Shown here: positions 1-64,000 of the stretch, in pieces
How the letters are laid out: every line of letters begins with the position of its first letter
Position numbering within the stretch: position 1 is the stretch's first letter
Origin: Haematococcus lacustris
Lineage: Eukaryota; Chlorophyta; Chlorophyceae; Chlamydomonadales; Haematococcaceae
DNA: 64,000 nt
Assembly: GCA_030144725.1 (NCBI GenBank)
Contig: JASKMD010000012.1
Span: forward strand, 9,216,928 to 9,280,927
Reading direction: 5' to 3'
The notes under the pieces: generated by a model
What the model was told of the DNA's origin: nothing
Database searches by the model: none
The model's input: the letters and a program-made list of their open reading frames with translations, nothing else
Position numbers and translations under genes: made by a program

Positions 1-135
1 AACAGAATGAAACAGGCCAACCCGAAGCTGAACAAGGCCTGCACTATGACCGCTTGGCAGCATGGTAGACAACAGTACCCTTAGGCTTACCATGCTTCAA
101 GGAGGTTAGCAGCTGGGGGGTGGGCCTTTCTGCAG

Positions 136-3100
136 GCCATGCAGCAGCAGGCGCCACCTGTCCAGCGCTTATCCCCTGGAGATACGGCAGGAGTGAAGGC
201 ACGCATTGCAGCTGACTTTGAGCAAGGCTACATTGTGACCGGTAGGTGGCCCTGGAGCACATTCGTCAACCGCTGACAAAGCTGACAAAGTTTTTTTGCA
301 ATAGGGAGCAACCAGCTCCATTTCATATGATCCTTTTTTGTATTGCTACACACATTTTTTAAACCTATAGTTATCACATATCATATGTATCAAGTGGGTA
401 TCTTCATGCATCACGTAGAGTCACACATGTACAAATGGCAGCACCAACGCACCCTCTTACCCCCATGGGGAAGCCTGGTCTGCAGCCAATGGTTCCTGGG
501 GCCTCCTAAGGTGATCTGTGAGCACACCCAAGCTGTGGTTAGTGGGAGCCTGGAGGTGGTGTGACCTGGAAGTGTGACATGCTGCGCCCCCTGGCGCCAT
601 GGGCACGGGTCCTGCATTGCCCCCCTTCACCTCACTGTCTGGTCAAGGGGTCCTCCATCATGGCCCTGCGTGTTTGTGGACCTTGCTTCACAGCGCGCTG
701 TATAATAGTCCTAAACCCCGCAAGGGAGAGGGCCGCCCAGCAGCCTGGCGATAGACAGCTCACGCTGGCGGAGTGAGCCATCATCATGCCGAGTACATTA
801 GAGGGTCATGTAGGTGCCAGTTGCAGACACAATGCAACCACAAGGACGTCATCGCAGCAGCAGGCTAGGCGGATGTGTGGCAATCCCCAGTCTGTGAGAG
901 CATCTCATAAGGCCTCTGACAAGCCCTCAACTGTGTCATGGAGATCATCTGCATCACATCACAGGCTTGATGTTGATGTTGCTGCGCCTCTTGTTCACTG
1001 TGTAGTGCCTCATGTGCCGCTGTCAAACATGGGCTGGCTCTCCAGCAAGCTGGCGTAGCCTGATTGGGCAACCCACTGTGCTTGCCACTGCTTGCGCTGC
1101 CACCGCCCCCCAGGCATCATTGACACCGCCATCTATGACCCTGACTGCTACTTCGCTGACCCCACCGTTGCTTTCTCAGGTCAGTTAGTTCCCCGGGCAA
1201 TTGGACCCTGGCCGGCGAACAGCAGCTGTTGATCTGCACAAAGGCTCCCACCCACCCCCCACTCCACTCCCCCAGCCCCTAGCCCTCGTAATCTTAGGAG
1301 CCCTTGGGCTAAGAGTGACCCATGTGGCCCCTCCTGCAGGCCTGGCTCTGTGGCAGCGCAACCTGCAGCTGCTGCTGCCCTTTCTGATCCAGCCCAGCGT
1401 GCGGCTGCTGCACATGAAGGAGGTGGAAACGCAGGAGGGCCTGCCTCCCCAGCTGCGGGTGCGCCTGAAGCAGCTTAGTGTGCAGCCTCAGCAGCCATAG
1501 CCACCATAGCAGCCATGGCAGCAGGCAGCTGGAGCAGACACACTGCCAGCAGCTCAGGGACAGGGCAACAGCGAGGCAGTCCTGAGCCTGGCGCCCTGCA
1601 CTGCTCCCTGCTGTGGACTTTGCAGGCGTGCACAACCTCCAGCCTCAGCCCACTGCCATCCTTCAGCTGCTCCTGCTGCTGCAACTGCTGCAACTGCTTG
1701 TGCTGCTGCTGCTGCTGCTGCCGCCATCCTTCTGCTGCCGCTGCTGCTGCCGCTGCTGCCGCTGCTGCCGCCGCTGCCGCCGCTGCCGCCGCTGCCGCCG
1801 CTGCCGCCGCTGCCGCCGCTGCCGCCGCTGCCGCCGCTGCCGCCGCTGCCGCCGCTGCCGCCGCTGCCGCCGCTGCCGCCGCTGCCGCCGCTGCTGCCGC
1901 TGCTGCTGCTGCTGCTGCTGGCTGCAATGGTGGTCACAGGGGTGGTTGCAGGGGTGGTTGCGGGGGGGTTTACTGTGGTGGTTGCAATGGCAGTAGTTGT
2001 GGCTTGGGCAGCTGCCAACCCGTGTTGTGATGGTGGTGGGTGATGGGAACACACGCAGCCAGCTGTGTGCAATGAGCGGAGGGCCCCAGTGCATGGCTGA
2101 TGTTTCCAATCCCAGCACTGACAGCCATGAAAATGTTGGGCCCTTTGAAGCAGGGGCGTGACAGCTGGGCAGGCGACATGCGTGCCAGGTGCACACGCCA
2201 GCACTTAGGAGCTTGGTGATGGGAGCAGGTCACGCCCCAGGCGGTAGCTTTTCCCTTGATGTACGCCAGTTCTCACGATTGGAGTAATCTTCTTCTTTTT
2301 CATCTTTTCATGTTTCTTATCTTTTTCTTTTTCATCCTTTTCTTCTTCTTTTTTGTCTTCATCTTCTTCTTTCTCACCTCACCAGACTTCACCATGGAAG
2401 GGTACGGCCTTGAGGAACACATAAGGAGCAGTCGCGGCAGCTTAGCTGAGCAGCCCAGCCACTGTTTGCTAAGAGGAGGGGCAGGAGGTGTCGGGGAGGT
2501 ACCCTGGTTGTGTTGGAGGCAGCCTTCACCGCGTGGCATGTCCTCCCTGTTAGGCCAGCATGGGTTCTATGCAGGTGGGCTCAGTTCACATGCAAGCTTG
2601 CTGCAGCAAGTGGCAAGTGGCAGTATAGCTTGAAGGAACAGATGGGCACCTAGCAGAACGACAGGAAAGGTGCAAAGGGTTAGGGTGCAGGTCAGGGTGA
2701 GGGTGATCGTAACCCACAATTGAACCCAAACCCTAGCAGAACAACAGGAAAGGTGCAGAGGACCCTTGCTGGCCAGCTGGGTGCTGGTGCCTCTGCCAGG
2801 CACGGAGTGCAATGCGTGCCCTAGGGCGGGTTAAGAGTTAAGGGCTACCGTACTCCTGCTCTACTTCCCAGCCTTCTCCATTTGGCATTAGGCTCATGCT
2901 AAGGCTAGGGCTTGGGCTAGGGCTAGGATGCGGGTTAGGGTTAGAGCTGCAGAGGACCCATGCTGCCCTGATTTCTCTTCTCGTGCTCTACTTATACACC
3001 CTTGGTAAAGCAAGCTGGTCGTGCAACCCTTACAAAGCTGCCAACGCACAAGCCATTGCACCTGATGGCTGGCCTGAGCACCATGTGGTGCATGCCAGGC

Positions 3101-3233
3101 ATGCGTGCTTGCATTGTGCATGCGCGTCATGCAGGTGGTGGAGCATGTAGAGACATGGAATGTGTCTGGCGCACAGGCCGTGGCCCAGATATTTAAGCCC
3201 AGCGAGCTCAGCCTGTGGCGCCTACATCGCTGA
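136..3233 (+). CDS. DUF2358 (NTF2/SnoaL-like) protein gene, multi-exon, 5' end not located
   Basis: Three exons join in phase: 136-241 (after ctttctgcag, first in-frame ATG at 139, ends ...EQGYIVTG), 1114-1179 (IIDTAIYDPDCYFADPT) and 1340 onward (LALWQRNLQLLLPFL). A last exon at 3135-3233 reads VVEHVETWNVSGAQAVAQIF and stops at TGA 3231. The order 'FxxGYxVTG - IYxxDCxFADPT - FxG - LWxRNLxLLxPFL - HVExWxVS' is that of DUF2358, a small fold of unknown biochemistry common in plants, algae and cyanobacteria and usually plastid-located. The exon for the central part (normally a W-R-P containing strand) was not recognised between about 1480 and 3130, where repeats intervene, so the gene may be interrupted. 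A transit peptide would lie upstream of 136 and is not visible. The family call is firm; the completeness of the gene is not. Confidence 0.78.
1665..1921. repeat. (GCCGCCGCT)n and CTG-rich microsatellite
   Basis: A run of CTG/CTGCCG triplets settles into a regular 9-bp unit between about 1770 and 1890, then degrades. It lies in the region between recognised exons of the DUF2358 gene. Both strands are open in several frames (poly-A, poly-G, poly-R), so long ORFs here are repeat artefacts. Confidence 0.9.
2283..2386 (+). repeat. TTC/TTTTTC pyrimidine tract ending in a possible splice acceptor
   Basis: About 100 bases are almost pure pyrimidine and end in CTCACCTCACCAG, which would serve as a strong 3' splice site. 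No convincing coding exon follows. It may be the acceptor of the missing central DUF2358 exon or a simple repeat. Confidence 0.6.
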
Positions 3234-3939
3234 TACCAATGTTGCGGGCAGCCGGGCGCTTGTGCACCTGAACCCTGCAAGCACAGCCAGCCCACCAGGC
3301 CTGCCTCAAACTTGAAAATAGGTGGTGACAGTGGATGAGTTCCGCACCACCTGTGTCAGCTCCCAGCCCTGTGAGAGGCGGCTGGACCGCAGCTATCCCA
3401 CCAAGCCTGCAGGCTGGAAGCCCCCAGCAGGTGGGGTTAAGGCCCGCCTGATGCAGTTAGCCTGGAGCTAGTGGCTTAAGGCGCCAGTGCAGGGCCCCAT
3501 GTGGTGCCCCGGGGTGAAGCAGCCCACCGGCCAGACTTGTTAGCTCAAGGGTGGACAGGGACTGCACCTCAGCCCTCAACCTCCAGCGAGCTGGGGAGGC
3601 CCCATGGCGGCACTCGCCAACTGTATTACCAACCAGCAAATTATTTTTGGAACGAAGTGCTTTCCTTTTCAGCGGCTGTGTCGATGAGTGACAAACATGA
3701 ATATTAATCTAAATAGATAGATAGGTGGCGTCAGGCTGCTTGGCCGCCCTCCCCCTCTAGGGGTTCGGGACTTTCTGCAACGCACTTCAAAGCAAGGTGT
3801 ACAAAATGTGTACAAAATGTGTAATCTAACAATGACAAATGACACAGCCCACATCCCATTCCTAATCCATCAGCGCGAAAAGTTAATCTAACAGTGACAA
3901 ATGACTAGGGAGCGACCGTCCAACCTAAAATTCTAGTTC
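3234..3939 (+). other. Intergenic stretch; one short ORF of unknown value
   Basis: After the DUF2358 stop there is an open stretch at about 3306-3469 ending in a TAG (contains VDEFRTTCVSSQPC and YPTKPAGWKPPAG). I do not recognise it and no splice partner is evident; it may be 3' UTR. The block at about 3836-3875 recurs at 8476-8516 (dispersed repeat containing GACACAGCCCACATCCCATT). Confidence 0.35.
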
Positions 3940-5165
3940 TAGTTGTTTGGGCTCAGAATCTTTTCTCAACCATCCCCTCCCAGCCCCATCCCCTCCCAGC
4001 CAACTCTGCAAGACTACTCTGCAAGCCCACCCCCTCCCAGCCATGCCCACCCCCTCCCAACCATGCTCACCCCACCCCATCCACCTCATCACCAGCCTTG
4101 CCCCAGCACTCGTCGTCCTGTGTTGATGTGCAAAATGGAGTCGGTGTCATGTTGTGCACCGATGGTTGGCGCCACAAGCATGCTGCTTCGGGACAGCCGT
4201 TGTTGAATCTGGTGCTGTTGAAAGCCAGTGGTGGTGCCATCTTTCAAGGTGTATACTCTCTCGACCAGGGGTAGAGCAAGGCAAAGTAGTTATATGTGAG
4301 TACACTTTCACTAAATCATATCGTCACCAAATTGTATCACCAATTGCTTGAGCATGCGGCTGTCACCCTCTAGTTCACCATAACTCCATGGTAGATGGCG
4401 CCAAAGCTGGCAAAGAGCTTGCTGACCTCGATTCTTCAGCCCATAGATGCTGCGGATTGAGAGGCAGCTGTCGCACGCGATGTGGCAGCTTTCGCAGCCG
4501 CTCGCGAGGCAGCTGCGGCTAGAGCGGTAGCAAAGGCGGGTTTGTCGCAGAGCGGGCGCAAACGACCTACGCGCGCATCACGCAAGAGGCCCCAGGTCCC
4601 TATCCTATCAGCCTTTCAGCAGCTGCAAGACCAACCGATATCAGCCGCCATGCACGTGGCCAGTACACCAAATGGACAGCACAGCAAAAGCAGCTGGCAG
4701 TGCGCATGGTGACATCTACAAGGAGTGTGCAGAAGGCATTGAACAAGCTACAGAAAGAGTGTGCCACAGCTGAGCAGTACAACTCCCTCTCGCACAACAC
4801 TCTCACCAACTGGGTTAAGGCAGCCACAGCGGGGGGACAGGTCAGGCAGCTTGGCAGCCCGCAGTTCACCATTGTGTCGTCTGAAGTCTGAGAGCTCTTC
4901 AAGGAACTCATCATGCATCAGGTCGCAGCTTTTGTGTCTGTTACCTCCCGCACACTCCGCCCTCTGCTGATTGAAGTGTTGGTGGCTGAGGTTTTCTAGG
5001 GTCTACTGGCTCCACCGCATGGCTCAGGCAGTATTCATAACAAGATGGCAATGAGGTGAGGAGGATTGCCAATGCTCTATGCTCTATCATGCTCTATGCC
5101 AATGCAGGTGGGGTAAACTGCCAATGCCTCTGATATGCTCTGCCATTGCATTGACAATAGGTGCT
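3940..5165 (+). mobile_element. DNA-transposon copy with internal transposase remnant
   Basis: Three blocks recur in the same order at 50.2-50.6 kb: a CCCCTCCCAGCCATGCCCAC-rich block (3960-4110), the sequence GTATACTCTCTCGACCAGG (4251), and CATAACAAGATGG...GAGGTGAGGA...ATATGCTCTRCCA (5036-5160). The 50 kb copy lacks everything between about 4308 and 5031, which is exactly where the transposase-like coding sequence sits here. This is the usual relation between a longer element and an internally deleted derivative. Termini and target duplications were not resolved. Confidence 0.6.
4467..4997 (+). pseudogene. Decayed transposase N-terminal region (HTH-like)
   Basis: An Ala/Arg-rich segment (4482-4660; basic stretch GRKRPTRASRKRPQVP) continues, only after a +1 frame change near 4655, into GQYTKWTAQQKQLAVRM, then SLSHNTLTNWVKAATAGG. 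A TGA at 4889 interrupts before ELFKELIMHQVAAFVSVTSR. The motif 'YTxWTxEQKxxAVxxV ... LSxxTLxNWV' resembles the helix-turn-helix DNA-binding N-termini of transposases, and the last part resembles the linker before a DDE domain. No catalytic domain follows. The frameshift and stop make it a pseudogene. Superfamily is unassigned. Confidence 0.55.
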
Positions 5166-5689
5166 TATCTGTGTATAGTTCCATAGTGTATAACGTAATT
5201 GATCGCCGCAGTACTGTACACCACCTCATGGTGCAAAACTGCACCAAGTTTAATCTACTAGTTTTTTGGGGCCAAATGGTGGTGTTATTGATCTATCACT
5301 CATTATTTTTTTGGTGCTGAAATCTTGGTTGCTTTAGATTTCATATAATACTCCTGATGTATACCTGCACCATGTTCTGGAGCAAGACTGCAATGTATCC
5401 CATGGCGCAGTACTGTACCATATTGAGTGGTAAAAAAAGAATCATAGCGCTATATCACCAACCACGAATATTCATGAGTTTTTGTTTAATCCCCAATGTA
5501 AAGATAGCATCTTAGGGCTATGTGCCACATCTCAGGCCAAAAAACATCGCAATTCTGTTTTTAGTTTGCCGGAGTGTGGGCCAATACCTCCGTTGGGCGG
5601 CGTGCACAACGCTGTGCTGCATTGCGATGTTGTGGCGTTGTGCTTGCTATCCGGGCACGGGCTGCTGGTCACCCCCGCCATTGGCCCCA

Positions 5690-6235
5690 CAATTCACTTT
5701 TTGGCACCGTCTTTGATCCGCTGCATGTAATTCTTCCACCATTGGGTTCTACATCTCACAACGGTGTCGCTAGCAGGTTAGGCCCTCTTTTGTCGATTGT
5801 ACTGCATTGTCTCGACGACTTGGTTAGCTTCGCAATGTCATTCTCCATCTGTCTATATGCGTGTCGCAACAGGAGAGGTGGATTGGTGGCCGGAGGCATT
5901 TCCGTGCCGAGCAGCCTTTGCTGCCATTGGACTGGGCAACTCGCGAATACATCTGAGGTAAGCACGGGGTGCTGTTTCTTAGTGCGTTTTGCATACAATG
6001 TCAACACATGCAACCAAATCTGCTGACCTCCACAGGTGCTTGGCAGTTGTGAGGATCAGCATCAAACCTACAGCAGCCCAAGGGTCTCCCAAGCAGCAGT
6101 GCAGCAAGGGAATCAGCTCTTGAAAACAGTGAGCAAGAGGTGAGTAAGGTTGTAATTTACCTCACCTTGTCTAGGTCAGTTTGATGTTCACACTTGCGCA
6201 ACGCATGACAGGCATGAACAGCTGAGGGTAACACA
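5690..6235 (+). repeat. Dispersed repeat R1, uninterrupted copy (empty site)
   Basis: The sequence from about 5690 to 6080 matches the reverse complement of 47961-48350. The part from about 6081 to 6235 matches the reverse complement of 40210-40394. The junction CCC-AA-GGG at 6078-6085 is unbroken here. At 40.4-48.0 kb the same repeat is split at this point by a 7.6 kb element. R1's other half (9835-10150) is absent here, so this copy is itself truncated near 6235. Confidence 0.85.
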
Positions 6236-6990
6236 CAACTGTCATGAGCCTTAGTTTCGAACTATTTCTACTATTTTCCAACCATGTTTTGTGGTGTGTG
6301 CCCCAAGCGCCCTTGTCTTTTTGATTATGTGTGCATGATGCCTGTAATTCACCCCCATCTCAAGAACCCAGCTGCAAGGAATGAGCCCAACGCTAAGCGT
6401 TGTGCTTTGTGTGAACTCACATCGCCAGCCAAGAGTAGGAATGGGTTTGTGACGGTTGAGAGAGTGGGGGAGGATGCGTGCCACGGCCGCTACCTGATTG
6501 TCTTTGGCCGCGCTAGCGTGCTGCGTGGTAGATGCATGCCAACGTGCAGGGCTTGCCCCCTTGGCGCATAGAGATTGCGTCAGGACGCACCAAAAGCAAC
6601 AACCCCCTCCTCCCTCCCCACCCCGGCAGCCACCTCCTCCTCCCCCCTTCTCCCTTCCCCCCTCCTCCCTCCCTCCCCACCCCACCTCACCCCACCTCCT
6701 CCCTCCCCCCCTCCTGCCTCCTTCCACATCCTCCTCCCCCCTCCCCACCCCGGCAGCCACACCTCCTCCCCCCTCCCTGCCACCCTCACTACATGGCAAG
6801 ACCCTGGAGCAACAGCCCCCTCCCCCCTCCCTGCCCCCAAAGCTGGATGACGAGCACCAGGAGCAGGTGTCTCCCATGCTGCTAGACAAGGAAGCTGCTA
6901 GGCAAGCTGCTTTGAACGCAGAGTGTATTTGCAACAGAGCTGTTTCATAGCTAGGATGAATGGTATGATTTCTGTTTTGCGTGAGCATGC
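6236..6990 (+). other. C-rich stretch with possible upstream exon of the SAP-like ORF
   Basis: Between 6595 and 6840 the + strand is (CCTCC)n-like and codes proline/serine runs. The open frame then reads LDDEHQEQVSPMLLDKEAAR before a stop near 6948. This short acidic segment looks coding and lies just upstream of the ORF at 6991, but I could not place a splice junction. The bases from 6236 to 6590 hold nothing I recognise. Confidence 0.4.
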
Positions 6991-7503
6991 ATGGATGTTT
7001 TCTGGCCAACGTTGCACATGACTAACGTGACTTATGGCAACGTGGCACAATGGTATGAGAAGGTGTGGTTTCTTTCCTTCTTAAACTGGCCTTCTGTTTT
7101 GTTCGAGAGTTCCCGTGGGGGAAGGAGTCCTGTGGGGGAAGAGCTGGAGGATTGTACACTATGTAAGACACTACCACTCTACGCTATTCGGAAGACGACG
7201 AGTATGTGGACAGCAGCAGCCACAGCAGCAGCTGCGAGTCCCTGCAGTTCTGGCAGCTTTGGCAGCATTTCAAACCAGGACGCAGCATGCATACTAGCGA
7301 AGCAAAACAACTGTTACAGTATTAGGCTCATGCTCTTGGACACCCATGGTATGCCTCAATTTGATACACTGAACAAGGACCTATTGAAAGCATGGTGCAA
7401 GCACAACAACATTAGAGGGGTTTCAAGTAAATCAAAGAATGAGTTGCGTGACATGTGCCTGCTGAAGCTGAGGAAGAAGGTTGAGGCACCACGGCACATG
7501 TAA
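6991..7503 (+). CDS. Hypothetical protein with SAP-like C-terminal motif
   Basis: An ATG-initiated open frame of 170 codons. The N-terminal half is unremarkable, with Ser/Ala and a QQ-coding patch. The C-terminal 45 residues (LNKDLLKAWCKHNNIRGVSS then KSKNELRDMCLLKLRKK) have the spacing of a SAP helix-extended loop-helix motif (LKxxLKxxNIxxSxxKxELxxxLLxL), which binds AT-rich or structured DNA. A related arrangement (FTREQLRAYLLYHKVPP) occurs in the minus-strand ORF at 30276-30890. The two may therefore be remnants of the same TE-encoded protein family. No close neighbour suggests a pathway. Function is inferred only from the motif. Confidence 0.45.
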   Translation: MDVFWPTLHMTNVTYGNVAQWYEKVWFLSFLNWPSVLFESSRGGRSPVGEELEDCTLCKTLPLYAIRKTTSMWTAAATAAAASPCSSGSFGSISNQDAACILAKQNNCYSIRLMLLDTHGMPQFDTLNKDLLKAWCKHNNIRGVSSKSKNELRDMCLLKLRKKVEAPRHM

Positions 7504-8710
7504 CACTGAAAGCCAGAGCCATCCCGAGCCATCCCGACAACATAGTGCCAAGTGATGATGTAGCCCTGTCGTGATGCAGCTTGTATTTGCATAGAGTCAT
7601 ATCGGGACGTAAATAAGGTAAGGAATGCCAGCTGGCTGACTTGTGCGCATATTCACGAATTATATGCTCCATGCACTGACATGCAAGCAGGCGTACTGCA
7701 CTTGTGCCGTTGGCTTACGGCGTGCTTACAAGGATTGCCAGCCTCGTCTTACTATGTGCGTGAGTCTTTTAGGAGCGGAAGGCACAGGTCAGGTTTGGGC
7801 GGGCGCCGATCTGAGCTAGTGTTTTGCGGCTGGTGGGTGTCGCATACGCCTGTTACACCCGGCTGCGTCAAAACTTTGTCACGAGCTACACGGAGATTCG
7901 CGCCCCAGACCGTCCCACATTTGCGGGGCCAATGGCGGGGGTGACCTGCTGCAATGCAGCTGATGGGGCCTTTGCCGCCCACTGTGTTGAAGCCTTCCCC
8001 AGTCTGGGCGGCCATGTGTACCTCGGACATGGGCACGGGGCACGCCAAGCGGGTGAGCTGCTAGCGGGTTGGTAGCTTCCGGGAAACTACAAACCCGTGC
8101 AAGTTTTCAACGAAGTACGTGGTGACCGCACGTCGACCACCCCGGTGTGGTCTCAGCGCGATCACCAATGAGAGGCCGTCGCCTAGTGTGCAAGTGTTGC
8201 ACACTATCGAATGCCGCGAGGGAGGGAGTCCTCTCCTCCGGACACAGAAGCTAGTGAGCACGCCGATGCGTTAGTAGGTGTACGGGAAGCGTTGCTTCCT
8301 GACTAGGACTTGCGGGTTCGATGTGGGCTATGAAGCTGCTTTTTTCGAAGGGACACGGTTACACGCGGTTACACATTTCACGCGGCTCCGCGGCTCATGC
8401 GGCTACACGTGCCTACAAGAATTCTAGGAGCTCCCTAGGAATCCGAGCCAGCTAGAAGTCTATGGGGCGTGCCCTACAAATGACACAGCCCACATCCCAT
8501 TCCAAATCCATCAGCGCGAGTACCGCTGCGAGGAAGGCAGTGCTTGCGATGAGGTGGGCAGCACGGTATGAGCTACGCACTGCCTCGAGGTTGCCAAATC
8601 TTGGCGTGTGCACCTCGGGACAATGTACAGTGCGCATATGCTAGAGGCTGAACGTGTCGCCAGCGGGGCTCTTTGTCCGCAGCGCGTATGTTCACAGCCT
8701 TGTTGTGTTA
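7504..8710. other. Non-coding, repeat fragments
   Basis: No supported exon. The block 7915-7955 (GCGGGGCCAATGGCGGGG) recurs at 48352-48372 and, inverted, near 5680, so this is another R1-related fragment. The block 8420-8500 (CCTAGGAATCCGAGCCA and flanks) recurs at 50970-51030. The block 8476-8516 recurs at 3836-3875. The region looks like layered repeat debris upstream of the glycosyltransferase gene. Confidence 0.5.
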
Positions 8711-11700
8711 CGCAGGTACGCTACGATCATCGGTGCCCGCCGGCTTTCGTCCCGCATCCTCTTGGCCGTGGCGCTTTCGCTGTCACTTCATTTGCTGGAC
8801 TGCGCCGTGACCGCCTCCCCGGCCGGTCAGCTGCAGGCCTGCTTCAACCGCAATGCCTCGACCCAAGCGCCGTACTTTGTCGAGGACTATGTCACCGAGC
8901 GTCCGTCCAGGTAGACTATGCCAACAGTTCTGGTGTGGCTACGATGACAGCATGCTGATTGTGGTTGTGGTCGTCGCCCTGACGCTCCCACATGCTCAGT
9001 CTATGCTGCAGTCACCGGGTGGGCCTGTTTGCAGGCTGACCATCCACTCGGTGCTGTGGTCCACCAAGCTGAAACCCGCGCAGCAGGCAACAGGCAACAG
9101 CAGAGACTATGCAGGAGTGCCAGCCTACCCTTTGACCATTGCCACCATGACCACCCAGCATCGGCTTAGCAGCTTGGAAGCCCAGTGCAACTCCTGGCCA
9201 GGGCCCCTCACAGCAGTTGTGTATGTACCTCTGCTGCTGGGCAATAAGACCGGCAACGCAGCCAGCCTTCAGGAGGTGCAGGCACTGACACAGAAGCTGT
9301 TTGACCGGTGAGTGTCCCTGTCCCATCAGTGAGGTCCGATTGCATCCATCAGTTCAGTGTGCTCCCATGGTGCTTGCATGAGCTGCAGGGTGGAGGCCAA
9401 CCCTACCTCATGTGCCATGCGTCTGCTGCTGGTGACGGAGCTGCTTGGGGAACAGAGTGCACTGCTACTCTTCCCCATCAACAGCCTCCGCAATGTGGCC
9501 TTGCTGGCTGCTGACACACCCCTGGTGGCCATGATTGACGTGGATATGATGCTGAGTAGCACCCTATCTGACGAGTTCGGTGGCTTAGCCGGCAGGCGAT
9601 GACCTGGAAGCAGGTGGGGAGTGCGTATGGCTCGGCATGACTACATAACCACCTCACCGGTGGCAAGCATATACTGGCACAGGTGATGTGATGGGCAAGG
9701 TGCTGCTGCCATACTCTGTCCCTCCCTCACTCCATCACCTCCTCCACACAGTTCACCCGGGCCACCCCTAAGTGGCATGCTTACTGACTGGAAGTGTCCT
9801 CTCTCGTGTGTGTGCAGCGCGGCAGAGGTGATGCGGCACTCGTGCAAATTAAGGGCTGGCTGGCTTGAAAAACTTGAGAGTTCAGGTCTGAAACTTGGCA
9901 TGTAGGTTGTTGAGACCTAGGGGAGGTCAAGACTCTCTTGGGCCAAAGTGTAATTCTCACTCGGTGTCGAGTTGTTGGACCAGGTGTGGGGCTGTGACCC
10001 TGATTTTGGCTAAGGGAGTTGGCACCGAGTGATCAAAGTGTCTTTTCATGAAATGTGAGTATGAGAGGTTGTAGAGGGTGGTTACAGCTGCCCACCTAGT
10101 AGGTAGCATGCAAAAAGTCCAAGCCAGTGATGAGCTATGGCCCGTGTCCTAGGACCCTGCGCAGGGTCCTAGCGTCACCATGGTCGTAGGACCCTGCGCA
10201 GGGTCCTGGCGACCCTGCGCAGGGTCCTACTGACCCTATGAGTCAAGAGTTTTCCAGGTTTTGTTCTGACCCTGTGTGCCAGGACCTTGTCAGGCTTCCC
10301 GCAGACCCTTTGCTAGGTCCTGTCGTTTCTGTTTAGTATCCTCCCGACTCTGTGTGCCAGGACCCTGCGCAGGGTCCTACGACCATGGTGACGCTAGGAC
10401 CCTGCGCAGGGTCCTGCTGACCCTGTGTGCCAGGACCCTGCGCAGGGTCCTACGACCATGGTGACGCTAGGACCCTGCGCAGGGTCCTACAGACCCTGCG
10501 CAGGGTCCTGGAAACCCTGCGCAGGGTCCTGCTGACCCTGTGTGCCAGGACCCTGCGCAGGGTCCTACGACCATGGTTAGAATTAAAATCTATACTATTA
10601 AAACTGCTAGGGGGGGGGGGTCGGCGGAACGGCCTGCGATTGCGCGCACAGCCTCGCAATAATTATGTAAGGACTCCCTCCGCACAGAATCGCGCAAGAT
10701 GCACTGTGCCGTGAGATCGACTTCCGATCTGCGGTTCTAACGCCCCACAAATAGTAGCTACCAGCGAACCTGGCTCAGCAAACGATGGCGATGCAGCCAG
10801 CGCAGAGATAGTACAAAGTCAGCGGACGGTCAAAAAGTCAAACGGTTCACAGCCAAAAAGTCAAACGAGTCAGGTCCAACGATGGCTGCGGCCACATTTG
10901 GCTGCGGCTGCTGACGAGCTACAGCGTAGCCAGGTCTAATAGCATCCTCATGCGACCCTCCTCCGTGCCGCTCTAACAGGGCATTGCGACAAGTAGGCTG
11001 GATGATTGCAGTTGGCCTTCAAGCCGTGCCATGCCACGCTGTAACGATGGGGCTACATATACGTATACGTAGCGTACCCCGAATACTAAAGGTTTGACCG
11101 TGATAGTGCAAAGGATGCAGGGCGCACAATCCACCGTAACTGCGGTGTGTCCGTAATCGCGAGTCAAATGCGTCAAGTCGCTGCGATATGCAGCCAGCCA
11201 GCCATGACAGTCATCGCACGGGAACCACCTGATGCATACGAGGAATGTGGCGACGAGACCCGGACATGGCAGCAGGGCAGCCGGGCAGCCATCAGGGTAG
11301 GGCAGCAGCAGCGCAGCAGGGCATCAGGGCAGCCGGTCAGGGTAGGGCAGCAGCAGGGCAGCCGGGAAGCCGGTCAGGGTAGGGCAGCAGCAGGGCAACA
11401 AGTCAGGGTAGGGCAGCAGCCGGGCAGGTTAGGGCAGCAGCAGGGCATCAGGGCAGCCGGTAAGGGTAGGGCAGCTGCAGGGCATCAGGGCAGCCGGTCA
11501 GGGTAGGGCAGCAGCAGGGCAGCCGGGCAGCCATCAGGGTAGGGCAGCAGCAGGGCATCAGGGCAGCCGGTCAGGGTAGGGCAGCAGCAGGTCAGCCTGG
11601 CAGCCATCCGGGTAGGGCAGCAGCAGGGCAGCAGGGCAGCCGGTCAGGGTAGGACTGCAGCAGCGCAGCCAGGAAGCCAGTCAGGGTAGGGCAGCAGCAG

Positions 11701-14700
11701 GGCAGCCGGTTAGGGTAGGGCAGCAGCAGGGCAGCTGGTCAGAGTAGGGCAGCAGCAGGGCAGCTGGTCAGAGTAGGGCAGCAGCAGGGCAGCCGGGCAG
11801 AGTAGGGCAGCAGCAGGGCAGCCGGTTAGGGTAGGGCAGCAGCAGGGCAGCTGGTCAGAGTAGGGCAGCAGCAGGGCAGCTGGTCAGAGTAGGGCAGCAG
11901 CAGGGCAGCCGGGCAGAGTAGGGCAGCAGCAGGGCAGCCGGTTAGGGTAGGGCAGCAGCAGGGCAGCTGGTCAGAGTAGGGCAGCAGCAGGGCATCAGGG
12001 CAGCCAGTCAGGGTAGGGCAGCAGCGGGGCAGCCATCAGGGTGGGGCAGCAGCAGGGCATCAAGTCAGCCGCTCAGGGTAGGGCAGCAGCAGGGCAGCCG
12101 ATCAGGGTCGGGCAGCATCAGGGCAGCCGGTCAGGGTAGGGCAGCATCAGGGCAGCCGGTCAGGGTAGCACCAAACTGCACCAACTCACTTTCGCAAAAT
12201 GATGACCTTGCACCTACGGTTCGCCCTACGGACCTATGCATACAGTATATACATACGTATTTACCATCATTTTAGTCGCCGCATACGCTTCAGGCCAACC
12301 CTACAGGTAATGTTGTGTACAGTGAGGTGTTTGCTGCATAGCCTGCTGGCCCTGACACCGATGAGGGGTTGGTAGGGCAGACACAGCCATTGCTGTCACA
12401 GTTGGACTCACTCACTCGGACTCAGCACTCAAACTCACACATCCAGCACTTAGACTCAGCACTCAGCACTGTGGCCTGGTGCAAGAGCTGGTGCAAGGAC
12501 TGGTGCAAGAGCATTGTGGCCGGAGGCCGCAGCTTGGTCCGTGTGCCCCGTCCGCTGTCGGACGGGCCCGCTGTACTAGTCAAATATTAGAACAACTATT
12601 TTGTAGTTTATTTTTAATATTACATGTATTTAATATTTAAAAGGCGCTAGGACCCTGCGCAGGGTCCTGCCGACCCTGTGCAGGGTCCTGGTGACCCTGT
12701 GCAGGGTCCTGGCGCTCTGGCCTTCTGCAGGGTCCTACTGACCCTTTGTAGGGTCCTACTGACCCTGTGAAGGGTCTTGCTGACTGGCACAGGTCGGTGG
12801 CATCTGGATGAAAGCCATAATGAAAATTTCAAAAAAATCCTCGCAACATGGCATGCAACCTCGCAGCCTTCTTGTCACCTAGCCAACTTGCAACCCTGTG
12901 TGCCAGGACCCTGTGCAGGGTCCTACCGACCCTGTGTGGGGCCATGGCGACCCTGTGAGGCATCTTACGCACCCTGTGTGCTAGGACCTATTATTGTCGT
13001 ACCTGCATGTTGATGGGGAAGTTCCAAGCGTCTGTCGGCTGGACCTCCTGTATCTGTTGGATTGGGTCATCATGTTCTTTAGGATTCTTAGTGCTAATGA
13101 ACATGACTAAGTGCTTCAGACCCTGTGCAGGGTCCTGGTGACCCTGTGCCGGGTCCTAGTGACCCTGCACAGGGTTACAGTGACCCTGCGCAGGGTCCTG
13201 GTGACCCTGCGCAGGGTCCTAGTGCACAGGCCTTTTGCAGGGTCCTGTTGCCCATTTGCAGGGTCCTGGTGACCCTGTGCAGGGTCCTAGTGACCCTGCG
13301 CAGGGTCCTGGTGCACAGGCCTTTTGCAGGGTCCTAGTGACCCTTTGTAGGGTCCTACAGACCCTCTGCAGGGTCCTGCTGACTGGCAGAGGTCGGTGGC
13401 ATCTGGATGAAAGCCATAATGAAAATTTCAAAAAAACCTTCGCAACATGGCATGCAATTTCGCAGCCTTCTTGTCACCCAGCCAACTTGCAACGTCCCTG
13501 CTCTACAACACGCCTAGCACAAACGCGATGTACGTGCTCTACATTGCGACATCTCGTACTGCCGTAAGTCGATGAACAACGCCTAAGGTGCGTCTCTTGC
13601 TAGTAGCGACTTCCAATTGCAATGAGTCAGCTCCACGCATTCAGAGCCTCGTAACTCAGCTCGCAGCCAGGCCCGAAACTATGCTCGCTTCCAGTCACAT
13701 TGCACCTAGCTAGCTAGCTCAGACACGCAACTTAGCCGCAACTTAGCCTAGCCAGCAGTGCAGCCCCAGCCACTTCCCCTACCATGAGGCAGCCAACCCG
13801 GATGCTAGGCGTACAACCATCTACGTCGCTAGCTCAGCCACGCAGTCCAGCTACTTCACCAGCATCGCAGCCATCCACACAACCTCGCAATCTCGATATG
13901 TTACAGCCACGCAGCAACGCAAAAAGCCAACGTAGCAAGCCTAGCCACGCATCGACACACAACGACCGAGCCTCGCCGTCAGCCATGCAAACATCCATGC
14001 GAAGTTGTCAAGGTGAGTGGCTATCCCTCTGCAAGTATGTGGCACCGCTTAACATCTGGCATGCCTTTTGTGCTGCTGCAGGATTAATGGTTTGACCCTT
14101 CCCCTTTGCCACCACCACCTCCCAGGCCGTCGTCGCACCTTGCCCCACTCCCTATCCTACCTTGCAGCCTGGAGCAACCTCCTCCTTCCCTCCCTCCTTC
14201 CCTCCCTCCTTCCCTCCCTCCCTCACGCCCTTTCTCACGCCCTCCCTCACGCCCTCCCCCCCTCTACATGTCTCTACAGGTGGCTACAGGTCCCCTTACC
14301 TTCCTGACCTACCATTCCCCTTCCCTTCCCACTCGCCCTTGACCTCACCCTCACCCTCACCCTCACCTTGGCAGGTGAGTAAGCATGCATGTTGTGGTTC
14401 GTATTGCCTTGCATTTGGGAGCCTATGCTGGGTTGCATCAGAGAAGCCACCAGCAAGGAAACGACAAGGTTTGAGCGCTTGTACACCTCTTCGCAACACA
14501 CAACGAGCTTGGAGCGGTAGCCAGGACTTCCGGTGGGTGCACATGCTCTGGTGGTGTCAGCCTACCCAGCCACCCAGTTCTGGTCATGCATGTCCTTATT
14601 CATCTGCTTGCTGGCTTATGTTTGCTTGCAGTTGTTGACAGCTTGAGTATGACAAGTGTAGCAAGGCTTGGTGATTGCAAGCAAGGTGGTAGCGGTGTGA

Positions 14701-17700
14701 CATGGAGGGGGGCATTGAGCATAGCTGTAAGTGGCCAGTCCCTGCACATGAGTTGTCACCAATGCCAAGCCTAACTGCAAGGATGCCTCTTGCTGCCGCA
14801 GGTCTGATGGTCACACTGCTGCCCCTTGCCCCCTTCCCCCTTCCCCCTTCCCTGCCCAATCCCACCACCACCACATCCGAGTCTGCCACCTACCTCCCCT
14901 CCTCCCCTCCTCCCCTCCTCCCCTCCCCTCTCCTCTCCCCCACCCCATGGCACCCAGCAGCCCTTGGCGTAGCAGCATGGAGTGGGCAGTCTGGAGCGGG
15001 CAGCCTGGAGCGGGCAGCCTAGAGCGGGCAGCCTGGAGCGGGCAGCAAGGAGCCAAGCCTAGCCCAGCCTAGCCTAGCCTAGCCCAGCCTAGCCTAGACC
15101 AGCCTGATTTGGTGCCATGGGGCATAGGCAGCAAGGCAAAGTGCTTAGCAGTCCCGTGATGAGGTGTTAGCCCATAGCAAGTGCATCCAATCCTTGTGGT
15201 TGTGCACATGGCATAGGTTGTGAGTAAGGCATGAGTCGTTGTGTTGTTGTTGTTGTTGTTGCAGTGGTATTGTGTTGTGGTGTTGTGTGGTGTTACCATC
15301 TTGCATCAATGCATGTGCTCAGCATCAGCAATGCAAGCCGTTTGTAGTGGTGTTGCATACGTTGTAAGGTTGTACCATAAGACATGACATGGCAGGTTTG
15401 CGCGTGCAAGGTGAATGTCATGATGGCTTAGATGACATGCACGTGAGCAACAAGAGGGAGAGTGCATGAGGGGTCATGTTGTAGTAGCAAGTACAAGAAT
15501 CATGCCTTGTAGACCCTGTAGACTGGTCAGCAAGACCCTGTAAAATGATCAGCAGGACCCTGTAAAAACTGCCATCAGAACCCTGCACAGGGTCGCCAGG
15601 ACCCTCCGACGGGTCACCAGGACCCTGCGCAGGGTCACCAGAACCCTGCAAATGGTCAGCAGGACCCTGTAAAAACTGCCATCAGAACCCTGCACAGGGT
15701 CGCCAGGACCCTGCGCCGGGTCACCAGGACCCTGCGCAGGGTCACCAGGACCCTGCAAATGGTCAGCAGGACCCTGCAAAAACTGCCATCAGAACCCTGC
15801 ACAGGGTCGGCAGGACCCTGCGCCGGGTTGCAGGACCCTGCAAATGGTCGGCAGGACCCTGCAAATGAGGTCAGTAGGACCCTGCGCAGGGTCGCTAGGA
15901 CCCTGCGCAGGGTCGCTAGGACCCTGCAAATGGTCGTCAGGACCCTGCAAATGGCCGTTGCGCTAGGACCCTGCGCAGGGTCGGCAGGACCCTGCGCAGG
16001 GTTTTTTCGGATTTCAAATGGTTATAACATCGCACGAACTTTGAGTTTTTCAATGACAACAACGGCGTTGAGTCGGCCTTTCCTGGGGCTATCTGCGGTA
16101 TGCCTCCCGGGAGAAATGGTCCTGGTGACTTCCGGCCTTAATCGGCGCGAGTGGGTTGTGCCGTGCCGGGAGCCTGCTCGTCCTGCCTGCCTTCGAGTTC
16201 TGTGAACAAGGAGAACATGATCTGCCCACTCGCACTGCAATGGCTGAGAGGATAGCCAGGGGTGAGTGCGCTCCTGTATTCCTGCCCCAGACTCACCCAA
16301 ACCTGGCTTTCTAGAGGGCTGAGAGGTGCACACCACATGGCAACACCACATGGCTGGTGAACAGCTATAGAATGCATGGCTTTGCTGACCCCTTGCGCCT
16401 TGTGCCCAAGAGGCTGCTGGATCTTTGCACCCTCCCAACCTGACGAGGAGCCCCGGTCGGTGCTATTGGTAGGCCTCACGGCCTTAGGGCCAGGCACCTG
16501 CTAACACCTGGTTTACAAACTAGCACCCATGCAAGCAGCTGAGTGTTACACCCTGCCACACTCGGGCCGTGATGGGCTGCAGCCACACGGGCGATGGGCC
16601 ACAGTCATGTGACTTGTGAAAGCTGAAGCTCAGGGACCATGCATCAGAGCAAGTACTCCGTCGATGTGTAGGCCAATCCCCGCATAGTGCTGCAACATGC
16701 ATCGGCAGCTGCCACCTAAACCTTCACCACCCCATCAACCCCATTAGGACAGAATGCAGTAGCCAGCATGTGGCGATGAGCATCTGCTTACCATTGCCAC
16801 TACATGAGCCTACAAACCATAAACTCAAAGTGAAAGTGTTCAAGGAGACAATGAACTACCTGCTGTCGTCGCTGTGCTGCTCAGCAAGATGGGCGCAGCA
16901 CCTTGTGCCTGCTGCTGCTTTCAGGAGGCAAGTCTCACCTGGTAAAGCTGGCGAGGGAGCAGCGCATGTGTATGTTTATGGCAGGGTGGTCAGGAGGGCA
17001 TGCGGCCACCCAGTATCCAGTCTGGTACAGGTCACCATGGCCATACACAGTGAGTCAACCATGATGCTGCTGTCAGCCCCCTTGTCCCTCACTAGGGCCT
17101 CCATTTGAGCCGTCAGCCCAATGCCATGAAACCATGATGCTCACCTCACTGCCCTTCAGCCAGCTTTGAGGGGTTAGACACCACCGAGTCAGGCAGACCC
17201 GCCACCTATGAGCCAACATGCTGCCTGGTTGGCCAACCTCGTCATTCCTACCATCCCTACCATTGTCATCAACTGCGTGGATGCATGGATGGTTGGCGTA
17301 ACGAAGGTGCTGGCATGGCAGTCATGGACTCTTCCGTGCGCATTTGTTATTTGCAGCAGTGTCGCTGGTCTGGTGGGAGGGTAGCAAGAGCCCCATGCCC
17401 CGAGGCTACTCCCCTCCCTTCATGCACGCCCGACGGCGTGGGCGTAGTCTTTCTTTCTTTCTTTCTTCCTATCTTCCTTTCAGTGCCGCTGGTTGGCTGA
17501 GCGTGTGGGTCCTGTCCATGCCCATGTGCTCCCAGATTCAGCACACGTCCTTGTACGAGCCGTGGTACATCGTAGATCGCATCCGCAACCCCTGGTATGA
17601 CGCGCGGTTCCGGGGCTATGGCATGGATAAGCAACAGCAGGTGCGCATGCAAAGCTATTCCCCCTGCTCACCCATGCATATGGCTAAACCACCACCTCAC

Positions 17701-18317
17701 CCTACCTGCTCCCACCTAGTACTAGAGCTTACCCCCACCACTCCCTTGCCTGATGGACTGCCTGTCAGCAGGCATGTTGTGCCTCTTCCTTGTTCTTTGC
17801 TCACCAAACCATGCTCCACTGTCCCTGGCGCGCCATCAGCAGGGGTGGTTCATGTAGCATTTCTGCTGTTGCTAATCATCAAGTGGTCCTCTTGCACCTC
17901 CTGACCTGCTGCCCACTCTCCTGGCTGCAGGTCACGGTGGCTGCCTTGGACCGCAAGCTCACTTTCATGGTGCACCCAATGGCGTTTATAGTGCACATGC
18001 CGCATAAAAAGTCACACGCATACCACAAGTTCATGGCTGCTGCGGGGGGGTCAACTACACTAAGCGAGCCCTATGTCAGGCAAGTGGTGGCGAGCATGCA
18101 TACGCGGGCCTTGGCAGCAACTTACAAGCCAAGTGCAAGCAACCTGTCCAACGCCGAGGTCGGCATGATCATGCGCAAGCAGAATGAAGACACGTTTTAT
18201 GCCTTCGCAAAGCATTTGCAGGAGGGGGGTAGCGACCCGTCCCAAAGTGACCCTCAAGTGCAAGCCTGCTTGACTGAGCTGCCGTGGTGGCAGGCAGCAG
18301 GGGGGAGTGCTACCTAG
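8711..18317 (+). CDS. LARGE/GT49-type membrane glycosyltransferase, multi-exon with giant satellite-filled intron
   Basis: Supported exons: about 8711-8910 (basic segment, hydrophobic signal-anchor RILLAVALSLSLHLLDCAV, then lumenal stem), 9035-9307, 9389-about 9579, about 16150-16261, 17536-17640 and 17931-18317 (stop TAG). Phases agree at 8910/9035, 9307/9389 and 17640/17931. Family landmarks in order are: PLTIATMTTQHRLSSLEAQC ... WPGPLTAVVYVPL; FPINSLRNVALLAADTPLV then the metal-binding D-x-D as IDVDMM (about 9537); LLVLPAFEFCEQG; YEPWYIVDRIRNPWYDARFR-GYGMDK; VHPMAFIVHMPHKKS. These are the hallmarks of Glyco_transf_49, a Golgi type II transferase adding sugars to glycoprotein or glycan acceptors; the exact substrate cannot be told. 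The exon carrying the region between LPAFE and YEPW is not firmly located. The intron of about 6.5 kb (9580-16150) contains four satellite blocks. Exon 1 has no in-frame ATG, so the start lies further upstream. Confidence 0.8.
9835..10152 (+). repeat. Dispersed repeat R1, 3' half
   Basis: This matches the reverse complement of 39908-40225 (shared blocks include CTGGCTGGCTTGAAAAACTT-type sequence at 9855 and GAGCTATGGCCCGTGTCCTA at 10132). In the 40 kb copy it is continuous with the segment found at 6085-6235, so R1 is about 0.9 kb long. This copy is truncated on its left side and runs directly into the palindromic array at 10152. Confidence 0.8.
10152..10578. repeat. Array of the 20-bp perfect palindrome AGGACCCTGCGCAGGGTCCT
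   Basis: About ten full or 18-20 bp copies are separated by short linkers. The linkers occur in both orientations: CTAGCGTCACCATGGTCGTAG near 10170 is the reverse complement of the linker near 10390 and 10460, so larger nested palindromes also exist. The array lies in the large intron of the glycosyltransferase gene. Related degenerate arrays are at 12648-13390 and 15490-16010. Confidence 0.92.
10579..11235. other. Intronic unique sequence, no feature seen
   Basis: Ordinary-looking sequence with a short poly-G run (10611-10620) and an AT-rich start. I see no exon, RNA gene or repeat partner in the window. Confidence 0.5.
11240..12170. repeat. Minisatellite, unit about 30 bp (GGGTAGGGCAGCAGCAGGGC)
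   Basis: About 30 imperfect tandem units of the type 'CAGGGTAGGGCAGCAGCAGGGCAGCCGGT'. There are internal higher-order repeats, for example 11700-11830 against 11830-11960. The array is G-rich on the + strand and intronic within the glycosyltransferase gene. Confidence 0.9.
12171..12645. other. Intronic stretch, nothing recognised
   Basis: Contains a short AT-rich patch (12590-12640) and a CTCAGCACTCA-like micro-repeat (12420-12475). No exon or RNA gene is apparent. Confidence 0.45.
12648..13495. repeat. Degenerate palindromic array with a 115-bp direct repeat
   Basis: Units of GACCCTGYGCAGGGTCCTRG recur every 20-24 bp in two clusters (12648-12780 and 13118-13380), with another short cluster at 12895-12980. 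Each main cluster is followed by the same block of about 115 bp (12779-12894 and 13378-13492, starting TGACTGGCACAGGTCGGTGG or a one-base variant). Array and tail were therefore duplicated together. Confidence 0.88.
13496..14010. other. Intronic stretch, no supported gene
   Basis: The + frame at 13784-14000 is open with Ser/Pro/Gln composition and reads as translated GCAGCC/TAGCC-type repeats. I see no splice-consistent exon. Confidence 0.4.
14012..14960 (+). repeat. Two intron-bounded C-rich modules (family M)
   Basis: Each module begins with a donor-like GGTGAGTGG or similar and about 70-100 bases later reaches an acceptor-like TGCTGCAG (14078) or TGCCGCAG (14802). A short block follows (GGATTAATGGTTTGACCC; GTCTGATGGTCACACTGCTG) and then 150-250 bases of CCCTCC/CCTTCC. 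The same layout occurs at 36.1-37.1, 42.8-44.1 (minus) and 45.1-46.4 kb. Confidence 0.65.
15055..15489. other. Intronic low-complexity patches
   Basis: A short AGCCTAGCC/AGCCCAGCC run (15056-15105) is followed by a GTT trinucleotide run (15238-15262). Nothing coding is apparent. Confidence 0.5.
15490..16010. repeat. Third array of AGGACCCTGCGCAGGGTC-type units
   Basis: More than 20 units of 'GGACCCTGCRCAGGGTC' or half-units ending AAATGGTC or AAAACTGCCATC, in 20-40 bp steps. It has the same core as the 10.2 and 12.6 kb arrays. It ends about 140 bases before the LLVLPAFEF exon of the glycosyltransferase. Confidence 0.9.
16265..17365 (+). other. Glycosyltransferase intronic region with possible unplaced exon
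   Basis: No confident exon. The open segment at 17160-17220 (SFEGLDTTESGRPATYEP) follows a CCCTTCAG acceptor-like site and could be part of the gene. It lacks a phase-consistent partner that I could confirm. Confidence 0.35.
17369..17480 (+). mobile_element. SINE 3' portion (5'-truncated)
   Basis: The segment GCCCCATGCC...CTCCCTTCATGCACGC...GTAGTCTTTCTTTC aligns with the 3' half of the complete SINE at 61109-61297 and with 26283-26400. It ends in a (TTTC)n tail. The tRNA-like head is missing. It sits in an intron of the glycosyltransferase gene, so the open frame across it is not an exon. Confidence 0.75.
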
Positions 18318-19655
18318 CCGAACCCTTCTGGCCCTGGCTGACGCCCCTTACCTGCCATGTTCCCTCAACAGCAACACCTAGCCATGTCATTGCACAAGGC
18401 TGGCCATGCACGACCGATAGGCAGTTGCTGCATTGTGGCACCCCTGTCCACATGTAGCTACAGAGAGAGAATGGCATGGCAGTGCGTATTTGGCTAAAGG
18501 CGAGATATACAGACATGGCATATGGGTCAGCCATTGGTCCAAGGTGTGTGTCAGCCCCCTCGTCCCTCACTAGGGCCTCCATTTGAGCCGGACCACTGGG
18601 GACCGTCAGGGACCACCACCAGGACCACTCAAATGGCGGGAAAGGGCTGTGTTGAGGATACCCAATGCACATGGACATGGACATGGAGTACCACCTACAC
18701 CATAGCCTGACCCCTGAGGGCTATGGTCTAGAGTTGGCATGACCTTCATACATTCATTGTTGCTTTTTTATTTTGCAGCATCTTTGTCCATTCAGGAGTC
18801 AAATTCTATAAGCATGTGGGATCTGCTTCTGGCCTGCATCTGATGCATCAAGTCTTGCCAGCCATGGCAATATGGCACATGAAATGAGGGTCAAAAGCAT
18901 GTCACCACCAGACAGGGACCATGGCCTGTGGCTCACTTGCCCTATGGCTAGCATCTTGCAAGGCAGTGGGCAGTGACATGTCGTCAACCACAGCCAGGCA
19001 ATATCGACTATGTTAGAGAATGCAGTCAAAGTTACAGGCGATGTTCAGTCACAGTCAGGGTGTCTATGTGTGACCCGGTAGGAGGTGAAGATGGTCGTGT
19101 CCTCTCGTAGAATAGATTGATTTAGTCCGCGCTATCTGACCATCATCCGCAACCATCATCCGCAAGCCATTGCAGTCGTTGCTCGTGGGCTGCCCTATGT
19201 GCCCGCGAACAAATCGGCGGGGCGGGGCGGGGCGGGGCGGGGGATTATCTAGCATAACATTAGGCGCGGTGAGTGCAGGTTTACAGCCATCCTACTACCA
19301 GGGGTCGGTTTGCTGTCAGTTGCTGACAGTTGGGGGCGCCTGAGCAGCAGGGCGGGCCGGCCCTGCCCCTGACCTGAACAGTGCCCTGAGCAGGCAGGGG
19401 TGGCCACTGGTCACCGTCGCCTTGGATACCGTTGTTACACTCGTCCCTGATGTAGCTAGTTTGACCTGACCTCGATCAACAAGTCTGGCAACAGGGAATA
19501 CACCTCAACACAACATGGAACGTCGAAACTTCCATTTCAAAAACGGCGTAAGCACAAGCAATGTATCCTTCTCCGCTCAGCAACGCCACGTGTGGCAAGC
19601 CCAACGACGCCCTGCGTGATGCAAGGCCATCGAAAAACGTCTGCCGACTTCATCA
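18318..19655. other. Intergenic region; GGGGC tandem run
   Basis: No gene supported. Features seen: (GGGGC)n at 19217-19241, and a block near 18530-18610 repeating part of 17080-17110 (CTCACTAGGGCCTCCATTTGAGCC). The region separates convergent genes: the glycosyltransferase ends at 18317 (+) and the polyQ gene ends near 19656 (-). It should contain both polyadenylation sites. Confidence 0.5.
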
Positions 19656-21704
19656 TCACAGCGATGACAGCGCGTCTTTGTGGCAAAACAGGCGCGCGCA
19701 CAGCGGCTGCTCCGGCCGCCCACTGGCCCCCTCCGCGTGCCGCTCCCAGCCCGCCCCCGTTGAAAACCAGTCATAGCCCCCAGCCCCCAGCCCTGGCCAG
19801 CCGGGCTGCACCCTAGCGAAGGCGGCATGGGCTGAGGGACAAGTGGCCTGGGCGTCAATCAGCCCCATCAGCAGGGGGGAGGGGCAGGGCAGCAGGGCAG
19901 GCGGGGCGCTGCTGGCTCCCCGGAGCGCTGCCGGGCAACTGGCCAGCTGAGTACTTGGTGAGGGCGAGGCGGGATGGGGAGGGGAGGGGGCAGTGCCGCG
20001 GATGTGTTTGTGGGGAGGGGGGGTCTGGCGCCCGCTGCTGCTGCTGCTGCTGCTGCCCAAGGGAGGTACCCCATGGCTGCTGCTGTGGGGGGGGTTGGCT
20101 CCCTCAGCTTGAAGGCAGGAGGGCCTGGGGGGCAATGGAGGGTCTCCAGGGGCGGCAGCTTCCCCTGGCAGTCCAGCTAGGCCAGGGGCGGCACAGCAGT
20201 GGTCCAGGCTGGGGGGGGCAGACAGGGAGGCTGGGGGGGGCTTGGGTCCTGCCCTGGCTCCTGCTGAGTGGGGAGGTGCAGGGCCATGCGGGGAGGGAGT
20301 GGGGTGGGGGGGTGGGCAGCCCTGTCCCCCCGCATGCCAGCACCCCTCCGCCATCACCCAGCTTTGGTGCGGTAGGCATAGGCGCTGGACTGCCCGGGGG
20401 GGCTGCTGCTGCTGCGGTGCCACTGTAGAGGGGTAGGGTGGGGCGTGGAGGGGCGTGGCGGGGCAGCTGGTAGAGGTGGAGGAGGTGAAAGTGGAGGAGC
20501 AGCGGCGGGGGTGCAGGCAGCAGGCGCACTTACCCATGGCACGAGGTAGGTGTGTGGGTGAGGTCCTTTCAGCTCGTCCCCCTCCCTTGCTGGGGGCGCA
20601 GGGAAACAGCCAGTCTCTGCACCAGCTGCTGACATGAAGGGGTGGGGGGGCGGGGGCAACGTACGCTGGGCATGTGCATGCCTTCACCTCCTCCGCGGCG
20701 CCAGCCTCAGCCGCAACCCCTGCTGGGCCAGAGGGGGCGGGAGCACAGCCTACCCTCTGCTCAGGTTGCACCCCCTCCTCCGCACACAACCCCCCTGAAT
20801 CATGCTCCAGCCCCGCCCCTGCCCCTGCCCCTGCCCCTGCCCCTGCCCCTGCCCCTGCCCCTGTCCCTGTCCCTGCCCCTGCCCCTGCCCCTGCGGCAAA
20901 GCCTGCAGTGCACCGTGTCAGCAGGCTGGGCCGAGGGGGCGGTGAGGGAGACAGACCTTCACAGGCACCCCGCTCCAGGTCCAGCAGCCCACCCTGACCC
21001 TGACCCTGACCCTGACCTACCTCCTCCACTGCACTGCACCCAGACTGCCACACCTCCAACTCCCTTCCACGGCTGACGGGGGTTATGGAGGGCCAGCTTT
21101 GCACCTCCCCCTCCGCCCCCTCCCCCCAGCCCCCCTCCCCATCCTCCACTCCACACACCCCACCTCCCCCCTCCACCCCTTCCCCGACAGCCGCCGCCCC
21201 TGCCCTAGCCCCAGCTGGCTCCCCCCACAGCCTGGCACCGCCCCCTCCTACTACCACTGCAGTGTAGGGGCAGGCCATGGCAGCCAGGAACTGGCACAGC
21301 CCTGCCTGCACCTCCCCTGCCCACCCCCCGCCCTCCTGCGCCCCCGCCTCTGCTCCAAACTCCGCCGCATCAGCAGCCTCAGGCACTGCTGCTCCTGCTG
21401 CTGCTCCTGCTGCTGCTTGTGCCGCTGTGTCAATGGGGTGAAGGGTGGAAGCAGGCACTGCTGCTGCTGCTGCTGCTGCTGCTGTTGACGGCACGACTGG
21501 CTTGAGCCCGGCAGCAGCAGCAGCCTCAGCACCCCTCTGCTTGTGCCAGGCCAGCAGCCAGACTAGGTCACCTGCCAGGGGCTGCCAGTGCTCCTGCCAT
21601 GCTGCAGCCTTGGCAGCACATGTCACCCAGTCTTCCTCCACCAGCCCCTGGCCCCCCTCCCCCATGACTGACTGCTGCTCCTGCTCCTGCTCCTGCTGCT
21701 GCTG

Positions 21705-21750
<46 letters not shown>

Positions 21751-21770
21751 TGCTGCTGCTCCTGCTGCTG

Positions 21771-21810
<40 letters not shown>

Positions 21811-21827
21811 TGCTGCTGCTGCTGCTG

Positions 21828-21874
<47 letters not shown>

Positions 21875-24342
21875 CTGCTCTGCTCACATCCCTCCCCCAC
21901 CCCTCCCATCCACAGCTGCCACCCAACCCCTCACTCCCACCCTCACTCTTATCCTCATGGTCCCAGGCACCCTGGTCAATGCTGGTGTCTCCCCTCATGC
22001 TGATCATGCAATCTTGCGCCATGCGCTGCACCAGCCCCTGCATCTCCCCCGCAGCAGCAGCTGGCAGCACGGGCAGCAGAGCACTGCCCCACACCAACCA
22101 GGGCGGCAGAGGGGAGGGGGAGGAGGAGGGGGAGGGGCAGGGGGGGCACGCATCCGCTACTTCACTGTTCACCAAGCAATGGTCAGGACGATGATGAGAG
22201 GGGGGAGGTGGGAGGGGTTCACATGGGTGGGGTGGGGGGGGTGCCAGCAGCAGCAGGTGCAGACCCCCTGGGTACTGGGCAGCAGCAGGGGGGAGGGGGA
22301 GGGCCAGCTGCTGCACCCCTGGCGGCAGCCACGCCTCCTGGTCAACCACTACCTCCTCACCACCACCAACTGCCATAACCACCAATCGCACACCCACACG
22401 TCCTGCACAGGGGCCTGCTGCAAGTGTGACCAAGGACCCAGACGGAGTGACGGTGTGGTGGAAGGGTAATGTGGAGCAGGGCGGGGCATGGACTTTGACC
22501 ACAAGGCTCAGGAGGTGAGGGGTGTCGGAGGCTAGTGGGGGGGGAGCTAGGCTGGGCAGCGAGGGGCAGGGGAGGCAAGAGGGTTGGACCCACAACAACT
22601 CCACTGGGACCTGTTGCGAGCTGCCCCCCCCCTCTGCTGCTGTCCCCCTGCCCGGGTGCTGCGGGCCTGCCGCCCCCCTCCCACTGCCTGGCCCCCCCCA
22701 GCCTGCCCCATGCCCCTGGGCTGCCCCCCCGGGTGCCTGCACCACGGCCAGCAGCTGCACGCAGCCGGGCACACAGACGGCGGTGCTGACGCTGGCTGAG
22801 GGGTGGGGTGTGGGGTGCAGCAGGCCCTGCAGCTGCCTAGCCAGGGGGCCGGTCAGGGCAGCAGCGCGCAGGCGGGGGGCGTACTGCTCGTAGCTGCCCG
22901 GGTGCTGGGACACCTGGGGGGAAGCACCAGGTCACACCAAGGTGCCAGTGGAGACCAGGTCACACCTCCATCACACATGTGCAGTCTCACACCGACACTT
23001 ATGTAAAAACTACCTGTCTTGAAATCAAAGTCTTGGTGGCACATGTCTCCATGTGCTTGGTGCTGATGGCATGGCTGCTGACATTTTCTCACACATTTTA
23101 CCCCCCCCCCCCCCTCACCGCTGTGGGCCCAACCACCTTAACCACCCCAGCCACCCCAACCCCACTCCCCCCACCCACCTTGATTGCCACCACCTGGCTG
23201 GCTGTCTTGGCCTGGTAGGCTAATGAGGCCGGCACCTGCTGCCTGCCTGCCTGCAACCGGGAACTTGCAGCAGGCCGTGCCCGGTACACCTGCAACAGCC
23301 CTCGCGCCGCTGCTGCTGCAGCAACGGCCTCCCCCCTGCTCCCCGCCCCTGCAGCCACCTCTGCTGCCACCCCTGGACTGCCCGTCTGCTGTTTGGCTGG
23401 TCTCAGGCCACCCTTGTCCCCCAACAGCTGGGGTGGTTCAGGGGGAGTGAGTGGGGGGGCGGTCCCTGATCTGCCCTTGCTGCCTCCAGCTAAGCCTGCT
23501 GCTGTTGCCGCCGCCGCCGCTGCCCTCTCTGCCGCCGCCTCTGCCGCTGCCTTTGATGCTGTCCCTGGTGCTGGGCTGGGATCCATTGCCTGCCTCCATG
23601 CGGCATGTTCCCCGTCGCCCACCTGCTCCTGAAGCGCAGCAGCAGCAGGGGGCCAGGCAGGGGGGGGGGGCAAAAAGCTGGAGGGGGGGGCTGAGTGAGC
23701 AGATATAGGGCCTTGCCCCCCGCCCCCCGCCCCCACCAACGTCCCCGCCTGCCCCACCTGCTGTGGTCCAGATGCTTCAGGCTCGTTGACTGCCTGCCGC
23801 GCTGCAGCACCAGGGGCATGCAGCAGCACTACGCCCAAGCTAACGAAGGGGGGGACGTGCCTCCTGCTGCTGCTGCTGCCGTTGCCATTGCTGCTGCCGT
23901 TGCCGTTGCTGCTGCCGTTGCTGCTGCCGCCACTGCTGCTGCTGTTTGCAGTGTGGAGGATCCAGCTGGGCCTTCTCTGACTGGGGCAGGGTCCAGGCGG
24001 GTGGGGGGGCGGCTCCAAGACCACGGCCTGCACCTCCCCCACCTGGTCCCCTCCTCCCGCTGCCACACCGCTCCCCCCCACCACGATGCCGTCTGCCTGC
24101 ATCAGCACTCCATCTCGCGGCGGCGGACGTCGAGGCCGCAGTGGTTGAGGTAGTTGTGGTAACTGCAAGGGTGGTTGTGCTGGTAGAGTAGCAGGGTAAT
24201 TGGGAGGCTGCTGCCCTTGCTGCTGCTGCTGTTGCTGCTGCTGCTGTTGCTGCTGCTGTGCAGCTAGCTCCTGCTCCCCCTCCCACTGCATGGGTTCCTT
24301 TACAGGCACCACACGGGGGGCAGGCGGCCCCCACCTCCCCCC

Positions 24343-24400
<58 letters not shown>

Positions 24401-27064
24401 ACGGCTGCCCTACTCCCCGCCCTGCCGCTAGCAGCAGCAGCAGCAGCGGGGGGATCACAAGGTTTGCCCCACTGCCCCGCCACTCCCAGACCCCTCTCCC
24501 CCCCCATTTTAGGATGAGTCTGCTCACCTCCTTTCCCCTGTCCCTCAGCCCTCAGGCCCCGCCCCTGCCCCAGCTTCCACCCAGCTCCACCCTGCTGCCC
24601 TGCTGCCGCGCTGCTCCCCCAGCTCATCTGGTCAGGTCCAGGGTTCAACTCCAGGTCGGTGAAGCCTTTCACAAAGTGGTCAAAGCCTGGGAGCAGGCCG
24701 GCAGTGGGCTGGGCAGATCCAGGGTTCGATTCCCGGCCCTGACATGATGACCTGGGCTCGGGCCAGGCCAAGGAGCGCCCCCCCCCACCAAAGTCTGCAC
24801 TCAGCACCAGGCGGGCTGCAGCATCCAGCGCCTGAGCCAGGAGCAGCTGCGGCTGCAGGTTGTCCCCTTTGCTGTGGTGCTGGTGCGCGGGGGGTGGGCG
24901 CATGGGCTCAGTGCTGCAGAGGTGGGGGTCAGGGGGGCTGGGGTGAGGGGGGCTGGGGGGGAGGGAAAAGCAGCTCTGGGGGCAGGGGCTGATGAACAGG
25001 TCGCTGTCCAGGAGGGGGTCAAGCCCCATGCTGCACTGACGGCTGGCGGGGGCCAGGGGGGGGGCCAGGGGGGGGGCCAGGGGGAGGCTGAAGCAGGAGC
25101 CTGCCTGGTTGGGTCGGGGCATGGGCCCGGTCACGGATGGCTCTGTAGCTGAAGGTGTGGGGGGGTCTGGAGTGAGTGGGGTGGTGGGGGTAGAGATGGG
25201 AGCAGCAGGGAGTTGGGCGGGGGTGAGAGAGAGTGAGGGCGTTGGAGGGGCTGAGGCCAGGGCTGCAGGGGCTGATGCGGGGAGGGGGGGCGGCCCAGCC
25301 TGGGTGTCCACTGCTCCAGCCGGGGGGAGGTCCAACACAGCAGCGGGCGCTCCCGCTCGGCCCTGAGCCCTGCCTGGCCCCTCCTGCTGCTGCTGCTGCT
25401 GCTCCCCACACACCTGCCCCTCCTGCCCCTCACGCTGCTGCTCCTGCTGCTGCTCTGCCTGCTGCTGCTGCTGCTGCTGCTGCACTTGCTTCCCCAGCTT
25501 TGCCTGTGACCCCCTCTCCTGCTGCTTTGCCCTGCTCCTGTAGCCAGCCCTGAGGTCATCAGCAGCTGCCCCGTAGTGGCCCAGGCGCCAGGTGGCCGCA
25601 GCCAAGGCCGGAGCCAGAGCCACCGCCAGGGCTGCTGTCACCACGTCTGCTCTGCTCACCCGGCTGTGCCCGTACGCTAGGCAGTCCGTCTGGTGCATGA
25701 TGGACAGCACTATGGCGCACTCCATAGGGCCCACCCATACCTGGCAGACAGGGCGGCAGGGCAGTGGGGGGAGGGGGAGCGGGAGGGGGAGGGGGAGGGG
25801 GAGGGGGAGGGGGAGGGGGAGGGGGAGGGGGAGGGGGAGGGGGAGGGGGAGGGGGAGGGGGAGGGGGAGGGGGAGGGGGAGGGGGAGGGGGAGGGGGAGG
25901 GGGAGGGGGAGGGGGAGGGGGAGGGGGAGGGGGAGGGGGAGGGGGAGGGGGAGGGGGAGGGGGAGGGGGAGGGGGAGGGGGAGGGGGAGGGGGAGGGGGA
26001 GGGGGAGGGGGAGGGGGAGGGGGAGGGGGAGGGGGCCATCACCCTGCACCCTTCTCGAACCTTTCTGTAGACCGCCTGCAGCTCGGGCCTACCTGCAGCC
26101 TTGCTGGCAGCCTGGCCACAGTCATCGCCCTGAGGGCCACGTACAGCACTGCGGCGCGCCGCCTGGCCTCAGAGTAGTACAGCGGCACGCCCCACAGCAC
26201 CTGTGACCACCGCGTCGGCAGCAGGCTGAGGCTGCGGGACTCCACACTGACACACCCAGGGTCTTACACTGCCTGGTAGCTGGTTGGAGGAGGGTAGCAA
26301 GAGCCCCATGCCCTGAGACTACTCTCCTCCCTTAGTGCACACCCAACAACAAGGGCGCAACTTTCTTTCTTCTTTCTATCTTTGAATCTTTCTTTCCCTC
26401 TGTTACCCCTCCTCCAGCACTGCTGTTGGACCCACCCCCGCTGCTGCTGCTGCTGCTGCTGCTGCTGCCCCTGTCGAGCTGCAGCCGCCCTGCTGGCTCT
26501 GCTGGCCCCCCACCCCCCCCAGCGCTGCTGCTTGCCCCCCGCCCACTGCTGCTGCTCCCCAACCCCTGCCCCTGCAGAGGGCCCCCTTGTGTAGTGAGGC
26601 AGAGCAAGCGGTGTGTGGGGTGGAGGTGGCTGAGCGCTGTGAGGGCTGTGAGCGCTGTGAGGCTGTGAGGGCTGTGAGCGCTGTGAGGCTGTGAGGCTGT
26701 GAGGCTGTGAGGGCTGTGTGCTGAGTCACACCCCAGGGCTGTGGGGTGTGGACCTGACTTCATTGGGGGGTGCGGGGGGCAACCGGGAGGCTGCGAGGAG
26801 GACGAGGCACCCCACCCCACCCACCTTCTCACCTGCCCCCCCCCCCCCCCATGCACGCCCTGAGCCCCCACCCCCACCCCCACCCCCACCCCCTGACAGG
26901 CAACCTACCCTGAGGCTGGGCGCCAGGGCCAGGGTGGCAAGGTTCACAGAGTAGCCCCCCAGCCGGTCCAGCATGAGCAGCCAGGCCCGTGCATGCGAGC
27001 CGCAATACCAGGAGGGTGCCGCCAGCAGCAGCAGGAGGTGCAGGGCCAGGAACAGCACGCGCAG
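19656..27064 (-). CDS. Large multi-exon membrane protein with polyQ/low-complexity domains, unknown function
   Basis: Minus-strand exons joined in phase 0: 27064-26909 (LRVLFLALHLLLLLAAPSWY, a membrane helix), 26239-26093 (SRSLSLLPTRWSQVLWGVPL), 25740-23179 (VWVGPMECAIVLSIMHQTDC and helix VVTAALAVALAPALAAATW, then low complexity) and 22913 onward (VSQHPGSYEQYAPRLRAAAL). The last frame stays open to a stop at 19656, but a strong GTAAGT donor at about 20533 suggests an earlier splice, so the true C-terminus is uncertain. The N-terminal quarter has at least three hydrophobic segments. The remainder is Q-, G-, A- and P-rich with polyQ blocks (about 21680-21870, 25395-25490). I do not recognise a catalytic domain. 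The first exon is duplicated with the segment at 31261-34424. The start codon was not found; upstream exons are expected beyond 27064. Confidence 0.65.
20813..21020. repeat. (CCCCTG)n and (CCCTGA)n hexamers
   Basis: Hexamer runs at 20813-20892 and 20994-21018, inside the 3' exon region of the polyQ gene. They translate on the minus strand as alternating GA/GT and SGSGSG. Confidence 0.85.
21670..21874. repeat. CTG/CTC triplet tract (polyQ on the minus strand)
   Basis: About 200 bases of CTG with interspersed CTC encode polyglutamine with interrupting glutamates in the minus-strand gene. Shorter CAG runs flank it at 20036-20056 and 21455-21485. Confidence 0.9.
24343..24402. repeat. (CCCTCA)n hexamer run
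   Basis: About nine units of CCCTCA, read as GEGEGE in the minus-strand exon (GEGEGEGEGEGEGEGEGVGG in the protein). Confidence 0.88.
24610..24746 (+). other. tRNA-like promoter boxes (two B boxes, one A box) inside a minus-strand exon
   Basis: On the + strand AGCTCATCTGGTCAGG (24620) resembles a tRNA A box. GGGTTCAACTCC (24640) and GGGTTCGATTCCCGG (24722) resemble B boxes. The spacing (about 100 bases from A box to second B box) and poor stems rule out a normal tRNA. A SINE head captured by the exon is possible. On the minus strand the first B box encodes DLELNPGP and the second encodes ESNPGS. Confidence 0.4.
25766..26035 (+). repeat. (GGGGGA)n hexamer array, about 45 units
   Basis: About 270 bases of nearly perfect GGGGGA. 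On the minus (sense) strand it is CCCCCT and forms an enormous polypyrimidine tract 25 bases before the acceptor of the exon starting at 25740. It is therefore intronic, not part of an N-terminal (PL)n protein. The + strand has strong G-quadruplex potential. Confidence 0.93.
26283..26400 (+). mobile_element. SINE 3' portion (5'-truncated) in an intron
   Basis: GGGTAGCAAGAGCCCCATGC...CTCCTCCCTTAGTGCACACC...ACTTTCTTTCTT matches 17380-17475 and the complete SINE at 61109-61297. It ends in a degenerating TTTC/TTTCTATC tail. Confidence 0.7.
26600..26722. repeat. GCTGTGAGG minisatellite
   Basis: Units GCTGTGAGG, GCTGTGAGGGCTGTGAGC and similar repeat about twelve times, in the first intron of the minus-strand polyQ gene. 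Confidence 0.85.
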
Positions 27065-27069
27065 CTGCA

Positions 27070-28070
27070 CAGGGGGGCGGCAGGAGGGCAAGGAGAGTGG
27101 GTAAAACGTATGGCCTGCCCCGCCCTGCCCTGCCCTGGCCTGGCCTGCCGTGACTGTGAGCAGTGCAGGTGAGCCATGCACAGCTTGTCAGCACGCTTGA
27201 GTTGCCACCATCAGGCTGCAACACCAAGGCTGTTGTAACGCTGATAGCTGTGCTAGTGCATATCCTATTCGCTGGAGGAGGAGGCAAGGTTGGGAAGAGG
27301 GGCAAGGGCTACACTGAACCCCGACCCCAAACCTCTAATCCCAATGGGGTGTGCCGGCAGTGGCCGCTGACAGGGGTGAGCAAGCAGGTGAAAACCTATG
27401 CCATATCTTGCCGTCATTGAGTAGTCCCCGAGCGCCCAGGACGTGGTGGGCAGAGCCGCTACGACTTTGCCCCACCACGCCCCACACGACGTCCCGCACG
27501 ACAGCCACCGATCTAAAACTTGCGTAACTCCGTTTAGCTCCGTTGCGCCAAATGGCACAGACAGGTCGAGGTGTTGGTGCATCTCTGGGCAGTCGTGCAA
27601 GGATGAAGCCAGGCTGGAGCCGGGAGGGCTATAACGCGGGCATACACTGTCCCAGCGAGCCATGCGAGTGTTCTGCTACTGCGCTACCAGAAGCATCAAC
27701 AGCAGCTCGGCGGCAGCTAGGGCCACATCCCAAAGGTGTCCAAAGGTGCCACTGAGCGTTCTGTTTGTACTACGGTACGCTGCAGACGAGAGCCGAGGTG
27801 AATGCATGGACAGACTCCTCTTCATCATCTTCAGCTCAATACACTACATGCCGAGGCTGTAGCTGCCCTCGTGCACGCCAATCGGCGTCAAATTTTCGAG
27901 CAAAATTTACAAAGAAAACCAAAACAAGACCGTGTCAAGACCGCGAATCGGGGAAGCGCGTCGTAGCTGTTAGTGCCATAGGACGCGCCCGTCATGTGGA
28001 GTGACCTAGGGCTTTCTGTGTGACCCCCTCACCCGTGGGTGCTTTCGGGTCCTTCACCCGTTTGCTTGCG
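27070..28070. other. Upstream region of the polyQ gene / 5' flank of the LINE remnant
   Basis: No confident exon or promoter element. The 5' exons of the minus-strand gene should lie here (the acceptor at 27065 implies an upstream exon), but none was recognised. The same sequence is repeated at 31573-32573. Confidence 0.4.
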
Positions 28071-28075
28071 CATGT

Positions 28076-29305
28076 ATGTATCTGACAGTGTCTGATTATG
28101 ACATGATTATGACAGTGTCTGTTCACGACATCAGTAAGGAGTTCCTGGGTCCTGTTGATGCTGTGAGGGTGCAAGGCACACCTGTCACCCACTTCATGTA
28201 TGCTGATGACCTGACCCTGGTGAGCACCTCGCCCCACGGACTGCAGCGGATCCTGCCTGTGGTGAGAGATTTCAAGTACTTAGGCATGCATTTTAATCCC
28301 AGCGCCACCCCTGCCTTTGCTGCCACTCATATGAGGGCTGGCATGTCCCTCGCCATGCGCCAGGCATGCAACCGTGCTAGAGAGTATGGGGTCCTGCAGG
28401 ATCCTTATGCCCTGTGTCACCTCATTATAGCGTTTGTGCTCCCCTTGGGGCTGTATGGCAGCCAGGTATGGGGCACTCCATTCCTTGGGCATGGTGTGCA
28501 ACTCTCCAACCCAGTGCAAACACGCATGCTCAGCTTTCTCAGGTTTGCTGCCAGGGTACGTAGCTCAGTGTTAGACCTGATGGTGCTGCATGAGTTGTGG
28601 CAGCTGCCCCTCCAGCTTTACTGGCTTAGGGCTGCGTGCAAGTTCTGGAACACTGCCAAATTATCCCAAAGCGATCGGCTAATGAGGGTGATCAAGGCAG
28701 ATGTGGAGTTAGGCAGGAGGTGTCAGGCCAGCTGGAGTGTTCAGTCCCAGCTTGCCGCCAGAGAGCTGATGGGGGGTGAGTTCACCTTGAGCCCGGACAT
28801 GGTCCTAGGCACCAAGGCTATGGAAGTCAAGTGGCTCGAGAGGTGGGGGAGGCGTTGGGTTGAGTTTGAGGGAGACCCTAGATTGCCTGAGACAGTGCAT
28901 CGGGAGAGATGCTCCTATGTTGCATGGTTCAAGCATGGGGACGGCATTGGCACCAACCACATGGCACCACACCTGCTGAACAGACAGCTCTCTACAGAAG
29001 TTCGCACGAGCTTGACTAGGTTCAGGTTAGGCAACAGCGGTTTGGGGGTGGAGAAGGCTCGGTTTGAGGGGGTTACTTTCATTGATTGCACATGCACAAG
29101 GTGCACAGAGGGGGTAGTGGATGACGCCATGTATTTCATCTTTGAGTGCACCGCCACGAGTTCCAATAGTCAGGGCCTCCCAACCCCCTTGAAAAGGGGG
29201 TGTGTCCGTTTCACGCGGTTTATTTCTGCCACAGTTTGCGGATTGATCAACGAAGCACATCAGTATGTAGAGGGCTCGCTTGGCTACACGCTATGGCTGT
29301 CCTGA
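28076..29305 (+). pseudogene. Non-LTR retrotransposon reverse transcriptase, 5'-truncated and internally deleted (copy 1)
   Basis: An open frame of 409 codons. Residues 40-50 read FMYADDLTLVSTSPHGLQRI, the catalytic YADD of reverse transcriptases. Normally 40-60 residues follow before FKYLG, but here DFKYLGMHFNP comes after only about 10, so part of the palm/thumb is deleted. Next come LGLYGSQVWG, typical of LINE thumb regions, and a C-terminal CTCTRC...DDAMYFIFEC, matching the zf-RVT zinc-binding motif with the usual His replaced. The fingers domain and endonuclease are absent. It is a dead 3' fragment of a LINE, inserted 1 kb upstream of the polyQ gene. Confidence 0.85.
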
Positions 29306-30270
29306 GCGTCCATGACTATGTATATGATGCACTGCTTAGGCGTGAACCCGGCCTACATTTGATGGGCAGATATCACCATGCACGCCTCCTCCACCCTCGA
29401 CCTTCTTAATGACGCCGTGATGAAGCAAACGCAAGTATGTGTGCAGTCGCGCTTTGTGTTGCGATGGCCGAAAGCGCGAGTTTGAAATCTAAGAAGCTGA
29501 AATGCTTCTTTAACGCACCCACACCACTGCTGATGCTGCGTCCAGAACAGCCGCATATTTCTTAACATCTATTAGCCTTCACTCGTCATTTGTGTCGCTC
29601 GCGCTGTCAAGCGAGAGACGGAGTGGTTGTATGCTCTAGCGGTTCATCAAGACACTATGTGCACCCTTCACTTCTTGTTACGGTAGACTATGTGGCCTGA
29701 TAGTCAAACTGACCGCGGGACTCTTCATACTTGAGCCTTTTCTGCTCGTTCCCCTGGTTATGTGCTTTGTTCGTTGTGGCAAGAGCATTTGCGTAGGTGC
29801 GAAGCCTTCGTTGTGTCGCTACATCGTTTTGGGACATCACCACCGAGACATGTGCTTCGGTCCACAGTGCCATGACCTGCTGCACTCCCTCTCACCTCGT
29901 GTCCTCCCATCTGGCCCCACTCGCACCTGCAGGCCTGTACACTCCATAGCAAAGGCCCCTGGCACTTGAGTTTGTCAACAGCTTTTGCTTTACATCAATC
30001 CATGCCGTAGGTGCATGCAACAACGTGCATCCCCCACTGGCTGGGTACAGTAGATAAGCACCAAGTATCTAAAGGCAAACATCTAGTAGGACTGCAAGCA
30101 CCCATCGCAGATGTGGTAGCAGAACACCCTTCCCAAGCAACTGCAACTCTTGCCTTATGGCCACAACAAAGCCCCATACTAGCACCCCATGGCAGGGCAA
30201 GATCTGTACACTCCATAGCTAGGCCTGGTCTCTTGTCCATTAGCTACACGCCCATGGCAACAAAGCAGAG
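29306..30270. other. LINE 3' flank and unique sequence
   Basis: No gene supported. A short repeat (TGTACACTCCATAGCAAGGC-like) occurs at 29937 and 30208. No poly-A or microsatellite tail was recognised immediately after the RT frame. Confidence 0.4.
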
Positions 30271-30275
30271 CCCTA

Positions 30276-30890
30276 TGGAAACACCCCATGCCCGGTGGGG
30301 CTGCCACGCTCAGCAATGTGCTTCTGCACGGCCTTCTGCCAGCCTGCCACCAGGGTGTTGCCGACTGGCTGATCCCTGGGCGGCACCTTGTGGTAAAGGA
30401 GGTAGGCCCTGAGCTGCTCGCGTGTGAACCGGGTTGCCTCCTTGGCTGAGGTATTGCTGTAGTCTGCACCCCGTGCATGTTGCTGGAATGCCTGCTGCAG
30501 CTGCTGGTGGGGGGCATGGGTGGGCACGTTCAACACCATCTTGGCGTTCCCGTCTACCATGCACGCTGACTCCTCCGTCTTGCGTGCTGCCTTGGCCTCC
30601 CGGTTGTCGTCTGCTGAGGTTGTCTCCTTGTCACGCTTCTGCTTGCGGAGCGTGAGGAGCCGAGCCTCAAAGTCTGCCAAGTCGATGTTGGCGAGTGCCC
30701 CAGGGTCGAGCTTATTGTTGATGCTGCCGATCATGGCATCCAGCCCCTGCTTGGCACTGTTGCCGTGCTTTGTGTGTTGCAGGCTGGACTCCACTGCGTG
30801 GTTTGAGCTGGGTGCTGCCCCAAAGAACTCCACTAGGTGTGTGCGTAGGCCTGGACTGCACGGCTGGCCAGCTGCCAGCTCCAGGATCAC
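30276..30890 (-). CDS. Hypothetical TE-like protein fragment with SAP-like C-terminus
   Basis: A minus-strand open frame of about 205 codons with no ATG at its upstream limit, preceded by a stop, so it is probably an internal or last exon. The N-terminal part contains HGNSAKQGLDAMIGSINNKL. The middle is highly charged (LLTLRKQKRDKETTSADDNR). The C-terminal FTREQLRAYLLYHKVPPRDQ ... VAGWQKAVQKHI resembles a SAP-type DNA-binding motif. It sits in the unique spacer between the two large direct repeats. Composition is ordinary for coding DNA. A transposon-encoded origin is an inference from the setting and from the similar motif at 7380-7480. Confidence 0.5.
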
Positions 30891-31014
30891 TCCGGGTAAT
30901 TAAGGCCGAGACGGCAGTTTCCGTTGAGGTTTACCGCGGATAGCCCATCGCAAGGGCGACCCATCGCCGTCAATAACTCCGTCTAACTCGAAGTGGTTGA
31001 GCTGTAATCGCGGT

Positions 31015-31252
31015 TTCAGTTAGGGTTAGTGTGACCCTCCGCAGGTTCGCACATATTCTCCGCAGGGTCAGGGTGACCCTCCGCAGGGTCAGGCCTGACC
31101 CTGCGGAGGGTCACCGCTAGGCTCGCTTCCTAGGCAATTCTGACCCTGCGGAGGGTCACCTCCGGCTCATTTCCTAGGCATTTCTGACCCTGCGGAGGGT
31201 CACCGATGGCTCATTTCCTAGGCATTTCTGACCCTGCGGAGGGTCACAGACC
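31015..31252. repeat. Tandem repeat of TGACCCTGCGGAGGGTCA units (period about 54 bp)
   Basis: Near-palindromic 18-mers appear first as GTGACCCTCCGCAGGGTCAG (31050-31095) and then in the flipped form TGACCCTGCGGAGGGTCACC. The flipped form is spaced by a GGCTCRTTTCCTAGGCAWTTC linker (31096-31250). The block ends 8 bases before copy 2 of the large duplication. Confidence 0.9.
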
Positions 31253-31260
31253 GCTATCAG

Positions 31261-34200
31261 CTTCATTGGGGGGTGCGGGGGGCAACCGGGAGGCTGCGAG
31301 GAGGACGAGGCACCCCACCCCACCCACCTTCTCACCTGCCCCCCCCCCCCCCCATGCACGCCCTGAGCCCCCACCCCCACCCCCACCCCCACCCCCTGAC
31401 AGGCAACCTACCCTGAGGCTGGGCGCCAGGGCCAGGGTGGCAAGGTTCACAGAGTAGCCCCCCAGCCGGTCCAGCATGAGCAGCCAGGCCCGTGCATGCG
31501 AGCCGCAATACCAGGAGGGTGCCGCCAGCAGCAGCAGGAGGTGCAGGGCCAGGAACAGCACGCGCAGCTGCACAGGGGGGCGGCAGGAGGGCAAGGAGAG
31601 TGGGTAAAACGTATGGCCTGCCCCGCCCTGCCCTGCCCTGGCCTGGCCTGCCGTGACTGTGAGCAGTGCAGGTGAGCCATGCACAGCTTGTCAGCACGCT
31701 TGAGTTGCCACCATCAGGCTGCAACACCAAGGCTGTTGTAACGCTGATAGCTGTGCTAGTGCATATCCTATTCGCTGGAGGAGGAGGCAAGGTTGGGAAG
31801 AGGGGCAAGGGCTACACTGAACCCCGACCCCAAACCTCTAATCCCAATGGGGTGTGCCGGCAGTGGCCGCTGACAGGGGTGAGCAAGCAGGTGAAAACCT
31901 ATGCCATATCTTGCCGTCATTGAGTAGTCCCCGAGCGCCCAGGACGTGGTGGGCAGAGCCGCTACGACTTTGCCCCACCACGCCCCACACGACGTCCCGC
32001 ACGACAGCCACCGATCTAAAACTTGCGTAACTCCGTTTAGCTCCGTTGCGCCAAATGGCACAGACAGGTCGAGGTGTTGGTGCATCTCTGGGCAGTCGTG
32101 CAAGGATGAAGCCAGGCTGGAGCCGGGAGGGCTATAACGCGGGCATACACTGTCCCAGCGAGCCATGCGAGTGTTCTGCTACTGCGCTACCAGAAGCATC
32201 AACAGCAGCTCGGCGGCAGCTAGGGCCACATCCCAAAGGTGTCCAAAGGTGCCACTGAGCGTTCTGTTTGTACTACGGTACGCTGCAGACGAGAGCCGAG
32301 GTGAATGCATGGACAGACTCCTCTTCATCATCTTCAGCTCAATACACTACATGCCGAGGCTGTAGCTGCCCTCGTGCACGCCAATCGGCGTCAAATTTTC
32401 GAGCAAAATTTACAAAGAAAACCAAAACAAGACCGTGTCAAGACCGCGAATCGGGGAAGCGCGTCGTAGCTGTTAGTGCCATAGGACGCGCCCGTCATGT
32501 GGAGTGACCTAGGGCTTTCTGTGTGACCCCCTCACCCGTGGGTGCTTTCGGGTCCTTCACCCGTTTGCTTGCGCATGTATGTATCTGACAGTGTCTGATT
32601 ATGACATGATTATGACAGTGTCTGTTCACGACATCAGTAAGGAGTTCCTGGGTCCTGTTGATGCTGTGAGGGTGCAAGGCACACCTGTCACCCACTTCAT
32701 GTATGCTGATGACCTGACCCTGGTGAGCACCTCGCCCCACGGACTGCAGCGGATCCTGCCTGTGGTGAGAGATTTCAAGTACTTAGGCATGCATTTTAAT
32801 CCCAGCGCCACCCCTGCCTTTGCTGCCACTCATATGAGGGCTGGCATGTCCCTCGCCATGCGCCAGGCATGCAACCGTGCTAGAGAGTATGGGGTCCTGC
32901 AGGATCCTTATGCCCTGTGTCACCTCATTATAGCGTTTGTGCTCCCCTTGGGGCTGTATGGCAGCCAGGTATGGGGCACTCCATTCCTTGGGCATGGTGT
33001 GCAACTCTCCAACCCAGTGCAAACACGCATGCTCAGCTTTCTCAGGTTTGCTGCCAGGGTACGTAGCTCAGTGTTAGACCTGATGGTGCTGCATGAGTTG
33101 TGGCAGCTGCCCCTCCAGCTTTACTGGCTTAGGGCTGCGTGCAAGTTCTGGAACACTGCCAAATTATCCCAAAGCGATCGGCTAATGAGGGTGATCAAGG
33201 CAGATGTGGAGTTAGGCAGGAGGTGTCAGGCCAGCTGGAGTGTTCAGTCCCAGCTTGCCGCCAGAGAGCTGATGGGGGGTGAGTTCACCTTGAGCCCGGA
33301 CATGGTCCTAGGCACCAAGGCTATGGAAGTCAAGTGGCTCGAGAGGTGGGGGAGGCGTTGGGTTGAGTTTGAGGGAGACCCTAGATTGCCTGAGACAGTG
33401 CATCGGGAGAGATGCTCCTATGTTGCATGGTTCAAGCATGGGGACGGCATTGGCACCAACCACATGGCACCACACCTGCTGAACAGACAGCTCTCTACAG
33501 AAGTTCGCACGAGCTTGACTAGGTTCAGGTTAGGCAACAGCGGTTTGGGGGTGGAGAAGGCTCGGTTTGAGGGGGTTACTTTCATTGATTGCACATGCAC
33601 AAGGTGCACAGAGGGGGTAGTGGATGACGCCATGTATTTCATCTTTGAGTGCACCGCCACGAGTTCCAATAGTCAGGGCCTCCCAACCCCCTTGAAAAGG
33701 GGGTGTGTCCGTTTCACGCGGTTTATTTCTGCCACAGTTTGCGGATTGATCAACGAAGCACATCAGTATGTAGAGGGCTCGCTTGGCTACACGCTATGGC
33801 TGTCCTGAGCGTCCATGACTATGTATATGATGCACTGCTTAGGCGTGAACCCGGCCTACATTTGATGGGCAGATATCACCATGCACGCCTCCTCCACCCT
33901 CGACCTTCTTAATGACGCCGTGATGAAGCAAACGCAAGTATGTGTGCAGTCGCGCTTTGTGTTGCGATGGCCGAAAGCGCGAGTTTGAAATCTAAGAAGC
34001 TGAAATGCTTCTTTAACGCACCCACACCACTGCTGATGCTGCGTCCAGAACAGCCGCATATTTCTTAACATCTATTAGCCTTCACTCGTCATTTGTGTCG
34101 CTCGCGCTGTCAAGCGAGAGACGGAGTGGTTGTATGCTCTAGCGGTTCATCAAGACACTATGTGCACCCTTCACTTCTTGTTACGGTAGACTATGTGGCC

Positions 34201-34424
34201 TGATAGTCAAACTGACCGCGGGACTCTTCATACTTGAGCCTTTTCTGCTCGTTCCCCTGGTTATGTGCTTTGTTCGTTGTGGCAAGAGCATTTGCGTAGG
34301 TGCGAAGCCTTCGTTGTGTCGCTACATCGTTTTGGGACATCACCACCGAGACATGTGCTTCGGTCCACAGTGCCATGACCTGCTGCACTCCCTCTCACCT
34401 CGTGTCCTCCCATCTGGCCCCACT
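31261..34424 (+). repeat. Direct duplication, copy 2, cut by assembly gap
   Basis: Identical to 26758-29921 wherever compared, and truncated exactly at the first N of the gap. It contains an orphan copy of polyQ-gene exon 1 (31567-31412, minus) and of the LINE fragment. Confidence 0.97.
32579..33808 (+). pseudogene. LINE reverse transcriptase fragment (copy 2)
   Basis: Identical in translation to the fragment at 28076-29305, including the internal deletion between the YADD box and FKYLG. It is not an independent insertion: it is carried by the segmental duplication. Confidence 0.9.
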
Positions 34425-34924
34425 NNNNNNNNNNNNNNNNNNNNNNNNNNNNNNNNNNNNNNNNNNNNNNNNNNNNNNNNNNNNNNNNNNNNNNNNNNNN
34501 NNNNNNNNNNNNNNNNNNNNNNNNNNNNNNNNNNNNNNNNNNNNNNNNNNNNNNNNNNNNNNNNNNNNNNNNNNNNNNNNNNNNNNNNNNNNNNNNNNNN
34601 NNNNNNNNNNNNNNNNNNNNNNNNNNNNNNNNNNNNNNNNNNNNNNNNNNNNNNNNNNNNNNNNNNNNNNNNNNNNNNNNNNNNNNNNNNNNNNNNNNNN
34701 NNNNNNNNNNNNNNNNNNNNNNNNNNNNNNNNNNNNNNNNNNNNNNNNNNNNNNNNNNNNNNNNNNNNNNNNNNNNNNNNNNNNNNNNNNNNNNNNNNNN
34801 NNNNNNNNNNNNNNNNNNNNNNNNNNNNNNNNNNNNNNNNNNNNNNNNNNNNNNNNNNNNNNNNNNNNNNNNNNNNNNNNNNNNNNNNNNNNNNNNNNNN
34901 NNNNNNNNNNNNNNNNNNNNNNNN
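34425..34924. other. Assembly gap, exactly 500 N
   Basis: A round-number gap of unknown true length. Confidence 0.99.
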
Positions 34925-35060
34925 CCTCGCAGCCAGCCTCGCAGCCATTTTCCTCGCAGCCAGCCTCGCAGCCAGTTTCGCAGCCAGCCTCGCAGCCAGC
35001 CTCGCAGCCAGCATCGCAGCTAGCCTCGCGGCCAGTTTCCTCGCAACGATTCTCCGCAAT
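34925..35060. repeat. CCTCGCAGCCAG minisatellite
   Basis: About eleven units of 11-13 bp begin right after the gap. A related CTCGCAGCCA motif recurs at 44820-45015. Confidence 0.88.
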
Positions 35061-35365
35061 TATCGCAAGCATTGATGCACCAACGCAAGGCAGGTGCAAC
35101 GTGTTGTGAGCAGCGAAGAGGCCAGACGGACCATGGTAAGAGCTTAGGACCAAGGTAAGAGCTTAGAAGGAGCTAGCATTGCGCAGCATAGCCCTTAGTA
35201 TCCAGCCTAACCGCTACCACACCTGGTTGCTGCAGGCCTTACAATCACGCCTAGTACCTCCCTGTTCACCACCCCCTCCCAGTCCCCCTCACCACCACCA
35301 CCACCACCACCACCACCATTTCATCACCTCCCACAACGTTCCCACTGTTGCCTCCCTTGTGTTGC
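35061..35365. other. Short spacer with CAC run
   Basis: Holds (CAC)n at about 35290-35317. It ends in TTGTGTTGCAG immediately before the pentanucleotide array, the same acceptor-like end seen in family M modules. Confidence 0.5.
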
Positions 35366-35366
35366 A

Positions 35367-36042
35367 GCCCAGCCAGCCCAGCCCAGCCCAGCCCAGCCCA
35401 GCCCAGCCCAGCCCAGCCCAGCCCAGCCCAGCCCAGCCCAGCCCAGCCCAGCCCAGCCCAGCCCAGCCCAGCCCAGCCCAGCCCAGCCCAGCCCAGCCCA
35501 GCCCAGCCCAGCCCAGCCCAGCCCAGCCCAGCCCAGCCCAGCCCAGCCCAGCCCAGCCCAGCCCAGCCCAGCCCAGCCCAGCCCAGCCCAGCCCAGCCCA
35601 GCCCAGCCCAGCCCAGCCAGCCCAGCCCAGCCCAGCCCAGCCCAGCCCAGCCCAGCCCAGCCCAGCCCAGCCCAGCCCAGCCCAGCCCAGCCCAGCCCAG
35701 CCCAGCCCAGCCCAGCCCAGCCCAGCCCAGCCCAGCCCAGCCCAGCCCAGCCCAGCCCAGCCCAGCCCAGCCCAGCCAGCCCAGCCCAGCCCAGCCAGCC
35801 CAGCCCAGCCCAGCCCAGCCCAGCCCAGCCCAGCCCAGCCCAGCCCAGCCCAGCCCAGCCCAGCCCAGCCCAGCCCAGCCCAGCCCAGCCCAGCCCAGCC
35901 CAGCCCAGCCCAGCCCAGCCCAGCCCAGCCCAGCCCAGCCCAGCCCAGCCCAGCCCAGCCCAGCCCAGCCCAGCCCAGCCCAGCCCAGCCCAGCCCAGCC
36001 CAGCCCAGCCCAGCCCAGCCCAGCCCAGCCCAGCCCAACCCA
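35367..36042. repeat. (GCCCA)n pentanucleotide array, about 135 units
   Basis: Near-perfect GCCCA repeats with four 4-bp slips (AGCC inserted) at about 35374, 35615, 35774 and 35794. All six frames are open, giving PAQPS and AGLGW pseudo-proteins. A second array is at 53328-53898. Confidence 0.97.
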
Positions 36043-37120
36043 ACCCTACTCTCCCACCCTGCACTTCCTACTGAGGTGAGGACAAAGGAAGGTGGGTTGT
36101 AATGGAGGGCTGCTACACCTGCCCCTCCATCTGCCAGCTCTACATCTCCCTACTCTAATGGTGAGTGCATCTAGTACCCATGTCCAATGTTTGCTTCGTT
36201 ACACAAATCGTCACATCATTGCCGCAGGTCTTGTGCGCCTACACGTGAGACTATCAATGCGCTCCCCACTTCTCTCGCCCTCCCCATGGACCTCCCCTTC
36301 CCTTCCCCCTCTTCCTCCCCGTCACCTCTCCCCTGACATCCCAGCAGCCAGGAGAAAGCCCACCCCACCCACCCTCTTCCCACCCCTCCCTTCCCCCTCT
36401 CCCTCCCTCTCCCCTCCCATACTTGTCAAGCCTACCCTTCCCCTCTCCCACCCTTCGATTGACGTGGCATCGCAACCCCCACCTCACCCCACCTTCCCTT
36501 CCCTAAACTCTACACTCCCCACCGCAGTCCCACCCCACTGGCGCATGGGATATGTTGCCTGGTGTGAGCAGGTAGGAGGCCAGGAGGACCACAAAGGTAA
36601 GGCCACGGTGATAGCTAACACAGTGCCCAGCCTGGTCACCCTACCGCGCGTGCACGCCCCTTGGTTGCAGGTCTGATGGGTCACCTCCCCTCCACTTTCC
36701 CTATACAACCACCCCCTCCCAATTCATCCTCCCCCGCCCCCGCCCCCGCCCCCCGCCCCCGCCCCCGCCCCCGCCCCCGCCCCCGCCCCCGCCCCCGCCC
36801 CCGCCCCCGCCCCCGCCCCCGCCCCCGCCCCCGCCCCCGCTCCCTCCCCCGCCCCCACCCCCACCCATGCCCCCACCCACCCCAACCCATGCCCCCAACC
36901 CATGCCCCCACCCACCCCAACCCATGCCCCCAACCCAACCCACCCCCGCCCAGCCCAACCCGGTTGAGCCTCCCGCCTCCCCACCTCCCGCCTCCCTGCC
37001 TCCCGCCTCCCCGTCTCCCGCCTCCCTGCCTCCCACCTCCCGCCTTCCACATCTACCTCCCCTCCCCGCCTTCACTCTTCCACTCCCCCCCCCTTCACTC
37101 AGCAGCCAAAAGGTAGGTAA
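36043..37120 (+). repeat. Two family M modules with (CCCCCG)n insert
   Basis: The first module runs from GGTGAGTGCATC (36160) to ATTGCCGCAGGTCTTGTG (36220) and then C-rich sequence. The second runs from GGTAAGGCC (36596) to GGTTGCAGGTCTGATGGGTC (36662), followed by CCACCCCCTCCC, (CCCCCG)n at 36729-36842, then CCCACCC-type repeats and CCTCCCGCCTCCC units (36970-37040). The second module's intron-like part closely matches the reverse complement of 43390-43460 (shared GTGCACGCCCCTTGG). Confidence 0.7.
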
Positions 37121-37136
37121 GTGCTACAGTGCCCCT

Positions 37137-37882
37137 ACTATATCTGCTGCTGCTGCCACTGCTGCTGCTGCTGCTGCCACTGCTGCTGCTGCTGCTGCCC
37201 CTACTGCTGCTGCTGCTACCCCCCTACTGCTGCTGCTGCTGCCCCCCCTACTGCTGCTGCTGCCCCCCCTACTGCTGCTGCTGCTGCCACTGCTGCTGCT
37301 GCTGCTGCTGCTGCCACTGCTGCTGCTGCTGCTGCCCCCCCTACTGCTGCTGCTGCTGCCACTGCTGCTGCTGCTGCTGCTGCCCCCTGCTGCTGCTGCT
37401 GCTACCCCCCTACTGCTGCTGCTGCTACCCCCCCTACTGCTGCTGCTGCTACCCCCCCTACTGCTGCTGCTGCTGCCCCCCCTACTGCTGCTGCTGCTGC
37501 CACTGCTGCTGCTGCTGCTACCCCCCCTACTGCTGCTGCTGCTGCCCCCCTACTGCTGCTGCTGCTGCCCCCCCTACTGCTGCTGCTGCTGCCCCCCCTA
37601 CTGCTGCTGCTGCTGCTGCCACTGCTGCTGCTGCTGCTGCCCCCCCTACTGCTGCTGCTGCTGCCACTGCTGCTGCTGCTGCTGCCACTGCTGCTGCTGC
37701 TGCTACCCCCCCTACTGCTGCTGCTGCTGCCCCCCTGCTGCTGCTGCTGCTACCCCCCCTACTGCTGCTGCTGCTGCCCCCCTGCTGCTGCTGCTGCTGC
37801 CCCCCCCCCTGCTGCTGCTGCCCCCCCCCCTGCTGCTGCTGCCCCCCCCCCCTGCTGCTGCTGCCACCCATGCTGCTGCTGC
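37137..37882. repeat. CTG/CCCCCCTA minisatellite
   Basis: Blocks of four to six CTG triplets alternate with CCCCCCTA or CCA spacers for about 745 bp. It is open in several frames and translates to poly-L, poly-C and poly-A. It joins directly to the 18-bp palindromic array. Confidence 0.93.
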
Positions 37883-38994
37883 CTACAGTACTGTAGGTGT
37901 CTACAGTACTGTAGGGGTCTACAGTACTGTAGATGTCTACAGTACTGTAGGTGTCTACAGTACTGTAGGTGTCTACAGTACTGTAGATGTCTACAGTACT
38001 GTAGGTGTCTACAGTACTGTAGGTGTCTACAGTACTGTAGATGTCTACAGTATTGTAGGTGTCTACAGTACTGTAGGGGTCTACAGTACTGTAGGTGTCT
38101 ACAGTACTGTAGGTGTCTACAGTACTGCAGGTGTCTACAGTACTGTAGATGTCTACAGTACTGTAGGGGTCTACAGTACTGTAGGTATCTACAGTACTGT
38201 AGGGGTCTACAGTACTGTAGGGGTCTACAGTACTGTAGGGGTCTACAGTACTGTAGGTGTCTACAGTACTGTAGGGGTCTACAGTACTGTAGATGTCTAC
38301 AGTACTGTAGGTGTCTACAGTACTGTAGGTGTCTACAGTACTGTAGGTGTCTACAGTACTGTAGATGTCTACAGTACTGTAGGTGTCTACAGTACTGTAG
38401 GTGTCTACAGTACTGTAGGTGTCTACAGTACTGTAGGTGTCTACAGTACTGTAGGTGTCTACAGTACTGTAGGTGTCTACAGTACTGTAGATGTCTACAG
38501 TACTGTAGATGTCTACAGTACTGTAGGTGTCTACAGTACTGTAGGGGTCTACAGTACTGTAGGGGTCTACAGTACTGTAGGGGTCTACAGTACTGTAGGG
38601 GTCTACAGTACTGTAGGGGTCTACAGTACTGTAGGTGTCTACAGTACTGTAGGGGTCTACAGTACTGTAGGTGTCTACAGTACTGTAGGGGTCTACAGTA
38701 CTGTAGGGGTCTACAGTACTGTAGGGGTCTACAGTACTGTAGGTGTCTACAGTACTGTAGGTGTCTACAGTACTGTAGGTGTCTACAGTACTGTAGATGT
38801 CTACAGTACTGTAGGGGTCTACAGTACTGTAGGTTTCTACAGTACTGTAGGTGTCTACAGTACTGTAGATGTCTACAGTACTGTAGATGTCTACAGTACT
38901 GTAGGGGTCTACAGTACTGTAGGGGTCTACAGTACTGTAGGGGTCTACAGTACTGTAGGGGTCTACAGTACTGTAGGGGTCTACAGTACTGTAG
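37883..38994. repeat. 62-unit, strictly 18-bp array carrying the palindrome CTACAGTACTGTAG
   Basis: The first core starts at 37883 and the last at 38981. The distance is exactly 61 x 18, so no indels occurred. The 4-bp linker between cores varies by substitution only (GTGT, GGGT, ATGT, GTAT, GTTT). Two cores carry a single change (38051 region ATTG; 38126 region GCAG). The 18-bp period keeps reading frames open (VYSTVG on +, DTYSTV and LQYCRH on minus). Confidence 0.97.
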
Positions 38995-39905
38995 GTGCCT
39001 TCCCCCCATGCATCCTTAACCCCCATGCCCCCTTCGCCCCCATGCAGGAACATCTCAATGTAGCCCAAGCTCGTTTGCTATCCCGACAGTGCTATGCAAA
39101 TGCGCTGACAACAAAGCGTGCCTATGTTGCCCAGCCCAGCCCAGCCCTGCCCAGCCCTACTCAGCCTCTAGGATTCGTTACCGACCCTGAGCCTAGCCCT
39201 TGTGTTAGGAACACAAGTGGTGATGTAATGATGTAGGCTAAGAGTCATGATGTAATGATGTGAGGTTATATGTAATGATGGATGGTTGATGGCCAACCGC
39301 AAACAACTTTTGGGGCAATCTCTGCCGCACTCGATATTACACGGGAGGGTGCGGTGCAGGAGGTTGTTGTGATTGCGGGGCATCATCAACATCCACAGCT
39401 TTGCGGGAGCTTGCAAGCCGAGCTACCCAGTACAACCGACAGAACGGACCTAGCTTGCGATAGAGACGGGCCCCGGCCTTAGACCTTACACGTATGTATG
39501 TAGCTCCCTATGGCGACCTTATTGCGTGGACACAACTTTCGGCACAAATATCTATATCGAGCTTGCGGGCCTACGCTTCGACGCCTCTCACTATTTATAG
39601 CACGCAGAAGCTGACGGTGCAATCGCGGTAGCAAATGGTGGTTTGAATGTGGAGAACAACATGATACCCTATTTACAAGAGACCTTGTCAAATCTGACCT
39701 ACAGTACTGTAGACATCTACAGTACTGTAGACATCTACAGTACTGTAGATGTCTACAGTACTGTAGGTACCTACACTCCAACTGCTCACATACTCAAAAT
39801 TTCAACAAGCGTCAAGTGGCGTTGGAGTCGCAAGGACAATCCGAGGCGAACCGCATCAAAAAACTACCCCCCTAGGATGACGAATATCCGCACTAATTTG
39901 CCTGA
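38995..39905 (+). repeat. Dispersed repeat R2, copy 1 (contains four CTACAGTACTGTAG cores)
   Basis: Matches 48384-49330 along its length and 57484-57927 (inverted) over its last 440 bases. It contains CACTATTTATAGCACGC (TATA-like, 39591) and four 18-bp units at 39700-39768. It ends ...ATCCGCACTAATTTGCCTG. It abuts the 62-unit array on the left and R1 on the right. Confidence 0.9.
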
Positions 39906-40394
39906 GTGGAACTTGTACAGGGTCCTAGGACACGGGCCATAGCTCATCACTGGCTGAGACTTTTTGCATGCCACCTACTAGGTTGGGCAGCTGTAACCAC
40001 CCTTTACAACCTCTCATACTCACACTTCATGAAAAGTCACTTTGGTCACACGGTGCCAACTCCCTTAGCCAAAATCAGGGTCACAGCCCCACACCTGGCC
40101 CAGCAACTCGACACCGAGTGAGAATTACACTTTGGCCCAAGAGAGTCTTGTCATCCCCTGGGTCACAGCAACCCACATACCAAGTTTCAGACCTCAACTC
40201 TCAGGTTTTTCAAGCCAGCCAGGCCTTAATTTGCACGAGTGCTCAGCTGTTCATGCCTGTCATGCGTTGCGGAAGTGTGCGAGTGAACATCAAACTGACC
40301 TAGACAACGTGAGGTATAATACAACCTTACTCACCTCTTGCTCACTGTTTTCAATGGCTCATTGCCTTGCTGCACTGCTGCCTGGGAGACCCTT
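39906..40394 (-). repeat. R1, left flank of the split copy
   Basis: Reverse complement of 9835-10152 followed by 6081-6235. It ends GGGAGACCCTT directly at the terminus of the 7.6 kb element. Confidence 0.88.
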
Positions 40395-40419
40395 CACTCA
40401 CACAAATTAGCAGCGGCTC

Positions 40420-41005
40420 CCGCGCTGTAGCCAATGGTTTCTGCGCGGGAACCGGTGGTTTCTGCGCGGGAGCCGGAGGTTTCTGCGCGGGAGCCGGTGG
40501 TTTCTGCGCGGGAGCTACTGGCTACTGCGCGGGAGCCGATGGCTACCGCGCTGGAGCTAATGACTACCGCGCTGGAACCAATAGCTACCGCGATGGAGTC
40601 AATGACTACCGCGATGGAGCTAATGGCTACCGCGCTGGAGCTAATGACTACCGCGCTGGAGCCATTGGCTACCGCGATGGAGTCAATGACTACCGCGATG
40701 GAGCTAATGGCTACCGCGCTGGAGCCGCTGGCTACCGCGCTGGAGCCAATGACTACCGCGATGGAGCCAACGGCTACCGTGCTGGAGCTAATAGGTACCG
40801 CGCTGTAGCCAATCCCTACCGCGCTGGAGCTAATGACTACCGCGCGGAAGCTAATAACTACCGCGCCGGAGCTAACAACTACCGCGCTGGTGGCAATGGC
40901 TACCGCTCTGGAGGTAATGGCTACCGCGCTGGAGGTTATGGCTACCGTGCTGGAGCTTGTGTCTACTGCGCAGGTGCCTATGGCTACTGCGCTGGAGGTA
41001 ATAGC
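40420..41005 (+). repeat. 21-bp array, CTACCGCGCTGGAGCTAATGA
   Basis: About 27 units of 21 bp. The first five are TTTCTGCGCGGGAGCCGGTGG-like and later ones CTACCGCGCTGGAGCCAATGA-like. The 21-bp period keeps the frame open (GANDYRA). It forms the left terminal array of the foldback element. Confidence 0.92.
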
Positions 41006-41714
41006 GATTGTGTCCTTGCAACGTCATTGTGTTTCTGCACTTGTGTACCATGCCCTACGGCAACGCTGTTTCTCTGTTCCCTTTATTTCTCTATCGTTTG
41101 TTGTGAGGCTTGTTGTGACAACGGTTATTGCTGATGTTGATGGTCAATCTACGGTTGTTTAAGGTTGCTGTGTTGATGCAAGGCCAGGTTGATGCCTCAA
41201 GCCTATGTTTACCCTCGATGAAGTCTGTGTAAACCTTAACTCATGTTGCCTGTGTCTATGGCTCATCTCACTGGCTCATCTTGAGAACTGCAATCATATC
41301 CTGATGATGGGATACTTACTATTACTGTAGGCCTGGCTCTTACACTGTGTGTGGACCTTACACTCGTCATCATGCTCATGTACCAGCATCAGAGACATGA
41401 ACAACGACAACACCATGAGCAACAACGACATCATGACCAGCTGGCCTGGCAGCACCACACCAACATCACCAACATGAAGGCAACTTGAGCAGCAACAACA
41501 GCATGAGGCACACCTGAATTGGCTCTATGTGTATTTTGTTGTGCAAGGCGTGATGATGTGCAACGCTATTGGTCTGCTGGCGCCCTTCACAACCCCCTAC
41601 TTTGGTGCCTTCTGGCGCTTAGCCTGTGGAGCCTCCCCCCCACCCCCTTCCCCAGCACCCTTCTGCCCGTTGGCCTTGCCTCTGCCCCTACCCCCGCCTC
41701 TGGCTTCACTATGG
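41006..41714 (+). other. Interior of the foldback element, unrecognised; possible short exon
   Basis: After TTACTGTAG (41330) a frame reads LALTLCVDLTLVIMLMYQHQ followed by a His/Gln-rich stretch to a TGA near 41488. This could be a small exon or a CAACA-repeat artefact. The rest (41006-41330, 41500-41714) shows no known domain. Confidence 0.35.
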
Positions 41715-42715
41715 CTTCACTATGGCTTCAGCGCGGGAGCATAGCGGCTCCCGCGTTGTAGCACTATGGCTTCAGCGCGGGAGCATAGCGTCTCCCGCGC
41801 TGTAGCATAATGGCTTCAGCGCGGGAGCATATGGGCTCCCGCGCTGTAGCACTATGGCTTCAGCGCGGGAGCATAGCGGCTCCCGCGCTGAAGCATAATG
41901 GCTTCAGCGCGGGAGCATATGGGCTCCCGCGCTGTAGCACAATGGCTTCAGCGCGGGAGCATAGCGGCTCCCGCGTTGTAGCACTATGGCTTCAGCGCGG
42001 GAGCATAGCGGCTCCCGCGTTGTAGCACTATGGCTTCAGCGCGGGAGCATAGCGGCTCCCGCGCTGTAGCATAATGACTTCAGCGCGGGAGCATATGGGC
42101 TCCCGCGCTGTAGCATAATGACTTCAGCGCGGGAGCATAGCGGCTCCCGCGCTGTAGCACAATGGCTTCAGCGCGGGAGCATAGCGGCTCCCGCGCTGTA
42201 GCACTATGGCTTCAGTGCGGGAGCATAGCGGCTCCCGCGCTGTAGCACTATGGCTTCAGCGCGGGAGCATATGGGCTCCCGCGCTGTAGCACAATGACTT
42301 CAGCGCGGGAGCATAGCGGCTCCCGCGCTGTAGCACAATGGCTTCAGCGCGGGAGCATAGCGGCTCCCGCGCTGTAGCACTATGGCTTCAGCGCGGGAGC
42401 ATAGCGGCTCCCGCGCTGTAGCATAATGACTTAAGTGCGGGAGCATAGCGGCTCCCGCGCTGTAGCATAATGACTTCAGCGCGGGAGCATATGGGCTCCC
42501 GCGCTGTAGCACAATGGCTTCAGCGCGGGAGCATAGCGGCTCCCGCGCTGTAGCACTATGGCTTCAGCGCGGGAGCATAGCGGCTCCCGCGCTGTAGCAC
42601 TATGGCTTCAGCGCGGGAGCATAGCGGCTCCCGCGCTGTAGCACTATGGCTTCAGCGCGGGAGCATAGCGGCTCCTGCGCTGCATAGGGCTCCTTCTCTG
42701 CAGCCATAGGGCTCC
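41715..42715 (+). repeat. 44-bp hairpin array (left arm)
   Basis: About 22 units of the form TTCAGCGCGGGAGC-AT(A)(T)GCGGCTCCCGCGCTG-TAGCAYWATGGC. Each unit holds a perfect 12-bp inverted repeat with a 4-6 base loop. The orientation set by the linkers is opposite to that of the array at 46620-47690. Confidence 0.95.
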
Positions 42716-44180
42716 TGCCCTGCAGCCATGGGGGCCGGCAGCAGCAGGGGGGCAGCATCACCTATGTCAGTAGGGGCAGCGGCGGCGTGGTGTGGGGAGG
42801 GGTAACTGGGGTGGAGTGCACATTCACCTAGCAATGTGACTACGCCATGGACACGTTTCATCTTCCAATGAAAGCAGGCAAGAGCTTGGTTTGGATCAGC
42901 GAGCACATTAGCAGCAATAGTAGCAAGCAGCAGGAGCACGCTACTGAGTGGTGCCGGCAGCAGAGTGGACAGACATACTGCCCGCATGCTGCTCATTACT
43001 TGCCTCTCGCCTTTCTTGCTGCCTGGCCGCCGCTGCTGCTGCTCCTTGCCACCGCTTCTGTGAGGTGTGGGAGGAGGCTGGTGGGAGGGAGGGAGGAGGC
43101 TGGCTGGGAGGAGGCTGGTGGGAGGGAGCAGTGGTTGGGTGAGGTGGTGGCTGCCATGCCGCATGAATGGAACTGAAAGGGAGGGGGGAGGGAGGGGATA
43201 GGGGAAGGGGATATGGGGATATGGGGATTTGGGGAGTGGCTGCCTCTGGACTGCTCGTACAGTGCGCAAAGGAGAGCATACGGGGGCATAGGGGCGGGGC
43301 GGGAGGAGATGTGTTGATGAATTGTACATGGGCTGGGGGAGGGGGAAGTGTATCAACAAACTGGGAGAGGGTGGTTCTGTAGGGGGTGGGGGAGAAGAGG
43401 TGACCATCAGACCTGCAGCCAAGGGGCGTGCACGTGTAGTAGGGAGATCGGCTGGGCACTAGGTGTTAGCCACTTACCGGTAGCCACCAGCAGCCCCTCA
43501 CTGGCAGAGAGCAGGGAGTGAAATGGTCAGGAAGAAGAGGGGGAAGGGGGAGCTTGTGTGTGTGGAGGTGGGAAGGTGATGGTAGTGATGCCAAGGTGCC
43601 AAGTTAGGTAGGAGTAGGTCTGCTCTTGGCTGCTGGGAAGGGTAGGTAGGGAAGGGCAGGTGGCTGCGATGCCAAGGGGATAGAAGGCGAGGGGGAGGGG
43701 GGAAGTAGGAAAGGAGGGTAGAGTAGGAGGTGAGGTACTGAGAGTTACCATCGGACCTGCAGCAAACATAATGCGCGCTAGTGGTTAGGCTGGATAATAG
43801 TGAACACTGTAAGGCAAGGGCAAATTACTCACCGCTTACGCCTTGGTGCTCCGTGTTGCGCAATGCGCCTTGCTGGCTCCTTGTAAGCTGTCACCGTGGA
43901 CTGACCACTCACCGCAGCAAAGCAGGGGGAGGTAATTGTACAATGTGGAGTCGGAAAGTGCAGTAGGGGCTCGAGGAGGGAAGGCTCGAGGGAAGGGCAT
44001 GGGCTACGATGTCAGGAGTAGGAGGGTGGGATGGGGTGGTGTGTGACCGTCAGACCTGTAGTGAGTACGGGGCATGCTAGTGGTTAGGCATAGTAATGAG
44101 GGACACTGAAAGGCAGGGGGCTAGCCACTCACCGCTAACGTTGTGTTGCTCCGTGTTGCACAATATTGTCTTCTTGTTTG
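42716..44180 (-). repeat. Three or four family M modules, minus orientation
   Basis: Read on the minus strand, donor-like GGTGAGT/GGTAAGT and acceptor-like TTGGCTGCAG-GTCTGATGGTCAC (43390), TTTGCTGCAG-GTCCGATGGTAAC (43755) and ACTACAG-GTCTGACGGTCAC (44050) bound 70-100-base introns. C-rich exon-like blocks coding Pro/Ser/Leu follow each. Confidence 0.7.
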
Positions 44181-45110
44181 CTCTTACCTCGGTCTCACCT
44201 TGCATGGGGAGTGGGGCTAAAATGTAAACTGTAGGCTGCGACTGCGTGGCGTTGCGTGCTTGGGCTGCATGCGAGACAAGCTGCGAGTTACTTTGTAATG
44301 CGTGGCGTGGAAATGTCTGCGAGGTGAAAAAACGGCTGTTGGTGAGATCCGAACTGCTAGCTGCGTCTGAGGCTCGCGTCTTCGAAGTTATCTGCAAGGC
44401 GGACTGTTGGCTGGGTGACCATCGCAGACGCCTTTGCAAACCGCGCAGATTGTTGTATTACACTGGAAGCTTTGCGAACTGCGCACACACAACACTTGCG
44501 CGCAACCCTCGACAACGTCACAAATCGGCAGATCGGCATGCAAGAGAGACATGTGAAATAGTGTACTCTTGCACTGAACACGACGTAGCCAAACAGCGAA
44601 GCAGCTCGTCAACTTCACAGCTGAACCGCAGCCGTAGCTAGCGGCAGCTACAAACTCTGCCTTGAGGATAAGCATAGAAACTCAGCCTCGCAACCTTGCA
44701 GCCGCACTTTGCGGCCCCCACCTAGGTAGCCACGCGGCCACCACGCCAACACTTGCCAACACTTGTAGAGAACACTTGCATACAACATCGCAGCAGCTAG
44801 TTGAAGCAACGCGACGCAGCTAGCCGCTCGTCTATCAGGTTTACTCACAGCCAACTCCGCAGCCAACTCCGCAGCCACACGGCTCAGTACCTCGCAGCCA
44901 CCTCGTAGCCAACTCTGCAGCCAACTCCCCAGCTGCACGGCACAGTACCTCGCAAAGAGTCTCGAATGGAGTCCCACCACACAACCTCGCTGCCAACTCC
45001 GCAGCCACACGACACACTACCTCGCACCGCAACGCTACGCAGCGAGGTAATGTAATGTACTTGTAATGTACCAAGTCTTTGCAAAGGTAAGCATGGAGCA
45101 ATATGGAGGA
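44181..45110. other. Centre of the foldback element
   Basis: This part is not C-rich. It contains CGCAGCCAACTC/CTCGCAGCCA units at 44840-45015 related to the minisatellite at 34925. No domain was recognised in either strand's frames. Confidence 0.45.
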
Positions 45111-45114
45111 GTAC

Positions 45115-46445
45115 GGAGCATAAGCGGTGAGTGGCCAGCCCCCCGCCTTTCGGTGGCTCTCATTACACAACCTCATCATGAGCATGCCCCATGTTTGCTG
45201 CAGGTCTGACGGATACACCTGGAACCTTTCCCTCCCCCTCCTTCTTCAAATCACCACAATCGCCTTCCCTCCCTCCCTCCCTCCCTCCCTCCTGCCCTCC
45301 CTGTACAAGTCTCTACAGGTGGCTACAGGTCCTCTTACCCCCCTATCTATACAACCACCCCCTCCAAGTTCGTCAATACACTTACCCCTCCCCCAGGCCT
45401 ACCCTGTCTCCCTCCCTCCCCTTTCCCTACCCAGTCACCCGGTCACCATCCCCTCCCCCCACTTCCCCCCTCACCTCCACCCTCACATACCAGCCCCCTC
45501 CCTTACCCCAGCAGCCCCATCCCAGCCCCTCTCCTTATTTCAGCAACCAGAAGAGAGCCCACCCCAACCTTGACGTTGTACCCTACCCTGGCTCTTGCAC
45601 CTCCACCTAATAACCCCACTTTACCTTCTGCACCAAAAACGTAAGACCAAGGCAAGTAGCGAGGACACGACAAGGCGCGTATCCCTGTTCACAACATCCC
45701 ATCCTATTAGCCCTTCATGCCAGGTGAGTGCCTCCGTCATGCACTACGTGACAGCTAGCTTCCCAGGATGTTATGCATGCCTCATTGTAAGCACGCTCCA
45801 TGCTTGCTGCAGGTCTATACTCCCGCCTATACATCCGCCCCGTGCCTCCTCCCCCCTTCCCTACCCCGTCCCACCACCTCCACTTCCACCTCTCTCCACC
45901 CCCCACTTCCCCCCTCACCGTCACCTCCCCCCTGGCGTCCCAGCAGCGCCCCTGGCGTCCCAGAAAGCCCACCCTACCTGTGCGCAACAAGTCAAGAGCT
46001 GCCTCCCCTCCCCTCCTGCCTCCCCACCCCTCCAGCCTCTCCTCCCCTCCTGCCTCCCTTCCCAATCCTCATCCGCCTGACCGCACAGTGCAACAACAGG
46101 TGTAGCTGGCATGCCGTGTGTTCGCTGCAGCTTTTACGGTCACACTTGCCTTTTCCCTCCCCCCCACCCCCCTTCTCCTTTCCCATACCCACCTGGTGCT
46201 ACCACCGTGTACTAGCACCTTCAAGTCCATCACCCTCCCCTCACTTCTCCACATCTCTCCTCGCCTCCCCAACTACCCCACCCCACCCCACCCCTCTGCC
46301 TTGGAAGGAATCACCCTCAGCACACCTAGCTGCCACATGCCAATGGATAATGGCAGTGGCATTATCACCACACATGAATTGAGTACAGCCAAAGCCCAAG
46401 TCAAGCCAAAGTCCAACCCCGAACACTATGTTGTCAGTTGAAGAT
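45115..46445 (+). repeat. Three family M modules, plus orientation
   Basis: Introns GGTGAGTGGC (45125)...TTTGCTGCAG (45203), GGTGAGTGCC (45723)...CTTGCTGCAG (45812) and a third ending TTCGCTGCAG (46128), each followed by C/T-rich sequence. The first intron strongly resembles the reverse complement of 44085-44140 (GTGAGTGGCYAGCCCCCYGCCTTTC). The open frames read AAGLTDTPG, AAGLYSRL and AAAFTVTL after each acceptor. Confidence 0.7.
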
Positions 46446-46461
46446 AGACAGTAGTACAAAC

Positions 46462-47960
46462 CACTCACACAAATTAGCAGCGGCTCCCGCGCTGCAGCTA
46501 TTTGCTCCCGCGCTGCAGCTATGTGGCTCCCGCGCTGCAGCAATTCAGCTCCCGCGCTGGAGCTAATCGGCTCCCGCGCTGTAGCTAATCGGCTCCCGCG
46601 CTGTAGCTAATCGGCCATAGTGCTACAGCGCGGGAGCCGCTATGCTCCCGCGCTGAAGCCATAGTGCTACAACGCGGGAGCCGCTATGCTCCCGCGCTGT
46701 TGCCATAGTGCTACAGCGCGGGAACCCATATGCTCCCGCGCTGAAGCCATTATGCTACAGCGCGGGAGCCGCTATGCTCCCGCGCTGAAGCCATAGTGCT
46801 ACAACGCGGGAGCCGCTATGCTCCCGCGCTGAAGCCATAGTGCTACAGCGCGGGAGCCGCTATGCTCCCGCGCTGAAGCCATTGTGCTACAGCGCGGGAG
46901 CCCATATGCTCCCGCGCTGAAGTCATTATGCTACAGCGCGGGAGCCGCTATGCTCCCGCGCTGAAGCCATAGTGCTACAACGCGGGAGCCGCTATGCTCC
47001 CGCGCTGAAGCCATAGTGCTACAGCGCGGGAGCCGCTATGCTCCCGCGCTGAAGCCATTGTGCTACAGCGCGGGAGCCCATATGCTCCCGCGCTGAAGTC
47101 ATTATGCTACAGCGCGGGAGCCGCTATGCTCCCGCGCTGAAGCCATAGTGCTACAACGCGGGAGCCGCTATGCTCCCGCGCTGAAGCCATAGTGCTACAG
47201 CGCGGGAGCCGCTATGCTCCCGCGCTGAAGCCATTGTGCTACAGCGCGGGAGCCCATATGCTCCCGCGCTGAAGTCATTATGCTACAGCGCGGGAGCCGC
47301 TATGCTCCCGCACTGAAGTCATTATGCTACAGCGCGGGAGCCGCTATGCTCCCGCGCTGAAGCCATTGTGCTACAGCGCGGGAGCCGCTATGCTCCCGCG
47401 CTGAAGCCATAGTGCTACAGCGCGGGAGCCGCTATGCTCCCGCGCTGAAGCCATAGTGCTACAACGCGGGAGCCGCTATGCTCCCGCGCTGAAGCCATAG
47501 TGCTACAACGCGGGAGCCGCTATGCTCCCGCGCTGAAGCCATAGTGCTACAACGCGGGAGCCGCTATGCTCCCGCGCTGTTGCCATAGTGCTACAGCGCG
47601 GGAACCCATATGCTCCCGCGCTGAAGCCATTATGCTACAGCGCGGGAGCCGCTATGCTCCCGCGCTGAAGCCATAGTGTTAGGCTGCAGCGCGGGAGCCA
47701 CATGGCTTCAGCGCGGGAGCCGCATGGCTGCAGCGCGGGAGCCGATTAGCTACAGCGCGGGAGCCGCTTGGCTGCAGCGCGTGAGCCGCATGGCTTCAGC
47801 GCGGGAGCCACATGGTTGCAGCGCGGGAGCCGATTAGCTACAGCGCGGGAGCCGATTAGCTACAGCGCGGGAGCTGAATTGCTGCAGCGCGGGAGCCACA
47901 TAGCTGCAGCGCGGGAGCAAATAGCTGCAGCGCGGGAGCCGCTGCTAATTTGTGTGAGTG
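46462..47960 (-). repeat. 1.5-kb foldback arm with its own terminal inverted repeats
   Basis: The first about 150 bases (46462-46615: CACTCACACAAATTAGCAGC then five GCTCCCGCGCTG-x-AGC units with TATTTG, TATGTG, AATTCA and TAATCG linkers) are the inverse, in the same linker order, of 47790-47960. Between them lie about 23 hairpin units of 44-45 bp. Confidence 0.93.
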
Positions 47961-48383
47961 TTGGGTTGGTGTGGGTTTGGTGTTGATCCTCAAAACGGCC
48001 AAGCACCTGTGCAGGTCAGCAGATTTGGTTGCGTGTGTTAGCATCGTATGCAATACGCACTAAGAAACAGCACCCCGTGCTTACCTGGGATGTAATCGCG
48101 AGTTGCAAGTCCGACGGTAGCATAGGCTGCTCGGCACGGAAATGCCTCCGGCCACCAATTCATCTCTCTTGTTGCGACACGCATATAAACAGATGGAGAA
48201 TGACATTGCGAAGCTAATCAAGTCGTTGAGACAATGCAGTACAATCGACAAAAGAGGGCCTAACCTGCTAGCGACACCGTTGTGAGATGTAGAGCCCACC
48301 GGTGGAAGAATTACATGCAGCGGATCAAAGACGGTGCCAAAAAGTGAATTGCGGGGCCAATGGCGGGGATGACCTGTAGGTGG
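47961..48383 (-). repeat. R1, right flank of the split copy
   Basis: Reverse complement of about 5690-6080 with roughly 10% divergence. It starts TTGGGTTGG at the element boundary and joins R2 copy 2 at its right end. Confidence 0.87.
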
Positions 48384-49332
48384 TTACAGTACTGTAGGTG
48401 CCTTTCCCCCATGCATCTGTCACCCCCATGCACCCTTCACCCCCATGCAGGAACAACTCAATGTAGCGCAAGCTCGTTTGCTATCCCGACAGTGCTGTGC
48501 AAATGCGCTGACAACACAGCGTGCCTATGTTGCCAAGCCCAGCCCAGCCCTGCCCAGCCTTATTCAGCCTCTAGGATTCGGTATCGACCCTGAGACCAGC
48601 CCTTCCAAGAGCCAGAGCCCATACCATACATGCAGGGATTGGCAGGAACACAAGTGGCAGTTTGATGTGATGATGTAGGCTAAGAGTCATGATGTAATGA
48701 TGTGAGGTTAGATGTAATGATGGATGGTTGAGGGCCAACCGCAAACAACTTTTGGGGCAATCTCTGCCACACTCGATATTACACGGGAGGGTGCGGTGCA
48801 GGAGGTTGTTGCGATTGCGGGGCATCATCAACATCCACAGCTTTGCGGGAGCTTGCAAGCCGAGCTACCCAGTACAACCGACAGAACGGACCTAGCTTGC
48901 GATAGAGACGGGCCCCGGCCTTAGACCTTACACGTATGTATGTAGCTCCCTATGGCGACCTTATTGCGTGGACACAACCTTCGGCACAAATACCCATATC
49001 GAGCTTGCGGGCCTACGCTTCGACGCCTCTCACTATTTATAGCACGCAGAAGCTGACGGTGCAATCGCGGTAGCAAATGGTGGTTTAAATGTGGAGAACA
49101 GCATGGTACCCTATTTACAAGAGACCTTGTCAAATCTGACCTACAGTACTGTAGATGTCTACAGTACTGTAGACATCTACAGTACTGTAGGTACCTACAC
49201 TCCAACTGCTCGAACACTCAGAATTTCAACACGCGCCAAGTGGCGTTGGAGTCGCAGAGACAATCCGAGGCGAACCGCATCAAAAAACTACCCCCCTAGG
49301 ATGACAAATATCCGCACTAATTTGCCTGAGTG
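48384..49332 (+). repeat. Dispersed repeat R2, copy 2 (three CTACAGTACTGTAG cores)
   Basis: Collinear with 38990-39905; the cores are at 49139-49190. A 60-base insertion at about 48603-48660 relative to copy 1 is visible. It ends ...ATCCGCACTAATTTGCCTGA, then hAT coding sequence begins. Confidence 0.9.
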
Positions 49333-49339
49333 TACTTGC

Positions 49340-49800
49340 ATTCCACTAACGCCACGGCCGCTGAGACAGCCAAGAGTATGCCACCCCATCAGTGGCACAG
49401 GATCCACACCGGCGGAGCCCTTGGGGCACTGGCCATGAAGGTCACCTCGCAAGTGGCATCGGCCACCTCCTACGAGCGTGCTTGGAGCAGCTATGGGTTT
49501 GTCCACAACCCGCGCCGCAACCGTTTGACAGCCAGCAATGCAGAGATGCTCACACAGCTCTACTTCAATTCCCGCCTATTGAAGCGTGCTGGCAAGGGTG
49601 TAGCCAGCATAGCTGAAGAGTGGCAGGCCGAGCAAGGGGAGGGGGAGAGGGAGGAGGAGGGGGAGGAGGAGTTGCTTCAACGACTGCAAGCTGTCAATGA
49701 TGATGCCCTTGACATCGCAGTGGAGGCTGATATGGCAAAGGAAGCTGCCCGTGTGGCAGCCAAGGAGGCTGAGGCTCTGGCCCTTGCTTTGAGCTTGTGA
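49340..49800 (+). pseudogene. hAT-family transposase, C-terminal dimerisation region
   Basis: The open frame ends at TGA 49798. It contains HQWHRIHTGGALGALAMKVT then SATSYERAWSSYGFVHNPRR-NRLTASNAEMLTQLYFNSRL. This matches the hAT C-terminal domain pattern (W..GG..LA..A..V.S...S.SS.ER.WS.YGFVH...RNRL....AE.L....FN.RL), which mediates transposase dimerisation. An acidic tail follows. The upstream catalytic region is missing because R2 ends a few bases before, so this is a fragment. Confidence 0.8.
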
Positions 49801-49999
49801 CCTACCTTCTAGTCGTACTTCATGAGCATTAATACTTGGCTCCCTTGCATTAGGCCGTCCTTGAGTCATCCTTGAGTCATGCTTGTGTATGAGCCATCCT
49901 TGCATGTGAGCCATTCCTGTGTGTGTCATCATAGATTGTGACCATAACCATTATGGACATGTTTGCGGATGATAATGCCTGGCTGACCTTGCCATCAGC

Positions 50000-50112
50000 G
50001 CTCTGAGGCGTGAGAGCCGAAAATGTATACCAGAAGGGGTTTGAACCGGCGACCTCTCGCAAAACGATGATACTGAAAAACGAAAACGGAGAAAACGACA
50101 AATCGTAGAAAA
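50000..50112 (-). other. tRNA-like T-arm (SINE or tRNA pseudogene)
   Basis: On the minus strand GCGAGAGGTCGCCGGTTCAAACCCC (50036-50060) has a B box and the preceding variable region of a tRNA; no acceptor stem pairs. A second such sequence, GCGAGAGGTTACGGGTTCGACTCC, is at 50910-50933, and both share GCGAGAGGTY. Confidence 0.45.
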
Positions 50113-50199
50113 TGTTCGAAACGGGCTTTCGTTTTTGGTAACACTGAGTGTGCCCTACAGCTAAGCAAGCAAGAACCCGGCCTCAGCATAGGACCTAGC

Positions 50200-50645
50200 C
50201 CTGGCCCCAGCTCAGCAACACTACTCTGCAAGCCCACCCCCTCCCAGCCATGCCCACCCCCTTTCAACCATGCCCACCCCATCCCCTCCCAGCCCACCCC
50301 ATCCCAGCCAACTCAGCAACACTACTCTGCAAGCCCACCCCCTCCCAACCAACTCAGCAACACTATTCTGCAAGCCCACCCCCTCCCAGCCCCCTCCCAG
50401 CCATGCCCACCCCCTCCTAACCATGCCTACCCCACCCCATGGACCTCATCATCAGCCCTGCCCCAACAATGTTGTTGAAACCCAATAGTGATGACATCTT
50501 TCGAGGTGTATACTCTCTCGACCAGGTGGAGAGCAAGACATAACAGTTCTATGTGAATGTTCATAACAAGATGGTAGATGAGGTGAGGAAGTTTGTCATT
50601 TGATATGCTCTACCACTGCATTGATCGTTGCTGTCATGCAGGTGA
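50200..50645 (+). mobile_element. Internally deleted relative of the 3.9-5.2 kb transposon
   Basis: Collinear with 3960-4305 and then directly with 5031-5160, skipping the transposase remnant. The junction here is GTGAATGTTCATAACAAGATGG near 50555. Confidence 0.65.
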
Positions 50646-51340
50646 CCAATGGCCATCCCGTTCAGTTCCTTGGCGTAATCATGGACGGCCCTCCGTGATC
50701 TGTGCGTTCTAGCATGCCATTTGGTTTTGCATGACATGTGTGCATTCCATACAACTTATTTGCAAAGACTTCGCAACAAACCTCCCAGAGGCGTCCGTAT
50801 TGATATTTGCGAGTAGGCCTAGCTGGCATTGTGGAAAAGTAACGGTTGTAACAACAACTGACGGCTGACAAGAGCTGAATAGACGTGAAACCTACGCTTG
50901 GGCTTGGAGTCGAACCCGTAACCTCTCGCACTTTACACCTCAAGACTAGAATTCTACCCTTCTAGCCTAGAATTCTAGGTTTTTCTAGGAATCCGAGCCA
51001 CCTAGAGTTCTATGGGCGCGCCCTACCTGCATGTAGTGGACATGCGCAGCATGGACGGCTTGCATCTTTAAAAACTGACTTGCATGTCTGATCTTTAGCG
51101 AACTGAGTATTTGTTCTTTTCTTACAGTGGATGCTTCTGTTGTTCTCTGTGCAAGGTGCTCCGAACCAGGGCGGATGCACCGAGCACAGAAGTTCACAGG
51201 TTACGTACACCTTTTCCCTTTACACGTGGCTGACTAAGAATGTGTATGGTCTTGGGTACTTAAGGCTCTGTGAGGGCAGAGACTGGTACCTTGGCTCAGA
51301 ACTCTATCTGACTCCGGGTCCTGTCTTGTTCTCCCGCCCT
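50646..51340. other. Repeat debris, no supported gene
   Basis: Contains the second tRNA-like T-arm (minus, 50905-50955) and the block 50970-51030 shared with 8420-8500. The rest is unrecognised. Confidence 0.4.
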
Positions 51341-51346
51341 CACAGA

Positions 51347-51725
51347 CAGTGATGGGTAATACGAGATACGTGTATTGATATAAAAAGTATTGTATTTTAC
51401 AGAAATACAATGCCGGCCGGCAAATTGCGTGGAAGCCTTCGCAGTAGCTGCTGGTTGCTGCCACAACGAGAGCCCGCGTTATAGCCATACCGCGCGGGGC
51501 TAAAGCCATCGGCATGCTCCCGGAGCAGTCGGTCGCATGTGCCGGTTTTACATGCAAGAACATCAGAGTTGGGAGGCCTGCCCAGACATCAAGGACAGGC
51601 TGCGGGACTGGCTGCGCTGCTCCTAGCTGCTCCTTTCCCGCGTGACATGTTGCCTCTGTATCGCTGTATTGTATCAATGCAATACATATACGTTTTTCCT
51701 TGTATTTTCTTGTATTTCCTGTTAC
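51347..51725. mobile_element. Possible hAT-type or MITE end, AT-rich
   Basis: CAGTGATGGGTAATACGAGA (51347) has the CAGTG start typical of hAT termini. AT-rich sequence follows (TGTATTGATATAAAAAG...). A partly complementary AT-rich block lies at 51655-51722 (GTATCAATGCAATACATATA). No matching second terminus or target duplication was found. Confidence 0.3.
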
Positions 51726-52150
51726 ATGAGGCAGATTCTGCGCTCAGCGGGGCTCATGGCGGAGGGGCGTGGGCAGGATGGGACCCAGGGCAAGGATCAT
51801 GAGCCACCAATGCCCCCTGCGCGCGGGCAGGTTGTGCACCTCGAGGAACCTTGCAAATGACGCATCGACCCAACTTCACTAAGGCACCCTCCAGATGCAC
51901 AACTTGCCCTTTGTTGGGATGGGAGAACGCTGGCATGCACCTGCAAAGGTTAGCAAGTGTGGCATGTGGTGAGTTGTTCAGCAATGACATCATCCATTCA
52001 GGCGCTCCCAACCGTTTAAAAATGATAGGAAACCGACCCCTGGTAGTAGGACGGCTGTAACTCTGCACTCGCTGCGCCAAATTTAATGCTATCTGGCTCA
52101 GTATGTAGCCAACCCAGCCAGCTACCTTCCACCTATCCAGAATAATTATC
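51726..52150. other. Unassigned sequence
   Basis: A minus frame at 51760-52170 reads LVKLGRCVICKVPRGAQPA near its C-terminus, with a CxxC. It has no recognisable family and no convincing start. Confidence 0.3.
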
Positions 52151-52599
52151 CAGTCAGGGGGTTTTTCCAATGCGGGGGAATTTTTCGGAGGGTAACGGGG
52201 GAATGAGGGGAAAAGCGCAGCGGGGAATTTTTATTCCCTCTCTAACCGCCGTCCAACTGCCGTTCCCCTGCGAGTCCGTTTGCGCCGTTGGCAAATTCCC
52301 CAGGGGAGTTGCGGTAGTTGGTCCCTAACCGCCCTCCCCTCCTCGCTTTTTGCTACCCCAGCCGAACCCCGCGGTAGCAAAAAAAGTGCTCGGGGGAAAA
52401 ATGAGGGGGTACTTCGAAGACTTCGATGCAAAGGGATGAAGCTCTCGTTAAGCTCGCGGCCACTCGCCACAACTCGCAATATAACTGAACCCAACCTCCA
52501 TTTTCCCCCATTCCCCCGCATTGGAAACGGGGGGTAAAAAGTGCATTCCCCCGTTCCCCTCTACCCCGTTACCCCGCATTGGAAAAAACCCCTCAGTAG
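52151..52599. mobile_element. MITE of about 450 bp with G-rich inverted termini
   Basis: Left end CAGTCAGGGGGTTTTTCCAA-TGCGGGG. The right end, read inverted from 52598, is ACTGAGGGGTTTTTTCCAAT-GCGGGG. Sub-terminal blocks GGGTAACGGGGGAATGAGGGG and CCCCTCTACCCCGTTACCCC are also complementary. The inside has no coding frame. The CAGT start would fit a hAT-derived MITE; an 8-bp target duplication was not seen. Confidence 0.75.
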
Positions 52600-52860
52600 G
52601 CCGTGCACAGCAAAGCATCAAAGTTAGTAATTCAAATATGAGCTATTTCGGGGCATGCAGTCATCGCTGCGACCGCCCGCGTCGCTTAGGTTGCTGTACA
52701 CGAGCATGCGCATCGTCAGAAGCAGTCGGATCGGAAAACGGTTGCGGAAATGTGGCACGAAGGCGGTCGGCAGGTGCGGTTGGGAGAGGTGGCCGCTACA
52801 GCCCCTGTTGCGCACTTTACAACCTGAGTTGGCGCTAGGGGGCTGTCTAAGTCTCGTGGA

Positions 52861-54682
52861 TCACCGCTTGCGCTTGGCAGGTGTCTTGGGCAGCCCCAAC
52901 CCAGCAGGTGTGGTACGCTTGCGGAGCGTGCAGCCAGGAGCCGGCGCTTGAGCCATAGCAACCTGCCCCTCGGTGGCGATTGCAGCTAGCGCCAACTGAT
53001 ACATGTGGCCGAAATCAGGTGATGCAGGCGGCTCTTTGCCCCACGAGCTCCGGCCCTGCTGCTGGAGTGGCTGCTGTGGGGGTGGCTGTGGGGGGGGCAC
53101 ACCAGCTGGCACAACTCTGCTGCACCCTGCTGCTGTTGCTGCTGCTGCCACCCGTTGCTGTGACCCTGATGACGAGCACCTTCCCATGGCGCTTGGTTGT
53201 GCATCCGTCAAATGCCAAGTGTATCGCCTTGGCTTGCTTCAGCATCTCTGCATGCAAAGTAGCAAGCATGTCATCTTGTCGTCCCTCACTCATCCCTCAC
53301 GTATCCACCACCTCCCAGACCACTTACCCAGCCCAGCCCAGCCCAGCCCAGCCCAGCCCAGCCCAGCCCAGCCCAGCCCAGCCCAGCCCAGCCCAGCCCA
53401 GCCCAGCCCAGCCCAGCCCAGCCCAGCCCAGCCCAGCCCAGCCCAGCCCAGCCCAGCCCAGCCCAGCCCAGCCCAGCCCAGCCCAGCCCAGCCCAGCCCA
53501 GCCCAGCCCAGCCCAGCCCAGCCCAGCCCAGCCCAGCCCAGCCCAGCCCAGCCCAGCCCAGCCCAGCCCAGCCCAGCCCAGCCCAGCCCAGCCCAGCCCA
53601 GCCCAGCCCAGCCCAGCTCTCGGCACATGCCCAGCCCAGCTCTCGGCACATGCCCAGCCCAGCCCAGCCCAGCCCAGCCCAGCCCAGCCCAGCCCAGCCC
53701 AGCCCAGCCCAGCCCAGCCCAGCCCAGCCCAGCCCAGCCCAGCCCAGCCCAGCCCAGCCCAGCCCAGCCCAGCCCAGCCCAGCCCAGCCCAGCCCAGCCC
53801 AGCCCAGCCCAGCCCAGCCCAGCCCAGCCCAGCCCAGCCCAGCCCAGCCCAGCCCAGCCCAGCCCAGCCCAGCCCAGCCCAGCCCAGCCCAGCCCAGCCT
53901 CACCAAGGGTCTTGCTGTTCAAGTACTTGGCTACCACGCGCAACTGCCGCCCCACAGTGGTGCTCTGCCCAGGTCGGTATGGGTTGGGCACCTGGCACTG
54001 CTCATTCACGAACAGCTCTCGGCACATGCCCAGCTTGCGGCGGCTGACCTGTGTCTGCAGCACCAGCCTGGCTGTGCTTAGGTAGTGCAAGGTAGGCAGC
54101 TGTCCTGGCTGCAGGCTTCCCACGGCGCCCCACTTGCGTGGGAATGAAGTTGGCTGTCAACGCGGGTGGGTCAGGAGCCGGGCAGGGCTGCTGGGCTGCA
54201 GTGCCTGACGGGATGCCATAGCCACCCTCAGCACACCGCTGCAGCACCTCTGGTGACACCCGGTGCCGCATCAGGATGTTCATTAGCTGCTGCTGATGCC
54301 GGGTGAGCCGGGGGCCGCGTTGACGGCAGCGGCGGACATTGCGTATCGCAAGGGACAGCCGGCGCTTGTCTTGCTCCAGCAGCTGGATTGCATGGGTGCG
54401 CTCCTCAGCCAGCTGCTCCAATGACACATTCTCACCCTGCACCTCTTGGTGTGCTGCCTGCAGCTGCTCCATGTCTGCCTGCAGCAGCTGATAATCTGCC
54501 ACCGCATCACCGAGCTGCTGGTGGAGCTGCTCAACCTGTGCCCGCAATTTCATGGCCTCCACCTGTGCCTTGTTCCTTTGAGCTTTCAAACCATTGGGGC
54601 AGCACTTAAATCCTGCCTTGGGTGAGGCATTCAGCTCTTGTAGGGATTGGCGCCGCGTCTTGCTAGGCCTCTTACCCCCCAT
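52861..54682 (-). CDS. Multi-exon gene with N-terminal coiled coil, TE-like, unknown function
   Basis: The minus-strand ATG at 54682 opens [13 protein letters not shown] coiled coil follows at about residues 35-110 ([20 protein letters not shown] ... [18 protein letters not shown]). A second exon, in another frame so preceded by an undetermined splice, reads [20 protein letters not shown] to [13 protein letters not shown] and ends at a GTGAGG donor (about 53905). It joins in phase to an exon at 53247 ([29 protein letters not shown]). A Pro/Gln-rich C-terminus ends [10 protein letters not shown] at 52861, a basic tail that could be a nuclear signal. The intron 53248-53905 is filled by (GCCCA)n. 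'[17 protein letters not shown]' looks like the first strand of an RNase-H-fold transposase, but I would not name a superfamily. Confidence 0.5.
53328..53898. repeat. (GCCCA)n array with two exon-derived inserts
   Basis: About 105 pentamers. At 53614-53655 the array is interrupted twice by AGCTCTCGGCACATGCCCAG, which is identical to the exon sequence at 54014-54033, about 380 bases downstream on the + strand. Confidence 0.95.
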
Positions 54683-54689
54683 GGTGGCT

Positions 54690-54900
54690 GCAAGGGCTGG
54701 GGGTTAGGTTTGGAGGGGTAGGGCTGGGAGGGTTTGGGCTGGGAGGGGGTGGGCTGTAAGTGGTTGGGCTGTGAAGGGGTGGGCTGGGAGGGGGGGGCCT
54801 GAGAGGGGGGGGGGCCTGGGAGGGTGTGGGCTGGGAGGGGTGGGCTGGGAGGGGGTGGGCTGGGAGGGGGTGGGCAGGCTCAATGAGGTGGGCTCCTGCA
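54690..54900. repeat. GGGCTGGGAGGGG G-rich minisatellite
   Basis: About 13 units of 12-20 bases (GGTGGGCTGGGAGGG) immediately upstream of the ATG of the minus-strand coiled-coil gene. This would be its promoter/5' UTR region. Confidence 0.85.
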
Positions 54901-55900
54901 ATGATGGGTGGAGGGGTGGCGGGCATGGTGGGTCGATGCATACCATGTGCCTAGTGAACATGATGTAACTTTGAAAGTGTCAAACGGATTAAGGCCTGGG
55001 CTGTTTGATGTGCGGTTTGTTTCAAGAGATCCGCCAATGAGTCAAGAACAAACATTACGTATCGCTTTTTCTGTGGGTGCAGCGGGTGCAACACAGTGGA
55101 GGACACAGTGGAGGAGGGGGGGGTGTAAGCCGGTGATACATTAGTGTTCGCCGACCCAAATGGTGTGTTCGGCGAAAGCGAACACGCCTAGATGTTTAAA
55201 TCACCCCGTCAAGGTGCCCTGCACGCCCGGCAGACATCGCGTTGGGTGTTGGCCGGACATTCCATTTGTGCACAATCAGCTCACTACGCTAGGTAGATGG
55301 GGTCACAACGATGTGGCTCACCGTGCCAAGGAGACCCATCTCGCCGATGTGATTTGTTCGCGGGCACATGTAGCAGTACACGAGCAAAGACTCCAATGGA
55401 CTGCGCTGATGGTCAGATTACGCGCATTGATGTGCAGCTACCGATGTGACACACGCTATCGAAAAAGATGCAGTATTGAGAGAGTACTTGCATGCATTTT
55501 ACCAACCCCATGTTGGGAGCGCCTGACATCCATGGTATTACAGTTTGTGGTTGAAACTATGCCGTGATTGCCTACAATTTTAGAACTAAATGGCAAGGTG
55601 TTCCAATGAGCACTATTAACACACCACACAAGTTTCATGCCTAAACGCTACACCAGCGCCACGTGACACCACAACATGTATGATGAGGTGTGATTCGCTG
55701 CCAATGTGCACACACTGAATGCACCGTGATGCATTCTAATCCGTTGCGTACCTTATGCCATGACGAGCCCACAGGTGTGGTTTCAGCCCAGAAGTCGCCG
55801 TGGCTGGACCGGGGTCCGGGTTTGCTGCAGCTCTGCATGGTCGCAGTCGGCTCCACAATTCATGGGCCTTACGCGTTCATTTTTGCAGCTACGCAACGGA
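54901..55900. other. Intergenic; short inverted repeat
   Basis: GTGTTCGCCGA (55143) and GTTCGGCGAAAGCGAACAC (55167) form a hairpin. An open + frame at 55160-55567 (contains TLGRWGHNDVAHRAKETHLA) has unremarkable composition and no known motif. Confidence 0.4.
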
Positions 55901-57484
55901 ACAAAGGCCAATGTTCTTACTTACATCGTCGAGGGGAGGGGAGAAGGGTTGGGGAAGGGCGGAGGGGTGGAGAAGGGTGGGAGAAAGGTGGGGGAGAAGG
56001 GTTGAAGGGTGGAGAATGGGTGGAAGGGTGGAAGGCTGGAAGGGTGGTGAAAGGGTGGGGAAGAGCGGAGGGGTGGGGAAGGGTGGGAGAAGGGTGGGGG
56101 AGAAGGGTGGGGGGGCCAGCCAAGGCTGACGCTCTTGCTTCGCTTGCCACCTACGTGCCTGCTGCTCAAATTCACCAAGTGGGTCAATGAAGGGAGAGGC
56201 AGCTGCGGTGAGGGATTCGACCTCCTCCTCAGCAACAGGGGGGGCAGCACCCCCTTGGTGGGGGGGCGGCTGAGGGGCAGCGCCTGCTGCACCTGGGCGG
56301 GCAGCCAGGAGGGCAGCAACGGCTGCAACGGGGGGCAGTTGCAAGCTCCTTTTGTGTTGGGCTAGTGCTGTGAGCTGTCAGCTGGATGAGTGGCTGCATG
56401 GAGGCTGATGGCATGCTGGCAGCCGGCGTATTGACCTCGCAGTGGATGGCCCCCTGCTGCAAGGGTGCGGGGGTGCCAGGACCCTGCTCCCCAGGTAGTG
56501 CTGCCAACTGGGATGTCGAGAAGGGCCTGCAGCACATCATGGCAGGGCAGGTAGCATGCAAGTAGCCTTCAGCTGTACCTTCAGGAGTACCTCCAGCTTC
56601 ACATGTGCCGCATTCATTGTCACCACTCCCAGCCCCACCCCTTGCCCCTGCCCTTCACCCCGCTTCTCCCTCCCTTGTTACCTGGGTTGCATGATGTACT
56701 GTAGCGCAAACTCCAATCGGTCAAGCAGTACCTCAGCATCTTGCAGTGTTGACAACTGTAGCATCACCTTGCTATCAGGCTGTGACCGCAGAAGGCGCAA
56801 CAGTGTGGGTACTTGCTGTATCTGCTGGAGAACTTCAGCAGCAATTGCCCTGCAGCCAAAGGACCAAAGGAGCAAAGAAGGGCAAGGCAGTTCAGTAAAG
56901 GTTAGGCTAGGGCCATAGCCAGGGCAAGGCTGGTGCAAGGCAGGGCTGGTGCAGGTCTGGGCTAAGGAGTGAAAAGCGCACCTTGCGGTGGCCCAGTCCT
57001 GCTGTTGCTTGGGCATGCTTGGGGGCATGGTCTGCTCGTCCTGCTCCTCAGTGGAGTGTCTGCATGACACCACACACTGGAGTGTGACGAGTGGTGCTAC
57101 CACCAGGGTGCTAGGTGGAATGGGCTATAACACGCTGCAACCTGAGTGTGCAGCTCATGCTGTGCAGCTGGCTTGCCTTGTCAGCCCATCGTCCAACAGG
57201 GGCACTCACGTGATGGGCTGTTGCTCCTTGGCGGGTGAGGTCACAGGGTTGGTGGCAGGCCTAGTGAGGATGGAGAGCCCCGGTAGGTGCAGCAGTGCCG
57301 GCAGGGCCGGGTGGTGCTGGCTGGACCCCTGCAGTTGGGACTGTGATGGGTGCGAGGGTGGTTGGTCTGGGAGATGGTGGGGGCAGGGCGCATGGGCTGG
57401 CCCAGGCTGTGCAGATGCTTGCGTGGGTGTGGAGCAGAGACGGGGCATGGGCTGGAGCTGGCTGGCTGGCTCCTGCCCCTGCAC
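55900..57484 (-). CDS. Multi-exon Pro/Gln-rich hypothetical gene, 5' end replaced by R2
   Basis: Minus-strand exons suggested by splice sites and composition: 57484 to about 57209 (Q/P/H-rich, ends SPAKEQQPIT at a GTGAGT donor); about 57070-56985 (EEQDEQTMPPSMPKQQQDWA, donor GTGCGC); 56852-56685 (AIAAEVLQQIQQVPTLLRLL then LQDAEVLLDRLEFALQYIMQ, amphipathic helices, donor GTAACA); and 56344-56120 (EEEVESLTAAASPF then LGEFEQQARRWQAKQERQPW). Phases were not all verified. R2 copy 3 begins at 57484, so the start of the gene is probably lost. A G-rich minisatellite (55930-56115) lies at the 3' end. I do not recognise the protein. The style resembles the neighbouring coiled-coil gene, and both may be pieces of one transposon's gene set. 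Confidence 0.4.
55930..56115. repeat. GGGTGGAGAAGG minisatellite
   Basis: About 186 bases of purine-rich GGGTGG/GAAGGGTGGAG units. Confidence 0.88.
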
Positions 57485-57927
57485 ACAGGCAAATTAGTGC
57501 GGATATTCGTCATCCTAGGGGGGTAGTTTTTTTATGCGGTTCGCCTCGGATTGTCCTTGCGACTCCAACGCCACTTGACGCTTGTTGAAATTCTGAGTGT
57601 TAGAGCAGTTGGAGTGTAGGTACCTACAGTACTGTAGATGTCTACAGTACTGTAGACATCTACAGTACTGTAGGTCAGATTTGACAAGGTCTCTTGTAAA
57701 TAGGGTACCATGCTGTTCTCCACATTCAAACCACCATTTGCTACCGCGATTGCACCGTCAGCTTCTGCGTGCTATAAATAGTGAGAGGCGTCGAAGCGTA
57801 GGCCCGCAAGCTCGATATGGATATTTGTGCCGAAAGTTGTGTCCACGCAATAAGGTCGCCATAGGGAGCTACATACATACGTGTAAGGTCTAAGGCCGGG
57901 GCCGGTCTCTATCGCAAGCTACGTCCG
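57484..57927 (-). repeat. Dispersed repeat R2, copy 3 (inverted, 440-bp partial)
   Basis: Reverse complement of 39460-39903 and 48885-49330, with three CTACAGTACTGTAG cores at 57624-57673. Its left end is the same ...CACTAATTTGCCTG terminus seen in copies 1 and 2. Homology stops at 57927. Confidence 0.92.
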
Positions 57928-58192
57928 TTCCAATCAGGTCTCCCGGTAAAATGTACCCAAATAGTACCTTTTTTGTTGGCAGGGAAAGGGGTACATTTGC
58001 CCAACCGTCAACCGCCCTCTCCGCCCTGCCTGCCCGCTCTGCTCGTCTTCCGTCGAGGACTGTTGCTGCACTAAACAGGGCATCAGCAAGATGTTTGCAG
58101 CGCTATTAGAAGCGACCCAGCTGCAGCGCCATTAGTAGCGACCCAGCTGCAGGGCCTTTATTCCTTCCAGCCGTGTGTTGCCATCGCTCAAG
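57928..58192 (+). promoter_or_regulatory. Upstream region of the 58.2 kb gene
   Basis: A tandem of about 27 bases (AGCGACCCAGCTGCAGSGCC at 58112 and 58138) lies within 90 bases of the ATG at 58193. No TATA element was seen. Calling it a promoter is an inference from position only. Confidence 0.3.
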
Positions 58193-59729
58193 ATGCAAGA
58201 CGATAAACAGAAGCCAGGCAACGGCTCAGATGTAGCTCCAAGCGAAGATTCAGATGTAAACGCTGCCAGTGGCGACGAGCTCGGAGGAAATGCAGCCTGT
58301 CAGGCCCACAAAGACAGAAAGTCAGGCAAAGCCAAGATGCGTAGGCGTCTTCACAGCTATGGCAAATGTGCGAATGCAGCCCACCCTGAGATGGAAGCGG
58401 TAATTTTCAGCACTACGGGCCGTTACCACGGCTGCAGCCAGCTGGACTTGAGCGGATGCAATGTCAACGCCGCCTGTAAGGACGTTACGGGCCTGTTCCA
58501 AGGCTTGCTCGGTCTCTTGGGCATGCTAACGTGCTCCGTCGAATCAGTGCGGACCGCTGCAGGTGTAGCCATGGTGCAAGCCTATCGGCAAATAGAGAAC
58601 ATCCCTGGGTGGGTTTCATTGCCAGTAACTACAACGACTCGGTGGGCACCTCAGACACTAGCTGGTAGGGGCAAGGCAGGCAGCAAGGGCAAGGGCAAGG
58701 CTTCAGGGGCAAGCCAACTGAGTCTTATGGGTGCGGGCACCCCAACTGGTAGCCAACGACAAGGGCAAGGTGAAGTGTTTGGTGGCGTGCCAACTCAGCA
58801 TGCATCCGTTGCAGAATTATTGCAGCCACACAGTCAGCCACGCAGCTTGTTCAACACAATCCTCCCCGCCTTTAACACCAACGACGTGCAACCAGCTATC
58901 AGCACACCATTGTCTCCTCCACCAGTGGAGTCCCTCTTGCACAACCTGCTGTGCCGCAACGCTCTTGAAGGTATTCAAGTTGGCAATGTGTGCAGGTTGT
59001 TAAGAGATAACAAATATATAATAGAACACTACATGCTAATCGTATGCAGGTGTGCGTGCCGGATCTGGCTTGCTTTGTAGCCCACGCTCAAGTCCAGCCC
59101 AGCCACCTTTGGCCAAGCGATCAGCAATCCAGCAGCCTGTGTGTAGCATGTCAGGTACGTTGCATTTGTCGTTGTCGTTTTAACCACCCTGAACTGCCTC
59201 TTGCTCCTGCACCTTGCTGTCTTGTCAACTGGTGCAGGGGCTGGGGCTCTAGGGGCAGCAAGTGCAGCTGGCTTGACAGGCGCTGGCGTGGCTGCGGCGG
59301 TGGCAGGACATCACGGCACTGCAGCAGGTGCAGCTGGCTCAGCTGACTGGGCTCTGGGTGTAGCACCTGGCCTGACAGGCACCGGCGCTGGCGTGGCTGC
59401 CACGGCAGCTGGGCATCACGGCACTGCAGCAGGTGCAGCAGGTGCAGCTGGCGCAGCTGGCTGGGCTCGGGGGGCAGCAGGTGCAGCTGGCCTGACAGGC
59501 ACCAATGCTGGTGTGGCTGCCACGGCAGCTGGGCATCACGGCACTGCAGCAGGTGCAGCTGGCGCAGCTGACTGGTCTCTGGGTGCAGGCGCTGGAGGAG
59601 GCGCGCCCGTTCTGGCTGACGGTGCGTGAGGCCACGTGAGCATGTATGGTAAGCCATGCCATGCATGCGCAGCAAGATTTGAAGATGTTGTGATTAGGGT
59701 GATACTTGTGCTCATAGCATAATACCTTT

Positions 59730-59773
<44 letters not shown>

Positions 59774-60247
59774 CTACAGACCCTAACACAAGAATGCGGC
59801 GATCCTCAAGGGCACCAATCCCATCAATGCGAGCGCGAGAAATGGAGGCATCAGGAAGTGCACAGGCACACTGGCTGCAGGGGGGGCGTGCCGGGGCGGA
59901 CATCCGATTGTGTGGTCCCGCACCTGTGCATTCAGGTGGGCCCAGCACATGTATGTATGTATTGGTGCCGATGCGTGCGTGACTGCTGTCATAACGTTGT
60001 TGTGATGTGCATGTGCATGCAATGTGTAGGCGACACCACCTCTTCTGATTGGCAAGTCATGGACCTTGAGGAGATGGAGGGTCGCGTAGAGGCATTGCTG
60101 GCTAATGGCAAGAAGCAATCCTTCTTACCTGTGTATGAATCTGTAGCTGCCCGTCTGTCGGCCAATCAAAGGAAGCAGTTGGTATGGTTCCATAAGCTAG
60201 GCACAGCTGTCTCAAAGTTGAGGACAACCAGCTTAGGAGTAATCTGA
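58193..60247 (+). CDS. Multi-exon hypothetical gene, Gly/Ala repeat region and charged C-terminus
   Basis: ATG at 58193 (MQDDKQKPGNGSDVAPSEDS). The first exon stays open to about 59080 and includes a basic patch (KDRKSGKAKMRRRLHSYGK) and a hydrophobic stretch (LFQGLLGLLGMLTCSVESVR). A middle region (59201-59629) has three to four copies of an Ala/Gly unit around GVAATAAGHHGTAAGAAG. Exon 59780-59935 (MRRSSRAPIPSMRAREMEAS) joins in phase to 60030-60247 (SDWQVMDLEEMEGRVEALLA ... LVWFHKLGTAVSKLRTTSLG), which stops at TGA. The last exon is well-behaved coding sequence. Junctions between 59040 and 59780 are not settled. No known domain was recognised. Confidence 0.5.
59733..59772. repeat. (TG)n microsatellite
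   Basis: About 19 TG repeats directly upstream of the acceptor GGCTACAG (59779) of an exon of the 58.2 kb gene, where they serve as its pyrimidine-poor approach. Confidence 0.95.
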
Positions 60248-60735
60248 CATCTGCCTTCACTCGAGCTTAGTGGGGTGCTTAGTAAGGTGCTAGGCAGTGA
60301 GTTGTGAGCATGACATGACATTGGATGACACTGGTACATTGTGGTGTAAGCCAACACAACTACTGTGGTAAACTGTGATGTAAGCCTCAACAGCTAGTGT
60401 GGTACACTGTGATACCAATCCGTTCATTGCGCACCTATATACCTATGGCTAACAACCGGATGGTGCATGGATGGACAACCCATCTTCGCATGCATACGGT
60501 CCCAACCTCTACATACCATGCATGTAACCAACCGCATCCCTAGGTGCCTAGCTCCTAATTGGAGTAGTAGCTCTTTATTGACAATAGACAAGGCTAGACA
60601 TAGGAAAACAACATGTAGCCTAAAAACTGTTATCACCGCCTTGCCTCCTTGCATCCCTAGCCAGACAGCCCATCCCATCCCTAGCCAGCCAGCCAGCCCA
60701 TCCCTAGCTAGCCCAGCCCATCCCATCATAACCTA
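60248..60735. other. Intergenic, short CAGCCAGCCC run
   Basis: Contains AGCCAGCCAGCCCATCCC-type repeats at 60658-60728. No gene seen. Confidence 0.45.
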
Positions 60736-61530
60736 TCACTGCCAGGCCTGCACTTGCTAAGCATGAGCGTGATGCATACATGCATAGGGGGTATGTAGCA
60801 GGTGGCTACCACGTTTGCAGCATTAACACATCACCGCGTGGTGGTGTTGTCCATACAAGGGGCATGTGGCGCACCACACCCTAGCATGTGGCTGGATCTG
60901 GTGAGCCTTCACTATAGGTACCATCCGTAGTCAGGCTAGCTGTGACACATTGGGTGTGGATCACTGCCAGGCCTGCACTTGCTAAGCATGAGCGTGATGC
61001 ATACATGCAAAGGTGGTATGTAGCTGGTGGCTGCATCGTTTGCAGCATCAGCGCATCACCGCATGGTGGTGTTGTCCATACAAGGGGCATGTGGCGCACC
61101 ACACCCTAAAGAAAGAAAGAAAGAAAGACTACTCCGGTTTAACACCAGCGTGCATTAAGGGAGGACTCCGGCATGGGGCGCCGACACTATCCCACCAGAG
61201 TTACTTTTTCGTCGTAGTGGAGTCGAACCAAAGACCTCTCAGTTGTAGGAATCACCCTTAACCAACTGAGCCACTTCACCGCACGACGGGGCGGGATGCG
61301 CACCACACCCTAGCATGTGGCTGGATCTGGTGAGCCTCCACTATAGGTACCATCCGTAGTCAGGCTAGCTGTGACACATTGGGTGTGGATCACTGCCAGG
61401 CCTGCACTTGCTAAGCATGAGCGTGATGCATACATGCAAAGGTGGTATGTAGCTGGTGGCTGCATCGTTTGCAGCATCAGCGCATCACCGCGTGGTGGTG
61501 TTATCCATACAAGGGGCGTAAGTATCATTT
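60736..61530. repeat. Tandem 222-bp repeat, about 2.6 units, interrupted by a SINE
   Basis: Units start at about 60736, 60958 and 61388 (CACTGCCAGGCCTGCACTTG). The second unit carries the SINE at 61109-61297. Without it the spacing is again about 222 bp. Units differ at only a few positions. Confidence 0.9.
61109..61297 (-). mobile_element. Complete tRNA-derived SINE with 15-bp target-site duplication
   Basis: Flanked by GCGCACCACACCCTA at 61094-61108 and 61298-61312. The empty site is present in the first tandem unit (60870-60884). On the minus strand the head has an A box (GTGGCTCAGTTGG) and B box (GGTTCGACTCC) spaced as in a tRNA. A tRNA-unrelated body follows (GCGCCCCATGCCGGAGTCCT...), then a (TTTC)4 tail. 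It is 189 bp. The head does not fold as a functional tRNA (the T stem is broken). Confidence 0.9.
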
Positions 61531-61746
61531 GTGCGCGATATGCTGCTGAACTGTCTTCAACATCTTTGTCGACATCTTTGTCATTAACTGCTTACAAATC
61601 ACGGTGTGTGGCATGGAACTGAATGGATACCCCTAGTCATGGACCTGATACCCCTAGTCATGCACCGACCACACGCACACATACATGCACTATAATGTTA
61701 GGAAGGACCTCGTTCAGAATTGTTATGGAGCGACCTTGTATAGGAC
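61531..61746. other. 3' flank of the KDZ gene
   Basis: Short unique sequence with a duplicated TGGATACCCCTAGTCATG motif (61624, 61645). No feature seen. Confidence 0.4.
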
Positions 61747-64000
61747 CTAGCTGTGCCCGAGGCGCAGGCATTGAGCCTGGTGCAACATGGTTATGAACTT
61801 CTTGCAATGCTGATTCACATAAAATGCATGGCCAGCATTGTGGCCAGAAAGCTGAGCACAAGCAAGCTCACACACTCCAATCATGTGCCGCAGCCATGCT
61901 TGCAGGCGGAGGTGCTCCAAGCCGAGCACAGTCAGCTGCTCCTTGCACCTGTCCCTGTCACTGAGGAGCTGGTGGTATAACCGCCCGTAGTGCAGCAGCT
62001 TGCCGAGAGGGGTGGATGCAGACTCTCCAGCCCATGGTGCTGGCTCGTCCCGCAACATGGCCAATAGCTGCTCCTCTGTGACTCGAGCGTCCTCTGGTTG
62101 CTGGCTGGTCCCTAGCACTTGGTACTGAGCCATCTCAGTTGCCAGGTGCCGTACCTGCCTCAGCTTGCTCTTGATAGCCTTGCTGGCTGTGCGCGTGTCC
62201 TTGCCACTTGGACCTAGCTCGTCACGCTTCAATCTCAGCTCGTGAGCATCTTTAATGAGTTGTTCAAACTGAGTGCGGTGCCTGTAAGCAACACATCACA
62301 TGCTTATGCCAACCACCCTCATCCCAACCACAGCTCATGAGCCATCCTCCCTCTCACACACACCTTGCAAGCTCACAGTCTTTGTACAGCAGCAAACCCC
62401 GAGCAATGAGGCTGCTCTCGCCAGCTGCTTCCCCGTGCCGCTTAAAACACTCCAGCACGTCCAAGCCATGCTCCAGCTCGTGCTTCATACATCTCGCCTT
62501 GGCAGCATCCAGGCGTTGCTGATGTGGGCCACGTCCCCCACGTGTGAGGAGTTGCGCCAGGTCTGCTGACAAAGGGCTGGGAGGGGGTGGGTACATTCTC
62601 GACGTGGTTGTATGACTCACCTTCAGTTGGCAGGCGAAGTCGATGTACACATGCATGAGGTACAGCATGCTTGAGCATTGTTGCAGCAGCAAAGCCAAAG
62701 CAATCAGGTAGTACACAAACTGTTCAGCTGTGCGCATGTTGCAGTACATGCCCAAGAGGGGTACTCCGTGGCAGCAAACAAAGCCGACGATGCCACGCAC
62801 TGCACAAGGCTGACCAGCTGTGGTACTGCTTGTTCCAGGCCTGGCGCATGACAGTGAGGCAGAACAGCCGTGACCTTCATTGTCATCTGCCACCCTCGCC
62901 CCTGCCGCTGATGTTGCTGCTCCTCCCATCCCTTCTGCATGCGCTGTAGCTGCTGCCTCAGCAAACGCGCCATTCAAGCTGAGCTGCTGCCGACTGTCCA
63001 TGTCTTGTACAAAACCCTCCAGGCCTGCCCGGTCCATGTAGCTGTCGGTGTGTTGCTGGATGCCACGCGAGGCTTTGGCCACTCCAGCATAGCTGCTGGG
63101 CTTAGTGCACGCATCCCCACAGATGGCATGCACGTAGCCATCTTGGCATGCACCTGCAAAAACGTTGAGAAGTGTTAAATGTTGTGTGTTGCAAGTAGGA
63201 TGTTGCAAGTTGGTGTTGCAAGTGCACCTGGGATGAATGCGCAAATAGGGCAGTCACTGAACACCCCGTGCGGCAGCTGGCTTTGGAGCTCTGGGCACTG
63301 GTCCAAGAGGTTGCCTAAGAACAGCAATCGGTCTGTGGCACGTCTGTAGTCGAAGAAGACATCACTGAAGCTAGACGACTTGATGGGCTGAGGAGGGTGC
63401 AAGGTCAGCGGGTAGTGCACCGCATTCAAGGCATCGAGATAGCCTGCAAGCACAAAAAGCAGCAATGCTTACAAACAAGAGTTTGCGGTGCAAGCAATGC
63501 ATGTACCCACCTTCCATCGACAAACCCGAGCCCAGGAGCAAGGCGTAGGAGCGCAGCACCCTGATGTCATACCAAATGGAGGCATAGACCTGGCTGCTGG
63601 GCCAGCAGAAGGAAGCAAGTGGGTTAGGCTTGCATTGCTCGCCACATTCCGTGCATTGCCAGCAAGGCAGTTTCAGGGTGAACCGACTCTGCGTACCGCT
63701 GCTTGTGAGGAGCTCCATCGGTGAGTCTTTCAGATTTGTGGCATGCACAGCACAACTGTGCAAGCACCACCCAGCGTTGACTGCTGATTGCAGCACGTTC
63801 TGTTCGGCTTTCTGGAAGTCGCCTAATAGCTGCTGATGCCGCTCGGTGAAATGCAGGTAGTCCCGCTTTCGCTGCGGAGCGTTGACGTGAGCCGCTTCAT
63901 CCACCCGCACCCTGCGCTGTTGCCATGGTAAGAAACAGCTAGGTCGCCTTCGCTCCGCAGGTGGCTCTGGGGCAGGTGGCTCTGGGGCATCGTCCTGGTT
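61747..64000 (-). CDS. KDZ (Kyakuja-Dileera-Zisupton) superfamily transposase, multi-exon, 5' end beyond the window
   Basis: Minus-strand exons with agreeing phases: from at least 64000 to 63511 (FLPWQQRRVRVDEAAHVNAP; CWQCTECGEQC cysteine cluster; ends GLSMEG), 63443-63227 (YLDALNAVHY ... GVFSDCPICAFIPG), 63153-62364 (ACQDGYVHAICGDACTKPSS ... RGIVGFVCCHGVPLLGMYCN then VYIDFACQLK) and 62281-61747 (HRTQFEQLIKDAHELRLKRD ... C-terminus, stop). The order 'CxC cluster - CPxC - DG - GxVGFxCxHGVP...Y - YDIACxL' is that of KDZ transposases, cut-and-paste enzymes found in fungi and green algae. The expected HxxxH/C and GE motifs after 'DFACQLK' are not clear. A GTGAGT at 62620 may start a small intron (acceptor about 62563), or there may be a deletion. 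Activity cannot be judged without the 5' exons. Confidence 0.72.

What the first reader, a model, noticed from the sequence alone, without database searches (positions are those of the whole stretch)
40395..47960. A 7.57-kb mirror-structured insertion with TT target duplication and an in-window empty site
Outer ends match for at least 33 bases as inverted repeats. Flanks are the two halves of repeat R1, split at one point, and the intact R1 copy at 6078-6090 shows the unsplit sequence with a single TT. The interior is also mirrored: hairpin array, C-rich modules (minus), centre, C-rich modules (plus), hairpin array. I know of no named superfamily with these ends, this TT duplication and terminal arrays of 12-bp-stem hairpins. 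It could be a non-autonomous foldback element or a new DNA transposon group. It is the best candidate in this window for an undescribed system.
Basis: partly seen in the sequence, partly recalled or inferred. Interest (0 to 1): 0.88.

Follow-up and report, generated by a model that had tools for sequence, protein, structure and literature searches.

The report
Composite foldback transposon with hairpin arrays
A 7.6-kb stretch of what is very likely the genome of the green alga Haematococcus is a jumping-DNA insertion whose mirror-image ends are packed with hairpin repeats; no enzyme gene was recognised in it, so it was likely moved by an enzyme made elsewhere, and other repeats nearby carry the same kind of end.

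Summary
Segment 40395-47960 (7,566 bp) has exact 33-bp inverted ends (CACTC...GAGTG) and TT on both sides; a paralogous unfilled site at 5667-6226 (minus strand) reads through with a single TT (513 of 566 columns identical). I read the whole as a composite, non-autonomous foldback transposon. No transposase domain was found in the 21 of 33 ORFs tested singly, and the genome search did not complete, so no second copy was examined. Ends and duplication length fit the CACTA/EnSpm (CMC) group best, unproven. More interesting: the motif CACTCNNNCAAATTA occurs seven times in the window (none in 40 simulated windows), ends at least two further repeat families, and 7 of 8 clusters of three or more perfect palindromes lie 133-914 bp inward of such an end; one other end pair (9837/16153) has equal 2-bp flanks (GG). 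This may be a group of palindrome-array DNA transposons in Haematococcus; the rows listed by my literature searches describe none.

The parts
40393..40394 (.). target site duplication TT, left
   Evidence: single TT in the paralogous unfilled site
40395..40427 (+). left end CACTCACACAAATTAGCAGCG plus first bead GCTCCCGCGCTG
   Evidence: 33-bp exact inverted match to right end
40415..41002 (+). left subterminal block: 28 units of exactly 21 bp, degenerate bead, consensus GGCTACCGCGCTGGAGCCAAT
   Evidence: variability highest at codon position 2, so no coding signature
41003..41717 (.). spacer without array, GC 0.50
41718..42682 (-). left hairpin array, about 22 units of 44 bp, inverted relative to the right array
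42740..46461 (.). central region with dyad symmetry; three intron-like modules per arm pointing outward
   Evidence: inverted score 96 vs largest of 60 shuffles 39; no Pfam match in 21 of 33 element ORFs tested singly
46462..47960 (.). complete 1,499-bp foldback: inverted ends of 142 bp with one mismatch, 6 plus beads, 24 hairpin units, 11-12 minus beads
46462..46494 (+). internal third copy of the end, flank AC (no matching duplication)
46614..47680 (+). right hairpin array, 24 units of 44 bp with a 176-bp higher-order period
47928..47960 (-). right end
47961..47962 (.). target site duplication TT, right
5667..6226 (-). paralogous unfilled site (repeat R1 without the insertion)
9837..16153 (.). 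second putative element of the same kind: ends CACTCGTGCAAATTAAGG / CACTCGCGCCGATTAAGG, GACCCTGCGCAGGGTC arrays, GG on both sides
39894..39908 (-). end of family R (CTACAGTACTGTAG arrays); copies of this end at 49332 and 57482

Best explanation
The segment 40395-47960 is a foldback-type insertion with CACTC...GAGTG ends and a TT target duplication, which likely moved as one composite unit in a cut-and-paste reaction run by a CACTA/EnSpm-like transposase encoded elsewhere. Shown: the precise ends, the TT duplication against an unfilled paralogous site, the inverted hairpin arrays, the mirrored centre, and a complete 1.5-kb foldback of the same family forming the right end. Inferred: the transposase would bind the tandem 21-22-bp beads, which start next to the terminus, and pair the left end of a large decayed foldback with the right end of the neighbouring small foldback, carrying the DNA between them along (macrotransposition). 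Inferred: the alternating 44-bp hairpin units in the middle grew by tandem duplication (176-bp higher-order period) and exchange between the two arrays, not as separate functional parts.
For: Unfilled site with one TT. Third exact end at 46462 with flank AC, so the two ends of the inner foldback have unlike flanks and only the outer pair matches. Beads: same orientation at about 22-bp steps next to both ends of the small foldback, alternating 18/26-bp steps in the middle. Unit variants shared between left and right arrays, read by eye from the unit lists. No Pfam domain in 21 of 33 ORFs of 80 aa or more tested singly. CAC..GTG ends and a 2-bp duplication lie inside the range given for EnSpm and its wider clade, 2-5 bp (PMC12730594, passages); CACTA elements carry closely spaced direct and inverted subterminal repeats (PMC8978399, passage). 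Tandem transposase-binding sites in foldback-like ends are known for Galileo (PMC3688188, abstract). A second end pair in the window, 9837/16153, has GG on both sides.
Against: No transposase was found to tie the ends to CACTA/EnSpm; the CACTA duplication is given as 3 bp, here 2. In the left 21-bp block the core match with up to two mismatches falls on either strand, because these beads are near-palindromes, so one-way orientation is clear only at the small foldback. The GG pair could match by chance (about 1 in 16) and has no known unfilled site. The pair 30888(+)/39908(-), of different families, has unlike flanks (AT/GA). No second copy of this element is known: protein searches with two of its ORFs gave no hit, and exact-pattern scans of viral and prokaryote collections, which would hardly hold an alga, gave none. 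The composite step is equally open to gap repair or template switching at the left end of the small foldback.
Confidence: 0.55

Rival explanations
1. Two-step origin at the site: the 1.5-kb foldback inserted alone at TT in R1; later a break at its left end was repaired by copying 6 kb from a large relative that shares the 33-bp end, and the copy rejoined at the old left end.
For: The TT pair would then be that of the small foldback; the 33-bp shared end could serve for invasion (inference); Galileo shows chimeric copies and exchange between copies (PMC3573991, abstract and section 'Chimeric copies').
Against: Needs a copy tract that starts and stops exactly at two copies of the end; nothing in the window distinguishes it from joint transposition.
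Confidence: 0.3
2. The ends belong to an undescribed superfamily whose transposase is not CACTA/EnSpm-like; the palindromic subterminal arrays are its defining cis part.
For: CACTCNNNCAAATTA or a close form ends three or four unlike repeat families in one window, and 7 of 8 clusters of three or more perfect palindromes lie 133-914 bp inward of such an end.
Against: CAC ends, short duplications and inverted subterminal repeats are also CACTA traits; no transposase seen either way; no chance model was run for the cluster positions, and several of the ends are copies of each other.
Confidence: 0.25
3. A Mutator-type foldback, as most foldbacks seem to be.
For: Foldback shape with internally repetitive ends (PMC4079207, section read).
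Against: Tetris and Tm1, of that type, make 8-10-bp duplications; here the unfilled site leaves exactly 2 bp.
Confidence: 0.03
4. A Helentron/Helitron2-like rolling-circle element inserted between two T's.
For: TT at the site is formally compatible with insertion between T and T without duplication.
Against: Exact 33-bp inverted ends and 142-bp inverted ends of the small unit; no Pfam domain of any kind in the 21 ORFs tested. Helentron traits are recalled, not from a call.
Confidence: 0.04
5. An assembly artefact of repeat arrays.
For: The window holds a 500-N gap at 34425-34924 next to an exact 3,164-bp duplication.
Against: That gap is the only N run and ends 5.5 kb left of the element; both junctions agree with the unfilled site to the base. 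Array unit number may still be wrong.
Confidence: 0.03

Closest known systems
CACTA/EnSpm (CMC) DNA transposons
   Same: 5'-CAC...GTG-3' ends (CACTC), short target duplication, subterminal repeats in direct and inverted orientation
   Different: 2-bp rather than the 3-bp duplication given; no transposase seen; subterminal repeats expanded into hairpin arrays of about 1 kb; end motif CACTC not CACTA
Foldback elements (Tetris; Meloidogyne Tm1; Galileo of the P superfamily; Drosophila FB)
   Same: long internally repetitive inverted ends; Tetris and many Tm1 copies without coding sequence
   Different: Tetris and Tm1 make 8-10-bp duplications, Galileo 7 bp; here 2 bp and CACTC ends; hairpin units alternate in orientation
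Ac/Ds macrotransposons and alternative transposition in maize
   Same: ends of two neighbouring elements used as one unit (listing and abstract starts)
   Different: different superfamily; here only inferred from one locus
KDZ (Kyakuja-Dileera-Zisupton)
   Same: CA..TG ends for Kyakuja; a KDZ transposase ORF lies at 62357-63253 in this window
   Different: 7-bp (Kyakuja) and 8-bp (Zisupton) duplications; no link between that ORF and these ends was found

Membership tests
TIR DNA transposon (class II, subclass 1) | inverted terminal repeats bounded by a target site duplication absent from the unfilled site | tested here: met
   33-bp inverted ends, TT/TT, unfilled site with one TT
Foldback elements | long inverted ends made of tandem subrepeats | tested here: met
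   22-bp beads and 44-bp hairpin arrays; 142-bp inverted ends with one mismatch in the 1.5-kb unit
CACTA/EnSpm (CMC) | 5'-CAC...GTG-3' termini | tested here: met
   CACTC...GAGTG
CACTA/EnSpm (CMC) | CACTA pentamer at the very end (the trait that gave the name; not kept by all relatives) | tested here: not met
   CACTC at all three copies of this element's end
CACTA/EnSpm (CMC) | short duplication (3 bp for CACTA; 2-5 bp across the wider clade) | tested here: inconclusive
   2 bp at one proven site, GG at one unproven pair
CACTA/EnSpm (CMC) | related DDE transposase in autonomous copies | tested here: inconclusive
   none among 21 of 33 ORFs tested singly; no genome-wide search possible
Mutator foldbacks (MULE) | 8-10-bp duplication | tested here: not met
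   2 bp
KDZ | 7-8-bp duplication | tested here: not met
   2 bp (definition)
Helitron/Helentron | no duplication and no full inverted ends (recalled) | tested here: not met
   exact inverted ends to the last base

The most novel reading that the evidence does not exclude
Haematococcus carries an undescribed group of DNA transposons, defined by the end motif CACTCNNNCAAATTA, a 2-bp duplication and a family-specific array of palindromes set at the end or 133-312 bp inside it, in which the palindrome array is the docking platform of a shared transposase; two neighbouring members can jump as one composite.
Probability: 0.3. Interest if true: 0.7.

Novelty: new variant of a known kind. Interest (0 to 1): 0.5.

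Why it matters
[quoted passage not shown] A foldback with CACTC ends, a proven 2-bp duplication and hairpin arrays of about 1 kb would show the foldback form arising in a CACTA-like or new lineage. The shared end motif gives a simple query that would let anyone with the Haematococcus assembly (TE content 50.8%, PMC10400597, passages) pull out whole families and look for the autonomous copy. The internal end makes joint transposition of neighbouring elements testable.

Tried and rejected
Coding function of the left 21-bp block: the ORF 40313-41134 is open, but variability is highest at codon position 2 (0.78 against 0.48 at position 1 and 0.61 at position 3, in bits), so not supported. Known RNA family in 40300-48100: none at gathering score. 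Six-frame Pfam scans with stops read as X over the whole element and over 9837-16153 gave nothing, but the same method on the minus strand of 57482-63999 also missed the KDZ ORF that scores 2.4e-07 when given alone; I therefore count those scans as uninformative and rely on single ORFs (21 of the 33 ORFs of 80 aa or more; 12 not tested). Protein relatives of two element ORFs: none among 7204 candidates at E 0.01 and none among 97 at E 0.1. An inner right end of the left foldback near 42.7 kb or 46.4 kb: none at up to 6 mismatches in 20 (the printed list at 7 mismatches was cut at 25 rows). A right partner for end 57482: an exact CACTCACAC ending at 59738 beside a TG microsatellite was seen and dropped as too weak. 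Of the 15 matches to the end motif with up to 2 mismatches (2.76 expected) I left four (8788, 17347, 28649, 33152) out of the palindrome test without further study; by the coordinates none of them has a cluster of three or more palindromes within 1 kb inward. Site 5576 was kept but has no such cluster. No chance model was run for the positions of the palindrome clusters. Rival families judged by duplication length are in the membership table.
Full report
What is there. The segment 40395-47960 starts CACTCACACAAATTAGCAGCGGCTCCCGCGCTG and ends with the exact inverse of these 33 bases. TT stands on both sides. The repeat that it splits has a second copy at 5667-6226 on the minus strand; the two flanks joined with one TT align with that copy over their whole length (566 columns, 513 identical, 12 gap columns; none at the junction). 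The insertion and its 2-bp duplication are therefore shown, not inferred. No N lies in it; the only N run of the window is 34425-34924.

Anatomy. From the left: end; 28 head-to-tail units of exactly 21 bp (40415-41002); a 715-bp spacer; a hairpin array of about 22 units of 44 bp (41718-42682); a centre of 3.7 kb; then a third exact copy of the end at 46462, six beads of 22 bp, 24 hairpin units of 44 bp (46614-47680), eleven to twelve beads of 22 bp in the other orientation, and the right end. The last 1,499 bp is thus a complete small foldback: its two ends match over 142 bp with one mismatch, and as a single strand its ends are predicted to pair in one long stem with a branched, hairpin-rich interior (no shuffle control at that length). 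In the small foldback the bead core GCTCCCGCGCTG keeps one orientation in 21-22-bp steps near each end and alternates in 18/26-bp steps in the middle, which makes the 12-bp-stem hairpins. A 300-nt piece of the left array folds 13.9 standard deviations better than 200 shuffles. Left and right arrays share unit variants (read by eye) and are 95% inverted copies over 965 nt; the right one has a 176-bp higher-order period.

The centre. It is an imperfect mirror: inverted local score 96, direct 26, and at most 39 in 60 shuffles. Three modules on each side point outward. Five of the six have a 5'-splice-like GGTGAGT (four) or GGTAAGT (one), and five of six have GCTGCAG at the other side (the remaining one ACTACAG); by my count on the alignment the intron-like stretch is about 65-90 nt. 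The sixth module (pC) lacks the 5' part. What they derive from is unknown. No Pfam family matched in 21 of the 33 ORFs of 80 aa or more that I tested one by one.

Why composite. Only the outer pair of ends has equal flanks (TT/TT). The inner left end is flanked by AC. So the small foldback did not simply insert into a larger element that was already here; either the whole 7.57 kb came as one unit, using the left end of a larger, decayed foldback and the right end of the small one, or the small foldback inserted at TT and 6 kb was later copied in at its left end during repair. I favour the first (alternative transposition of neighbouring ends is known from maize Ac/Ds; listing and abstract starts), but one locus cannot decide.

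The neighbours. The motif CACTCNNNCAAATTA occurs exactly seven times (9837, 40395, 46462 on plus; 39908, 40241, 47960, 49332 on minus; 40 simulated windows had none) and 15 times with up to two mismatches (2.76 expected). Three of the seven are this element's own. Beyond it the motif marks the ends of a family R (39908, 49332, 57482; 136 and 139 of 145 end-proximal bases equal) and of C-type repeats (9837 and 40241, which are copies of each other; and, with two mismatches each, 16153 and 30888, whose alignment starts at the first base of CACTC in both, score 65 against at most 28 for 490 random stretches and 30 for 300 shuffles). Of 22 clusters of perfect palindromes of 12 bp or longer, eight hold three or more; seven of these lie inward of one of 11 end sites, at 133, 133, 133, 151, 312, 522 and 914 bp; the eighth (13182-13307) lies deep inside the putative element 9837-16153. 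The R copies are related, and some clusters share an end, so these are not seven independent observations, and no chance model was run. The arrays of the element itself have a 6-nt loop and are not in that table. The pair 9837/16153 has GG on both sides and ends equal at 17 of 25 bases; no unfilled site is known for it. The pair 30888/39908, of different families, has unlike flanks (AT/GA); I identified no partner for the other ends in the window.

Host. A reverse-transcriptase ORF at 28010-29302 has 53 relatives at E 0.001 or better, 52 of them named Haematococcus lacustris (the best 83% identical over 82% of the query), the other unnamed, so the window very likely comes from this alga or a near relative. 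The published assembly reports 50.8% transposable elements and used Tandem Repeats Finder, LTR tools and Repbase (PMC10400597, passages); the words CACTA and TIR do not occur in its main text (foldback was not looked up).

Classification. Ends of the form CAC...GTG and a 2-bp duplication fall inside the range given for EnSpm and its wider clade (PMC12730594, passages), and inverted and direct subterminal repeats are a CACTA trait (PMC8978399, passage). KDZ (7-8 bp) and Mutator foldbacks (8-10 bp for Tetris and Tm1) do not fit the duplication length. The CACTA pentamer itself is not met (CACTC). Without a transposase the element works like a CACTA-type foldback, but membership is not shown. How the arrays act is inferred from Galileo, where repeated sites in long ends bind the transposase (PMC3688188, abstract).

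Literature. Searches for foldback with green alga, Haematococcus with transposable elements, CACTA or EnSpm with Chlamydomonas, foldback composites and CACTC ends showed no paper on such elements in Haematococcus among the rows listed (9 to 15 per search, in most a part of the papers found); the library holds open-licence papers only.

Limits. No second copy of the element was examined, because the genome search did not answer on any of 17 tries and the DNA collections that I could scan are viral and prokaryotic. The claim of a wider group rests on one window.

Noticed in passing
9837-16153: Putative second element of the same kind: CACTC ends, GACCCTGCGCAGGGTC palindrome arrays near both ends, GG on both sides.
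   Followed up: partly
37883-39908, 48375-49332, 57482-57930: Repeat family R with CTACAGTACTGTAG palindrome arrays 133 bp inside an end CACTCAGGCAAATTAG; left ends not found. R at 39908 seems to sit inside a C-type array.
   Followed up: partly
26758-29921 and 31261-34424: Exact 3,164-bp duplication whose second copy stops at a 500-N gap (34425-34924); looks like an assembly duplication. Each copy holds a 431-aa ORF; the first was tested and is a reverse-transcriptase relative.
   Followed up: no
62357-63253 (-): ORF matching the KDZ (Kyakuja-Dileera-Zisupton) transposase family, E 2.4e-07. No link to the CACTC ends found.
   Followed up: partly
49333-49800 (+): hAT C-terminal dimerisation fragment, E 1.2e-04, in the stretch right beside the end of R copy 2.
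   Followed up: no
40242 against 6226/9836: The split repeat follows a C-type end directly at 40241, but 3.6 kb lie between the two at 6227-9836; an adjacent deletion starting exactly at a transposon end would explain it.
   Followed up: no
43340-46200: Six intron-like modules (GTGAGT...CTGCAG in most, about 65-90 nt) in a mirrored arrangement; origin unknown.
   Followed up: partly
35365-36046 and 53327-53899: Two pentamer arrays of the same cyclic unit (CAGCC / CCCAG), 682 and 573 bp.
   Followed up: no
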